Below the pieces are notes generated by a model. That model saw only the letters and a program-made list of their open reading frames with translations. It did no database searches and was not told where the DNA came from. A stretch of 44,799 nucleotides of DNA. It comes from Acidimicrobiales bacterium AG-410-I20. Lineage in GTDB: Bacteria; Actinomycetota; Acidimicrobiia; Acidimicrobiales; MedAcidi-G1. The translations under genes and the position numbers were made by a program. The stretch is from positions 1-44,799 of the forward strand of contig CATISD010000023.1 in the NCBI GenBank assembly GCA_949538625.1, in the 5' to 3' direction. Shown here piece by piece: positions 1 through 44,799 of this stretch (its first letter is position 1; each line of letters opens with the position of its first letter).

Positions 1-69
1 ATTCTGAGCCACCACTACTTCACCGCTTGTAAGAGGATCAAGCCCTGTCATCTCTGCATAAACGTTCAT
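1..69 (-). CDS. nuoJ: 5' end of the next complex I gene, probably NuoJ of the second set (partial)
   Basis: An ATG at 69 overlaps the nuoI2 stop as ATGA and opens a frame that runs off the left window edge. The 23 visible residues ([20 protein letters not shown]...) show no membrane helix yet. The assignment to NuoJ rests on order: in nuo operons J follows I, and I already sits directly after H here. The translational-coupling overlap matches the other junctions of this operon. The frame is real with fair confidence, but its identity is only an inference from position. Confidence 0.5.
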
Positions 70-575
70 CGAGGGACCTTTAATACCTTTGCTTCACTAC
101 CGGCCTCATAGTCTTCAAACTCTGGGACTGTTTCCATCCATTGACTAAGCAAGGTTTTGTCATGAAGAAGGTCAGCAATTTTCAATTCTGAGTATTCATA
201 TTCTGGAGTCCAAAACAATGCTTCAAATGGGCAGACTTCAACACATATTCCACAGAACATGCAAAGGGAGTAGTCAATGTCGAATCGATCAAGGGCATTT
301 TTCTTTCTTGGTTTTCCACCAGGTCGACGTGGAGGTGCTTTATATTTATGACCTTCAATGTAAATACACCAATCTGGACATTCCCTGGCACAGAGCATGC
401 AAGCAGTGCAATTTTCTTCGTGAAGTGCGATTACCCCTCGAGCTCGGGTTGGTGGAGATTCCTTAACATGAGGATATTGAACAGTATGAGCACCTTTCGT
501 AAGTGTCCTTATGAGGGTCTTAAATGTCACCCCTAAACCCTTAATTAGTCCTGGCACTTTGATTTTTTTCAACAT
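66..575 (-). CDS. nuoI: NADH-quinone oxidoreductase subunit I, second copy (NuoI2)
   Basis: This is the ferredoxin-like subunit of complex I that carries clusters N6a and N6b in the peripheral arm, passing electrons toward NuoB. Two complete 4Fe-4S motifs are visible: [12 protein letters not shown] near residue 57 and [12 protein letters not shown] near residue 105. Its 169 residues are normal for the family. It is clearly different from NuoI1 in this window (199 residues), so it is a paralogue and not a recent duplicate. The ATG abuts the nuoH2 stop. It belongs to the second, E/F/G-less set, so its electron input is not encoded here. Confidence 0.93.
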
Positions 576-1606
576 TAAAAGACCACCTTAAGTACACCCG
601 TTATCACGATATTGATCAACGACAATGGAATAAGCACTTTCCATGCCAATTGTTGGAGTTGATCTTCGCGAAATCTTGGATAAGTGAACCGAAACCAGAA
701 AATAAAGAATGCTATTAATAAAGTTTTTCCGAGCAAGATAATAGGTCCAATGATGTTGAACAGGTTGTCTGTTACGTCAAGGCCAGGAACATACCATCCT
801 CCAAGGAAAAGAGTGGCAGCTAAAGCAGAAAAAATAGCGGCCGTAGCAAATTCTCCGATAAAAAACATTAAGAATCGTAATCCTGAGTATTCAGTTAGAT
901 ACCCAGTTACTAACTCAGATTCGGCAACTGGCATGTCAAACGGTGGTTGTGTAAGTTCAGCTTGGACTGCAATCAAGAAGATTAAGAAACCTAAAAATTG
1001 TGTGATTACAAAGGGGTTCCCTATTCCGCCAAAGCCAAAGATTTCTCCGGTGGCTTGAGCAAGAACGATGTCTTGAACATTAAGAGTTCCCGCCTGAATA
1101 ATGACCCCGACTACAGCTAGAACCATTGGAAGTTCATAAGCAATAAGTTGTCCGGTTGCTCTTAGCGCCCCTAAAAGTGAATATTTTGATGATGAAGCCC
1201 ATCCGGCCATAAGAATGCCAATAACCGAGATTGATGAAACGGCAAGACCAAGGAATATGCCGGTGTCTACATCTATGAACCAGAGGTCTGGTCCTGCAGG
1301 AATAACTAAAATAAGAAGAAAGGTGGATATAAGTACAACAAATGGGGCAAGTTTGAAAACAAGACGATCCGCAGCTTTCGGCAGAATGTCTTCTTTTTGA
1401 AGAAACTTGCCTACTTCAGCTAAAAGTTGCAGGGAACCATACGGGCCTGCCTCCATGGGGCCAAGCCTGCTTTGCATGAAACTCATCATTTTGAATAAGA
1501 AAAGATAAACCAACGTTCCAGCTGGGAGAAGTACAGCCATTAACCCGACAACCAGACGAATTGTCGTTTCCTGCCAGTAAGCAAGGTCTGCTAATACCAT
1601 ACTCAT
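575..1606 (-). CDS. nuoH: NADH-quinone oxidoreductase subunit H, second copy (NuoH2)
   Basis: A multi-helix membrane subunit that forms the floor of the quinone chamber and links the peripheral arm to the proton-pumping arm. Its 343 residues are typical. The characteristic TM5-6 loop is present but altered: [18 protein letters not shown] replaces the usual NRxPFDLxEAExELVxG, so the conserved Arg reads Gln and the first Glu of the EAE stretch reads Val. NuoH1 in this window keeps the usual Arg (AELNRPPFDLVEAEQELV). The start overlaps the nuoD2 stop (ATGA). The loop changes parallel the Tyr-to-Trp change in NuoD2, hinting that this second complex handles quinone differently; that is inference. 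Confidence 0.92.
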
Positions 1607-2775
1607 CGATCAATATCTCCCAAGATGAAATACAAACTGGCCAAGATGGAGATTACGTCCGGAACATAAACTCCCTTTAGTAGCCATGGAGTAATAGAGA
1701 CGTTGTTAAAGGAAGCAGATCTAATCTTGACACGAAATGGAGTTAAGTCTCCTTTAGAAACAACGTAATAGCCCATTACCCCAAGCGGATTCTCTGTTTC
1801 AACATATGCTTCGCCTGGTGGAACTTTTATGATTCTCGGAACTTTAGCCATAACAGGACCTGCTGGTATTCCGTCAAGTATCTGTTCGATCATCGTGCAC
1901 GATTCACGTACTTCTTGTAAACGTACCCAAAATCGTGCAAAAGAGTCTCCGTCTGGATGCGTCCAAACTTTCCAATCTAATTCATGATGAACAAGACCTA
2001 CTCCACCGTCTCTTCGTATATCCCAATCAACTCCGCTTGAACGGATATTTGCTCCTGATAAACCGTAAGAAAGTCCAACATCTGGAGGTATCACTCCAAT
2101 ATTCCTTGTTCGAGACTGAAAGATCTCATTTCCGACAACAAGCGTTTCGATTTCATCACAGAAATTCCGTATCCGCTTTAAAACTCCCTGTGTTTCTTCA
2201 ATCCATCCTTTTGGCAGATCATCTCTTAGCCCACCTATTCGATCAAAATTAGGATGAAACCTTCCACCAGTTACCGCTTCTATTTGATTAAGAATGAACT
2301 CTCGGTCACGAAATGCGAAAAATACGGGGGTGACAGCTCCAAGTTGAACCCCCATATCACCGAGAAAAAGTACCACATTCGCAATACGCGACATTTCAAA
2401 AAGTGCAGTACGTATCCATTGTGCACGAGGGGGAGCTTCTACTTCCATCAATTGTTCTGCAGCTAAAATAAATGGAACTTCGTTAGCGAAACTTCCTAAC
2501 CAATCAATACGATTTACCAGAGTGGTTACCTGCGGATACGTTCGCACTTCAGATAATTTTTCATAACCACGGTGCATGTACCCCATTAGTGGTTCAGCTG
2601 AAATGACCTGTTCCCCATCAAGTTTTACCACTATCCGTAAAGTTCCATGAGTAGCTGGATGCTGCGGACCGATGTTGAGAGTCATTCCTTCAGTTTCGAT
2701 TTCAAGATTTACTCTGGCGTCAGCAGCTTGTGACGCAATGTAAGCCATTTGTTTGGTATCAGTCACGTCAGTCAT
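1603..2775 (-). CDS. nuoD: NADH-quinone oxidoreductase subunit D, second copy (NuoD2), with Trp at the quinone-site Tyr position
   Basis: This 49-kDa-type subunit of complex I builds the quinone-reduction site with NuoB. The signature IGPQHPATHGTLR is present at residues 35-47, with the headgroup-side His at H43. The family places a conserved Tyr 49 residues later (bovine His59/Tyr108). NuoD1 here keeps exactly that pair (H59, Y108), but NuoD2 has Trp at residue 92 (NRIDWLGSF). I checked the codon, which is TGG. The C-terminus ends [11 protein letters not shown] instead of the usual DPxMGEVDR of NuoD1. It is 390 residues long. Start and stop overlap the neighbouring genes (ATGA). Confidence 0.93.
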   Translation of the reverse strand: MTDVTDTKQMAYIASQAADARVNLEIETEGMTLNIGPQHPATHGTLRIVVKLDGEQVISAEPLMGYMHRGYEKLSEVRTYPQVTTLVNRIDWLGSFANEVPFILAAEQLMEVEAPPRAQWIRTALFEMSRIANVVLFLGDMGVQLGAVTPVFFAFRDREFILNQIEAVTGGRFHPNFDRIGGLRDDLPKGWIEETQGVLKRIRNFCDEIETLVVGNEIFQSRTRNIGVIPPDVGLSYGLSGANIRSSGVDWDIRRDGGVGLVHHELDWKVWTHPDGDSFARFWVRLQEVRESCTMIEQILDGIPAGPVMAKVPRIIKVPPGEAYVETENPLGVMGYYVVSKGDLTPFRVKIRSASFNNVSITPWLLKGVYVPDVISILASLYFILGDIDR

Positions 2776-3455
2776 GCCTCCACCTCTTCATCTTCAGATT
2801 CGTCTCCAGGCATATCCTCAACATCAACTATTCCGGGCCATGGTTTAATTCGTCTAGACAATAAAGCGAAATCTTTTCGTAATGGATAGCCCTCAAAATC
2901 TCCGGGAAGATAAAGCTTCACCGGATTTGGATGATTCAGGAAGACGATTCCAAACATCTCGGAAGCTTCTCGTTCATGCCAGTCTGCACCAGGATAAATT
3001 GTCGACCAAGATTCAACAGAAAGATCGCTTTCTTCAAGATCGGCTTTTAATGAAATTCCTAAATGATTTTCTGGGTCATGGACTCGCGCAAGCATCTGAA
3101 ATCTTGTTTCTCCTCCAGTTATTCCCCAAGACATTTCTTCTGTCGCTATTGGTTCAGGTTGATCAACTTGAGCATCTAAATCTCGTCCAAATGGAGAAGG
3201 CATCCAATCAATTGCAGAAAGAAAATTAAAATATTTCATGTTGCAGTGATGTAGAAGGATTCTGGCAGTATCAAGCCAAGCCTCTTTTGTTACACGTGCC
3301 CAAACATCAACTCCTGGAACAATTTCTTTAGCAATAAGTGCATCACCGAGTTCTTTTTCTATCTCGGCCACTAGCCCCTCTCGAGCATCATCACTTTGAG
3401 GAGCTTCAATTTCTTCTTCTGGTTCTGTATTTTCAGGAGACGACAATTGGATCAC
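2772..3455 (-). CDS. nuoC: NADH-quinone oxidoreductase subunit C, second copy (NuoC2)
   Basis: A 30-kDa-type peripheral-arm subunit that pairs with NuoD and has no cofactor. The family signature is visible near the C-terminus: [16 protein letters not shown], followed by YPLRKDF. It has 227 residues with an acidic, probably disordered first 30 residues ([12 protein letters not shown]) and an acidic tail. The start is GTG at 3455, which overlaps the end of nuoB2 by 23 bases; no better start is visible downstream. It is separate from nuoD, unlike the NuoCD fusion of E. coli. Confidence 0.9.
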
Positions 3456-3933
3456 CGTTCCATCGTTCTGTCATATCTTCTGATGCGATACGTTCTTGAA
3501 GTAATACAACTCCCTCTAATAAAGCTTCTGGTCTAGGTGGGCAGCCCGGCACATAAACATCTACTGGAATAATTTGATCAACACCTTTAGTCACGGAGTA
3601 ACTATCCCAATAAGGACCGCCACTATTTGAACATGAACCCATAGATATCACATACTTTGGTTCAGGCATCTGTTCATAAAGCCTTCTTACCACTGGCGCC
3701 ATTTTGTCAGTGACAGTGCCAGCGATAACAACCATGTCGGCTTGACGCGGGCTGGCGGGGAATGGAATAACCCCAAGACGCATTACGTCATATCGTGGAG
3801 AGGCAAAAGCTGCTCCCATTTCAATTGCGCAGCAAGCTAACCCCCATTGATATACCCAAAGAGAATATTTTCGGCTGACATTCAATAGTGACGTCAGTGG
3901 CTTAGGTAACTTGCCATTTTCTACTAGACCCAT
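3433..3933 (-). CDS. nuoB: NADH-quinone oxidoreductase subunit B, second copy (NuoB2)
   Basis: This PSST-type subunit carries cluster N2, the last Fe-S centre before quinone. The four-Cys pattern is complete: GLACCAIEM, then SMGSC, then PGCPPRPE. I place the start at the ATG at 3933 ([13 protein letters not shown], 166 residues) and not at 4044 as in the ORF track. The upstream extension is nuoA2 read in another frame, and the internal ATG has a GGAAAGG ribosome site about 9 bases upstream. The start lies inside the last bases of nuoA2, so the two are probably translationally coupled. Confidence 0.92.
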
Positions 3934-4289
3934 CGAAGAAGACCTTTCCGCCAAGCGTAAAACAAGCCAAGTGCAAGGATGAAAATGAAGATAGCCATTT
4001 CCACTAACCCGAACACACCATAGGTTTCGAGTCTTGCGGCCCAAGGGAAAATGAAAACAGCTTCAACATCAAACAAAACAAACATAAGAGCAAAAACGTA
4101 ATAACGGATGTTTGATTGGCTCCACATATCTCCTTGTGGATCCACACCACTTTCATAATTAATGGTTTTTTCAGGGGTGTCTCGGCGAGGTCTAACAAGA
4201 CTAGCTAAACCTAAAAAAGTGCCTACGACGACAACTGCTAAACCACCAAAAAGTACTAGGGTCAACCAACTACGAAGGAACTCTGACAC
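3924..4289 (-). CDS. nuoA: NADH-quinone oxidoreductase subunit A, second copy (NuoA2)
   Basis: A small membrane subunit at the junction of the two arms of complex I. It has three hydrophobic helices, with the family landmark [10 protein letters not shown] in the first loop and [12 protein letters not shown] before helix 3. Its 121 residues are standard. The start is GTG at 4289; an in-frame stop lies 15 bases upstream, so no longer version exists. It has no good ribosome site of its own, but a short ORF that begins at the nuoN1 stop ends only 4 bases before it, which could deliver ribosomes. It is the first gene of the second set, which lacks E, F and G. Confidence 0.92.
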
Positions 4290-4293
4290 GGAA

Positions 4294-4410
4294 TTAGAAC
4301 CTAACTATTTCAAGGGGTAAAGAACAACACCAATAGGAAATATTTGGCATTAAATCAAGATTATCTGACGAAATACTAGGCATTGGGGAAATCAGAAGAG
4401 ATTCAGACAT
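4294..4410 (-). CDS. Possible 38-residue bridging ORF between nuoN1 and nuoA2
   Basis: This ORF is too short for the ORF track. The ATG at 4410 directly follows the nuoN1 stop, and GGAGG lies 4 bases upstream within the last nuoN1 codons. The frame runs 38 codons (MSESLLISPMPSISSDNLDL..., with a CC pair near the end) and stops 4 bases before the GTG of nuoA2. It fills the only gap between the two complex I sets almost exactly. The peptide resembles nothing I recognise and has no membrane helix. Its likeliest role, if translated, is to carry ribosomes from nuoN1 to the poorly led nuoA2. Chance occurrence is possible for a frame this short. Confidence 0.35.
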   Translation of the reverse strand: MSESLLISPMPSISSDNLDLMPNISYWCCSLPLEIVRF

Positions 4411-5898
4411 TTATCCTCCCACCAAAATCGGTATTGCTTTATTTGCAAGATCAACCAAGAACGATGGGAACACTCCTATCACCATAGTTAATGCTGCTGA
4501 TACAGCTATTACTAAGCGTGCTCCAAGGTCCACGGATACAGAGCCTTCTTGAGAAGGTTCTGAAAGATACATGCTCACAATGATGCGCAAATAAACAAAA
4601 GCGGCAATTGCGGTAGCTAACATTGCGACAATTGCTGGTACCCATGATCGGGCTTCAACCGAGGCAGCAATAACACCGAACTTCGCTATAAATCCAGATG
4701 TGAATGGGACGCCTGCTTGTGCAAGTAGAAGAACGGTGAATGCTCCGGCTAGTACAGGTTTACGAGTTCCAAGCCCCTTATACGTTTCAAGAGTATGTTC
4801 GTTATCCCCTTCATTACCTAGAACAGAAATAACTGCAAAACTTCCGACTGCAAGAAAAGCATAAATCGCCAGATAGGTAAACGTCGCTGTCGTGCCACGT
4901 TCAGTCGCTGCTTCCACACCTATTAGCAGAAATCCGGCATGAGTTATAGACGAATAAGCCAGCATGCGTTTCACATCTTTTTGTACAACTGCACCAATAG
5001 ATCCAGCTAATACAGATGCAACAGCTAGGGCTGCTAATGCCGGACGCCAATCAGCTGAATAAGAACTAAATGTAGACACGAATACTCTTAATAAAGCAGC
5101 AAAACCGGCTGCTTTTACTCCGGCGGCCATCCACCCGACAACGGGACTTGGTGCGCCTTGATAAACATCTGGGGTCCAAGCATGAAATGGAACTGCAGCA
5201 ACTTTAAAACCAAGACCGGCTAGCAGCATTGCAAATCCTGCTAAAAGTAGTCCATCTTCGAAAAGAATATTTATGGAAAGCCATTCATTGATCTCGACAA
5301 GGTTTGTAGATCCAGTCGCTCCATAAATTAAAGCAATTCCATAAAGTAGGAATGCAGACGCGAATGCACCAAGTATGAAATATTTAAGTGCGGCTTCTTG
5401 AGATTCAATTCTCCTCAAGTGGTATGCCGCTAATACGTAAGTAGCTAGTGAGAGTATCTCAATTCCAAGAAATAGAACTATAAGTCCATTAGCAGAGGCC
5501 ATTACTATTCCCCCCGCTGCAGCAAGGAGAAGGAGAACGTACAGTTCTATTTCCGGCAAATCTTCTCTTTGAAGATATGAATGTGAAAGTAGCGTTGTTG
5601 CGATAACTACTAAAACCAAAATTCCTGTAATAAACAATGAACTATGGTCTATGCCGACGGCGTCAGAAAGGAACGTTCTCGGTCCTTCTTCGGAAATTCG
5701 GTTCCAAATTGGGAACAAAGAAATGAAGGCGCCTATTGAAATGCAAATTACCCAAGCTGCAGAAAACCATCTTGGGAGATTAGTTCTAAGTGAAGAAAGG
5801 GTTAAGAGAAGTAATCCGCCTCCACTAAGAAAAAGGAGGGGGGTTAACGCCCACCACAGTACTTGTGGACCAGGAATAGTCTGCAACTCAGCAAACAT
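4411..5898 (-). CDS. nuoN: NADH-quinone oxidoreductase subunit N (NuoN)
   Basis: An antiporter-like membrane subunit (MrpD family) of complex I that pumps protons in the membrane arm. It has 495 residues with about 14 helices. The key Glu of helix 5 lies in FLGIEILSLATYV and the helix 7 region reads LGFKVAAVPFHAWTPDVYQG, with PSPVVGWMAAGVKAAGF after it. The start overlaps the nuoM stop (TAATG). It is the last gene of the 14-subunit set. The second set starts 121 bases downstream with no obvious terminator between them. Confidence 0.95.
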   Translation of the reverse strand: MFAELQTIPGPQVLWWALTPLLFLSGGGLLLLTLSSLRTNLPRWFSAAWVICISIGAFISLFPIWNRISEEGPRTFLSDAVGIDHSSLFITGILVLVVIATTLLSHSYLQREDLPEIELYVLLLLAAAGGIVMASANGLIVLFLGIEILSLATYVLAAYHLRRIESQEAALKYFILGAFASAFLLYGIALIYGATGSTNLVEINEWLSINILFEDGLLLAGFAMLLAGLGFKVAAVPFHAWTPDVYQGAPSPVVGWMAAGVKAAGFAALLRVFVSTFSSYSADWRPALAALAVASVLAGSIGAVVQKDVKRMLAYSSITHAGFLLIGVEAATERGTTATFTYLAIYAFLAVGSFAVISVLGNEGDNEHTLETYKGLGTRKPVLAGAFTVLLLAQAGVPFTSGFIAKFGVIAASVEARSWVPAIVAMLATAIAAFVYLRIIVSMYLSEPSQEGSVSVDLGARLVIAVSAALTMVIGVFPSFLVDLANKAIPILVGG

Positions 5899-7502
5899 TA
5901 TTCGTGCTCTCCATGGTCTGAAGAATCATCCACTTGAATAGATGACCCCTTTTGTGTGATTGGTTCATGAAACCCTTCAACATGGACTTCAATATGTTCA
6001 ATAAGAGCATCTACTGCAGGTTCCATGCGTTCAATAACTGGACGCGGGTAGACACCCATGAAAATTATCAGGCCAACTAGTGGCCCAAGAATTAGTTTTT
6101 CTTTAAGAGACAAGTCTGGAATTTCTTCTTTAGTTTCGTCTTTAGTTTTGCCGTGGAATACGCGTTGGTAAGCCCAAAGGAGATATAGCGCTGCTAGAAC
6201 AACTCCGACTGTCGCAACTACAGCCCACCAACGATGGGCGTTGAAGACACCAAGGAGAATGAGGAATTCTCCAACAAACCCGTTAAGTCCTGGCAATCCG
6301 ATAGAAGACAACATCACCAAAGTAAAGATCCCAGCCATCACTGGTGCTGATTTTTGAAGACCTCCGAGGTCTTGTATCTGTCGAGTATGCGTTCGTTCAT
6401 AAATCATTCCGACAAGCAAGAAAAGAGCGCTTGTTGATATTCCATGATTAACCATTTGGAGAATCCCTCCTTCAATACCTTCTGTATTGAGGGCAAAGGT
6501 TCCTAAAACGATAAAACCTAAGTGTGCTACTGATGAATATGCCACGAGACGCTTGAGATCTTTCTGCATTGTTGCAACAACTGCGCCATAAAGAATCCCT
6601 ACTACTCCCAGAGTTAGAAATACTGGAGCGAAGTAATGTGATGCTTCTGGGAATAGATATAGCCCAAATCTTAAAAATCCATAAGTTCCTAGTTTGAGTA
6701 AAACGCCAGCAAGAATAACGGATCCGGCTGTTGGGGCTTCAGTATGAGCATCTGGTAGCCACGTATGTAGAGGGAAGATTGGAACCTTGACTGCGAATGC
6801 AAGAGCAAAAGATAAAAACACCCACCGGGCCGTAGTTGTTGCCAGACTTTGTGATTCAGCAATTTCTACAAGGTCGAATGTAACTGCATTACCTGTTGCA
6901 TCTGCATGTAAAAATGCTAAGGCAAGAATTCCTACCAGCATTAAAGCTGACCCAGCCATGGTGTAAAGGAAAAATTTCGTTGCGGCATACGTTCGATTGC
7001 CGTGCCCCCAACGACCTATAAGAAAATACATTGGTACTAGTACGGCTTCGAAACATAAGAAGAACATGACTAGGTCCAAACTGATAAATACTCCCATTAC
7101 TCCGGCTTCTAGAATTAACAGCCATCCGTACCATGCTCGTCCACTATGTTCCGGGTCAGTGGCGAGAAGGGCAAGGGGAAATAGAACACCCGTAAGGACA
7201 ACTAGGAATAAAGAAATTCCATCAAGACCAAAAGACCAAGAGATTCCAAGATCTGATAACCATTCATGGTGGCTCGTGAATTGAAATGCTTGAGATTGGT
7301 GACTTGAATCAAATGCAGTTAAAAGCCAAATCGAAATAGCTCCAGTTGTTATGGAAGTAATAACGGCTATTAATTTCAATAGTTCTGGTCTTTGACGTGA
7401 AGTAATTGCTATTAGGAACGCCCCAATAATTGGAATGATTATTAATGAAGGAAGCACAGGAAAACTACTTGATGTTGCTAACGCGAAAGATGTGGTATTC
7501 AT
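5898..7502 (-). CDS. nuoM: NADH-quinone oxidoreductase subunit M (NuoM)
   Basis: The middle antiporter-like proton-pumping subunit of complex I. It is a 534-residue membrane protein. Landmarks are FLCFEAVLVPMYFLIGRWG (helix 5 Glu) and KVPIFPLHTWLPDAHTEAP (helix 7 Lys and the following loop). A hydrophilic C-terminal tail rich in His, Asp and Glu (DDSSDHGEHE) extends beyond the last helix. Its ATG overlaps the nuoL stop by 4 bases. Confidence 0.95.
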   Translation of the reverse strand: MNTTSFALATSSSFPVLPSLIIIPIIGAFLIAITSRQRPELLKLIAVITSITTGAISIWLLTAFDSSHQSQAFQFTSHHEWLSDLGISWSFGLDGISLFLVVLTGVLFPLALLATDPEHSGRAWYGWLLILEAGVMGVFISLDLVMFFLCFEAVLVPMYFLIGRWGHGNRTYAATKFFLYTMAGSALMLVGILALAFLHADATGNAVTFDLVEIAESQSLATTTARWVFLSFALAFAVKVPIFPLHTWLPDAHTEAPTAGSVILAGVLLKLGTYGFLRFGLYLFPEASHYFAPVFLTLGVVGILYGAVVATMQKDLKRLVAYSSVAHLGFIVLGTFALNTEGIEGGILQMVNHGISTSALFLLVGMIYERTHTRQIQDLGGLQKSAPVMAGIFTLVMLSSIGLPGLNGFVGEFLILLGVFNAHRWWAVVATVGVVLAALYLLWAYQRVFHGKTKDETKEEIPDLSLKEKLILGPLVGLIIFMGVYPRPVIERMEPAVDALIEHIEVHVEGFHEPITQKGSSIQVDDSSDHGEHE

Positions 7503-9835
7503 AAGATGTTAGACCTCACCAAGAACCAACAAAGCAAAGCAACTACTCCCACTCCAATCAGAGCAGCGTAAGTTCGTATTAACCCGTTCTGTATTTTCTG
7601 TAAACCCTTCGACTTCCATTGAATAAGGCGAGCCACTCCATTAATTGTTCCGTCTACTACTTGACTGTCAAATGAAGAAACTGCTTGGAATCCTCGAGTT
7701 CCGGGACCCCCCATGAAATTTGATACTTGTCGATCTATAGTCCATGCTTCAGCGAGAAAGGGTTTTTCAAAGACTTGAGGGCGAATACGTTTCTTCTGAT
7801 AGACGAACACCGCAAATAAAATACCGAAGAGTCCACTAACTACAGCTATTACAGCTAATAGCCACATTGTCCCTCCGCTAATTGTCAAATGAACTTCGTT
7901 ACTAAATAAAGTTGGTTCCAACCAATGCTCAAGCCGCTTAAGGGTGCTTGAGAAAGGAAGCTGAATAAGACCCGCAACTATTGCAAGTCCGGCAAGTACA
8001 ACTAAAGGAAGCGTCATAGTCCATGGGGACTCATGTGGGTGATGTTCAACTCGTTTTTCAACTTCAGCTGGTAAATACTCTTTAACTTTGTTTACATCTG
8101 GAATGCCATCAAAAATAGAACCCAGTATCTGAGACTCTTCTTGAGCTTCGCTTTTTATTTCTTCAATTTCACTTTTGGCTGCTTCATAGTTTTCTTCTGC
8201 AAGTTGTAAAGCGTTTTGAAGTTCAAGAAGTTTATTCTCAGCGTTGACTACCTGGTCCTCTGCTTTAATTACAGCTTCTGCCAAAGCTTCAGAGTCTGAT
8301 TCAGTGTCACCATTTGGATCTACTTCTGTTGCGGCTTGTTGAGTTTCAGTTAAATGTGTTTTTGCTGTTGTGATTTCAATTTGAGTTTCTTCTATTTCTT
8401 TTTGGATTCTTTCAATTTCAGTAGCGATGCCTTCAGCTACTTCAACAGTTTGTTCTATACGTGTTTCCCATGCTGTTGTTATTTCTTCAGGTCGAGCATC
8501 GGCGAACCTATACCGTCCAAAGAAAGTAAGAATCACTTGTCTTGTCATATAAAAAGCTGTCAGAACCGCGGTTACTAAACCAACCGCCCATAAAGCTGGT
8601 GATTCATTCCAAGCAAAAGCTAAAATTTCGTCCTTTGACCAGAAGCCGGAAAATGGTGGCACCCCTGCAATAGCTAGCCACCCAATAATGAAAGTGATGC
8701 TGGTAATTGGCATTAGCCGGCGTAAACCTCCATAATGCCGCATGTCTTGATCCCCATTCATTCCATGTATTACGGATCCTGATCCTAAAAACAAAAGTGC
8801 TTTAAAGAATGCATGGGTTACCATGTGAAAAATTGCAGCAACATACGCGCCAGTTCCTACTGCTAAAAACATGTAACCAAGTTGGCTGACTGTTGAGTAA
8901 GCCAGAACTTTTTTGATGTCGTTTTGCGCCACGGCAACAGTGGCTGCAAACAGAGCAGTTCCTACACCAACCCATGAGATCATCGTAGGAACCCATGAAG
9001 CCGCATCTGCGAGTATTGGGTTTACTCGGGTTAAGAGATAGATCCCTGAAGTAACCATGGTTGCTGCATGGATTAATGCTGAAACTGGAGTTGGTCCGGC
9101 CATAGCATCTGGTAGCCACAGATATAAAGGAAATTGAGCAGATTTCCCAATCGCTCCAATAAATAGCATGACGGCTATTAATGTTGCTGTCGATTCAAGA
9201 ACCTGATTCGCTGCAGTTGTGTCAAGAATTTCAACATAATTTATAGAACCAAAGGTGAAGAAAGTTAAGAAAATCGCAATCATGAATCCCCAGTCACCAA
9301 TGCGATTTGTTATGAATGCTTTTTTCCCTGCCGAAGCATTTTTTTCATCTGTAAACCAGAAAGAAATGAGCAAATAAGAGCAAGCCCCAACGCCTTCCCA
9401 TCCTAAAAATGTGAGTAGTAAATTGTCTCCAAGCACGAGCATCAACATCGAGAAAGTAAAGAGATTTAAATAAGCAAAAAAGCGGCTGAAATCAGAATCT
9501 CCATGCATATATCCAATGGAATAAAGATGTATTAGCGCCCCGACTCCAGTTATGAAGAGGCACATTGTGAGAGATAAGGGGTCAATAAGAAAGCCTATGT
9601 CTACAGAAAAATCTCCAGCTGGAATCCATGTAAACAAAGTTGAAGTGAAGCGGCGATGATGCTCATCGTGAGATAAGACATCAAGATAGACGCAAAATGT
9701 TAAGACAAAAGAAGCTAAAACTGCTGAAGTGGCAATCCATCCTGACTTCGGTTCTCCGATACGGCGCCCCGATAGCAACAAAGTCAACGAACCGAGCAGA
9801 GGAAGTATGGGAATTAACCAAGCTAAATCAGACAT
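7499..9835 (-). CDS. nuoL: NADH-quinone oxidoreductase subunit L (NuoL) with a long coiled-coil insert
   Basis: The distal proton-pumping subunit of complex I. Core landmarks are intact: FLGWEGVGACSYLLISFW (helix 5 Glu) and KSAQFPLYLWLPDAMAGPTP (helix 7). At 778 residues it is far longer than the roughly 610-640 usual for NuoL. The excess lies at about residues 450-597, between FGRYRFADARPEE and the returning HPHESPWTM motif. It is a charged, Glu/Gln/Ala-rich stretch with heptad character and a Pro/Gly/Asp/Ser break near residue 506 (VDPNGDTESDSE), as in a helical hairpin. No frameshift is needed. A C-terminal amphipathic or lateral-helix region follows at 690-750. Confidence 0.95.
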   Translation of the reverse strand: MSDLAWLIPILPLLGSLTLLLSGRRIGEPKSGWIATSAVLASFVLTFCVYLDVLSHDEHHRRFTSTLFTWIPAGDFSVDIGFLIDPLSLTMCLFITGVGALIHLYSIGYMHGDSDFSRFFAYLNLFTFSMLMLVLGDNLLLTFLGWEGVGACSYLLISFWFTDEKNASAGKKAFITNRIGDWGFMIAIFLTFFTFGSINYVEILDTTAANQVLESTATLIAVMLFIGAIGKSAQFPLYLWLPDAMAGPTPVSALIHAATMVTSGIYLLTRVNPILADAASWVPTMISWVGVGTALFAATVAVAQNDIKKVLAYSTVSQLGYMFLAVGTGAYVAAIFHMVTHAFFKALLFLGSGSVIHGMNGDQDMRHYGGLRRLMPITSITFIIGWLAIAGVPPFSGFWSKDEILAFAWNESPALWAVGLVTAVLTAFYMTRQVILTFFGRYRFADARPEEITTAWETRIEQTVEVAEGIATEIERIQKEIEETQIEITTAKTHLTETQQAATEVDPNGDTESDSEALAEAVIKAEDQVVNAENKLLELQNALQLAEENYEAAKSEIEEIKSEAQEESQILGSIFDGIPDVNKVKEYLPAEVEKRVEHHPHESPWTMTLPLVVLAGLAIVAGLIQLPFSSTLKRLEHWLEPTLFSNEVHLTISGGTMWLLAVIAVVSGLFGILFAVFVYQKKRIRPQVFEKPFLAEAWTIDRQVSNFMGGPGTRGFQAVSSFDSQVVDGTINGVARLIQWKSKGLQKIQNGLIRTYAALIGVGVVALLCWFLVRSNIL

Positions 9836-9838
9836 CCA

Positions 9839-10144
9839 TTAACCCCTCAGTGTTGAAAAATCATCAATAGCTGTAGTTGGATGCCTACGAGCTATAGCCA
9901 CAATAATGGCTAACCCAATCACTACTTCAGCAGCAGCTACGACAAGGGCGAAGAAAACTGCCATCTGGCCACTTAAGCCTCCAAGAACTGATCCGAAAGC
10001 AACAAACGTGAGTGTGACTGCATTGAGCATTAACTCAACGCACATAAATAGAACAAGTGGGTTTCGTCTTATTAGGACACCAACTGTTCCAGTCGTAAAG
10101 AGTGCTGCTGCTAAAACGAGATACCAAGTTGTGGTGACTTCCAT
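9839..10144 (-). CDS. nuoK: NADH-quinone oxidoreductase subunit K (NuoK)
   Basis: A three-helix subunit of the membrane arm. It has 101 residues, standard for the family. The conserved membrane Glu residues are visible in [18 protein letters not shown] (helix 2) and [16 protein letters not shown] (helix 3). The start overlaps the nuoJ stop (TAATG), and nuoL begins 3 bases after its stop. Confidence 0.95.
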
Positions 10145-10728
10145 TACTCCACATCCTTAGTTTCTTTGACTTCTATCTCTTCTTCGCTAACCAATTCAAC
10201 AATTGGTAGAGGTTGAAGAGGCCCTTTTATTCGTCGCGCTAACGACACTGCTCCAACAACAGCTACTGTAAGCAAAAGGGCAGTAAGTTCAACTGCAAAT
10301 AAGTGATCTGTAAATAACGTTTCGCCAAGGTTTTTGGTATTCGTCATTGGTTCTGGTTTCGGCGATAAGCCTCCAGTGGGTCCATTGACTGAAATCAAAA
10401 GAGTTGTGAGCACTAAACCAAGAATTGATGTTCCAATAATTATCGTCAATGGTCGTTGACCGGAAATCGGTTCAATTCCAAGATCTTCTGCTTTATCAAC
10501 ACCGAGGAGCATGATGACGAAGAGAAAGAGGATGACGATAGCTCCTGCATATACAACAACTTGAACTGCCGCTAAGAAAGTTGCGTCCAGCATTATGAAA
10601 AGAACAGCTATCCCAAACAACGTCTCTACAAGAAAGAGAGCGGCATGAACTGGATTTCGAGCGATTAAAACGCCAAGGGCTCCTGAAAGCACTATGACGC
10701 TACAGATAATGAAAACTGTGACTTCCAT
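10144..10728 (-). CDS. nuoJ: NADH-quinone oxidoreductase subunit J (NuoJ)
   Basis: A five-helix membrane-arm subunit. It has 194 residues. Landmarks are [22 protein letters not shown] in helices 1-2 and [24 protein letters not shown] in helix 3, the helix that carries the pi-bulge in solved complexes. The last 25 residues are acidic and cytoplasmic ([15 protein letters not shown]). Start and stop overlap the neighbours in the TAATG style of the operon. Confidence 0.94.
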
Positions 10729-11327
10729 TATCGACCATCTTCAATCTGACTATCTTCAGGGGCCCGTATTCCGTAACCTAGTTCACTATCCCAAGCGATT
10801 TTTCCAACATAGTCACTTGAACCATTTGGAGAAGTTGCTCTCATCCATGCCGAAGTTTGTAAATCTTCTCCTGGCCGCCAATCTTCCCAAGGTAAATGCT
10901 GGGGTAGGCCCGTTGTTTCATCAACAATTAATTCATCTCTGGTATAGACAGCGTCTTCGCGGTTAGTGAAAGAGAATTCAAATAGTTTTGTCTCAGTGAT
11001 TGCTTGTGTTGGACAGGCTTCAACACATAGATCACAATGAATGCATCGAAGATAGTTGATTTCGTATATAAATCCGTATCTTTCACCGGGTGAAACTGGG
11101 TTGTCTTCGGGGTTGTCTGCTCCACGGACATAAATACAGTTTGCAGGACAGACTCCTGCGCAGAGTTCGCATCCGATGCATTTTTCCATTCCGTCCTCAT
11201 AACGATTTAGTACATGTCGTCCATGAAGTCGTGCGGGTTTGGCGCGCTTATTTTCTGGATAAGGAACAGTTACCCTTTTTTCCCATAATTTTCGGAAAGT
11301 AACAGCGAAGCCTTGTAAATATCCCAT
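10728..11327 (-). CDS. nuoI: NADH-quinone oxidoreductase subunit I (NuoI1)
   Basis: This subunit holds clusters N6a and N6b of the 14-subunit complex. Two 4Fe-4S motifs are present: CIGCELCAGVCPANC near residue 52 and CIHCDLCVEACPTQA near residue 98. It has 199 residues, longer than NuoI2, with a C-terminal extension of about 70 residues that carries no extra Cys. It is linked to nuoH1 and nuoJ1 by overlapping start and stop codons. Confidence 0.95.
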   Translation of the reverse strand: MGYLQGFAVTFRKLWEKRVTVPYPENKRAKPARLHGRHVLNRYEDGMEKCIGCELCAGVCPANCIYVRGADNPEDNPVSPGERYGFIYEINYLRCIHCDLCVEACPTQAITETKLFEFSFTNREDAVYTRDELIVDETTGLPQHLPWEDWRPGEDLQTSAWMRATSPNGSSDYVGKIAWDSELGYGIRAPEDSQIEDGR

Positions 11328-12529
11328 TAAGTTGCCTCCTCAAACTCTTGAGAAGCTCTTTGACTTTTTGCTTTACGAATAGACGCCATGAGCGCTAAGG
11401 CTCCAATAGTCATGCCTATTAAACCCACCATGATGACAATCCAAGATTGCCATTGTCGATCATTTGCAATATTTAAAGCTGCAATTAAAAGGAACCATCC
11501 TAAAGCTGCTGGGATAAGTACTTTCCAACCAAGATCCATGAGCTGGTCATACCTAAGTCTTGGAAGAGTAGCTCGGAGCCAGACAAAAACGAAAAGGAAC
11601 ATCCCCACTTTTAAGAAGAACCATAATGGTGGCCAAATCCATGAGACACTTTCGATCAGTATCGGACCATTTGGCCCTCCTAAAAATAGTGTTACTGCTA
11701 TAGCGGACATAGTTATAACGTTCATGAATTCCGCAAGGAAGAAAAGAGCGAAACGTAAGGCACTGTATTCAGTGTGGAATCCTCCGACTAATTCCTGTTC
11801 TGCTTCTACTAGGTCGAAAGGTGGCCGATTAAGTTCCGCTGTTCCTGCAATGACAAAAATAATAAATGGCACTACCCCTGTAGTTGCTAAATTCCAATTC
11901 CAGGTTGATTGATCTGAAACAATTCCGTTTGTTGATAATGTCCCGCTCATTAAAAACACTGTGGCAATTGAGAGTCCAAGAGCTGCTTCGTAACTGATCA
12001 TTTGGGCAGAAGAACGAACAGCTCCTAACAATGGATACTTAGATCCTGATGACCATCCAGCAAGCATGACCCCATAAACAGCAATTGAAGACATCGCAAG
12101 GAAGAAAAGAATCCCTATTGGAGGGTCAGCAACTTGAACTAACGTTTCGCGGCCGAACCACGTAACGATGCCTTCTTTACCATCACGAAAATCTCCGCCG
12201 ATTGGAACAATTGCAAAAACTAGAAATGCAGGTACAAGTGACAGATAAGGAGCAAGTTTGAACACAAATCGATCTGAGCGATTTGGTATTAAGTCTTCTT
12301 TAAAAAATAACTTTATTCCGTCGGCAAGTGTTTGAAGTATTCCCCAGGGCCCAGCGACAGAGGGGCCAATTCGGTTCTGCATGTCACTTATCAATTTTCT
12401 TTCAAACCAAATCATCAACATGACTGCTACGAGTAAGAAAGCAAACGCAATCCCAACTTTCATTAAAACGATAAGTACTGCAGTAAGGTCTATATTTCCA
12501 CTCAGTAATGGATCGGTCCCAAGAATCAT
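11327..12529 (-). CDS. nuoH: NADH-quinone oxidoreductase subunit H (NuoH1)
   Basis: The quinone-chamber membrane subunit of the 14-subunit complex. It has 400 residues. The quinone-loop signature AELNRPPFDLVEAEQELVGG is close to canonical, followed by FHTEYSALRFALFFLAEF. An extra hydrophobic segment at the C-terminus (WIVIMVGLIGMTIGALALMA) and a basic tail make it longer than NuoH2. It begins on the nuoG stop codon. The contrast with NuoH2 in the same operon is useful for judging what is altered there. Confidence 0.95.
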   Translation of the reverse strand: MILGTDPLLSGNIDLTAVLIVLMKVGIAFAFLLVAVMLMIWFERKLISDMQNRIGPSVAGPWGILQTLADGIKLFFKEDLIPNRSDRFVFKLAPYLSLVPAFLVFAIVPIGGDFRDGKEGIVTWFGRETLVQVADPPIGILFFLAMSSIAVYGVMLAGWSSGSKYPLLGAVRSSAQMISYEAALGLSIATVFLMSGTLSTNGIVSDQSTWNWNLATTGVVPFIIFVIAGTAELNRPPFDLVEAEQELVGGFHTEYSALRFALFFLAEFMNVITMSAIAVTLFLGGPNGPILIESVSWIWPPLWFFLKVGMFLFVFVWLRATLPRLRYDQLMDLGWKVLIPAALGWFLLIAALNIANDRQWQSWIVIMVGLIGMTIGALALMASIRKAKSQRASQEFEEAT

Positions 12530-15003
12530 TATTTTGAAACCACCGTTAAATCGGTTACAGGAATAGACGCGTCTATGAGTTCTGAAGCAGCAAACCTTCC
12601 ATGGTTGAACCCAATATGAACAGTCCCTTTTGCTACTTTTGAATCTGGTCTAGCGGGTAGAACCACTGATCCTTTTGGTCCAGTAACTTCTACTTCTTGA
12701 CCTTTTTCAACTCCGAGAGCGGCAAAATCAGTTGGCTCAAATCCGAGAAAAGAATCTGGGGCTAAGCCTTTCAGTGATTGACTATGGCTGTTAAATACTC
12801 CTTGGTCATACATTGATCTTGTGACCACTAAACGGAATGAGTAAGCGTCATGACTCTGAACTTTGGTTTCTTCTGGCCGTAACAATTCAAGTTCACCTTC
12901 AACCAATACGCCTTCGCGCACGTTGTTAGAAAGTGTTTCAATGACGTTGTTGTGGTTAGGTGAAATTTTTTCAATTTCTGCCCAAATTTCTTCAATTGAG
13001 TTAAACCCAAGATCTTGATTTAAGTAGTACGCAAGGTCTACTGCAATCATCCAGTCGGGCCGCGCTGTTCCAGGAGGTGTTACTTTTCTTGAAACTAAGC
13101 TGATACGTCCTTCTAAGTTGGTAAAAGTCCCATCTGCTTCTGTTGGGCCTGCAGCCGGAAATACTATGTCAGCTTTCTGATTAGTCTTGGTTGGAAATAA
13201 ATCAATTGCGATGACTTTTTTTGTATTGTCGATAGCTTTTTGTGCGAGTTCTTTGTCAGGAAAATCTCCAAGTAAATCTGCTCCTAGGAGTAATAGAACG
13301 TCTATCTCTCCCTTTTCTGCTGCTTTCAGAGTTTCTAAGGTTGTATTTCCTTTGTGTGCGGGTGTTGTTGGCCATACTTCGTGAATGGCTGTTTGATTTG
13401 CCGTAAATGTAACTCGTCCAGGTAATAAATTTGGAGCCATACCCATATCAAAAGCTCCATGAACGTTTCCCCGTCGTAATAGGGATAGAAATTTAACATC
13501 TGCTAAGCGGTCATATAGGGCTAAAGCAGCGTCTACGACTGGTCCTTCTGCTTCAGCTAAAGAGGAACGACCAAGCAACACAGTTACGTCATCTGTGTTT
13601 TGTAATAACGCTCCGACAGTCTTTGCTTCTTCAGGGTCAACCCCCCCGATTGGAGCCACACCACCATCTTCAAACATTGCTTGTATTACTTCCAGTGTTT
13701 CTCCTGGTCTAATTCGAAGGCTATGTGTGGCGTATGGGGTTAACCCAGTTGATGCAGGTGTTAACTCAATAAGAGTCGCTCCGTCATGCACCACAGCATG
13801 ACGAATACGCAAGTAAAGCGAACCTAGTTCTTCTTTTAGGTCTGGACCTAAAAGCACTATTGTTCCTCCCGGACGACAAGCTTGGTTGATTGTTGCACGA
13901 GGCAGTCCGAGTAACACCTCCGCTGGAAGACCATCTCCAATCTGAGCATCTACATGATCTGTTCCTAAGATTCCTTTAGCAACTTTTGTCCATGCATACT
14001 GTGATTCATTGGTTAATCGTGAACCTCCAATTACAGCTATTCGATCCGATGAAGTTTCACTTAGAGAAGCGGCAGCTACTTTTAGAGCTTCTGGCCAAGA
14101 AGCTTTTTCTTGCTGAGAATTCGTATCTTTATTTTTCGCAATTAGCGGAGTATGTAAGCGATCAGGGTGACTAAAGGCTTCAAAAATAAACCGCTCTTTA
14201 TCGGAAAGCCATCCCCAATTCACTGAGTCTGAATCCACTCCTTGAAGACGTAAAACTTGATTTCTGGAAGCTTGTATAGAAATACGGCTTCCAACTGAGT
14301 CGAACATGCTGGTTGATTCTGCTTCCTCAAGGTCCCATGGTCTTGCTTTGAAACGGTAGGGCCGAGCGGTGAGTGCACCGACAGGACATATCTGTACAGT
14401 ATTTCCGCTGAAATAAGAACTAAATGGCTCTTCAGGAAAAGTGTTTACTTCAGTTTGAGCGCCTCGTCCTTGGAAGTGTATTAGTTTGTCTCCAGCTACC
14501 TCGTCAGCAAATCGAGTACATCGGTCGCAGAGAATGCATCTTTCTCGATCTAAATAGACATTCTCATTTATAGGTATAGGTTTTTCAAAGTTACGCTTTG
14601 GTTCGATGTACCGGCTTTCACCAGGTCCGTAAGCGAGTGTTTGATCCTGCAGAGGACATTCTCCTCCTTTGTCACAAATTGGACAGTCAAGAGGGTGATT
14701 TATGAGAAGAAACTCTAAAACACCATCTTGTGCTTTAACAGTTTTTTCTGATTCAGTTTCAACGGTCATCCCTGGCTGACAAGTCAACATGCAAGACGGC
14801 TGCAAACTTGGCCCTCTTCCAGTATCAACTTCTACAAGACACATGCGGCACATCCCTACCGGCTTAAGGCGAGAATGATGGCAAAATCTTGGAATTTCGG
14901 TACCCATACGCTCAGCGGCGTCGATTAAAAGTTCCCCAGGGTTCGCAATTACTTTTTCCCCATTAAGAACTATTTCAATTTCATTCATTGTTTCATCACT
15001 CAT
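12529..15003 (-). CDS. nuoG: NADH-quinone oxidoreductase subunit G (NuoG)
   Basis: The large Fe-S subunit of the NADH-oxidising arm. It has 824 residues. Visible cluster sites are a 2Fe-2S site (CHHSRLKPVGMCRMC and a downstream Cys), the His-Cys3 site HPLDCPICDKGGEC, and the CILCDRCTRF...CPVGALT 4Fe-4S site. The remainder is a molybdopterin-oxidoreductase-like fold that has lost its cofactor role in this family, with an FDMGMAPNLLPGR stretch and a C-terminal molybdopterin dinucleotide-binding-like domain. Its ATG overlaps the nuoF stop (ATGA). There is only one NuoG in the window, so only the first complex I set has its own NADH arm here. Confidence 0.95.
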   Translation of the reverse strand: MSDETMNEIEIVLNGEKVIANPGELLIDAAERMGTEIPRFCHHSRLKPVGMCRMCLVEVDTGRGPSLQPSCMLTCQPGMTVETESEKTVKAQDGVLEFLLINHPLDCPICDKGGECPLQDQTLAYGPGESRYIEPKRNFEKPIPINENVYLDRERCILCDRCTRFADEVAGDKLIHFQGRGAQTEVNTFPEEPFSSYFSGNTVQICPVGALTARPYRFKARPWDLEEAESTSMFDSVGSRISIQASRNQVLRLQGVDSDSVNWGWLSDKERFIFEAFSHPDRLHTPLIAKNKDTNSQQEKASWPEALKVAAASLSETSSDRIAVIGGSRLTNESQYAWTKVAKGILGTDHVDAQIGDGLPAEVLLGLPRATINQACRPGGTIVLLGPDLKEELGSLYLRIRHAVVHDGATLIELTPASTGLTPYATHSLRIRPGETLEVIQAMFEDGGVAPIGGVDPEEAKTVGALLQNTDDVTVLLGRSSLAEAEGPVVDAALALYDRLADVKFLSLLRRGNVHGAFDMGMAPNLLPGRVTFTANQTAIHEVWPTTPAHKGNTTLETLKAAEKGEIDVLLLLGADLLGDFPDKELAQKAIDNTKKVIAIDLFPTKTNQKADIVFPAAGPTEADGTFTNLEGRISLVSRKVTPPGTARPDWMIAVDLAYYLNQDLGFNSIEEIWAEIEKISPNHNNVIETLSNNVREGVLVEGELELLRPEETKVQSHDAYSFRLVVTRSMYDQGVFNSHSQSLKGLAPDSFLGFEPTDFAALGVEKGQEVEVTGPKGSVVLPARPDSKVAKGTVHIGFNHGRFAASELIDASIPVTDLTVVSK

Positions 15004-16409
15004 TGTTCCCCCTCTACTGGGGCTGCGATGACTGGGATGCTCTCACGGAGTGTTATCCGGCTTTCAAACTCATCTCTAAAACGGCGTATTGCTGAAACGA
15101 TTGGAGCGACTGATGATGGGCCTAAAGGGCAAATCGTGGTTTGGCTGGGTGGAAAAGGAACTGCTTCGAGTCCCTGATCGCTAAAGGCCGCTACCGGATA
15201 AGGACCAGGACTTATATTGTCTCCTATATCCAAAAGAAGTTCGATGTCTGATGGCCTGCCTTTACCTTCATAGATTCGACGTAAGATTTGTTCTTCCCAT
15301 GTAGTTCCTTCTCGGCACGGTGAGCATTTCCCGCAAGACTCTCTAGCGAAAAAACGAACTACTCTTAAGCAAGCTTTAACAGCATCTGTTGTTTCGTCCA
15401 TAACTACGATGGCTCCTGAGCCAAGCATTGATCCAGCGTCTCCCACAGGTTGAGCTTCTAACGGCAGGTCAAGGTGTTCTTCAAAAAACCATGGAGCGGA
15501 TCCTCCCCCAGGTATAAACATTTTAAGTTGATTTCCATCTCGAATGCCTTGGCAGAAATTCTCTCCATAAAACAAATCACGAAATGTTGTAACACCTTGT
15601 TCAACTTCATATACCCCCGGCCTATTTACATGTCCGGATATGGCAAATAATCGTGTGCCAGGAGATTTTTCCGATCCCATTTCTTTGTATGCAGAAGCAC
15701 CGTTGTCAATTATCCAGGGAACATTTGACAAAGTTTCTACGTTATTTACGATTGTTGGCTGACCATAAAGACCTATTGCGGCTGGGAAATATGGCGGCTT
15801 AAGACGGGGCATGCCTCTGTTGCCTTCAAGGCTTTCAATAAGTGCAGTTTCCTCTCCGACAATATAAGCACCGGCACCCCAATGAAGAATAATGTCAACT
15901 GAGAACTGTGTTCCTAGGATCTCGCGACCAACGTAGCCAGCTTCATAAGCTTCATTAAGTGCTGCCGCTATACGTTCTTGGGCTAAAGCCATTTCTCCTC
16001 GTACATATAAGAAGCATTGAGAAAGGCCAAGTGCATAACAAGCAATAAGGCATCCTTCAATTAACTGATGAGGGTCTCTTTCCATAAGAAGGCGATCTTT
16101 GTAAGTCCCAGGTTCACTTTCATCTCCATTAACTACGAGATATCTTGGCCACACTCCTTCAGGGCAGAATCCCCATTTCACTCCGGCAGGGAACCCAGCA
16201 CCACCTCGGCCTAGTAAAACGGCGTCACGTACTTCATCGTGAACTTCTGAAGGTTTTCTTTCAAGAGCTTTACGAAGCCCGTTGTATCCACCTGTGTTCA
16301 AAAATCTCTCTAACGTAAATGAGTCCTCGAATTTGAATCTTTCAGTAATGAGTTTCGGCCCATCATTATTTATATAACCAGCGGCAAAGACAGGAGCTGA
16401 AGCAGTCAT
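15000..16409 (-). CDS. nuoF: NADH-quinone oxidoreductase subunit F (NuoF)
   Basis: The FMN-containing NADH-oxidising subunit. FMN and NADH sites show as LGRGGAGFPAGVKWGF and GEETALIESLEGNRGMPR. The N3 4Fe-4S cluster motif is SCGKCSPCREG with the distal Cys in TTICPLGP. I choose the ATG at 16409 (MTASAPVFAAG, 469 residues), not 16442: it overlaps the nuoE stop as ATGA and has AAGGAG 8 bases upstream, while the longer version would run 11 codons into nuoE. Confidence 0.95.
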   Translation of the reverse strand: MTASAPVFAAGYINNDGPKLITERFKFEDSFTLERFLNTGGYNGLRKALERKPSEVHDEVRDAVLLGRGGAGFPAGVKWGFCPEGVWPRYLVVNGDESEPGTYKDRLLMERDPHQLIEGCLIACYALGLSQCFLYVRGEMALAQERIAAALNEAYEAGYVGREILGTQFSVDIILHWGAGAYIVGEETALIESLEGNRGMPRLKPPYFPAAIGLYGQPTIVNNVETLSNVPWIIDNGASAYKEMGSEKSPGTRLFAISGHVNRPGVYEVEQGVTTFRDLFYGENFCQGIRDGNQLKMFIPGGGSAPWFFEEHLDLPLEAQPVGDAGSMLGSGAIVVMDETTDAVKACLRVVRFFARESCGKCSPCREGTTWEEQILRRIYEGKGRPSDIELLLDIGDNISPGPYPVAAFSDQGLEAVPFPPSQTTICPLGPSSVAPIVSAIRRFRDEFESRITLRESIPVIAAPVEGEQ

Positions 16410-17056
16410 GATTGAACTCCTTCTGGGCTTTGATTCATCCAATTCGGAGCATTCTTTGATTCTTCTGGTGGGACTATCCCTGCTTTACGATCTGACGGAA
16501 TGTGCTGTTGAATTCGGGACAAAGTTCCATGAGGGGGAATTTCCCCATCATCGCCTTGGTTTCCTTGGCCTAATGGGCTCCGGCCAGAACGTAAATCAGC
16601 CACTACTTCATTAAGTACATGCTCATTAGCCCGATGGAAATACCGATAATTTACTGTGAAGCATGGAGCTTCTGTGCAGGCTGCAATACATTCAACATCT
16701 TCAAGTGTGAATAAACCGTCTTCAGTAGTCTCACCATCTGATATCCCAAGAGTTGATTCTGCGTGCTCTAGAAGTTCTTCACCTCCTAGAAGTAGACAAG
16801 AAATGTTCGTACATATGTTTATTAGATACTTTCCTACAGGATGGAATTTGAACATTTCATAAAAGCTGCCTGTTCCTAAGACTTCGGCAGATGTGACTCC
16901 TGTTAATTCAGCAATCTGAGTCATTGCTTCATTGGTGATCCAACCGCTTTGTTCTTGCGCTAGGTGGAGTAACGGAATCACCGCCGACTTTGGACGAGGG
17001 TATTTTCCGATAGTTTCATGAGCCCGACGGAGATTTTCTTCGGTGAAGTAAGACAT
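16406..17056 (-). CDS. nuoE: NADH-quinone oxidoreductase subunit E (NuoE)
   Basis: The 24-kDa-type thioredoxin-fold subunit carrying 2Fe-2S cluster N1a beside NuoF. The four Cys are visible as CTNISC and CIAACTEAPC. It has 216 residues; about the last 60 are polar and low in complexity, likely disordered (GQGNQGDDGEIPPHG...). Its ATG overlaps the nuoD1 stop (TAATG), with GGGGGAGG upstream as a strong ribosome site. Confidence 0.94.
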   Translation of the reverse strand: MSYFTEENLRRAHETIGKYPRPKSAVIPLLHLAQEQSGWITNEAMTQIAELTGVTSAEVLGTGSFYEMFKFHPVGKYLINICTNISCLLLGGEELLEHAESTLGISDGETTEDGLFTLEDVECIAACTEAPCFTVNYRYFHRANEHVLNEVVADLRSGRSPLGQGNQGDDGEIPPHGTLSRIQQHIPSDRKAGIVPPEESKNAPNWMNQSPEGVQS

Positions 17057-18348
17057 TACCGATCGACCTCCCCCATGATTGGGTCTACTGAGGAAATCAC
17101 TGCTACTCCATCTGCTATTAAGCCACCTTCCATCAGATGAGGGAGGGTTTGGAGATTTACGAAACTTGGTCCACGTATATGCATCCGGTAAGGGTTAGGG
17201 CCTCCATCAGAAACGATGTAGCAGCCAAGTTCCCCTCTTGGGCTTTCTACTGCTACATAGGCTTCACCTTCTGGAACATGAAAGCCCTCAGTGAATATTT
17301 TGAAATGATGTATTAATGCTTCCATCGATTCATCGATTCTTGCTCTTGGTGGTGGTGTGACTTTTTTATTCTGGATTCGGTAATCACCCTCGGGCATGCG
17401 TTCTAGGATCTGTTCAATTATTTTTAATGATTCACGAATCTCATTTAAGCGGATAGCAAAACGGTCAAAACAATCCCCGTATGTTCCGACTACTACATCA
17501 AAGTTGACTTGATCATAAGCGAGATAAGGGGCATGACGACGTAAGTCCCATGCGTAGCCAGTGGATCGCAGAATTGGTCCAGTTGCTGATAGGGCGAGGG
17601 CTTCAGCCGGGTTTAATACCCCTACCCCTTGTAATCGCTCACGGAAAATAGGCTGACCAGTCTGCAAAACGTCATACTCTTCTAGGCGGGGAGGAATGAT
17701 TTCGAGCAACTTCTTTACATCTTCCTCCCAACCATCGGGAAGATCTGCTGCTACTCCACCTGGCCGGATGTAGTTATGATTCATTCTTAGGCCAGTTACT
17801 TTTTCGAAGAAACGAAGAACTTCTTCACGCTCCCTCCAGCCATAAATCATCATTGAAACAGCGCCTAAATCCATCCCATTTGTTGCCTGAAATAATAAAT
17901 GAGAAGAAACCCTGTTGAGTTCGCACATCAGCATACGAATCCATGTCGCCCTAGGAGGGATCTCAAGACCTAATAGTTTTTCGGTTGCTAACGAAAAAGC
18001 TAACTCAGAAAAAAGTGGGGCTGCATAATCCATACGCGTAACGTTGGTGGCTCCTTGTAGATAACTTAATCCTTCAGCCGTTTTTTCCATTCCAGTATGT
18101 AAGTAGCCAATTACTGGCTTTGACCGGAGAATCGTTTCCCCTTCCATCTCTAACATAAGCCGAAGCACTCCATGGGTAGAAGGATGAGATGGCCCCATAT
18201 TCAGAATCATTCTGTGATCGTCGTCAAAGGTCTCCGGATCGCCCACGAGAGCATTTGCCTCTTCCTCGTTAAGACGAAGAACTGGACTCTCATCTCTTCT
18301 AAAGACTCTTTCTGATTCTCCGAGAAGTAGCTCTTTACTATCTGTCAT
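17056..18348 (-). CDS. nuoD: NADH-quinone oxidoreductase subunit D (NuoD1)
   Basis: The quinone-site subunit of the 14-subunit complex. I place the start at the ATG at 18348 (MTDSKELLLG, 430 residues); the track's 18429 start reads through nuoC1. An AGGGAGG ribosome site lies 5 bases upstream, and the ATG overlaps the nuoC1 stop. With this start the quinone-headgroup pair falls at H59 (SHPSTHG) and Y108 (TRMDYAAP), the same spacing as in characterised complexes. The canonical end SSVDPIMGEVDR is present. This makes it the orthodox copy against which NuoD2 can be judged. Confidence 0.95.
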   Translation of the reverse strand: MTDSKELLLGESERVFRRDESPVLRLNEEEANALVGDPETFDDDHRMILNMGPSHPSTHGVLRLMLEMEGETILRSKPVIGYLHTGMEKTAEGLSYLQGATNVTRMDYAAPLFSELAFSLATEKLLGLEIPPRATWIRMLMCELNRVSSHLLFQATNGMDLGAVSMMIYGWREREEVLRFFEKVTGLRMNHNYIRPGGVAADLPDGWEEDVKKLLEIIPPRLEEYDVLQTGQPIFRERLQGVGVLNPAEALALSATGPILRSTGYAWDLRRHAPYLAYDQVNFDVVVGTYGDCFDRFAIRLNEIRESLKIIEQILERMPEGDYRIQNKKVTPPPRARIDESMEALIHHFKIFTEGFHVPEGEAYVAVESPRGELGCYIVSDGGPNPYRMHIRGPSFVNLQTLPHLMEGGLIADGVAVISSVDPIMGEVDR

Positions 18349-18884
18349 TAGAGCCTCCCTACTTCTGGAGAGAATTGAACTGGAATTTGCCCTACATCGT
18401 GGTCTTTTCGTAGTGGGTGTCCTTCCCAACTATCAGGGAGAAGAATTCGAGAATGATCAGGATGCCCATCAAATTTCACACCGAATAAATCCCATACTTC
18501 TCTTTCCATTGCTTCTGTTCCAGGAAATAAATCAAAAAGAGATGGAACGGTTGGATCGTCAGTACCGGCTTGTACTCGAAGCCGAATCCTATTTCCTTGA
18601 CTGTGATTTATGAGGGAAATTACCACTTCAAATCGTTCTGGCTTGATGCAATCAGGTAAATCTTTTCGGCCAGGATGTGTTAAATAATCAACAGCAGTGA
18701 CATCGATTGCCATACAGAAACCCTCTTCCTTTAAAAGAGCCACTGTTTCTGACAACTGATGTGGCATCAAATGGAGAACTGTCTGCCCATGCAACTCTGT
18801 AACAGGTACTCCATAAGATGTAGGCCCGGAATACTCTTGAATTAAGTCTTCAGTCTCCTCAACTGTTTCTTCTGCTTCCGTCAT
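18348..18884 (-). CDS. nuoC: NADH-quinone oxidoreductase subunit C (NuoC1)
   Basis: The 30-kDa-type peripheral subunit. Signatures are EREVWDLFGVKFDGHPD and SWEGHPLRKDHDVG. It has 178 residues, compact compared with NuoC2 (227). It starts 5 bases after nuoB1 and ends overlapping the nuoD1 start (TAATG). Confidence 0.93.
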   Translation of the reverse strand: MTEAEETVEETEDLIQEYSGPTSYGVPVTELHGQTVLHLMPHQLSETVALLKEEGFCMAIDVTAVDYLTHPGRKDLPDCIKPERFEVVISLINHSQGNRIRLRVQAGTDDPTVPSLFDLFPGTEAMEREVWDLFGVKFDGHPDHSRILLPDSWEGHPLRKDHDVGQIPVQFSPEVGRL

Positions 18885-18889
18885 GATGT

Positions 18890-19492
18890 TTATTTCTCTA
18901 CTATCTCAACGGGTGTTTCATTACTAACTTGAGGAAGATCTAAATCAATTGCAGCGCCTCCTTGGTTTATCTCTCTACGGCGTGTAAGTTCACCGTTTTG
19001 AATGTTGTCGTGCAATGTGAGGATTGCGTGCATCAGTGTTTCCGGTCCAGGAGGACACCCAGGAGCATAAACATCCACAGGCACTATTTGATCTACTCCT
19101 TGAACAATGGCGTAGTTATTAAACATCCCACCACTTGAGGCGCAAACTCCCATTGAAATAACCCATTTGGGTTCCATCATCTGGTCATAGATTTGACGCA
19201 ATATCGGGGCCATTTTTTGTGAAACCCGACCTGCCACGATCATGAGGTCTGCTTGTCGGGGAGAGGCTCGAAAGACTTCCATCCCATACCTTGCAAGATC
19301 ATAATGTGCTGCTCCTGTCGCCATCATTTCAATAGCGCAGCAAGCAAGACCAAAAGTTGCAGGCCAACAACTTCTTGCCCGTGACCATTTAACTAAATCT
19401 TCAATCCGGGCCGTAACAAAATTATGTTCTAGCCCTTCTAAACCTTCAGCTGCAATGTGGCTTGTATCGCCGAGTAGTGGAATACGTGCCAT
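18890..19492 (-). CDS. nuoB: NADH-quinone oxidoreductase subunit B (NuoB1)
   Basis: The subunit that carries cluster N2. The Cys set is complete: [20 protein letters not shown] and [10 protein letters not shown]. The start is taken as the ATG at 19492 (MARIPLLGD, 200 residues); the longer track version reads the nuoA1 3' end out of frame. AGGAG lies 10 bases upstream, and the ATG shares a base with the nuoA1 TGA stop. NuoB1 and NuoB2 differ throughout, consistent with old paralogues. Confidence 0.95.
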
Positions 19493-19989
19493 CAGATTGC
19501 TACTCCTGTGTCTTCTTCTGGTCGCCCTTCTAGACCCACTTGACGTACACCAGTATCCTGTATGCGAACTACAGTGGATTGAGTTGTTCGATCTGTTGAA
19601 ATTTGACCAGAGTTGCTTCGACCTCTCCGAACAGGTCCCCATTCAAGAGCACCATTCCCAATTAGATATATAAATGATTCAAATACGGCTACAGAAAAAA
19701 TAATTACAGCGACAAAACCCGAAAGCCCGAGCTCTCGATGCGCTAATGCCCATGGGTAAAAGAAAATAATTTCAATATCAAAAACAATAAAAATCATCGC
19801 GACAAGAAAGAAACGCACTGGAAACCGTTCTGGATTATTTTTTGTTGGCACTATGCCGCATTCATATGGAGCAAGCTTTTTATCATTTGGGTTTCGAGGT
19901 GCCAATAATTTCGTCGCTACAAAACTTAAAGCAGCAAATAGAAATGCGAGTACTCCTAAAGCGAGGATTGGAAGATATTGGCCGAGCAT
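19492..19989 (-). CDS. nuoA: NADH-quinone oxidoreductase subunit A (NuoA1), extended C-terminus
   Basis: A three-helix subunit of complex I. Landmarks are [17 protein letters not shown] in the first loop and [15 protein letters not shown] before helix 3. At 165 residues it is about 40 longer than NuoA2 because of a polar C-terminal extension ([16 protein letters not shown]...) of unknown use. A TAGGAG ribosome site precedes the ATG. Only 43 bases separate it from the upstream bc-module gene, and I see no terminator or promoter there, so the nuo genes are probably cotranscribed with the bc genes. Confidence 0.93.
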
Positions 19990-20032
19990 TTCAACTCCTA
20001 AAACTGAAGACAGTAACCACAGTAGTCACTAT

Positions 20033-21043
20033 CTAATTCCCCGTTTTTTCAAACTCCTCACGTCGGGCCATGACTTCTTTATCCCGAACGTGAAGCCAAT
20101 AACAAAGTGCTAAAAATATGAATAATGACCCAATGGTGACTAAAGCAGGTCTAAGTCTTACCGTTCCAAGGTCTCGAATCATAATCACTGAGATGACAGG
20201 TTTATTTTCATCAGCTACTGGCCGAGGAGGGGTTTCTCCGGGAGCCACTTCTTGGAAAACGACTTCTTGTAACTGAACTATGCTGTATCGAGTTGGATGC
20301 GTAATTTGAGCTGAACTCTTGATCCACTGCACGATCCGATCTATCCGGTTTGGATTCTCCTTGAGCGAATCCTTACCTCCGCGTGTATATGCATCAAGTA
20401 GTTTGAAATCTGCGCTCGATGTGAAATTTAGTGAAGGATGTTCTAACACATCAGCTACTGCTTGAGCTTGAGCGTCACCGGCGAGTGTAGTTGGTAGTAG
20501 TTTCCAGCCACTTAAATCATTGAAGCCAGCATTCTTAGTTACTTCAGGTGCAACTGCTGCTAATTCTGAGCGAGTTACAATCTCATTTCTCAACTGAACT
20601 GATTCTTGGAGTGCGGCAAGTTCCTCTTCAGATAGATCTGGGTTATCTACTGCGCTTGGAAGCGTATTGTATTCTGCCTCTGCGCGTGGATCATTTGAAC
20701 TTATAACTAGTTCATAACCGCTTGCTAAATCATCTGGATTTGGTAATAAGCGAGCTTCTGGTAGCCCACTTTGTTGTAAGTCTCCAACATTGATATCAAT
20801 TACTTGCCATGATGGACTTTCACCTTTCCAGCCGGTCCCATAAATCCACCAAGTTGCTGCAAGAATCGTCATCCAACCAAAGAACCCTGCAGCTGAGATT
20901 AAAGTACCAAGACGTGTTCCGGAATTTGTAGAAACGATAAGCCAAACTGAGCCCATGAGTACTACAGCTCCTACGGCAACTGTCAAAATACCCCGAATTT
21001 GAGGATCCCAAGCGATTCCAGCCAATGTGATAAGTTCGCTCAC
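20033..21043 (-). CDS. Uncharacterised membrane protein of the bc/nuo cluster
   Basis: I do not recognise a family. The protein has 336 residues: two hydrophobic helices at about 15-38 and 45-67, a soluble loop of roughly 220 residues, and a third helix at about 298-318 with a short charged tail. The loop has no Cys motif, so it probably binds no c-haem or Fe-S cluster; it contains a helical acidic stretch (LSEEELAALQES). The GTG start overlaps the diheme cytochrome c stop (GTGA), and nuoA1 follows 43 bases later. Position alone suggests an accessory or assembly subunit linking the bc complex to complex I. Confidence 0.8.
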   Translation of the reverse strand: MSELITLAGIAWDPQIRGILTVAVGAVVLMGSVWLIVSTNSGTRLGTLISAAGFFGWMTILAATWWIYGTGWKGESPSWQVIDINVGDLQQSGLPEARLLPNPDDLASGYELVISSNDPRAEAEYNTLPSAVDNPDLSEEELAALQESVQLRNEIVTRSELAAVAPEVTKNAGFNDLSGWKLLPTTLAGDAQAQAVADVLEHPSLNFTSSADFKLLDAYTRGGKDSLKENPNRIDRIVQWIKSSAQITHPTRYSIVQLQEVVFQEVAPGETPPRPVADENKPVISVIMIRDLGTVRLRPALVTIGSLFIFLALCYWLHVRDKEVMARREEFEKTGN

Positions 21044-22251
21044 CCTAGGCTCCTCTCATATGCGACAATAGCGGCAATTTGTTCTGGAGTGTAGATCTGA
21101 CTATAGGTAACTGAGGCTCCAGTTTCCCGATCTGTAAGGTCATCATCAACGCGACCACCGAAACCTGGCATACCACCAGTTCCGCTGCGAGCGTTCCCAT
21201 AACTGACGCCTAACTCAGAGCCACTGTGAATAAAGCTTTCTTGATCTCCGGGTGTTGGGAAGTGAGAATTCACACCATAAAGGCTGGGTCCAACAGCACC
21301 CTTACCTGGTTCCCATCCATTGAGAACACCACTTTCAACTAGTTTGGGCCATTCAGTTAATAGCTCTTCCGTGCTTTCAGCATCTACTGCGCCATAAGAA
21401 AATCCTGGTGTGTGGCATCGAGCGCAACTATTTGCTCCTTGAGCTGCAGAATTGTTGAATAGTAATTCTCCATAGGCTAAATAATTTTCACTATCTGGAT
21501 TGGATGCTTCTATTAGCCACGCTTCTACTGCTGCATCTATCTGTTCATCTGAGAAATCTGGATTGGCATGTTTAACTAAAATTCGTGCCCCGGTTGTTAA
21601 TCCGGAATTAACTTCGTTGATTACTTCTTCTTGGTCCAACTGTATTGACCGTAGATAGACAACCAATTGATGAATTTGTTGTTCTGTTAAAGGCCCGCCT
21701 CCGGGAAGCCCCCAGGCGGGCATAGGGCTACCTCCACGTCCATAGTTAAGTATGTGTGTTACTTCTGACTCATCAAATCTTGAGAGTACGGTAGTTAATG
21801 CTGGTGCTTTCCAATCAACTTGAGCAACAAAGCTTCCTTCACTGTCTGTAAGAGTGAAAGAAGTTACTCCGCCAACCCCTCCTGGTCCATGACATCCTGC
21901 ACAGGCTTCTTCATATTCTGCTGCACCTCGTTTTTCGAAACGTTTAACCCAGCCATAGTCAGCATTTTCTTGACGAGCTGGCTCCATTAGCCAATACAAA
22001 GGAAGAATTATAGAAATAGCTGCCAATGTAACAAGAGACCAGCCTAGGTGAGAGTCAAGTTTTTTTGTTTCTAACTCATCATCATCTGAATGTGGTTTAC
22101 GATTTGCAGCTACTTCTATTTCTGAACCGATTTCTCGTTTCCCGATTCGAAAGTTAAATAGGAGATATACCAAAAACCCGACCGCCACAACAGAGGCAAT
22201 AACTACACCTATAGTCCTCTGGGTGCTAGCAGCGAAAATCATTTCGGACAT
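21040..22251 (-). CDS. Membrane-anchored diheme cytochrome c of the bc complex
   Basis: The electron-accepting cytochrome subunit next to the Rieske protein and cytochrome b. Two c-haem sites are visible: CAGCH at residues 117-121, with MPAWG as a likely Met-ligand region, and CARCH at 276-280. Two hydrophobic helices near residues 12-33 and 70-88 precede the haem domains. It resembles the diheme QcrC of actinobacteria in function but has a different arrangement, since classical QcrC is anchored at its C-terminus. It has 403 residues. It would pass electrons to a terminal oxidase that is not in this window. Confidence 0.88.
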   Translation of the reverse strand: MSEMIFAASTQRTIGVVIASVVAVGFLVYLLFNFRIGKREIGSEIEVAANRKPHSDDDELETKKLDSHLGWSLVTLAAISIILPLYWLMEPARQENADYGWVKRFEKRGAAEYEEACAGCHGPGGVGGVTSFTLTDSEGSFVAQVDWKAPALTTVLSRFDESEVTHILNYGRGGSPMPAWGLPGGGPLTEQQIHQLVVYLRSIQLDQEEVINEVNSGLTTGARILVKHANPDFSDEQIDAAVEAWLIEASNPDSENYLAYGELLFNNSAAQGANSCARCHTPGFSYGAVDAESTEELLTEWPKLVESGVLNGWEPGKGAVGPSLYGVNSHFPTPGDQESFIHSGSELGVSYGNARSGTGGMPGFGGRVDDDLTDRETGASVTYSQIYTPEQIAAIVAYERSLG

Positions 22252-22279
22252 TTGATTTAAAACTTCTCCTTAAAACAAA

Positions 22280-23146
22280 TCAGTGGTCAGCCTGGCCTAT
22301 ACAGTTAGGCCCTTCAGCTTCTTGACCAGTTGTATTTACTCCAATTGGTGGACCTTGAACAATCATTCCAGTGTTAACTGTTAGAACTCCGTCAGCGACT
22401 GAAACTCCGAACCTGTCCATACCTCTTGGGGCAGGGCCGCCGCGCTTCTCTCCAACTTGGTTGTATTGAGATCCGTGACAGGGGCATTCAAACCATTGTG
22501 AAGAAACGCAGTTAGGTACTCTGCAACCAAGGTGCGGGCATTTCTGATAAAGCGCAACAACACCAGCTTCGAATCCCTGATCAACTCCTGCTGTCATACC
22601 GCTTAATTCGGCTGCTGAATAAGTATTTCGTGCCTTTTCTACTGCATTGTTTGGATAAGCAGTAATCCACATGCGTCCTTCTGGTTTATACAGGAAGCCA
22701 TTATTTGCATCAATTTCCGCAAGGATCTCAACAATGTTTCCAACTTTGATCTTTGACCCAAATCCACTCACCCCTTGAGGCCATAAAAAAGCAATACAGG
22801 CGGCTCCAAAACCTGATAATCCAAATCCCATCATTCCAACCAAACTGCGGTTAAAGAACTGGCGGCGTGTCACTCCCAAAGTTTGAGGATCAGGAGCAAC
22901 AAATACTTCTTCTGGAACTGATTCGACAACTGGGACTGGTACTTCATTTCGTTCTGCGATTGCCGCAGCTTCTACTTCACGCCCAGTAAGTGGTTGTGGT
23001 TCTCTAGATAAAACTGGGTTTGATTTGTCTTTTTGTCGTGCTTCTTTTGATAATCCTGCTGCAACACGATCCCGTCTTTTTGAAGCACCAAAAAGAAGCA
23101 CTGCTGAAAGCACAACCAAGATAATCACAGCAATAGCAATAGCCAT
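22280..23146 (-). CDS. Rieske iron-sulfur subunit of the cytochrome bc complex
   Basis: This subunit oxidises quinol and passes one electron to cytochrome c. The 2Fe-2S ligands and disulfide Cys are visible as CPHLGC at 203-208 and CPCHGS at 221-226. It has 288 residues: a first helix at 2-20, a charged linker, then a twin-arginine motif (TRRQFFNR, residues 93-100) directly ahead of a second helix (MMGFGLSGFGAACIAFLW). Tat-dependent insertion of a helix just before the Rieske domain is known for actinobacterial QcrA and fits this layout. AAGGAG lies 6 bases before the ATG. Confidence 0.93.
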   Translation of the reverse strand: MAIAIAVIILVVLSAVLLFGASKRRDRVAAGLSKEARQKDKSNPVLSREPQPLTGREVEAAAIAERNEVPVPVVESVPEEVFVAPDPQTLGVTRRQFFNRSLVGMMGFGLSGFGAACIAFLWPQGVSGFGSKIKVGNIVEILAEIDANNGFLYKPEGRMWITAYPNNAVEKARNTYSAAELSGMTAGVDQGFEAGVVALYQKCPHLGCRVPNCVSSQWFECPCHGSQYNQVGEKRGGPAPRGMDRFGVSVADGVLTVNTGMIVQGPPIGVNTTGQEAEGPNCIGQADH

Positions 23147-23192
23147 AATTAACTCCTTGCCCTTGAATCAGTACCGCGGTTACGTTTAGTGC

Positions 23193-23921
23193 TCATAATT
23201 CGAAGAAAAGTCCTGCGTCCCATGGAAATACAAAGTTGAAACCTGGGCCACGGAAGAATGACCCAATCATCACAAGTACTGCCCAAAACATTAAATGCAC
23301 GGTCATAAGCGATATAGCGAATTTACGATCTTCAGGTTTTTTAGATGGATTTTTATCAATGTAAGGAGCCATCACTAAAAGAATGAGCCCCATTCCCGGA
23401 ATAGTTACTCCTGCGACCATTGGATGAAACATTGTTAAAAGTTCTTGAAGACCTAAAAAGTACCAAGGAGCTTTTGATGGATTAGGAGTCTTATTAAAAT
23501 CGGCTAGTTCTAATAACGGGGCGTTCACAAAGATCGAGAACAAAAGCGTAAATAAAGTTATCCCTAACGCAGCTAAAAATTCAATTACTAGCAGATGTGG
23601 CCAGACGTGAACTTTGTCTACGGGGGTTGCTTTAGTGTCTTGAATAGATCCTGACTTTACGACCGCTAGCAACCTTTGAGTGTTGCCATCTGGCCCAGTT
23701 CCTATACCAGGTTCTGAAGGTGGTGGAGATGCGGGCTGGTCCGCGGCTGCTTTTCCTCTGTCAAGAAGATGCGCTGGAATTTTTTCATCTCCAGAAGAGG
23801 CTTCAGCGGAAGTAGTCGACGTATCTGATTCAGTAGAAGCAGGTGTTTCTTCTTTTGCTCCAGCTGCTTTAGCTCTAGCCTCTTCTGCTCTTTTACGTAA
23901 GTGTTCAGGTATTTCTGTCAT
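23193..23921 (-). CDS. Cytochrome b C-terminal half (subunit IV/PetD-like) with a long disordered N-terminus
   Basis: The C-terminal half of a split cytochrome b, which completes the quinol-oxidation site. Three helices lie at about 107-133, 165-187 and 200-222. The Qo motif PEWY of bc1/b6f appears as APWY at residues 151-154 (KAPWYFLGLQELL), so the catalytic-loop Glu is absent. The first 95 residues are Ala/Glu/Ser/Pro-rich and probably disordered. They begin with MTEIPEHLRKRAEEAR and carry a weaker second copy (KIPAHLLDRGKAA) at about 47-59; the same opening occurs in the divergent cytochrome c gene at 25939. Confidence 0.9.
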   Translation of the reverse strand: MTEIPEHLRKRAEEARAKAAGAKEETPASTESDTSTTSAEASSGDEKIPAHLLDRGKAAADQPASPPPSEPGIGTGPDGNTQRLLAVVKSGSIQDTKATPVDKVHVWPHLLVIEFLAALGITLFTLLFSIFVNAPLLELADFNKTPNPSKAPWYFLGLQELLTMFHPMVAGVTIPGMGLILLVMAPYIDKNPSKKPEDRKFAISLMTVHLMFWAVLVMIGSFFRGPGFNFVFPWDAGLFFEL

Positions 23922-23932
23922 GAGTGCCCCGC

Positions 23933-24721
23933 CTATAGCGGCCCTGATATGCCGCCGTCTTTACGGACGCGCCAGAAATGAATAGCCATAAAAATTACAA
24001 TTACAAAGGGCAACATCAGTACGTGTAGCACGTACCACCGAAGCAAAGTATCGGTACCTATTTCTACCCCACCAAGCAAAACAAAGCGGACCTGTTCCCC
24101 GAAAACGGGAGTAAAGCCCATCATGTTAGTTCCCACGGTGACCGCCCATAGAGCTAACTGATCCCACGGCAACAAGTACCCAGTGAATGAGAGAAGGAGT
24201 GTTAGTTGCAAAAGCATTACTCCAATCACCCAGTTGAATTCTCGAGGTGGTTTATATGCACCGTGATAAAAAACTCTTGCCATATGTAAGAACACAGTAA
24301 GAACCATTAGGTGAGCAGCCCAGCGATGCATGTTTCTTACTAAAAGACCAAAGCCAACTGCTGTTTGAAGAATCTGTATGTCATCCCAAGCCTGTGCAGC
24401 TGTAGGTCTATAAAAGAACATCAAAAAGATGCCGGTGACTGTCAAGAGAATAAATAGAAAGAAGCTGAGTCCTCCTAGACAGAGGGTGTAACTGACTTTT
24501 ACGGCATGTCGTTTTACTTTGACCGGATGCAGGTGGTACATAACGCTGTTCATAATTACGTATGACCTGTTTCTAGGACTGTCGCTATATCCTTTTCGGA
24601 AAATTGATCCGGGTCTAAAAATTGACGACCAAGCTTGCGAGTCCTGCATGCGGTCGTTGACTTGACTGAGACGCTCTTGAAGCGCCTGTCCTGCCGGTTT
24701 TTTACCGTTTTCTTCGGCCAC
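23933..24721 (-). CDS. Cytochrome b6-type diheme subunit with a candidate haem ci cysteine
   Basis: The N-terminal, haem-binding half of a split cytochrome b. It has four helices in 262 residues. The bis-His pairs are H132/H146 (RNMHRWAAHL...FLHMARV) and H233/H248 (WYVLHV...AIHFWRVRKDGG). The second pair is spaced by 14 residues, as in b6 rather than mitochondrial-type b. C81 in TLCLGGLSF lies 51 residues before H132, exactly the b6 spacing of Cys35 to His86, where haem ci (cn) is covalently attached. The GTG start at 24721 is taken from the ORF track. It is read in one block with subunit IV, 11 bases apart. Confidence 0.93.
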   Translation of the reverse strand: MAEENGKKPAGQALQERLSQVNDRMQDSQAWSSIFRPGSIFRKGYSDSPRNRSYVIMNSVMYHLHPVKVKRHAVKVSYTLCLGGLSFFLFILLTVTGIFLMFFYRPTAAQAWDDIQILQTAVGFGLLVRNMHRWAAHLMVLTVFLHMARVFYHGAYKPPREFNWVIGVMLLQLTLLLSFTGYLLPWDQLALWAVTVGTNMMGFTPVFGEQVRFVLLGGVEIGTDTLLRWYVLHVLMLPFVIVIFMAIHFWRVRKDGGISGPL

Positions 24722-24764
24722 CTTTAACTCTTTCCCTACACTAAATAACTACTTTTGAATACTG

Positions 24765-25181
24765 TTATGCGAGCCGCATCCCGTATCCATAACCATGACT
24801 GTTTGTGCGTTGATGACCATCTCCTTCAGGAGGGGCTTCACCAACTCGCCCTAAAATAATAACGCCTGTTGGACAACGATCTACGCAAAGCGCACACCTT
24901 GTACATGCATCGTCATCAATTGTAAAAATCACATGATCGCTTGGGTCTTCGCCTGGTTTTTCAGTCCCAATTGATTCTGAGATTGCATCTGGCGTAACCA
25001 TGTGAATGCACTTCCAAGGACAGATGTCAACACATCCTTCACACATGATGCATTCGGATTGATCAATATGAATAAATTGTTTTGGTTTTACAGATTTGAG
25101 AAGCCAATCAGCATCAACTTCGCGCAAAACATAGTCATCAATGAACTTTGGATGATCAGGATTAGCATCTACACTGCTCAT
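24765..25181 (-). CDS. Dicluster (8Fe-8S) ferredoxin-like protein of the bc cluster
   Basis: A small cytoplasmic iron-sulfur protein. It has 138 residues with two full 4Fe-4S motifs: CIMCEGCVDICPWKC near residue 44 and CTRCALCVDRCPTGV near residue 92. A 40-residue N-terminal extension and a Gly/His/Tyr-rich tail surround the ferredoxin fold. It has no helix of its own, but its ATG overlaps the stop of the preceding membrane-protein gene (ATGA), so the two are likely made together and could form a membrane-tethered pair. Ferredoxins are not standard subunits of bc complexes. A role in feeding or draining electrons at cytochrome b is inference. Confidence 0.85.
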   Translation of the reverse strand: MSSVDANPDHPKFIDDYVLREVDADWLLKSVKPKQFIHIDQSECIMCEGCVDICPWKCIHMVTPDAISESIGTEKPGEDPSDHVIFTIDDDACTRCALCVDRCPTGVIILGRVGEAPPEGDGHQRTNSHGYGYGMRLA

Positions 25182-25633
25182 GATCCCACTCCGTCTTTAA
25201 TTAATGGCCGTCCATACTCTGAAGTTGAAGCTGGCGCATCTTTGTCTTGACCTCTTTGCTGCCAAGATCGCCACATGGCTACGTTCCCACCCAGAGCAAC
25301 GATGTAAATAGCGACAGCAATAAAGTCGCGAATTATGAGATAAGAAAGGGTGAATGGTAATGCCCATTCAACTATTCCTTGTTCTCCTGTCCAAAAAAGT
25401 TTTGGTCCGACGATATAGCGATCTGGTCTCCAATTAAGCTCGCTGTCTGCCCAAACAAGCCATTGATGAGGGACAACTCCATAAATCCACCAGAAGATAA
25501 AAAATACGTAGGTTGCAAAAAGCATGGCTTCGCCCCAAGTAAAAACTTTGTCAGCTGGGCAACGCTTTGTGTACCAATTAATCCCAAGAGCAAGCAATGC
25601 AGTAACAATGATAGATAGTACAAACGCTACCAT
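25178..25633 (-). CDS. Uncharacterised three-helix membrane protein, first gene of the respiratory directon
   Basis: I do not recognise a family. It has 151 residues with helices at about 2-17, 33-53 and 92-118. The loop between helices 2 and 3 is rich in Trp and aromatics (VPHQWLVWADSELNWRPDRY), and the tail is polar. It has no Cys motif and no obvious haem-ligand pair. It overlaps the ferredoxin gene, which suggests it is the ferredoxin's membrane anchor or a small subunit of the b6f-like complex. GAGGAG lies upstream of the ATG, and a Rex operator lies 32 bases before it. Confidence 0.82.
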   Translation of the reverse strand: MVAFVLSIIVTALLALGINWYTKRCPADKVFTWGEAMLFATYVFFIFWWIYGVVPHQWLVWADSELNWRPDRYIVGPKLFWTGEQGIVEWALPFTLSYLIIRDFIAVAIYIVALGGNVAMWRSWQQRGQDKDAPASTSEYGRPLIKDGVGS

Positions 25634-25938
25634 TTAGTTTCAGCTCCTCTATTGGTAAATGGACTTAGTGAAATATTGCACAAAGTTTTGTAATCACTAG
25701 CGTAACCGAACAAGCAGGAACGCGGTGTGCTTCTTTTAAAGTTCCTATGATATTTTTTCTATCATCTCAAACAGAGATTCGGCTATACCAGTAAGACAAA
25801 TTTCTGATAAAAATTTATGTTGATCTATTTGACAAAATCTATGAACTATTACGCCATTTATCGTAAGTCCGCCGCTACCCTCGCGGAAGTACTTATTATT
25901 AATAGTTCCGAACCAGATCCGTTGCCTTGGAGGCCACG
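25634..25938 (-). other. Divergent control region between the bc/nuo directon and the cytochrome c gene
   Basis: About 305 bases without a gene, AT-rich, separating the minus-strand directon from the plus-strand cytochrome c. It contains the Rex-like operator (25666-25683), a 6-base inverted repeat ATGATA-N7-TATCAT at 25747-25765, and a TCCGC...GCGGA inverted repeat at 25868-25887 in the likely leader of the plus-strand gene. A TTGACA lies at 25829 but has no -10 at proper spacing. Promoters must exist for both directions, but I cannot fix them by eye. Confidence 0.6.
25666..25683 (-). promoter_or_regulatory. Rex operator (ROP-like) upstream of the bc/nuo directon
   Basis: The plus strand reads TAGTGAAATATTGCACAA. 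Against the Rex consensus TTGTGAAATATTTCACAA this matches 16 of 18 positions, and the minus strand reads TTGTGCAATATTTCACTA. It ends 32 bases before the first ATG of the directon, where a repressor would block transcription. In Streptomyces, Rex is known to control nuoA-N, cyd and rex-hemACD. A rex gene lies at 35028-35675 of this same window. Binding is inferred from the sequence match. Confidence 0.75.
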
Positions 25939-26679
25939 TTGACTGAAATACCCGAACATCTTTTAAAGCGATCTAAGGAAGCACGAGGTGCAAAATCTGA
26001 TTCGCCAGAACCTGCTGAGGTAAAGCCTGAAGTAGCGCCTGCCGATCAGAAAGTTGAGCCTGTAGCCAAAGAAGAAAAAGTTGAGACTCCACCAAAACCT
26101 AAAGCACCTTACGTTACTTCTGCTAATAAACGTAAGAAAATACCTTGGTGGGCGGCAAGCACTCTTATCTTTCTCCCGCTCTGGGCATATGTTTATGTTG
26201 GGACTCTTGAACGTCCTCCGGAAGAGGCTGAAGGTATTCTTGCTGTAGGCGAACAAGTTTATGATGCTCGCTGCGCTTCTTGTCATGGCGCTAACGGTGG
26301 TGGTGGTAGCGGCCCAGCACTCAACGATGGTGAGTTGCTACTGGTTTTCCCTTCTGTCGCGAGCCAAATGGATTGGGTTATAAAAGGATCTGATATGTAC
26401 GGTATTGGAAATCCTTATGGTGATCCTGCTGTTGGACGAATTGTCGGAGGCGGTATGCCTGGCTGGGGTGATGTACTTACTGCCGAGGAACTCATTGGTG
26501 TGATCCTCTATGAACGATCACACCATGGCGATTCAGAAGAAGATACGGTTCTAGCGGAAGCTGTGGAGCATGCTTTAGAAGATGGATCATTGATGCTTCC
26601 TGAATATTTTGACCCTATGGCTGGGACTATTGAAGACTTAGAATCGCTCTTAAGTCCTCTTGAAGAACATAGTGATTAA
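25939..26679 (+). CDS. Membrane-anchored monoheme cytochrome c
   Basis: A class I-like cytochrome c held by an N-terminal helix, likely carrying electrons outside the membrane between the bc complex and an oxidase. From the TTG at 25939 it has 246 residues: an Ala/Pro/Lys/Glu-rich N-terminus of about 65 residues, a helix at about 68-88, CASCH at 112-116 and MPGWG as the probable Met ligand. I prefer TTG 25939 over the track's TTG 25927 because GGAGG lies 5 bases upstream of it. The product then opens TEIPEHLLKRSKEAR, matching the subunit IV gene across the control region. It is transcribed away from the bc directon. Confidence 0.85.
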   Translation: MTEIPEHLLKRSKEARGAKSDSPEPAEVKPEVAPADQKVEPVAKEEKVETPPKPKAPYVTSANKRKKIPWWAASTLIFLPLWAYVYVGTLERPPEEAEGILAVGEQVYDARCASCHGANGGGGSGPALNDGELLLVFPSVASQMDWVIKGSDMYGIGNPYGDPAVGRIVGGGMPGWGDVLTAEELIGVILYERSHHGDSEEDTVLAEAVEHALEDGSLMLPEYFDPMAGTIEDLESLLSPLEEHSD

Positions 26680-26800
26680 CAAAAGATAAAAACCAGAAAC
26701 TAGGGTTGGCTGAAATTATTTTCCTTGTTTCACTAGTTAAATCTGTCACAGGTAAACAACCTTAATAACAAGGTCGTTACATTGGGCATGTAATTGTTTT

Positions 26801-28066
26801 ATGAGTAAGCACATCCACGATCTTTTGGTAATAGGAGGAGGCCCCGGAGGTTCTTCGGCTGCCTTTTGGGGTGCTTCATCCGGCCTTGATACTGTTTTTG
26901 TTGAGAAAAAAGTTTTTCCACGCGAGAAAACCTGTGGAGATGGGATACCACCACGTGGCGTTCACCAACTCATGGAAATGGGTCTCGAAGACAAACTCAA
27001 TGATTACCACCGGTTCAACGGATTAAGAGCTCTTGCACATGGCAAAACTTTAGAAATGTCTTGGCCAGAGCATTCCACTTACCCGCAGCATGGATATGTG
27101 ATACGTCGTTGTGATCTTGATCAATTTGTTGCAGAGAATGCAGTGAATGCGGGAGCAAGCCTTCTTCAAGGAGTCGAGGCGCTACGCCCAATTGAAGGAA
27201 AGGACGGAATGCTAGAAGGGGCCGTTTTATTAGATAAAGCAACGGAATCTGAATTCGAAATATATGCAAAGTACGTTGTAATAGCTGATGGAGCGAACTC
27301 AAGATTTGGAAGATCTCTGGGCGCTTCCCGGGACAAGAGCTTGCCTATGGGTATTGCTATTCGGGGCTATTTTGAAAGCCCACTTCACAACGACCCTTGG
27401 ATAGAAAGTTCATTAGATATTCAAGATCGCAATGGAAATGCTATGCCGGGTTATGGATGGATTTTCCCAGTCGGCAACGGAACCATAAACGTCGGTATTG
27501 GTTTGCTTTCAACTTTTCGAGATTATAAATCAATTAACACAAGTCACTTATTTGAAGAGTTTGCGCATTCATTGCCTGAGTATTGGGGAATTGATCCAAA
27601 CAAACCGATAGCTCCACCGACTGGAGGTCGACTACCTATGGCAGGTTCTGTTGGTCCAAAATCTGGACCGAACTGGCTCTTGGTTGGTGATGCTGCAGGA
27701 TCAATTAATCCTTTTAACGGTGAAGGAATCGACTACGCCTATGAAACCGGGAGACTTGCTGCAAGTCTTGTTATTGGGGCTGTTGAACACGACGATCCGG
27801 CAATCTTGACTAGATACTCTGGGATGCTTGAAGATGAATATGGTTTGTATTTTCGGGTAGCCAGTTTATTTGGACGAGTTATAGGCAACCCATTACTTAT
27901 TCGTGAGTTAACTCGGATCGGCATGCGATCTCAACCGTTAATGGAATGGGCGTTGCGTGTAATGGCAAATTTATTACGTGATGAAGATAAAGGGTTTGCA
28001 GAAACGGCGTATAAAGCGATTGCTAACGTTGTGCGGCTCGTTCCTGACAGACTAGTTCATAACTAA
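26801..28066 (+). CDS. Geranylgeranyl reductase family flavoprotein, probable menaquinone side-chain reductase
   Basis: An FAD-dependent reductase that saturates isoprenoid double bonds. It has 421 residues: a dinucleotide fold at the N-terminus (LLVIGGGPGGSSAAFWG), the family-specific KTCGDGIPPRG near residue 50, and the second FAD motif WLLVGDAAGSINPFNGEGID near residue 292. The family includes MenJ of Mycobacterium, which reduces one unit of the menaquinone tail. Placement beside a bc/complex I cluster supports a quinone substrate, although archaeal-type lipid or chlorophyll reductases share the fold. The ribosome site is weak. The 120 bases before it hold no clear terminator for the cytochrome gene. 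Confidence 0.85.
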   Translation: MSKHIHDLLVIGGGPGGSSAAFWGASSGLDTVFVEKKVFPREKTCGDGIPPRGVHQLMEMGLEDKLNDYHRFNGLRALAHGKTLEMSWPEHSTYPQHGYVIRRCDLDQFVAENAVNAGASLLQGVEALRPIEGKDGMLEGAVLLDKATESEFEIYAKYVVIADGANSRFGRSLGASRDKSLPMGIAIRGYFESPLHNDPWIESSLDIQDRNGNAMPGYGWIFPVGNGTINVGIGLLSTFRDYKSINTSHLFEEFAHSLPEYWGIDPNKPIAPPTGGRLPMAGSVGPKSGPNWLLVGDAAGSINPFNGEGIDYAYETGRLAASLVIGAVEHDDPAILTRYSGMLEDEYGLYFRVASLFGRVIGNPLLIRELTRIGMRSQPLMEWALRVMANLLRDEDKGFAETAYKAIANVVRLVPDRLVHN

Positions 28067-28121
28067 ATTCTAAAATAACGCCTGAAATCTGTATAACGGG
28101 GGAAGAATAGAAGGTGTGAAC

Positions 28122-29708
28122 ATGTCTTCAAATTCTGATAATTGGCAGGAGTTACTCCGCCATTATGAAGCGACCGTTAATCTGTCGCTTCATAAAAGGT
28201 TTGATGCTGATCCGGAGAGAGCGAAGAAATTTGGTTTCGAGTGCGGGGATCTATGGATTGATATAGCAAAACAAAAAGTAGATGCAGAAACTATTGATCT
28301 TCTTTTTGCTTTAGCCGAAGAAAGCGGTGTAAACGACTTTTTTCATTCGATGTCTTCAGGAAATATCGTTAATTTATCCGAAAATCAGCCTGCGCTTCAT
28401 ACTTTTCTGCGCCGTCCATTAAGTCACGAAAACAATAAAGAACTTAGAAGCGTCTCAGAAAATATAAATGAGACCTTTAACCGAATGAGTGAGTTGGAAG
28501 AGAAAATAAAGAATAAGCAACTCTTTGGTTTCTCTGGAAAGCCAATCAATTCAGTAGTCAATCTGGGTATTGGGGGATCACATCTTGGCCCATTTATGGC
28601 TTTTGAAGCACTCCGGGATTACGCAAACCCTGAAATTGAAATGAGATGGTCTTCCGGACTGGATACTGCTGATTTAGATGATGCTCTTCAAGGGCTAGAT
28701 CCAGAATCAACGATAATCATTATTTGCTCAAAGACTTTCAACACTTCCGAAACTATTTCAGTTGCAAGTCGGGCTTTAAATTGGCTTTCGTCAGGTGGTG
28801 TATCCAATACTGTCTCACAAGTTTTTGCTGCCACTTCGTCTCCGAAAAATGCTTTGTCTTTCGGAGTTCTGCAAGAAAATATCTTTCCTTTTTCAGAGTC
28901 AATAGGAGGAAGATTTTCTCTTGCTTCTCCTGTAGCTCTTGGGCTAATGATCTCGATTGGTTCTAAAAGCTTTAAAGAAATGCTTAATGGTATGGATGTA
29001 ATTGATCAGCACGTTCTTGAAGTCCCACGAAACATTCCGATGCTTTTGGGTCTTATTGATGTATGGAATAACTCCATATTTGGTATTAATTCCTTAGCAA
29101 TCGTTCCTTATAGTTACCGGCTACGTTATCTTCCTGCACATCTTCAGCAGTTAATGATGGAGAGTTTAGGCAAGTCTGTTTCTACTGAAGGAGAGCCTTT
29201 GAAAATAAAGAGTGGTGTTGCCGTTTTGGGGGCAAGTGGAACCGATGCTCAGCATTCTTTTTTTCAAATGCTGCATCAAGGTACAGAAGCTATACCAGTA
29301 GACCTAATTGGCTTTGCTCATCTATCAGATGAAACCAGTCAGGAACTTATAGCCAATCTAATTGCCCAAGCAGAAACTCTGGCATTTGGACAAGATGTTG
29401 ATGAAATAGGAAACCCACTTTTGCCTCATAAAATTCTTTCCGGAGACAAACCCTCGACAGTGATTCTGGCTCCTAGCCTTTCCCCGTCAATTCTTGGGCA
29501 ATTAGTTGCTCTTTATGAGCACCGAACAGTTAGTGCTGCTGTGACTTTGGGAATTAACCCTTTTGATCAATGGGGAGTTGAATTTGGTAAGCAGTCTGCA
29601 ATAGAAATAGCGAATGAACTAGCAACTCCAGAAATTGTTTCAAATCGCGATAGTTCAACTAAAGCTTTAATGGCGCGATATAGGCATTGGAGAGACGCTA
29701 CTCCCTAG
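28122..29708 (+). CDS. pgi: Glucose-6-phosphate isomerase
   Basis: Interconverts glucose 6-phosphate and fructose 6-phosphate in glycolysis and gluconeogenesis. It has 528 residues from the ATG at 28122, chosen over GTG 28116 because GAAGG lies 7 bases before it. Sugar-isomerase landmarks are LGIGGSHLGPFM near residue 149, SKTFNTSETIS near 203 (phosphate loop), GGRFSLASPVALG near 263, and a late GTDAQHSFFQMLHQGTEA near 370. NPFDQWGVEFGK lies near the C-terminus. Its TAG stop touches the stop of the convergent hemL gene with no spacer. Confidence 0.93.
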   Translation: MSSNSDNWQELLRHYEATVNLSLHKRFDADPERAKKFGFECGDLWIDIAKQKVDAETIDLLFALAEESGVNDFFHSMSSGNIVNLSENQPALHTFLRRPLSHENNKELRSVSENINETFNRMSELEEKIKNKQLFGFSGKPINSVVNLGIGGSHLGPFMAFEALRDYANPEIEMRWSSGLDTADLDDALQGLDPESTIIIICSKTFNTSETISVASRALNWLSSGGVSNTVSQVFAATSSPKNALSFGVLQENIFPFSESIGGRFSLASPVALGLMISIGSKSFKEMLNGMDVIDQHVLEVPRNIPMLLGLIDVWNNSIFGINSLAIVPYSYRLRYLPAHLQQLMMESLGKSVSTEGEPLKIKSGVAVLGASGTDAQHSFFQMLHQGTEAIPVDLIGFAHLSDETSQELIANLIAQAETLAFGQDVDEIGNPLLPHKILSGDKPSTVILAPSLSPSILGQLVALYEHRTVSAAVTLGINPFDQWGVEFGKQSAIEIANELATPEIVSNRDSSTKALMARYRHWRDATP

Positions 29709-30965
29709 TCAAATTGATGTAACCGCTGAAGCCGCCAAGTCAAGTGTTCGATCAATAATCTCATCGGTGTGAACCAGACTTGGGAATAAGCCTTCGTAGG
29801 GGCCAGGAGCAAAAGCCACCCCTTGTTCAAGTAACGCATGAAAAACTTTTGGGTATATCCCGTTTTCTGCAAGTTCCTGTGCTTCATCAAAATTTGTAGG
29901 TAATTTTTCTCCAAAGAACAGACCTACAAGTGAACCAACTCTTGGCAACAGAGCAGGAAATCCAGCAGCAGAAAACACATCAGTTAATCCATCTGCCAGT
30001 CGTTCAGCCGTTGTAGTCAATTGCTTGTAAGCATCATGGCCAAGAAAATCTAAAGTTACGCGACCTGCCGCCATCGCTAAAGGATTTCCTGAGAGAGTCC
30101 CTGCCTGATATACACCTCCTAAGGGTGCAATATTTTCCATTATTTCTCTTCTCGCTCCAAATGCGCCTACAGGAAGGCCCCCACCAACTACTTTCCCAAA
30201 GCACCAAATATCGGGAGTGACTCCAAAATATTCAGCTGCACCACCATAGGACAGTCGAAATCCAGTAATAACTTCATCGAAAATCAACAACGCACCCGTT
30301 TCATCACATACATTTCTCAACGCTTCAAGAAACCCTGAGTTTGGTGATATTAGACCCATGTTTGCAGCAACCGGTTCAACAATAACTGCCGCAAATGTCT
30401 CATCAATTTCGGGTACAACGTTGTATGGGGCAACGACGGTATCCGCTACCGCCCCTGGAGTTACTCCTTCGCACCCACTTAGTCCTTGATTTGCTACGCC
30501 GCTACCACCTGCTGCTAGAAGAGCATCAGAATGGCCGTGATAACACCCTGCAAATTTCAATATTCGGTTTCTTCCAGTTGCTCCTCTTGCAAGCCTCACT
30601 GCTGACATCGTTGCTTCTGTTCCACTTGAAACAAAACGGATTAACTCAAGCCCTTGAATTCTTTCGATAACCATTTCAGCGAGCTCTACTTCTGCTTCAG
30701 TAGGGGCGCCAAAAGTCGTTCCTGATGCAGCAGCTTTTGTGATCGCCTCTATAACCGCGGGATGGGCATGGCCAAGAATGCCAGGGCCGTATGACTGTAC
30801 ATAATCAATATAACTATTTCCTTCAATGTCATATATGTACGGGCCTTGGGCGTGAGTAACAAAATATGGTGTTCCTCCAACTGATCCAAAAGCTCTTACT
30901 GGAGAATTAACCCCACCGGGAATAACTTGCTTAGCCCGCAAAAATAGTTCAGAATTTGAAATCAT
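29709..30965 (-). CDS. hemL: Glutamate-1-semialdehyde 2,1-aminomutase
   Basis: A PLP enzyme that turns glutamate-1-semialdehyde into 5-aminolevulinate, the second step of the C5 haem route. It has 418 residues. Landmarks are GGVNSPVRAFGSVGG at the N-terminus, LIFDEVITGFR, and WCFGKVVGGGLPVGAFG with the PLP lysine. Its ATG overlaps the hemB stop by 4 bases. It is the last gene of the rex-hem run. Its stop abuts that of convergent pgi, so there is no room for a separate terminator. Confidence 0.95.
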   Translation of the reverse strand: MISNSELFLRAKQVIPGGVNSPVRAFGSVGGTPYFVTHAQGPYIYDIEGNSYIDYVQSYGPGILGHAHPAVIEAITKAAASGTTFGAPTEAEVELAEMVIERIQGLELIRFVSSGTEATMSAVRLARGATGRNRILKFAGCYHGHSDALLAAGGSGVANQGLSGCEGVTPGAVADTVVAPYNVVPEIDETFAAVIVEPVAANMGLISPNSGFLEALRNVCDETGALLIFDEVITGFRLSYGGAAEYFGVTPDIWCFGKVVGGGLPVGAFGARREIMENIAPLGGVYQAGTLSGNPLAMAAGRVTLDFLGHDAYKQLTTTAERLADGLTDVFSAAGFPALLPRVGSLVGLFFGEKLPTNFDEAQELAENGIYPKVFHALLEQGVAFAPGPYEGLFPSLVHTDEIIDRTLDLAASAVTSI

Positions 30966-31939
30966 TTTTGAAGTGTTTCAGCTGCTCTGCAGGCTAGATA
31001 AGTCAATATAAAGTCTGCTCCGGCTCTTTTTATTGATAAAAGATGTTCCATCCCTACAGAGTCTCCGTCTATCCATCCATTTGCAGCCGCTGCTTCCACC
31101 ATGGCGTATTCCCCGCTTACGTGATAAGCGGCTAAAGGTAGATTTGTTTTTGCCCGCACTTTAGAAATGACGTCAAGATAGGAAAGAGCAGGTTTTACCA
31201 TCACCATGTCTGCACCCTCAGATATATCGAGATGAACTTCCATCAATGCTTCCCGAGCATTTTTGGGATCTTGTTGGTAACCCTTGCGATCCCCTCCATC
31301 AACAATTTCCACATCAACTGCGTCTCGGAATGGGCCATAAAGTGCTGAAGCGTATTTTGCCGCATATGCAAGAATGGCAATATCTTCAAAATCTTTACTA
31401 TCTAAAGCTGTACGTATTGCTTTTACTTGACCATCCATCATTCCCGAAGGCGCTGTCACATGTGCTCCTGCCTCAGCCTGAGCAATAGCAATTTGTTGGT
31501 ATAACTCGAGTGTGGCGTCGTTATCTACTGTTCCGTTACTTTTTACAATTCCACAATGTCCATGATCCGTGTATTCGTCTACACAAAGATCTGCGATCAG
31601 GACCATTTCGTCATTTAATTCATTTCTCAAATCGTTAAGCGCTACTTGAACTATTCCATTTGGATTCCATGCTTCCGAACCTTCTGCATCTTTTTTTTCC
31701 GGGATTCCAAATAAAACAAGGCCAGGAATTCCTCTATCTCGGAGTTTTTTTACTTCTTCTAAAAGACTTTTCCTTGTGTGCTGAAAAACTCCAGGTAACG
31801 AATGAACTGGTTCAGGTTCTTTAATGCCTTCACGAATAAATAAAGGCGCTACTAAGTCGTCAACAGACAACTGAGTTTCAGCAACAAGCCGTCGAATGGC
31901 TGCCGTTTTACGTAGACGTCGAGGACGATTTTCTATCAC
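30962..31939 (-). CDS. hemB: Delta-aminolevulinic acid dehydratase (porphobilinogen synthase)
   Basis: Condenses two 5-aminolevulinates into porphobilinogen. It has 325 residues. The two Schiff-base Lys lie in SGMMDGQVKAIR and MVMVKPALSYLD. The metal site reads DLCVDEYTDHGHCG: the first and third Cys of the zinc triad are present and the second is Asp, a variant between the zinc (CxC...C) and magnesium types that I believe is common in actinobacteria. The start is GTG at 31939, and the stop overlaps the hemL ATG. Confidence 0.94.
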   Translation of the reverse strand: MIENRPRRLRKTAAIRRLVAETQLSVDDLVAPLFIREGIKEPEPVHSLPGVFQHTRKSLLEEVKKLRDRGIPGLVLFGIPEKKDAEGSEAWNPNGIVQVALNDLRNELNDEMVLIADLCVDEYTDHGHCGIVKSNGTVDNDATLELYQQIAIAQAEAGAHVTAPSGMMDGQVKAIRTALDSKDFEDIAILAYAAKYASALYGPFRDAVDVEIVDGGDRKGYQQDPKNAREALMEVHLDISEGADMVMVKPALSYLDVISKVRAKTNLPLAAYHVSGEYAMVEAAAANGWIDGDSVGMEHLLSIKRAGADFILTYLACRAAETLQK

Positions 31940-31957
31940 AAGAGTAATTCTACGGAG

Positions 31958-32695
31958 TTAGTTGGCTGCCCACTCCCGCGCTACTGACATAAGTCCTTCT
32001 AACGAGTATTCCTTTGCTTGGTAAATATTTTTATATCCATTTTCTCGTGCGGCTTGAGCAGTAACTGGCCCAATGCATAAAGCTGCCGCTGGTGTCGGCG
32101 ATTTAACTAATTCGGTATATCGATTAACTGCTGAAGCGGAAGCAAAAATAACGGCATCAGACATGAGAGCTTGAGCTACTTTATTCTGATCAATAGTTGG
32201 TTGTATGTTTCTATAAGCCACTACTTCTTCGACTACCCAACCAAGATCTCTCAAACCATCGGCTAACAGAGGACGAATTCTTTCTGCACGAACAAAAAGT
32301 ATTTCATTCTCTTTTTGAGCTGGTGAGGAGAATTCAGATAAGAGTGAATCGCCTACCGCTTTACTCGGTACAAGTCCTATTGAACACCCTGCTTTTATTA
32401 AAGGTTCAGCGGTCTGGGGACCAACTACTGCAAAAGAAACAGAAGGGATTACTCCATTCAAAGCTTTGATTAAGCGATTTGCGGCATTAGAAGAAGTAAC
32501 TACTACCCACTCATAGTTCTCAATTTTTTTAACTGCACTTTCTAAGGCCGCTCCCCCATCTACGGGATCATGAATTTCTATAACAGGCAACTCAATCACA
32601 TTGGCTCCTTGCAAACGTAAGAAGTTGCACAGTGATTCTGACTGTTCTTTTGCACGTGTTACGACCATTGTGCGGTCAACTAAAAAGCCACTCAT
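31958..32695 (-). CDS. hemD: Uroporphyrinogen-III synthase
   Basis: Closes and inverts ring D of hydroxymethylbilane to give uroporphyrinogen III. HemD sequences are poorly conserved; support comes from TMVVTRAKEQSESLCNFL at the start, VVTSSNAANRLIKAL near residue 65, AVIFASASAVNRY near 183, and ALCIGPVTAQAARENGY near 207. It has 245 residues, typical for a stand-alone form without a fused methyltransferase. Its ATG overlaps the hemC stop (ATGA). Confidence 0.9.
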   Translation of the reverse strand: MSGFLVDRTMVVTRAKEQSESLCNFLRLQGANVIELPVIEIHDPVDGGAALESAVKKIENYEWVVVTSSNAANRLIKALNGVIPSVSFAVVGPQTAEPLIKAGCSIGLVPSKAVGDSLLSEFSSPAQKENEILFVRAERIRPLLADGLRDLGWVVEEVVAYRNIQPTIDQNKVAQALMSDAVIFASASAVNRYTELVKSPTPAAALCIGPVTAQAARENGYKNIYQAKEYSLEGLMSVAREWAAN

Positions 32696-33585
32696 TGTTT
32701 CTTTAGTAACTCACGACCGCCTTGGGTGTCAAGGAGAGTTTGAGCAACACTCTTCCCTAGGCTCAGACTTTCTTGCCCTGTTTCCGTAGTTTTGAGAAAA
32801 GATTTACCATCCATTGAAGAAACGACGGCTGTAAGTGAAATTTCATCTTCCGAAACAACAGCATTTGCTGCAATCGGTAGATCGCAACCTGTCCCTAATT
32901 CATATAGAAATGCTCTCTCTGCTGAAACGGCGCGATGTGTGTCTTTATGATTTATTTCAGAGAAGAGAGACTTCAGTTCTTCATCTTGTGAACGGCTTTC
33001 AATCGCAAGTGCTCCTTGCCCTACTTGTGGAAGGAGAGTGGAAGGATTAAGTACATCAACAACTTCCGGTGTTAAACCCAATCTATCTAACGCAGCTTTA
33101 GCCATAACTATCGCATCATAATGTTCAGCTTTTTTGAGCCGAGTTTCAATATTTCCTCTTAGATCTTCAAAACAAAGATCTGGCCGTAAATGTAATAAAT
33201 GGGCTTTTCGCCGGATAGACCCGGTAGCGATGCAGGCTTCGTGAGGAAGATCTTCCCAACGGTTTCCAACAAGAACATCTCTTGGATCTGCTCTCTCAGG
33301 AAATGCAATTAGTTCTAATCCATCCAGTGATGTCGCTGGCAAATCTTTTGCTGAATGAATAGCAAAATCAGCTTTTCCTTCTAGTACTGCAAGTTGAACT
33401 TCTTTAACAAAGACTCCTTGTCCGCCTAACTCACTCAATGAAGTCTCGCGATCTTTGTCTCCTGCGGTTTCAACAATAACTATCTCTATTTCAAGTTCTG
33501 GAAAGGCTGCAGATAGCAAAGAAATGACTTTATTTGTCTGCCATAATGCGAGAGGGCTGCCTCTAGTAGCGGCCCGAATTTTCAT
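32692..33585 (-). CDS. hemC: Hydroxymethylbilane synthase (porphobilinogen deaminase)
   Basis: Polymerises four porphobilinogens into hydroxymethylbilane. It has 297 residues. Landmarks are ATRGSPLALWQTNKV at the start, FAIHSAKDLP near residue 80, and LGTGCDLPIAANAV near 230, whose Cys holds the dipyrromethane cofactor. It lies 11 bases after hemA and overlaps hemD, the same order as Streptomyces rex-hemACD. Confidence 0.95.
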   Translation of the reverse strand: MKIRAATRGSPLALWQTNKVISLLSAAFPELEIEIVIVETAGDKDRETSLSELGGQGVFVKEVQLAVLEGKADFAIHSAKDLPATSLDGLELIAFPERADPRDVLVGNRWEDLPHEACIATGSIRRKAHLLHLRPDLCFEDLRGNIETRLKKAEHYDAIVMAKAALDRLGLTPEVVDVLNPSTLLPQVGQGALAIESRSQDEELKSLFSEINHKDTHRAVSAERAFLYELGTGCDLPIAANAVVSEDEISLTAVVSSMDGKSFLKTTETGQESLSLGKSVAQTLLDTQGGRELLKKQ

Positions 33586-33596
33586 AACGTTTAGAC

Positions 33597-34856
33597 CTAT
33601 AGATTGAACAAATCACGCAGTGCTTCTGCAAGGCGCTCCCCGCGAGCGGTCCCAGCAGCATCTTTCATGCGGACTGTGGGCTCATGCAAAAGTTTTCCTA
33701 CTACTCCAGATACAAGCCCTTCTACTATGTTTCGTTGATTTTCGTCTAGTTCTTCTAATTTTGAGGCAAACCGAGCAAATTCATTTTCAGTGACTTCTGC
33801 AGCACGATCTCTAAGTCCAGCAACTAATGGGGCAACGGAACGAGCTGTTGATTCGTCAACATATCGATCAAGTTCAGTATCAATTATCTTTTGAACCGAG
33901 GTAATTTCTCGACGTCGTGCTTGAATGCCCTCTTCAACGAAAGCCCGTAAGTCATCCATGTCTAATAAGGTCACCCCATCGATCTCTCCTGACGCAGGAT
34001 CAACATCTCTAGGGACAGCGATGTCAACGATAAGAAGTTCTCGGTTCGATCTTCTTCTCATGACCTCGTGAAGATCCCCATGTTCAAGAATCACAGAAGA
34101 CGCTCCAGTTGAGGTTAGTAAGACATCGATTTCAGCTAGATGCGAAGGAAGTTCTTCAAGTTTTACTGGGGTTCCATTGAGTCGTTCTGCGACCTGAACA
34201 GCACTCTCCCAAGTCCTATTTGCCACAAGGATCTCCGCTACTCCACCGTTATTTAAGGCTCTTGCTAATCCTTCACCCATCTTTCCGGTTCCTACAATAA
34301 GAACTCGGCAATTGTTTAAACCCCCAAGACGTTGATTAGCCATTGCTACAGCGGCTTGAGACACTGATGTTGTTTTTTTAGAGATCTCTGTTTCTGTTCT
34401 CACACGCTTTCCAACTTGAAGGGCATGCCTAAACATAGGATTTAATACTGGCCCGACTGTAGATTCTTCGGTTGCTGCCTCCCACGCCATACGAACTTGA
34501 CCAAGTATTTCGTTCTCCCCTAACACTACTGAATCCAGTCCGGATGCAACTGCAAATAAGTGCCTTACTGCATCAGTATCGTAAAGACCAGTTAGGTAGT
34601 CAGAAAACTCTTCAGGGGCTACATGTGTGACCTCTGCAAAGAAGTTTCGAATATCTTCATACCCTCCATGAAATTTCTCAGCGAATGCATAAACTTCAAT
34701 TCGGTTACAGGTAGACAAAATGACGGCTTCTGTAACGTTTTCTCTTGAAGTGAGATCCGAAAGTGCTTTGGGTATATCGGTTTTTTGAATGGTCATCCGT
34801 TCCAAAAGCTCAAGAGGAACGTTTTTATGATTTAGACCTACGACAACGATAGACAC
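33597..34856 (-). CDS. hemA: Glutamyl-tRNA reductase
   Basis: Reduces glutamyl-tRNA(Glu) with NADPH to glutamate-1-semialdehyde, the entry to the C5 haem route. It has 419 residues. The catalytic Cys lies in ILSTCNRIEVYAF near residue 50, SVVLGENEILGQVR near 109, and the NADPH fold in VLIVGTGKMGEGLARAL near 184. The start is GTG at 34856 with AAGGAG upstream. It is the first haem gene after rex, separated by 171 bases that carry a possible promoter of its own. Confidence 0.95.
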   Translation of the reverse strand: MSIVVVGLNHKNVPLELLERMTIQKTDIPKALSDLTSRENVTEAVILSTCNRIEVYAFAEKFHGGYEDIRNFFAEVTHVAPEEFSDYLTGLYDTDAVRHLFAVASGLDSVVLGENEILGQVRMAWEAATEESTVGPVLNPMFRHALQVGKRVRTETEISKKTTSVSQAAVAMANQRLGGLNNCRVLIVGTGKMGEGLARALNNGGVAEILVANRTWESAVQVAERLNGTPVKLEELPSHLAEIDVLLTSTGASSVILEHGDLHEVMRRRSNRELLIVDIAVPRDVDPASGEIDGVTLLDMDDLRAFVEEGIQARRREITSVQKIIDTELDRYVDESTARSVAPLVAGLRDRAAEVTENEFARFASKLEELDENQRNIVEGLVSGVVGKLLHEPTVRMKDAAGTARGERLAEALRDLFNL

Positions 34857-34912
34857 TGTCTGGTCTCCTTAACTATTACTGACAATCCCAACACAACAAT
34901 TTCTGCACTTTG

Positions 34913-34940
34913 GCTATAGAGAAAAACTTATTTTCTGCAA
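34913..34940 (-). promoter_or_regulatory. Possible promoter for hemA
   Basis: On the minus strand TTGCAG and TATAGC are separated by 16 bases, a fair match to a sigma-A promoter, ending about 57 bases upstream of the hemA GTG. It lies in the 171-base gap between rex and hemA (34857-35027), which otherwise shows only AT-rich sequence and a weak AGAAAA/TTTTCT inverted repeat at the spacer. If used, it would uncouple haem genes partly from rex transcription. This is pattern matching only. Confidence 0.3.
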
Positions 34941-35027
34941 TTTAAAGATACCTTCTATCTACCTATCATGACTGATTAGAAACCTCTTTAACAACTTGTC
35001 TGAAAGAGAAAAAGGTCACTATTGGAT

Positions 35028-35675
35028 CTATTCATTTCGTTCTCTTTGTTGTTCATGAAAAGCAAGAATATGAAGTTCAGTCGCCAAATCTACTTTTCTA
35101 AGAGTCACAGATTCTGGAACCGTTACCAAACCTGGCGCAAAGTTCAAAATAGAATAGATACCTGCTTCAATAAGTTGATCTGTAACCACTTGCGCTGAAG
35201 AAGCAGGCGTAGCAACGATGCCTAGTGTGCAGTTATTTTCTTCAACTACGTTGGATAACTCTTCAATTGGATAGACAGTTATCCCTGCAATTTTTTCACC
35301 TACTACCTCAGAAGAAGAGTCAACTAATCCTTTAATAGGGAACCCGCCAGATGCAAAGCCACCATAACGAGTTAATGCGCGACCAAGGTTTCCAGCTCCA
35401 ACAATCACAACTCCAACTGGGTCGCCATCTCCCAACACAAGTTTGATTTGTTGAATAAGGAAATCAACTTCGTAACCAACTCCACGCTTCCCATATGACC
35501 CGAGAATAGAGAGATCTTTACGTACGTTTGCAGCGTTCACCCCTGCGATTGCTGCTAATTGTTCAGAAGAAACTGTAATGGTTCCGTTATCTGCTAAATC
35601 AACAAGCCCTCTTAGATATACAGGTAATCGGGCGACTGTTGCCTCAGGCACCAAGGGGCTTTCTATATCTTCCAC
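35028..35675 (-). CDS. rex: Redox-sensing transcriptional repressor Rex
   Basis: A cytoplasmic repressor that senses the NADH/NAD+ ratio; NADH releases it from operator DNA. It has 215 residues: a winged-helix domain with the recognition stretch AAIAGVNAANVRKDLSILG and GKRGVGY near residue 62, then a Rossmann domain with GVVIVGAGNLGRAL near residue 88. The C-terminal domain-swapped helix region (LHILAFHEQQRE) is present. The start is GTG at 35675. The haem genes follow as in Streptomyces rex-hemACD, and a good Rex site lies before the bc/nuo directon. Confidence 0.95.
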   Translation of the reverse strand: MEDIESPLVPEATVARLPVYLRGLVDLADNGTITVSSEQLAAIAGVNAANVRKDLSILGSYGKRGVGYEVDFLIQQIKLVLGDGDPVGVVIVGAGNLGRALTRYGGFASGGFPIKGLVDSSSEVVGEKIAGITVYPIEELSNVVEENNCTLGIVATPASSAQVVTDQLIEAGIYSILNFAPGLVTVPESVTLRKVDLATELHILAFHEQQRERNE

Positions 35676-35735
35676 ATCCTTAACTTAGATGTTTGTGAAG
35701 CCTTCAGAATGGATTATTAAACCAAAGCTGGTTAA

Positions 35736-35825
35736 TTAATCTACAAGAATGACAAATTGGACGATTGCTGCACTCATAATTGCTATCAGCAATACCGCAG
35801 TGACAACTGTTGTTCTTAACCTCAT
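35736..35825 (-). CDS. Small 29-residue membrane protein
   Basis: This ORF is too short for the ORF track. The ATG at 35825 overlaps the stop of the SAM hydrolase gene (ATGA), and AAGGA lies about 7 bases upstream inside that gene. The product, 29 residues, starts MRLRTTVVTAVLLIAIMSAA and is one hydrophobic helix with an N-terminal Arg pair and a final Asp, suiting a single-span microprotein with its N-terminus inside. Ribosome site, coupling overlap and clean helix together make it more than a chance frame. It lies upstream of rex. Function unknown. Confidence 0.6.
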   Translation of the reverse strand: MRLRTTVVTAVLLIAIMSAAIVQFVILVD

Positions 35826-36679
35826 GTACTTTCCTTTTTGGGCGTTAAAGATACTTGAGTGGTGATTGTTGTTTCATCCGTAGCATTCAATATTTGAATT
35901 GAATCACCTGTACAAATAGAAAACTCTGATGCTGCAGAACTCCTTAGGGTAGCAATAGCTACTAATCCGGCTGAATCAACTATTAGACCTGCTCCTCCTT
36001 CGGGTATTTGGTCAAAGGCAGAAACAACATTTGTTGGATAGATTCGCTCTCCAATTTTTATCTGCAGTTTGCCTTCTGGGAGGTCATCTATTCCAATATT
36101 TAATTGGACATTTCCGTATTGGTCTATCCAAAGAACTTCAGTAAATAAAATTTCTTCTTCAATATAGGAGACAGGAATAATTGCAGGCATAAGACTATTT
36201 GGGTCTATCGGATCACCAAACTCTGCTAGAGGAACTCCATTTGCTAAATGAGCGGCAACTGGAGCGAACACGTCTCGGCCATCAAATGTTGTAGAGGAAG
36301 TTGCTAAATGAAAACTGTTATTTGTTAATTCTATGACTTGTTTTGGTCCCCCAACCATTGCAACTGCAGGAGCTAACAACCCGTTATCTGGTCCAACTAA
36401 GACTGACTCTCCTTCTCCTACTTCGACAGCGATTCTTCGTCGATCAGTGCCTACTCCAGGATCTACTACTGCTACTACGATTCCAGGGCATAAGTATTCA
36501 ACACTTCTTGCTAAAGCAAGTGATCCGGCTCTCACATCATGAGGTGGTACACCGTGGGTTATATCTATTATTTCAACTTCTGGAGCGATACTTCGAAAGA
36601 CTGAGTGGACCACGCCAACAAATTCATCTGATACGCCGAAATCAGATAGAAACGAGATAGTTGTATACCCAGAAGGCAC
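35822..36679 (-). CDS. SAM hydroxide adenosyltransferase (S-adenosyl-L-methionine hydrolase, DUF62 family)
   Basis: This family splits S-adenosylmethionine to adenosine and methionine using hydroxide; relatives are fluorinases and chlorinases. Landmarks are FLSDFGVSDEFVG at the start, DITHGVPPHDVRAGSLAL, VVDPGVGTDRR, LVGPDNGLL and FDGRDVFAPVAAHL. I prefer GTG 36679 (about 285 residues) over the track's ATG 36721: the latter lies 41 bases inside proC with no ribosome site, while GTG 36679 sits just past the proC stop with GGAG 9 bases upstream. It is coupled downstream to the microprotein ORF. Confidence 0.85.
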   Translation of the reverse strand: MPSGYTTISFLSDFGVSDEFVGVVHSVFRSIAPEVEIIDITHGVPPHDVRAGSLALARSVEYLCPGIVVAVVDPGVGTDRRRIAVEVGEGESVLVGPDNGLLAPAVAMVGGPKQVIELTNNSFHLATSSTTFDGRDVFAPVAAHLANGVPLAEFGDPIDPNSLMPAIIPVSYIEEEILFTEVLWIDQYGNVQLNIGIDDLPEGKLQIKIGERIYPTNVVSAFDQIPEGGAGLIVDSAGLVAIATLRSSAASEFSICTGDSIQILNATDETTITTQVSLTPKKEST

Positions 36680-36680
36680 G

Positions 36681-37475
36681 CTAACTAACTCCAAGTTCTC
36701 GAGAGCGATTTGCTGCGGCATTGACTACTTTTTTAATAAGTTCAGAAAAGTTCGCTTCTTCAAATACTGCTAATCCAGCAGCAGTAGTGCCACCTTTTGA
36801 TGTCACGTTTTCTCTTAATACTGAAGCCGGCTCATCACTTTCTCTCAGTAATGTCGCAGCACCCAACAAAGTTCGCTCGGTTAGTTCGACTGCGACTTGA
36901 TGAGTTAGCCCTTCAGATTTGGCTGCTTCAATTAATTTTTCAGCTAATAAAAATACATATGCGGGTCCCGATCCAGATATGCCTGTTACTGCATCAAGAT
37001 CGGATTCATCTACTACCACAACTCCGCCAACTGCAGACAAAATACTCTGTCCCCATTTTAAATCATCTGACGAAGCTAGGGATCCGCTAGCTAGACCTGC
37101 TGCTCCCTGTCCAACTAATGATGGCGTATTGGGCATTGCTCTTAGTACTGAAGTATGCGGCCCTAATTCATCTTCTAGCGATGAAAGAGTAATACCAGCA
37201 GCAATTGACAAAACTCTTGTGACACTCGCTTTACGAAGAGAAGAACAAACTTCTAAAACAATATGGGGTTTAACTGCTATAAGAGCGTCCGTCCCTTCCA
37301 AGAGTTCGACTCCTATAGTCACACCCTTTAGCTCAGTTTCTAAATAACTTCTTCTGTCTGGATCAGGTTCTACGATGTGCATCGCTTCTGCATCTGCCCA
37401 GCCTTTAGATATGAGCCCTCCGAGAAGAGCTTCACCCATTTTCCCGCCACCAATAACTTGTAATTTTTTATTCAC
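36681..37475 (-). CDS. proC: Pyrroline-5-carboxylate reductase
   Basis: The last step of proline synthesis, reducing pyrroline-5-carboxylate with NAD(P)H. It has 264 residues. Landmarks are VIGGGKMGEALLGGLISKG at the N-terminus, VLRAMPNTPSLVGQGAAGL near residue 110, GISGSGPAYVFLLAEKLIEA near 165, and VTSKGGTTAAGLAVFE near 228. The start is GTG at 37475 with GGATAGG upstream. A proC gene close to hemA-like genes is common in actinobacteria. Confidence 0.93.
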   Translation of the reverse strand: MNKKLQVIGGGKMGEALLGGLISKGWADAEAMHIVEPDPDRRSYLETELKGVTIGVELLEGTDALIAVKPHIVLEVCSSLRKASVTRVLSIAAGITLSSLEDELGPHTSVLRAMPNTPSLVGQGAAGLASGSLASSDDLKWGQSILSAVGGVVVVDESDLDAVTGISGSGPAYVFLLAEKLIEAAKSEGLTHQVAVELTERTLLGAATLLRESDEPASVLRENVTSKGGTTAAGLAVFEEANFSELIKKVVNAAANRSRELGVS

Positions 37476-37511
37476 TTTGTGGAACCTATCCGATGATTAA
37501 CCGACCAACTC

Positions 37512-38000
37512 CTAAGAGCTAAACCGACTAGCGAAACCAATCCTTAAACCGGGCTTAAAACACTCTTCGATTGCCATCCAGCATGTCCCAAGAATTCGAT
37601 CAAGTTCATCTTCTGTGACTGTTGATACAGGTATAGCACCTACGAGAAATACCGAATCTTCCTCTCCTATACAAAGAGTTACACCAATAAGCCGTCGATT
37701 TTTTCTCAACATGTACTCCCAAAAGTCCGAATGATTCTCCTCTGGTCCAGGCATCAAATACGTTTCATAGTGAAGCATGCGTTGCTTTAAAGTCACATTA
37801 AGCATGCTCGACTCTTTCTCTTCGCCCAGAATCCTTGCATGCCAAATATGTTGTGCCGGAGCAAAATCTAAATCTTCTTCAACACTTGCCAAAATTGGGT
37901 TATTAGTTAATTGTTCATTAAACCACGTATTAATACGTTCAATAAATACTTGAAATTCATCTGAAGTTAGTGGTGAATTTTCATTCACGATTAGCTGCAC
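37512..38000 (-). CDS. YbjN-domain protein
   Basis: A 162-residue soluble protein of the YbjN/type III-chaperone-like fold, judged from the overall pattern: an N-terminal helix, then HARILGEEKESSMLNVTLKQ strands, LHYETYLMPGPEENHSDFWE, and the LLRxNRRLxGVTLxIGEEDSV-like segment. The biochemical function of this family is unsettled. It overlaps the mshA stop. In mycobacteria a YbjN-domain gene (Rv0487) directly follows mshA (Rv0486) with a phosphoglycerate mutase nearby, the same neighbourhood as here. The start is GTG 38000; GTG 37988 is possible. Confidence 0.75.
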   Translation of the reverse strand: MQLIVNENSPLTSDEFQVFIERINTWFNEQLTNNPILASVEEDLDFAPAQHIWHARILGEEKESSMLNVTLKQRMLHYETYLMPGPEENHSDFWEYMLRKNRRLIGVTLCIGEEDSVFLVGAIPVSTVTEDELDRILGTCWMAIEECFKPGLRIGFASRFSS

Positions 38001-39205
38001 TCAACTAACGCAAGTAATGCGCGACTATCACAAATCTGTTTTAGGCGTTCCGCTGTAGCTTGCCAAGTGAACGACCAAGATTTTTCAGCCGCGGCAACTG
38101 CCATCTCCGCTCCAGCTATAGGGTCACCGAATAAATTGTTTATATGTTGAGCGAAATCTTCAGGTTTGCGTCCCTCAACAAGAAATCCTGTTTGCCCATG
38201 GTCAACTAGTGTTCGTAGACCACCAACATCAGAAGCAACTACTGGTATACCGCAAGCGGCCGCTTCGAGCGCTACCAAGCCAAAGGACTCAGATCGACTC
38301 GGCATAATCAAAACATCTGCAGATCTGTACCACATACATAGATCATGATGTGCCTGTGGAGGAACAAATAAAACACGATCAACAAGCTCTAATTCATTAA
38401 CGAGGGACCATATCTTCTCTTCAGTAGCAGGCCCTTCAGGACCACTAGCCCCTCCAACAATAACTAGTTGGGCATTTGGGTACTTTTTTAAGTGAGCCAG
38501 TGTCTGGATTGCTACCTCAACACCTTTTAATGGTTGTATGCGACCGACAAAGAGTAAGACAGGGTCACCGCTTAAGCCAGTCGCTTTCCTAGCTTCTTCT
38601 CGATCTCCTGGCGAAAATAAAGAGTGGTCTACACCTGGTGGAACTATTTCTATCCGAGAAATATCTGTTCCATATAAATCGACAAGTTGTCGAGACTCTT
38701 CTTCGCTATTAGCAAGAACGATGTCCGAGCAACGGGCGACGGCTGTTTCTGCATCCATTCGGCGTTGAGGTTCTATCTCACCCGTTTCAGCTTTGACTCT
38801 CGCCAGAGTATGAAAAACAGTAGTCAGAGGTAAACCTAATTCATGCTTTAAGCGGTGACCGGCAAGCCCACTTAACCAATAATTCGCGAGTAGTCCATCA
38901 AATCCGCCGTGTGTGCGAATCCATTTCGATACTTGATCGGCAAACAAACCAACTATCTCAGGAAGTTCCTCTTTTGATAGATCAAGCGCTCCTGCGGTGA
39001 CGTGAACAACTCGAAATCCTGGTTCAACATTAACTACTTCAGGAGTAGTTAAATCTGTTCGTCTTACAAAAACGGTTGATTCACGACCTGATCTTGCAAG
39101 TGCAGATATGAGTTCTCTTACATAAACATTCATTCCACCGCTATCCCCAGACCCTGGCTGAACTAGTGGTGATGTATGCAAAGATAAAACGGCAAGATGG
39201 TTCAT
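37991..39205 (-). CDS. mshA: D-inositol-3-phosphate glycosyltransferase (mycothiol synthesis)
   Basis: Family 4 glycosyltransferase that joins GlcNAc from UDP-GlcNAc to inositol 3-phosphate, the first step of mycothiol, the actinobacterial thiol buffer. It has 404 residues. The N-terminal LHTSPLVQPGSGDSGGMNVYV is characteristic of MshA. The C-terminal donor domain has LLFVGRIQPLKGVEVA near residue 218 and SRSESFGLVALEAAACGIP near 302. A strong GGAGGG precedes the ATG at the end of the MoaD-like gene. Its presence is the clearest sign that the genome is actinobacterial. Confidence 0.92.
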   Translation of the reverse strand: MNHLAVLSLHTSPLVQPGSGDSGGMNVYVRELISALARSGRESTVFVRRTDLTTPEVVNVEPGFRVVHVTAGALDLSKEELPEIVGLFADQVSKWIRTHGGFDGLLANYWLSGLAGHRLKHELGLPLTTVFHTLARVKAETGEIEPQRRMDAETAVARCSDIVLANSEEESRQLVDLYGTDISRIEIVPPGVDHSLFSPGDREEARKATGLSGDPVLLFVGRIQPLKGVEVAIQTLAHLKKYPNAQLVIVGGASGPEGPATEEKIWSLVNELELVDRVLFVPPQAHHDLCMWYRSADVLIMPSRSESFGLVALEAAACGIPVVASDVGGLRTLVDHGQTGFLVEGRKPEDFAQHINNLFGDPIAGAEMAVAAAEKSWSFTWQATAERLKQICDSRALLALVECS

Positions 39206-39207
39206 AT

Positions 39208-39444
39208 TTACCCTCCAGATACCGGTGGAAGGAGGGCTACTTCATCTTCATCTACTACAGACGTACTCAAGTCTGCTTGTTTACCATTAACCCAGATTTT
39301 GCAGTTTGGTAAAAGAGTAGAAAAAGTTTCGCCAAATTGTTTACTTGCCGTATTTATAACTTCGCCAACAGTGTCTCCTGGAATTGCAGTTTTTCCAGTA
39401 CCTGCAGCAACTCGAATTGAAGCGAAGAGTCTTAGTACAGCCAT
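39208..39444 (-). CDS. MoaD/ThiS-family small sulfur-carrier protein
   Basis: A ubiquitin-fold sulfur carrier of 78 residues that ends in the required Gly-Gly (LLPPVSGG). LRLFASIRVAAG at the start and WVNGKQADLSTSVVDEDEVALLPP toward the end match MoaD-type proteins (molybdopterin synthase small subunit or relatives). No molybdenum-cofactor or thiamine gene is next to it, so the pathway is uncertain. It lies directly before mshA. The 62 bases to the divergent phosphatase must hold promoters for both. Confidence 0.85.
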   Translation of the reverse strand: MAVLRLFASIRVAAGTGKTAIPGDTVGEVINTASKQFGETFSTLLPNCKIWVNGKQADLSTSVVDEDEVALLPPVSGG

Positions 39445-39506
39445 TCATTTAGTCTACGAACGGTTTACCTTTTCTGAAATCTAGTTCTTCCGATAAAGTC
39501 ATCTAA

Positions 39507-40094
39507 GTGACCCGTTTGCTACTTGTTAGACATGGCCAATCTGAATGGAATGCTCTTGGAAGGTGGCAGGGACAAGCCGATCCCCCCTTAACTGATATTG
39601 GGCGGGAGCAAGCTCGACAGGCTGGTTCTGTATTAGGACAGTTTGATGCAATTTTCTCTTCTGATTTACAACGCGCTTCAGAAACAGCAGCAATTATTTC
39701 TGAAATTCTCGGAATTGGACCTGTTGTCACTGACTCGGATCTCCAGGAAAGATGCGCTGGACCTTGGCAGGGATTAACTCGTGAAGAAATTGAGGCTGGT
39801 TGGCCCGGGGCTTTGGTTTCTGGAGATCGCCCAGAAGGGTACGAGTTAGACCATCAAGTATTAACACGAGTGATAGATGCCCTGAATCGGATTACTGATA
39901 AAGCCAATAGTTACGAAAACATTCTTGTAGTTACTCATGGGGGTGTGATCTATTCAATTGAAGGATCTGCTGCCGTGCCTATGGTTCGTATCCCTAATCT
40001 TGGGGGTCGCTGGATTTCATTCAATGACGGCGAAGTCGCACTCGGTAAAAGAGTTGATTTAGTAGGTGACGGGACTACTCCTGACTTACTGTAA
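39507..40094 (+). CDS. Histidine phosphatase family protein (phosphoglycerate mutase-like)
   Basis: A cytoplasmic phosphatase or mutase of the His-phosphatase fold, 195 residues. The catalytic RHG lies at the N-terminus (LLLVRHGQSEWNALGRWQGQ), the acid/base segment at DLQERCAGPWQGLTREEIE, and the second His in VVTHGGVIYSI. The length fits a general phosphatase of the family better than a classical glycolytic mutase (about 230-250 residues). The start is GTG at 39507 with a weak ribosome site. Its 3' end overlaps the convergent Nudix gene by 9 bases. Confidence 0.88.
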   Translation: MTRLLLVRHGQSEWNALGRWQGQADPPLTDIGREQARQAGSVLGQFDAIFSSDLQRASETAAIISEILGIGPVVTDSDLQERCAGPWQGLTREEIEAGWPGALVSGDRPEGYELDHQVLTRVIDALNRITDKANSYENILVVTHGGVIYSIEGSAAVPMVRIPNLGGRWISFNDGEVALGKRVDLVGDGTTPDLL

Positions 40095-40763
40095 AGAACT
40101 TTCTTTGGTTCTGCTTTTTACCTGAGACATCAGGTCTTCAGCAGCTTCAAGATCTCCATCTACTGCTTTGTCCATAGCAGCTTCAATAAGAGCAAGATTT
40201 GATTCAATTCTTTTTAAATCAGAATCTGAGTTATCTTTGGTGTGCATATTTGAACCTGAGGCGTGTTCGTTTTGAGTTTCTAGGTCTTCAGGGGCGCTTT
40301 GCTTATTTTTGTGGGAATACCAATCGGTGAAAGTACCCAGTATTTTTTTATCTCTGTCCCAAGTTAACAATTCTTTAGCTTTTTCATAATTAGCCCATTG
40401 AATCATGTCTACTTCATTATTTGGTTTGAACTCCCCAGTTTCTATTGTCATCGCCCAATAAGTGACTTCTTTTTTCAATTTTTTGTTACTTACTGAATAG
40501 TTCACTTGACCAATAAGGTCTTCTGCGCGACAAGTGAAACCTGTTTCTTCTTCCGTCTCTCTTATGGCAGTTTGTAGAAGTGTTTCACCTGGGTCTTGTT
40601 TTCCTTTTGGAAAACTCCAATCACGATCAGGTCGATGGATTATCAGAACCTCAAGACTTTTGTCTTCTAAGTTCTCTCTATAAATAAGACCACCAGCGGC
40701 ATACACATCTATATCGGAATTTGAGCTAATTGAAGAACTTGACTCTTGAATTTGTTCTTTCAC
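40086..40763 (-). CDS. Nudix hydrolase with a helical C-terminal extension
   Basis: Hydrolyses a nucleoside diphosphate linked to another group; substrate unknown. The Nudix box is complete: GKQDPGETLLQTAIRETEEE, then TGF. It has 225 residues. The core (about 18-150, with WSFPKGKQ) resembles MutT1-type enzymes. The last 75 residues are a polar linker followed by a predicted helical pair (LKRIESNLALIEAAMDKAVD). GGAG lies 5 bases before the GTG start. In mycobacterial MutT1 a Nudix and a His-phosphatase domain are fused; here the two folds are convergent neighbours. Confidence 0.9.
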   Translation of the reverse strand: MKEQIQESSSSISSNSDIDVYAAGGLIYRENLEDKSLEVLIIHRPDRDWSFPKGKQDPGETLLQTAIRETEEETGFTCRAEDLIGQVNYSVSNKKLKKEVTYWAMTIETGEFKPNNEVDMIQWANYEKAKELLTWDRDKKILGTFTDWYSHKNKQSAPEDLETQNEHASGSNMHTKDNSDSDLKRIESNLALIEAAMDKAVDGDLEAAEDLMSQVKSRTKESSLQ

Positions 40764-40813
40764 AACCGCTCCATTAACTATTGAATCTGAACGGCTTTGA
40801 CACTACAACCATA

Positions 40814-40842
40814 TTGAAGAGTTAACGTGGATTGAATATATA
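40814..40842 (+). promoter_or_regulatory. Probable promoter of the 450-residue unknown gene
   Basis: TTGAAG and TATATA are separated by exactly 17 bases on the plus strand, a good sigma-A-type match. The -10 ends 18 bases before the ATG at 40861, so the leader would be very short. It lies in the 97-base divergent gap that also serves the minus-strand Nudix gene. This is pattern matching only. Confidence 0.45.
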
Positions 40843-40860
40843 TGGAGAACTTTCGTCATA

Positions 40861-42213
40861 ATGACAAATTTAGATAGAGAAGAAAATCATGCGGGCTATT
40901 GGAAAAGCTCATGGCCAGTGGAATGTGGTGGCAACCGAAGACAAAAATCTGCAGATGGGAATTTAAATGCTCGGACTAAAAGCGCTCAAGTTTTAAGTAA
41001 AAAAAGTGACCGTTGGAATGTCATGGCAGTGGAGCGTGATAAAGGCGAATGGTATTTGGGGGGGACGATGCCCGCTTTTACTGGTCCTCCTCCATTTGGC
41101 TGGGTTCAAAAAATTGACTTATCTACTCTTGAACCAATAGCTGAATCAGACAAGCTGCCTTGCGGTGAACATGTATGGTGTGGTGCGATTCTGGTTCATT
41201 CAAATGGTTCAGTAATGTCTATAAATGGTTCTTACTTGCACCGACTCTCTCCAATAGATCTATCTGTGGAAGCTGAACTTGAACTTCCAATTGACCGTGC
41301 TCATAATGGTTTACTTGCTCTTTCAGACGGAAGTCTTATAACCAAAGATCTCCGAATTGAGGATGAGGGCAGAACTACGATTACTCGTATTTGCCCGGAA
41401 AGTTTGGAAGTTCTGGATCAATTTTCTTTGCCGGAAGGTTCTATGGGTCGTATTGCTGCTGACATCGTGACCCGCTCTGATGGATCATCAACCGAATACG
41501 TCTATGTTCCTGGGATTAGTAAAGTTTGGCGACTTGTTGTTGAAGCGGACTCAATGACAATTGATGACTGGCAGCCGATCTACCGGTCTGGAAATTCTGA
41601 CCATGGCTTAGCTTGGGATTCTTGTATTTCTGGCGAGTCCTGCTGGATTATGGATTGTGGTGATATTCAATCAGTAAGAGCGATACATACAACTGAACCA
41701 AATGGAAGATTTGTTACCGAAGAGACAAAAGATAAAGTTCGGCGTCTCTCTTGGAGGTCTCCCGCTCCGTGGCGAGGGGCACAAAGACTTATTCAAATAA
41801 ACCTTAATGATCAGAATAAATTTAGAAGTATTGAACCGTTTGGGACACCTGGTGGTGGAATTATTGCTCCTCCGGTTTACGTCCCTGAACTAAGTATGGC
41901 TGTTGCCTGGGATTCAATTAACGGAGGGTTAGCAGGAATTTCTTCTGCAGGAGAGAACTTGGAAATAATGTGGCATCTTGATGTTCGTCCAACAATGCAG
42001 CCACTTGTCTTCCCTGAATCGAATGAACTTGTCATCAATGACTTCGTTGACAATAGCGATGATTTAATTGTTGTTGATATCCAGTCCGGTGAACTAATTG
42101 ATCGAGTCTCAACAGGGTCAAGTCTCGCTAACGGAATGTTTCTTAGTCCTACTGGTGATGGAGGAGTTATTTACTGCACCACGACCACGGTTTCAGTCAT
42201 TAAGTGGGTTTGA
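40861..42213 (+). CDS. Uncharacterised protein, possibly beta-propeller
   Basis: I do not recognise a family. It has 450 residues and neither signal peptide nor membrane helix. It is rich in short strand-turn units with Trp/Gly/Asp turns (WYLGGTMPAFTGPP, SDHGLAWDSCISGESC, AVAWDSINGGLAGIS), as in beta-propellers of the quinoprotein/WD type. The N-terminal 45 residues are polar. Several Cys are scattered with no metal motif. GGAG lies 13 bases before the ATG. Its stop overlaps the region just ahead of yaaA, so the two are probably cotranscribed. Confidence 0.75.
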   Translation: MTNLDREENHAGYWKSSWPVECGGNRRQKSADGNLNARTKSAQVLSKKSDRWNVMAVERDKGEWYLGGTMPAFTGPPPFGWVQKIDLSTLEPIAESDKLPCGEHVWCGAILVHSNGSVMSINGSYLHRLSPIDLSVEAELELPIDRAHNGLLALSDGSLITKDLRIEDEGRTTITRICPESLEVLDQFSLPEGSMGRIAADIVTRSDGSSTEYVYVPGISKVWRLVVEADSMTIDDWQPIYRSGNSDHGLAWDSCISGESCWIMDCGDIQSVRAIHTTEPNGRFVTEETKDKVRRLSWRSPAPWRGAQRLIQINLNDQNKFRSIEPFGTPGGGIIAPPVYVPELSMAVAWDSINGGLAGISSAGENLEIMWHLDVRPTMQPLVFPESNELVINDFVDNSDDLIVVDIQSGELIDRVSTGSSLANGMFLSPTGDGGVIYCTTTTVSVIKWV

Positions 42214-42215
42214 AA

Positions 42216-43007
42216 ATGGTTAAACCACTTATTCTTATTCCACCATCAGAAGGAAAATCTTCTGGAGGAACACAACCATGCTGGTTAGAAACCGACCAGT
42301 CTTTCAAGAATTTAGAAGCCCCTAGGCTTCAAGTGGTTTCATCTTTAATTGAAGCCATGAAGGAGCCTGAATCAGATAGAGCCAAGTTGCTTGGGGTTAA
42401 AGGGAAAAAAGTAGCGGAAGCGACTTTATCAAATCGTGAAATTCAAAAAGCAGAAACACTTCCTGCTATTGAACGCTACACAGGCGTTCTTTATGATGCC
42501 CTGAACTATTCTGCTTTATCCGAAGGGTTAAAAAGAAAAATTGACCAGCAAGTAGTTATCTTCTCTGGTCTATGGGGAATTGTGAAACCAAAAGATTTAA
42601 TTCCTGACTATAAGTTGAAAATGGGAGCAAAGCTTCCTGAGATAGGAGTTCTTTCGCGGTTTTGGAAGCCCCATTTAACTTCTGCCTTAGGGGAAACCGA
42701 CATAAGTTGTGTATGGGATCTTTTACCCGGGGAGCATTCAGCTGGATGGGACCCGGGAATTGCACAAAAAAGAATAAGGGTTAAATTTCTTGATGAAGTA
42801 ATAAGAGACGGTGAAAAAAAACTTGTTTCTGTTTCCCACTGGAACAAACTTCTTAAAGGAGCGCTCGTCCAATACGTCGTAGATAAACAGTTAGTGGATC
42901 CAGATGGGCTCATAGATTTTTCTCATCCCGAAGGATATGTCTTTGCGCCGGACCATTCGATAACAACTGGAAACACTATCGATATAGCTCTTATTTCTAA
43001 AAGATAA
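42216..43007 (+). CDS. yaaA: YaaA/UPF0246 family peroxide-stress protein
   Basis: YaaA in E. coli limits free iron and DNA damage during peroxide stress and binds DNA; its actinobacterial relatives share the fold. The signature is LILIPPSEGKSSGG at the start and AIERYTGVLYDALNYSAL near residue 85, followed by VIFSGLWGIVKPKDLIPDYK. I choose the ATG at 42216 (263 residues), just after the stop of the upstream gene, not the GTG at 42204. Its TAA stop touches the stop of the convergent oxidase gene. Confidence 0.88.
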   Translation: MVKPLILIPPSEGKSSGGTQPCWLETDQSFKNLEAPRLQVVSSLIEAMKEPESDRAKLLGVKGKKVAEATLSNREIQKAETLPAIERYTGVLYDALNYSALSEGLKRKIDQQVVIFSGLWGIVKPKDLIPDYKLKMGAKLPEIGVLSRFWKPHLTSALGETDISCVWDLLPGEHSAGWDPGIAQKRIRVKFLDEVIRDGEKKLVSVSHWNKLLKGALVQYVVDKQLVDPDGLIDFSHPEGYVFAPDHSITTGNTIDIALISKR

Positions 43008-44381
43008 TTAACTCTCTATTTTCCCAAGAACACGATCCAATTCATTGTTTGTAAAACGTCCATGTGGATCTAAGTTTGCACGTATTTCTTGGAATTGGTC
43101 CCAGTTGGAATATTTCTTACTTAAGGTCTCTGCATTTTGGAAATGGAGTTTCCCCCAATGAGGTCGTCCTCCAAATTCATCCATAATTGACTCAACGCCG
43201 CGAAAATACTCTTCATATGGTGTTCCAAAAAACACATGAACAGCAATATAAATTGTTTCTTGTTCTGACGCCGTTGAAAGTGGAATATCGTCAGCACCTA
43301 AGACTCGTACTTCAATAGGAAAACTAATGGGATGATCGAGTGTGTCTATTAACGCTCGCACTTTACGGAAAGCTTCAATCCCATTTTTTCTTGGTACTGC
43401 ATATTCCATTTCATAAAAGCGAACTCGTCTTTCACTGGCGAATACTTCATAACTCGTAGTGACATAACTTGCGGAACCAACATCTGGAACAACAAAACTA
43501 TTCATTTTTGGAATCAAAGCTGGCTGCATACGCCCCAAATAATTCATTGCCCCAAAAGCAAAATTCTGCAAAAGTTCTTCATTTTTGAACTTCTTCCATT
43601 TCCGCTTCACTACATGTTTCAAATCTTTAGGTTTAGGAGGTGTTTCATTAGTGCGAGTATTTCTTTTGAGTAAGGCGTTACTGGTGTGTGGCATCCAGAA
43701 GAACTCCGTGTGATCGGTATTTTGAATATGATCATCAAACGTCGTTAACAAATCATCAACATTTACGACCTCTTCGACTGCATGTAAATTAAAAGCGGGT
43801 ACACACTGGAGAGTGACTTCAGTGACAATTCCTAAAGCACCTAGTCCGACTCGTGCTACGTGAAGAATTTCAGGATTCTTCTCTTCACTGCATTCGATGA
43901 CCGATCCATCACCAGTTACTATCCGAAGACCTATTACTCCAGCAGCGATACTTTGAAATTTCAGACCAGTTCCATGAGTCGATGTAGAGATCGCGCCTGC
44001 AATTGACTGATACGCGATATCTCCAAGGTTTGGCATTGCCAGCCCAGCAGCATCCAAGAGTGGGTTCAAATTAAAAAGCCGAATACCTGATTCAACTTTT
44101 ACTTGACCGCTAACTCGTTCTAAAGAAACGACGGACGCCATATCATCAAGAGTTACAAGGACATCATCTGTCACCGCAAGACCAGTAAAAGAATGTCCGG
44201 CTCCTACTACACGTATTCGACGATTTTCTTCAGTTGCAGATTTAACCAAATTAACAATTTCGTTTTCATTCTTTGGCCGTTCTATTCGTAAAGGTTTCGC
44301 GTTTTGATTTCCAGCCCAATTCATCCAAGTTCCATCATTTTGAAAGCCACTCTTAGGCCATAAAAAACTCATATCTACCAT
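43008..44381 (-). CDS. FAD-linked sugar-lactone oxidase (L-gulono/D-arabinono-1,4-lactone oxidase family)
   Basis: A flavoprotein that oxidises aldonolactones or related sugars. It has 457 residues. The N-terminal FAD domain (PCMH type) has RIRVVGAGHSFTGLAVTDD, where the His is the usual covalent flavin site, then GALGIVTEVTLQCVPAF. The C-terminal ALO domain ends with RPHWGKLHFQ and FQEIRANLDPHGRFTNNELD, typical of the family. The true substrate cannot be read from sequence. The start at 44381 overlaps the stop region of the D-threonine-aldolase-like gene, so the pair forms an operon. The second ATG, 9 bases in, is also possible. Confidence 0.9.
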   Translation of the reverse strand: MVDMSFLWPKSGFQNDGTWMNWAGNQNAKPLRIERPKNENEIVNLVKSATEENRRIRVVGAGHSFTGLAVTDDVLVTLDDMASVVSLERVSGQVKVESGIRLFNLNPLLDAAGLAMPNLGDIAYQSIAGAISTSTHGTGLKFQSIAAGVIGLRIVTGDGSVIECSEEKNPEILHVARVGLGALGIVTEVTLQCVPAFNLHAVEEVVNVDDLLTTFDDHIQNTDHTEFFWMPHTSNALLKRNTRTNETPPKPKDLKHVVKRKWKKFKNEELLQNFAFGAMNYLGRMQPALIPKMNSFVVPDVGSASYVTTSYEVFASERRVRFYEMEYAVPRKNGIEAFRKVRALIDTLDHPISFPIEVRVLGADDIPLSTASEQETIYIAVHVFFGTPYEEYFRGVESIMDEFGGRPHWGKLHFQNAETLSKKYSNWDQFQEIRANLDPHGRFTNNELDRVLGKIES

Positions 44382-44799
44382 CCTCGCAAATCAATTGGCC
44401 AAGTATCTATAACGGGGCTGTCTTCAGCTTCAGAAACTTTCTTAACTAAATGCATTACTTCATGTTTTGAGATAGTTGGATCAATATGAGCGGGTCGTAA
44501 TAAAACCCGATCACCTACCTTCCAAGAGGCACCTGTAATTCCTGTATGTTCGTCTGCACAATACATAATTTCACCCTCACCCACTAAAGAAGGAGGGCCA
44601 GAATCCATAGCTAAGGCTTTTAGCCCTCCATCTAATACTGCGTGCCCCCGACCGCTTACAGAAATGACAGTAGTTAGAACAAATAGTCCTTGTTGGAAAG
44701 GTAAATCTTGACGAGCATATTCTGTGTCCATCAGTACATAGGACCCTGCCTGAAGTTCAGTTACGAGATTGTTTGATTCCCAGGTGCCAGTTCCTCCGC
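44375..44799 (-). CDS. D-threonine-aldolase-like PLP enzyme, C-terminal part (5' end beyond window)
   Basis: The ORF track starts at an internal ATG (44731), but the frame is open to the window edge and reads GGTGTWESNN and TELQAGSYVLMDTEYAR before it, a typical stretch of this family. So this is the last 140 residues of a longer protein, not a 118-residue gene. The domain is the metal-binding C-terminal part of the fold shared by D-threonine aldolase and eukaryotic-type D-serine dehydratase. The metal motif reads PAHIDPT (His-x-Asp), as in D-threonine aldolases, whereas D-serine dehydratases have His-x-Cys. It overlaps the oxidase gene downstream. Confidence 0.82.
   Translation of the reverse strand, partial: GGTGTWESNNLVTELQAGSYVLMDTEYARQDLPFQQGLFVLTTVISVSGRGHAVLDGGLKALAMDSGPPSLVGEGEIMYCADEHTGITGASWKVGDRVLLRPAHIDPTISKHEVMHLVKKVSEAEDSPVIDTWPIDLRGW

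Follow-up and report, generated by a model that had tools for sequence, protein, structure and literature searches.

Does the cytochrome b6 encoded at this locus carry haem ci, and if so, what is that haem for? Haem ci (also called cn) is usually regarded as the hallmark of b6f and of the firmicute complexes; what it is for, be it cyclic electron flow or Qi-site chemistry with menaquinone, is unsettled. The locus lies on a 44,799-nucleotide stretch of DNA from Acidimicrobiales bacterium AG-410-I20 (contig CATISD010000023.1), which we call the window, and its features are collected in Table 1. The initial annotation of the window held that C81 of b6 is placed to bind this haem as Cys35 does in chloroplast b6, that the complex would be b6f-like in mechanism, and that the neighbouring ferredoxin gene fits such a complex.

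Table 1. Features of the bc operon and its immediate neighbours in the window.
Feature	Coordinates	Strand	Basis
P5, conserved membrane protein	20033..21043	(-)	after dihaem cytochrome in 61/61 loci
Membrane-anchored dihaem cytochrome c (CAGCH 117, CARCH 276)	21040..22251	(-)	PF13442/PF00034; CxxCH scan
Rieske 2Fe-2S protein (CPHLGC / CPCHGSQY)	22280..23146	(-)	PF00355; motif conservation
Subunit IV (petD-like), 242 aa; E114; Qo motif APWY (residues 151-154)	23193..23921	(-)	PF00032 9e-7
Cytochrome b6 (petB-like), 262 aa, GTG start	23933..24721	(-)	PF00033 1e-45; PDB b6 E 1e-48; fold; residue columns
C81 codon (TGT), where haem ci is proposed to be attached by a single thioether	24479..24481	(-)	aligned with b6 Cys35; 158/158 conserved
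2x[4Fe-4S] ferredoxin, 138 aa, directly upstream of b6	24765..25181	(-)	Fer4 families
P7, three-helix membrane protein, overlaps ferredoxin start	25178..25633	(-)	just upstream of ferredoxin in 76/76 loci
Divergent membrane-anchored monohaem cytochrome c (CASCH 116)	25927..26679	(+)	PF13442; 63/68 loci

The triplet proposed to encode the attachment site reads ACA on the forward strand and TGT on the reverse, where it is codon 81 of the b6 open reading frame and encodes the only Cys of the protein. Translation bore out the spacings on which the proposal was built: C81 precedes H132, the first bL ligand, by 51 residues, and of the two haem-ligand pairs, H132/H146 and H233/H248, the second has the b6-like 14 residues between its members. 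When we searched the PDB with phmmer, the five top matches were all b6 subunits of b6f complexes (E about 1e-48). In the alignment with 2zt9 (residues 30-215), C81 shares a column with Cys35, at the n-side start of helix A ('VSYTLCLGG' in the window, 'VNIFYCLGG' in 2zt9). b6f b6 chains also made up all ten best PDB fold matches of an AlphaFold2 model of moderate confidence (pLDDT 78, pTM 0.64). The other residues of the site are present as well: G84 and F249 correspond to Gly38 and Phe203, which line the haem ci site in b6, and R253 corresponds to Arg207, near a propionate. In cyanobacteria, plastids and firmicutes, the corresponding Cys is known to carry a covalent haem (PMC5526843).

The Cys proved to be kept among close homologues, and the variation that the initial annotation had named as counting against it did not occur. 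In all 158 actinobacterial family members, the most distant about 63% identical, the C81 column holds Cys, and G84, F249 and R253 are invariant in the same set. The column is one of 96 invariant columns out of 262, and at every other b6 column Cys occurs in five or fewer of the 158 sequences. Because C81 is the sole Cys, is present throughout the family and stands among columns that are nearly Cys-free, these alignments argue that its match to Cys35 is more than chance. The 80 named genome loci that we retrieved carry titles that are almost all Acidimicrobiia or Actinomycetota, and a phylum-wide sample of 397 genomes contained C81-type b6 in many further actinobacterial families; the plasmid collection searched held no close relatives. 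In other genomes of the window's genus and family that are 94-98% complete, the C81-type b6 is the only cytochrome b. These genomes also contain menA and haem-copper oxidases, and we therefore read the complex as the ordinary complex III.

If C81 belongs to a cofactor site in use, then the Cys and its pocket would be expected to be conserved together and lost together. Ten sister operons, which share their genomes with the C81 type, allowed this comparison. Their b6 is about 50-55% identical and retains the haem ligands, with the Cys replaced by Arg in nine cases and by Tyr in one; the gene order, as far as each contig reaches, is that of the C81 type (ferredoxin domain, b6, subunit IV, Rieske, cytochrome c). 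At the Cys35 column, C is found in the C81 type, in firmicute-like actinobacterial operons and in b6f, R or Y in the Cys-less paralogues, and L or M in canonical QcrB. At Gly38, the C81 type and the firmicute-like set have G, the Cys-less paralogues F, V or Y, and QcrB E; at Phe203, the first two have F, the Cys-less paralogues I or L, and QcrB L or M. Arg207 is R in all but canonical QcrB, which has W, V or F. Position 114 of subunit IV is E in the readable C81-type members and in four readable firmicute-like operons, and H in the Cys-less paralogues. Four positions thus change together: Cys35, Gly38, Phe203 and the subunit-IV Glu, the pattern that a used cofactor site predicts. In a tree built with these trait columns left out, the C81 clade (support 99/96) and the Cys-less paralogues (100/96) both fall within one clade (100/100), the nearest outgroups, firmicute-like and b6f, carry the Cys, and the trait changes state three times in all, with two outgroup branches so long that the deep order is unsure. 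On this tree, the ancestral state of the group is Cys, and the paralogue branch lost it. A deep-branching b6 relative at locus L169 (6675-7328) has Gly in place of Cys, keeps Gly38, Phe203 and the subunit-IV Glu, and has no ferredoxin nearby; it is a possible half-way state in the loss of haem ci.

The co-varying Glu suggests how the haem may be held from the side of subunit IV. The window protein contains WPHLLVIEF, and its Glu, E114, is in register with that of firmicute-like actinobacterial subunit IV (FPDHxxxE). Its equivalence to the firmicute Glu ligand is drawn from these firmicute-like actinobacterial sequences rather than from an actual firmicute sequence. b6f PetD was not among the phmmer matches of subunit IV, and the firmicute-like protein aligned to PetD only past the Glu region; in that run, the Glu met the Asp of the bc1 'TIKD' motif, presumably bovine Asp228. 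In an ungapped comparison with PetD, E114 falls one residue before Phe40, which we take to be the position altered in the b6f Phe-Tyr mutant. The Glu position has been described as the site where that mutant was studied, Glu ligation has been proposed for haem ci of the menaquinone type, and the potential of haem cN is low, about -50 mV, where Glu is its second ligand (PMC12954380). Judged from the aligned sequences, E114 is probably the residue that binds haem ci as second axial ligand.

Homology and the co-segregation of Cys35, Gly38, Phe203 and the subunit-IV Glu together give good support to an actinobacterial bc complex with haem ci, and it is very likely, from sequence evidence, that the window b6 carries it covalently. 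With high confidence, we propose that this is the operon of the main menaquinol:cytochrome c reductase, with a split b6 and subunit IV, haem ci, and a family-specific ferredoxin of putative role. In a Q-cycle, electrons bifurcate at Qo between the Rieske protein and bL and return via bH to Qi. The complex III proposed here would consist of the split cytochrome b, Rieske protein and dihaem cytochrome c and would pass electrons from menaquinol to cytochrome c. A third haem, ci, would be present besides bL and bH. It would lie close to bH towards the cytoplasm, joined by one thioether to C81, with G84 and F249 packed against it, R253 nearby and E114 of subunit IV as its probable ligand. Electrons at Qi would run from bH to haem ci and on to menaquinone, a low-potential arrangement suited to this quinone; the Rieske/dihaem-c branch would lead through cytochrome c to the haem-copper oxidase. 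The dihaem cytochrome belongs to the CBB3 III family. Most members keep the Ser and Tyr of the Rieske motif CPCHGSQY, residues that raise the potential (PMC12954380), and together with menaquinone this would leave room for unusually low b-haem potentials. The divergent monohaem cytochrome c is a possible electron-acceptor partner, and P5 matched no Pfam or NCBIfam family.

Several further features of the region are worth recording. An N-terminal motif, TEIPEHLxKRxxEAR / IPAHLLxR, is common to subunit IV, where it occurs twice (23912 and 23780, reverse strand), and to the divergent cytochrome c (25948, forward strand); it is found again in relatives at locus L061, from the cultured Aquihabitans sp. 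G128, which has the same operon, and at locus L086, and perhaps serves in docking. The divergent cytochrome c gene adjoins a gene for a geranylgeranyl reductase family protein (26801-28066, forward strand) whose top NCBIfam score, below the cut-off, is to menaquinone reductase MenJ. The bc operon is followed by two tandem complex I operons (66-19989), one a full nuo set and the other nuoA, B, C, D, H and I. In a genus-mate (locus L195), this second set continues as J, K, L, M and N, without E, F and G, which makes an 11-subunit complex I, probably of the ferredoxin type.

The ferredoxin next to b6 offers another account of the haem. It could donate electrons to haem ci and thereby reduce menaquinone, a route also proposed for b6f in cyclic flow, or take them from bH or ci, in which case haem ci would exist to serve the ferredoxin. 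The association is tight: the gene lies upstream of b6 in 79 of the 79 named loci with enough flank, and every cluster Cys is conserved; complex I without NuoEFG in a close relative is in keeping with the idea. P7, the constant neighbour of the ferredoxin, belongs to no known family, and a PDB fold search with its model (pLDDT 83) gave nothing better than E 5. In the Cys-less sister operons, the homologous ferredoxin domain is present in all ten loci (L159-L168), forming the C-terminal part of proteins some 610-790 residues long, stop to stop, in nine and cut at the contig end in the tenth. These fusion proteins, encoded upstream of b6, have Fer4_20 and Pyr_redox_2 domains and resemble NfnB/GltD-like NAD(P)H flavoproteins. 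The one we tested had its best PDB match in the protein of 9bov/9bp5; 9bp5 is NfnABC of Caldicellulosiruptor, used as a model for the NAD(P) oxidoreductase of anammox Rieske/cytochrome b complexes (PMC12954380).

The same sisters, however, speak against a haem that serves the ferredoxin, as they keep the ferredoxin in fused form and have lost the Cys. Conversely, none of the ten firmicute-like Cys-bearing b6 genes has a same-strand CxxCxxCxxxC open reading frame in the flank read (up to 2.5 kb), and at one C81-type locus, L146, no ferredoxin turned up in 2.5 kb of flank. The ferredoxin does not require haem ci, nor can its presence be predicted from haem ci, and the earlier suggestion that the ferredoxin gene fits a haem ci complex was not supported. 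We consider it unlikely that the haem is there for the ferredoxin, although such electron transfer would be compatible with the complex III proposed above. For that complex, we regard ferredoxin and P7 as constant, family-specific partners, perhaps docking from the cytoplasm, whose role would be independent of the Cys; the ferredoxin probably serves the whole family in electron exchange on the N-side. A more speculative extension, which we put forward tentatively, is that the ferredoxin is a true N-side subunit exchanging electrons directly with bH and haem ci. The family would then span a ferredoxin-linked complex with haem ci and an NAD(P)H-linked sister without it, a modular Q-cycle enzyme wired to low-potential carriers of the cytoplasm.

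It could also be that C81 and its pocket are inherited from an ancestor with haem ci, or are structural, and hold no covalent haem, with menaquinone lying beside bH as in bc1 or the mycobacterial bcc complex. The haem is predicted from sequence, and the b6f group has the CCB1-4 attachment system, whereas we found no homologues of CCB1 or of CCB2/4 in 14 genomes with C81-type b6, in a search that gave a positive result with Synechococcus. YggT/CCB3 was found in 12 of the 14. The same searches likewise found neither CCB1 nor CCB2/4 in B. subtilis, whose b haem is covalently bound (Yu and Le Brun, 1998, as cited in PMC12954380). Because an organism with a covalent b haem shows the same pattern, the absence is uninformative, and the search for attachment factors that the initial annotation suggested counts neither for nor against haem ci. 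Residues merely inherited are also hard to reconcile with a Cys that is invariant in 158 sequences along with Gly38, Phe203 and the subunit-IV Glu, with the joint loss of these positions in the sister clade, and with firmicutes that do bind the haem (PMC5526843). We therefore judge an empty site quite improbable.

Identity as the selenite/tellurite-reduction cytochrome ExtP, raised by a score of 305 against the cut-off of 290 of NCBIfam NF040969, is hardly credible and was rejected, as b6 has no ext porin or multihaem cluster around it, is flanked by the ferredoxin/P7 pair on one side and by the Rieske/dihaem operon and then complex I on the other, is the sole cytochrome b that we found in the genus, and is accompanied by a subunit IV that scores 54 against the ExtQ cut-off of 150. 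As a respiratory b6 exceeds the ExtP cut-off, automatic annotation may mislabel the actinobacterial family.

How closely does the complex resemble known ones? With b6f of cyanobacteria and plastids, it shares the split b6 and subunit IV, the residues Cys35, Gly38, Phe203 and Arg207, the spacing of the second His pair, the b6 C-terminus GISGPL, and the best PDB sequence and fold matches. It differs in having APWY instead of PEWY at Qo, a dihaem cytochrome c instead of cytochrome f, menaquinone instead of plastoquinone, a Glu near the Phe40 position of subunit IV, and the conserved ferredoxin and P7 genes. The claim of a b6f-like mechanism thus holds for the N-side with its predicted haem ci and fails for the Qo motif and the cytochrome c branch. 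The firmicute menaquinol:cytochrome c reductases of Bacillus and Heliobacteria are alike in their link to menaquinone, the Cys in C-x-G-G, and a subunit-IV Glu at the position seen in the firmicute-like actinobacterial b6f-type operons; they have a covalent haem (PMC5526843) and a Glu ligand (PMC12954380). The firmicute-like set, in contrast, has the PEWY motif, lacks an adjacent ferredoxin and forms its own clade in the tree.

The anammox Rieske/cytochrome b complexes (Kustd1480-1485 and Kuste4569-4574; PMC12954380) share the b6-like four-helix cytochrome b, subunit IV and an N-side Fe-S module with the window complex, and are predicted to have haem cN with a Glu ligand (PMC12954380). They contain hexa- or octahaem cytochrome c, whereas the window complex has a dihaem cytochrome, a stand-alone ferredoxin and no flavoprotein. 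The closer parallel to their N-side is in the Cys-less actinobacterial sisters, which carry the NfnB-like NAD(P) flavoprotein with [4Fe-4S] domains that matches 9bov/9bp5; yet the Cys is present in the window complex and absent from the flavoprotein-bearing sister. The canonical actinobacterial bcc complex of mycobacteria and corynebacteria (QcrABC) shares the dihaem c-type cytochrome, the Rieske protein and menaquinone. Its QcrB, however, is a fused eight-helix cytochrome b of about 540 residues without the Cys, with L or M in its place and E at the Gly38 position, unlike the split b6 and subunit IV of the window. Menaquinone, not haem ci, has been described at its Qi site (PMC9162462).

Covalent haem ci was known from cyanobacteria, plastids and firmicutes (PMC5526843) and predicted in anammox bacteria (PMC12954380). 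We found no report of it in Acidimicrobiia or other actinobacteria in the open-licence literature, and a survey behind subscription may already list the Cys. In this family, haem ci seems to belong to the ordinary complex III of an actinobacterial class that is widespread and non-photosynthetic. The observed distribution argues against the ferredoxin as the reason for its existence. Sister operons in the same genomes, which differ in the whole haem ci pocket and, where the Cys is lost, carry an NAD(P)H flavoprotein-ferredoxin fusion, amount to a natural experiment. Comparing the two kinds of operon would test whether the role of haem ci lies in quinone reduction or in the entry of electrons from the cytoplasm.

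Follow-up and report, generated by a model that had tools for sequence, protein, structure and literature searches.

A predicted operator of the redox repressor Rex ahead of a bc complex and complex I directon in marine Acidimicrobiia

Results

The window, by which we mean the whole analysed stretch of 44,799 nt (contig CATISD010000023.1 of Acidimicrobiales bacterium AG-410-I20), carries on its minus strand a directon of 27 genes that encode a bc-type complex and two complex I sets (Table 1). The respiratory gene block measures roughly 30 kb, and the continuous run of such genes described in an earlier, sequence-only reading of this DNA indeed starts at 25633 and reaches 66 or beyond, the directon being cut there by the contig end. 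The gene order is retained in the 19 genomes compared, in some of which the end of the directon lies off the fetched stretch; where that stretch is long enough, the second set of the relatives goes on with J-N-like genes. The second complex I set has no E, F or G. The products of 25178-25633 and 20033-21043, neither with a Pfam or NCBIfam match, are candidate subunits or assembly factors of the bc complex. Between the bc part and nuoA, a 12-bp hairpin is located on the minus strand at 20034-20008; it is not clearly conserved in relatives and its T tail is poor.

Table 1 Features of the respiratory directon, its upstream region and the rex locus in the window
Feature	Position	Strand	Remarks
-10-like hexamer TACGCT (TANNNT)	25699..25704	-	ends 15 nt before the operator
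Predicted Rex operator TTGTGCAATATTTCACTA	25666..25683	-	12/14 fixed consensus positions; core invariant in 22 aligned family loci
Shine-Dalgarno-like AGAGGAGCTG ahead of the first gene	25641..25650	-	read directly
First gene, conserved small membrane protein	25178..25633	-	no Pfam/NCBIfam match; in 19/19 genomes compared
4Fe-4S ferredoxin-like protein	24765..25181	-	Fer4 families
Cytochrome b, N-terminal part (b6-like)	23933..24721	-	PF00033
Cytochrome b, C-terminal part (petD-like)	23193..23921	-	PF00032
Rieske iron-sulfur protein	22280..23146	-	PF00355
Cytochrome c protein	21040..22251	-	PF13442, PF00034
Conserved membrane protein, no family	20033..21043	-	in all relatives compared
Complex I set 1, nuoA-N, 14 genes	4411..19989	-	gaps ≤5 nt
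Complex I set 2, nuoA2 B2 C2 D2 H2 I2	66..4289	-	cut by the contig end
rex, redox-sensing repressor	35028..35675	-	NF003992, 296 bits versus cut-off 226; PDB Rex structures
hemA, hemC, hemD, hemB, hemL, downstream of rex	29709..34856	-

Ahead of the first gene the plus strand reads TAGTGAAATATTGCACAA at 25666-25683, which corresponds to TTGTGCAATATTTCACTA in the sense of the operon. This 18-bp inverted repeat agrees with the Rex consensus TTGTGAANNNNTTCACAA at 12 of the 14 fixed positions, the other four of its 18 positions being N; the match of 16 out of 18 given in the sequence-only reading is correct and equals this value. Also as described there, exactly 32 nt lie between the end of the operator and the ATG at 25633, and rex is found 9.3-10 kb away in the same window. 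A better match, with 13 of the 14 fixed positions, is present in G002, G006, G008 and others.

By its letters alone, the operator is not significant. The window holds three sites with up to three mismatches, compared with 4.8 expected from shuffles, and in the whole 1.5-Mb genome 10 sites with at most two mismatches face approximately 13 expected by chance (scaled up from the window shuffles), so that the letters prove little because chance yields as many sites of this quality. It is the conservation at a fixed place in the family that makes the operator significant. The family set comprises 25 genomes, in two of which (G005 and G014) the region is not assembled; in all 23 others TTGTGNANNNNTTCACNA sits ahead of the respiratory directon, and no close relative within the family has lost the site while keeping the promoter. 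An additional match to TTGTGNANNNNTTCACNA occurs only in G017 and G021, once in each and in G021 inside a coding frame, while the reversed control pattern gives five matches across all 25 genomes. In the 22 aligned family loci, which were picked for having the site although the family set omits no genome with the region assembled, site positions 1-7, 12-16 and 18 (13 positions) are 100% identical, whereas each flanking column holds 0.3-0.5 bits.

In 22/22 family loci, the end of a TANNNT hexamer lies 13-17 nt ahead of the site; in the majority of the remaining loci of the order it ends at site position -1 to +1. We place the predicted transcription start near 25692, from which the operator would span roughly +10 to +27; owing to the placement of TANNNT, it would cover the start or the early transcribed region. 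The operator of cydA1 in Streptomyces avermitilis, with a Rex footprint from -3 to +25, likewise lies over the start and early transcribed region (PMC5355995). The presence of a TANNNT element immediately ahead of the operator points to a block of initiation by bound Rex. Scans for terminators and promoters gave results at or near the shuffled level.

The Rex protein encoded in the window possesses the domains PF06971 and PF02629, i.e., a winged-helix DNA-binding domain and a Rossmann domain with GxGxxG. Its segments RKDLSILGSYGKRGVGY and GAGNLG align with Rex of Thermotoga maritima, and the T. maritima residues Arg48, Lys49, Arg60, Gly61, GAGNxG and Tyr100, for which roles in contacting bases and NAD have been described (PMC8836258), are all retained. 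The motif recurs at the promoter of rex: of 73 distinct upstream regions of this gene, 43 carry it (0.24 expected from shuffles), in many cases as TTGTGAANNNNTGCACAA, which is reverse complementary to the form before the bc directon. In the genus of the window, the rex promoter shows no site with fewer than four mismatches.

We extended the survey to 77 genome loci with upstream sequence, some of these genomes being shared with the family set, and accepted sites with up to three mismatches 800-1300 bp upstream of cytochrome b. Such a site is carried by 58 of the 77 loci: 55 of the 61 genomes with rex and 3 of the 16 without (Fisher p = 6e-8, kinship ignored). A search with PF06971 found no Rex in the 16 rex-less genomes. 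When kinship was taken into account with a tree built from four proteins encoded at the locus, seven independent pairs differed in rex; the site followed in four to five of these and went the opposite way in none, a sign test that is not significant (p 0.06-0.25) because the pairs are too few. Altogether, the site tends to disappear together with rex. An assembly gap is unlikely to explain the absence of both in L127, which is a single 3.59-Mb chromosome record. Rex and the site occur together in, for example, Aquihabitans sp. G128 (L156), which can be cultured. The six rex-bearing genomes without the site are L117, L142, L146, L149, L165 and L170; L061 also lacks it (five mismatches), and G030 has no site with up to two mismatches. 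A site was present and no rex was found in L147, L155 and L157, of which L147 and L157 have close rex-bearing relatives and may be incomplete genomes. The related L141 and L148, both without rex, have a shortened 17-bp Rex-like repeat, TTGTGAACCACTCACGA, ~1082 bp before cytochrome b, possibly a decayed operator.

Seven of the 10 sites with at most two mismatches in the genome of the window are within coding frames and were set aside. The three intergenic ones are the site before the bc directon, TTGTGAATCTATTCTCAA and TCGTGAATCATTTCACGA. With a single mismatch, TTGTGAATCTATTCTCAA is flanked by a wecA-like gene and the ATP synthase genes (G000:C58:1846-1863; L021 1501-1518; L274, L342), conserved in six of eight genus genomes and in other genera. 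The perfect palindrome TCGTGAATCATTTCACGA lies between ctaB and the cytochrome c oxidase operon (G000:C132:3696-3713; L029 1501-1518; L305, L341 1864-1881), in six of eight genus genomes and no other genus. Its link to the oxidase rests on the relatives, where it is found 54 nt upstream of the operon, because the contig of the own genome ends just past the site. The stretch after ctaB is a COX1 reading frame that runs off the end of the locus, and an Rfam search of this stretch gave no match. The possibility that the bc directon is the only Rex target in this lineage was rejected in view of the predicted sites before the atp and cox operons. Separately, we noticed that G027 (97% complete) has no detectable rex, yet contains the Rex-like TTGAGAAAAGTTTCACAA after a wecA-like gene, ahead of the ATP synthase genes (L299).

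Discussion

The 18-bp site before the respiratory directon is very probably the operator of the NADH-sensing Rex protein encoded 10 kb away, which would repress the bc and complex I genes. We consider this the best reading because the site is conserved in much of the order, tends to be lost together with rex and recurs at the rex promoter in relatives, and because the contact residues of Rex are kept. The mechanism that we infer comprises binding, repression, a transcription start and transcription that continues into complex I set 2. At a low NADH/NAD+ ratio, a Rex dimer would bind just 3' of the -10 element, over the transcription start, and would block initiation of the directon. When NADH rises, Rex would bind it, close and leave the DNA, and the derepressed electron-transport genes would be expressed, restoring NAD+.

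How far this control extends depends on the organization of the directon. Rex might govern the bc part only, with the second complex I set, and perhaps also the first, mainly under internal promoters, a possibility suggested by the 121-nt gap between nuoN and nuoA2, which widens to 1.5-2.9 kb in some members of the order, and by the hairpin ahead of nuoA. We regard such a restricted reach as rather unlikely, since the remaining intergenic gaps do not exceed 46 nt, most of them being overlaps, the order of the genes is retained across the order, and the hairpin has neither clear conservation nor more than a poor T tail. Furthermore, in G035 (L262), where 2.1 kb separate the two sets, a second Rex-like site, TTGTGAGCGAGTTCACTA, precedes set 2, an indication that this set has remained under Rex control there. 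Taken together, the short gaps, the kept order and the second site in G035 make Rex control of both complex I sets likely, via one transcript or two, and a single transcript extending to the second set is plausible.

A different question is whether the site belongs to Rex or to another regulator. CRP/GlxR-type operators of Actinobacteria are palindromes of the form TGTGA-N6-TCACA, overlapping the Rex consensus. An operator of a CRP/FNR-family regulator is a quite improbable reading of the site, even though the genome of the window and 23 of the 24 genomes tested encode CRP-type proteins with the PF13545 HTH domain, because none of the 22 aligned family loci has both TGTGA half-sites, the first being TGTGC in every one of them, and because the same motif stands before rex. 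The presence of CRP-type proteins, counted irrespective of paralogue, also does not appear to track the site: the 23 genomes include some with and some without it. Of the 13 genomes devoid of rex as well as the site, 12 encode such proteins, whose presence would therefore not account for loss of the site. Finally, that the site is a functionless chance match is extremely improbable, for although ~13 sites with up to two mismatches are expected per genome, its core is invariant in the family, its position is fixed and it recurs across the order.

The Rex operator would be part of a larger set of targets. According to the sequence-only reading, the NADH/NAD+ ratio would set the bc complex and both complex I sets at once; our analysis supports the Rex operator underlying this proposal, but the directon is not the sole target, as predicted sites also precede the ATP synthase and cytochrome oxidase genes. 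The level of most of the energy machinery in these cells probably depends on a single redox sensor, and in the genus of the window a response to NADH/NAD+ may be common to complexes I, III, IV and V. The strongest form of this idea, in which Rex would act genus-wide as a master switch for all of oxidative phosphorylation through the bc/complex I, atp and cox operators, the autoregulatory site at rex having been lost, has in our judgment about an even chance of being correct.

These predictions carry the Rex regulon, known best from Streptomyces and Firmicutes, to marine Acidimicrobiia, which are abundant and uncultured, and add the bc complex to it; they also give a testable rule for the tuning of respiration in these bacteria. 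Lineages that have lost rex and the site together offer a natural experiment that may show what takes the place of control by NADH sensing. The Rex operator is well supported by the comparison of genomes. Its mechanism is known; the lineage and the predicted targets are new, and the papers searched contained no report of Rex control of bc complexes.

Among the closest known systems is that of S. avermitilis, whose Rex regulon has the same consensus, TTGTGAANNNNTTCACAA, as found here (PMC5355995). Its DNase I-footprinted sites include TTGTGCACGCGTTCACAA (rex) and TTGTGACCTGCTTCACAT (nuoA1), the former sharing with the site in the window a C at position 6; these operators lie across the promoter or the start of transcription, and binding is reduced by NADH (PMC5355995). 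In Staphylococcus aureus and other Firmicutes, a Rex of the same regulator family and with the same consensus, TTGTGAAW4TTCACAA, acts mostly on fermentation and anaerobic NAD+-regenerating genes and not on the aerobic electron-transport chain (PMC2883068). The targets in S. avermitilis include nuoA1-N1, atpIBEFHAGDC and rex-hem, that is, separate nuo and atp operons, as well as cydABCD for the bd oxidase, with no bc complex or aa3-type oxidase named (PMC5355995). In the Acidimicrobiia studied here, in contrast, the first target block joins a bc-type complex to two complex I sets, and a predicted site is also found before a cytochrome c oxidase operon.
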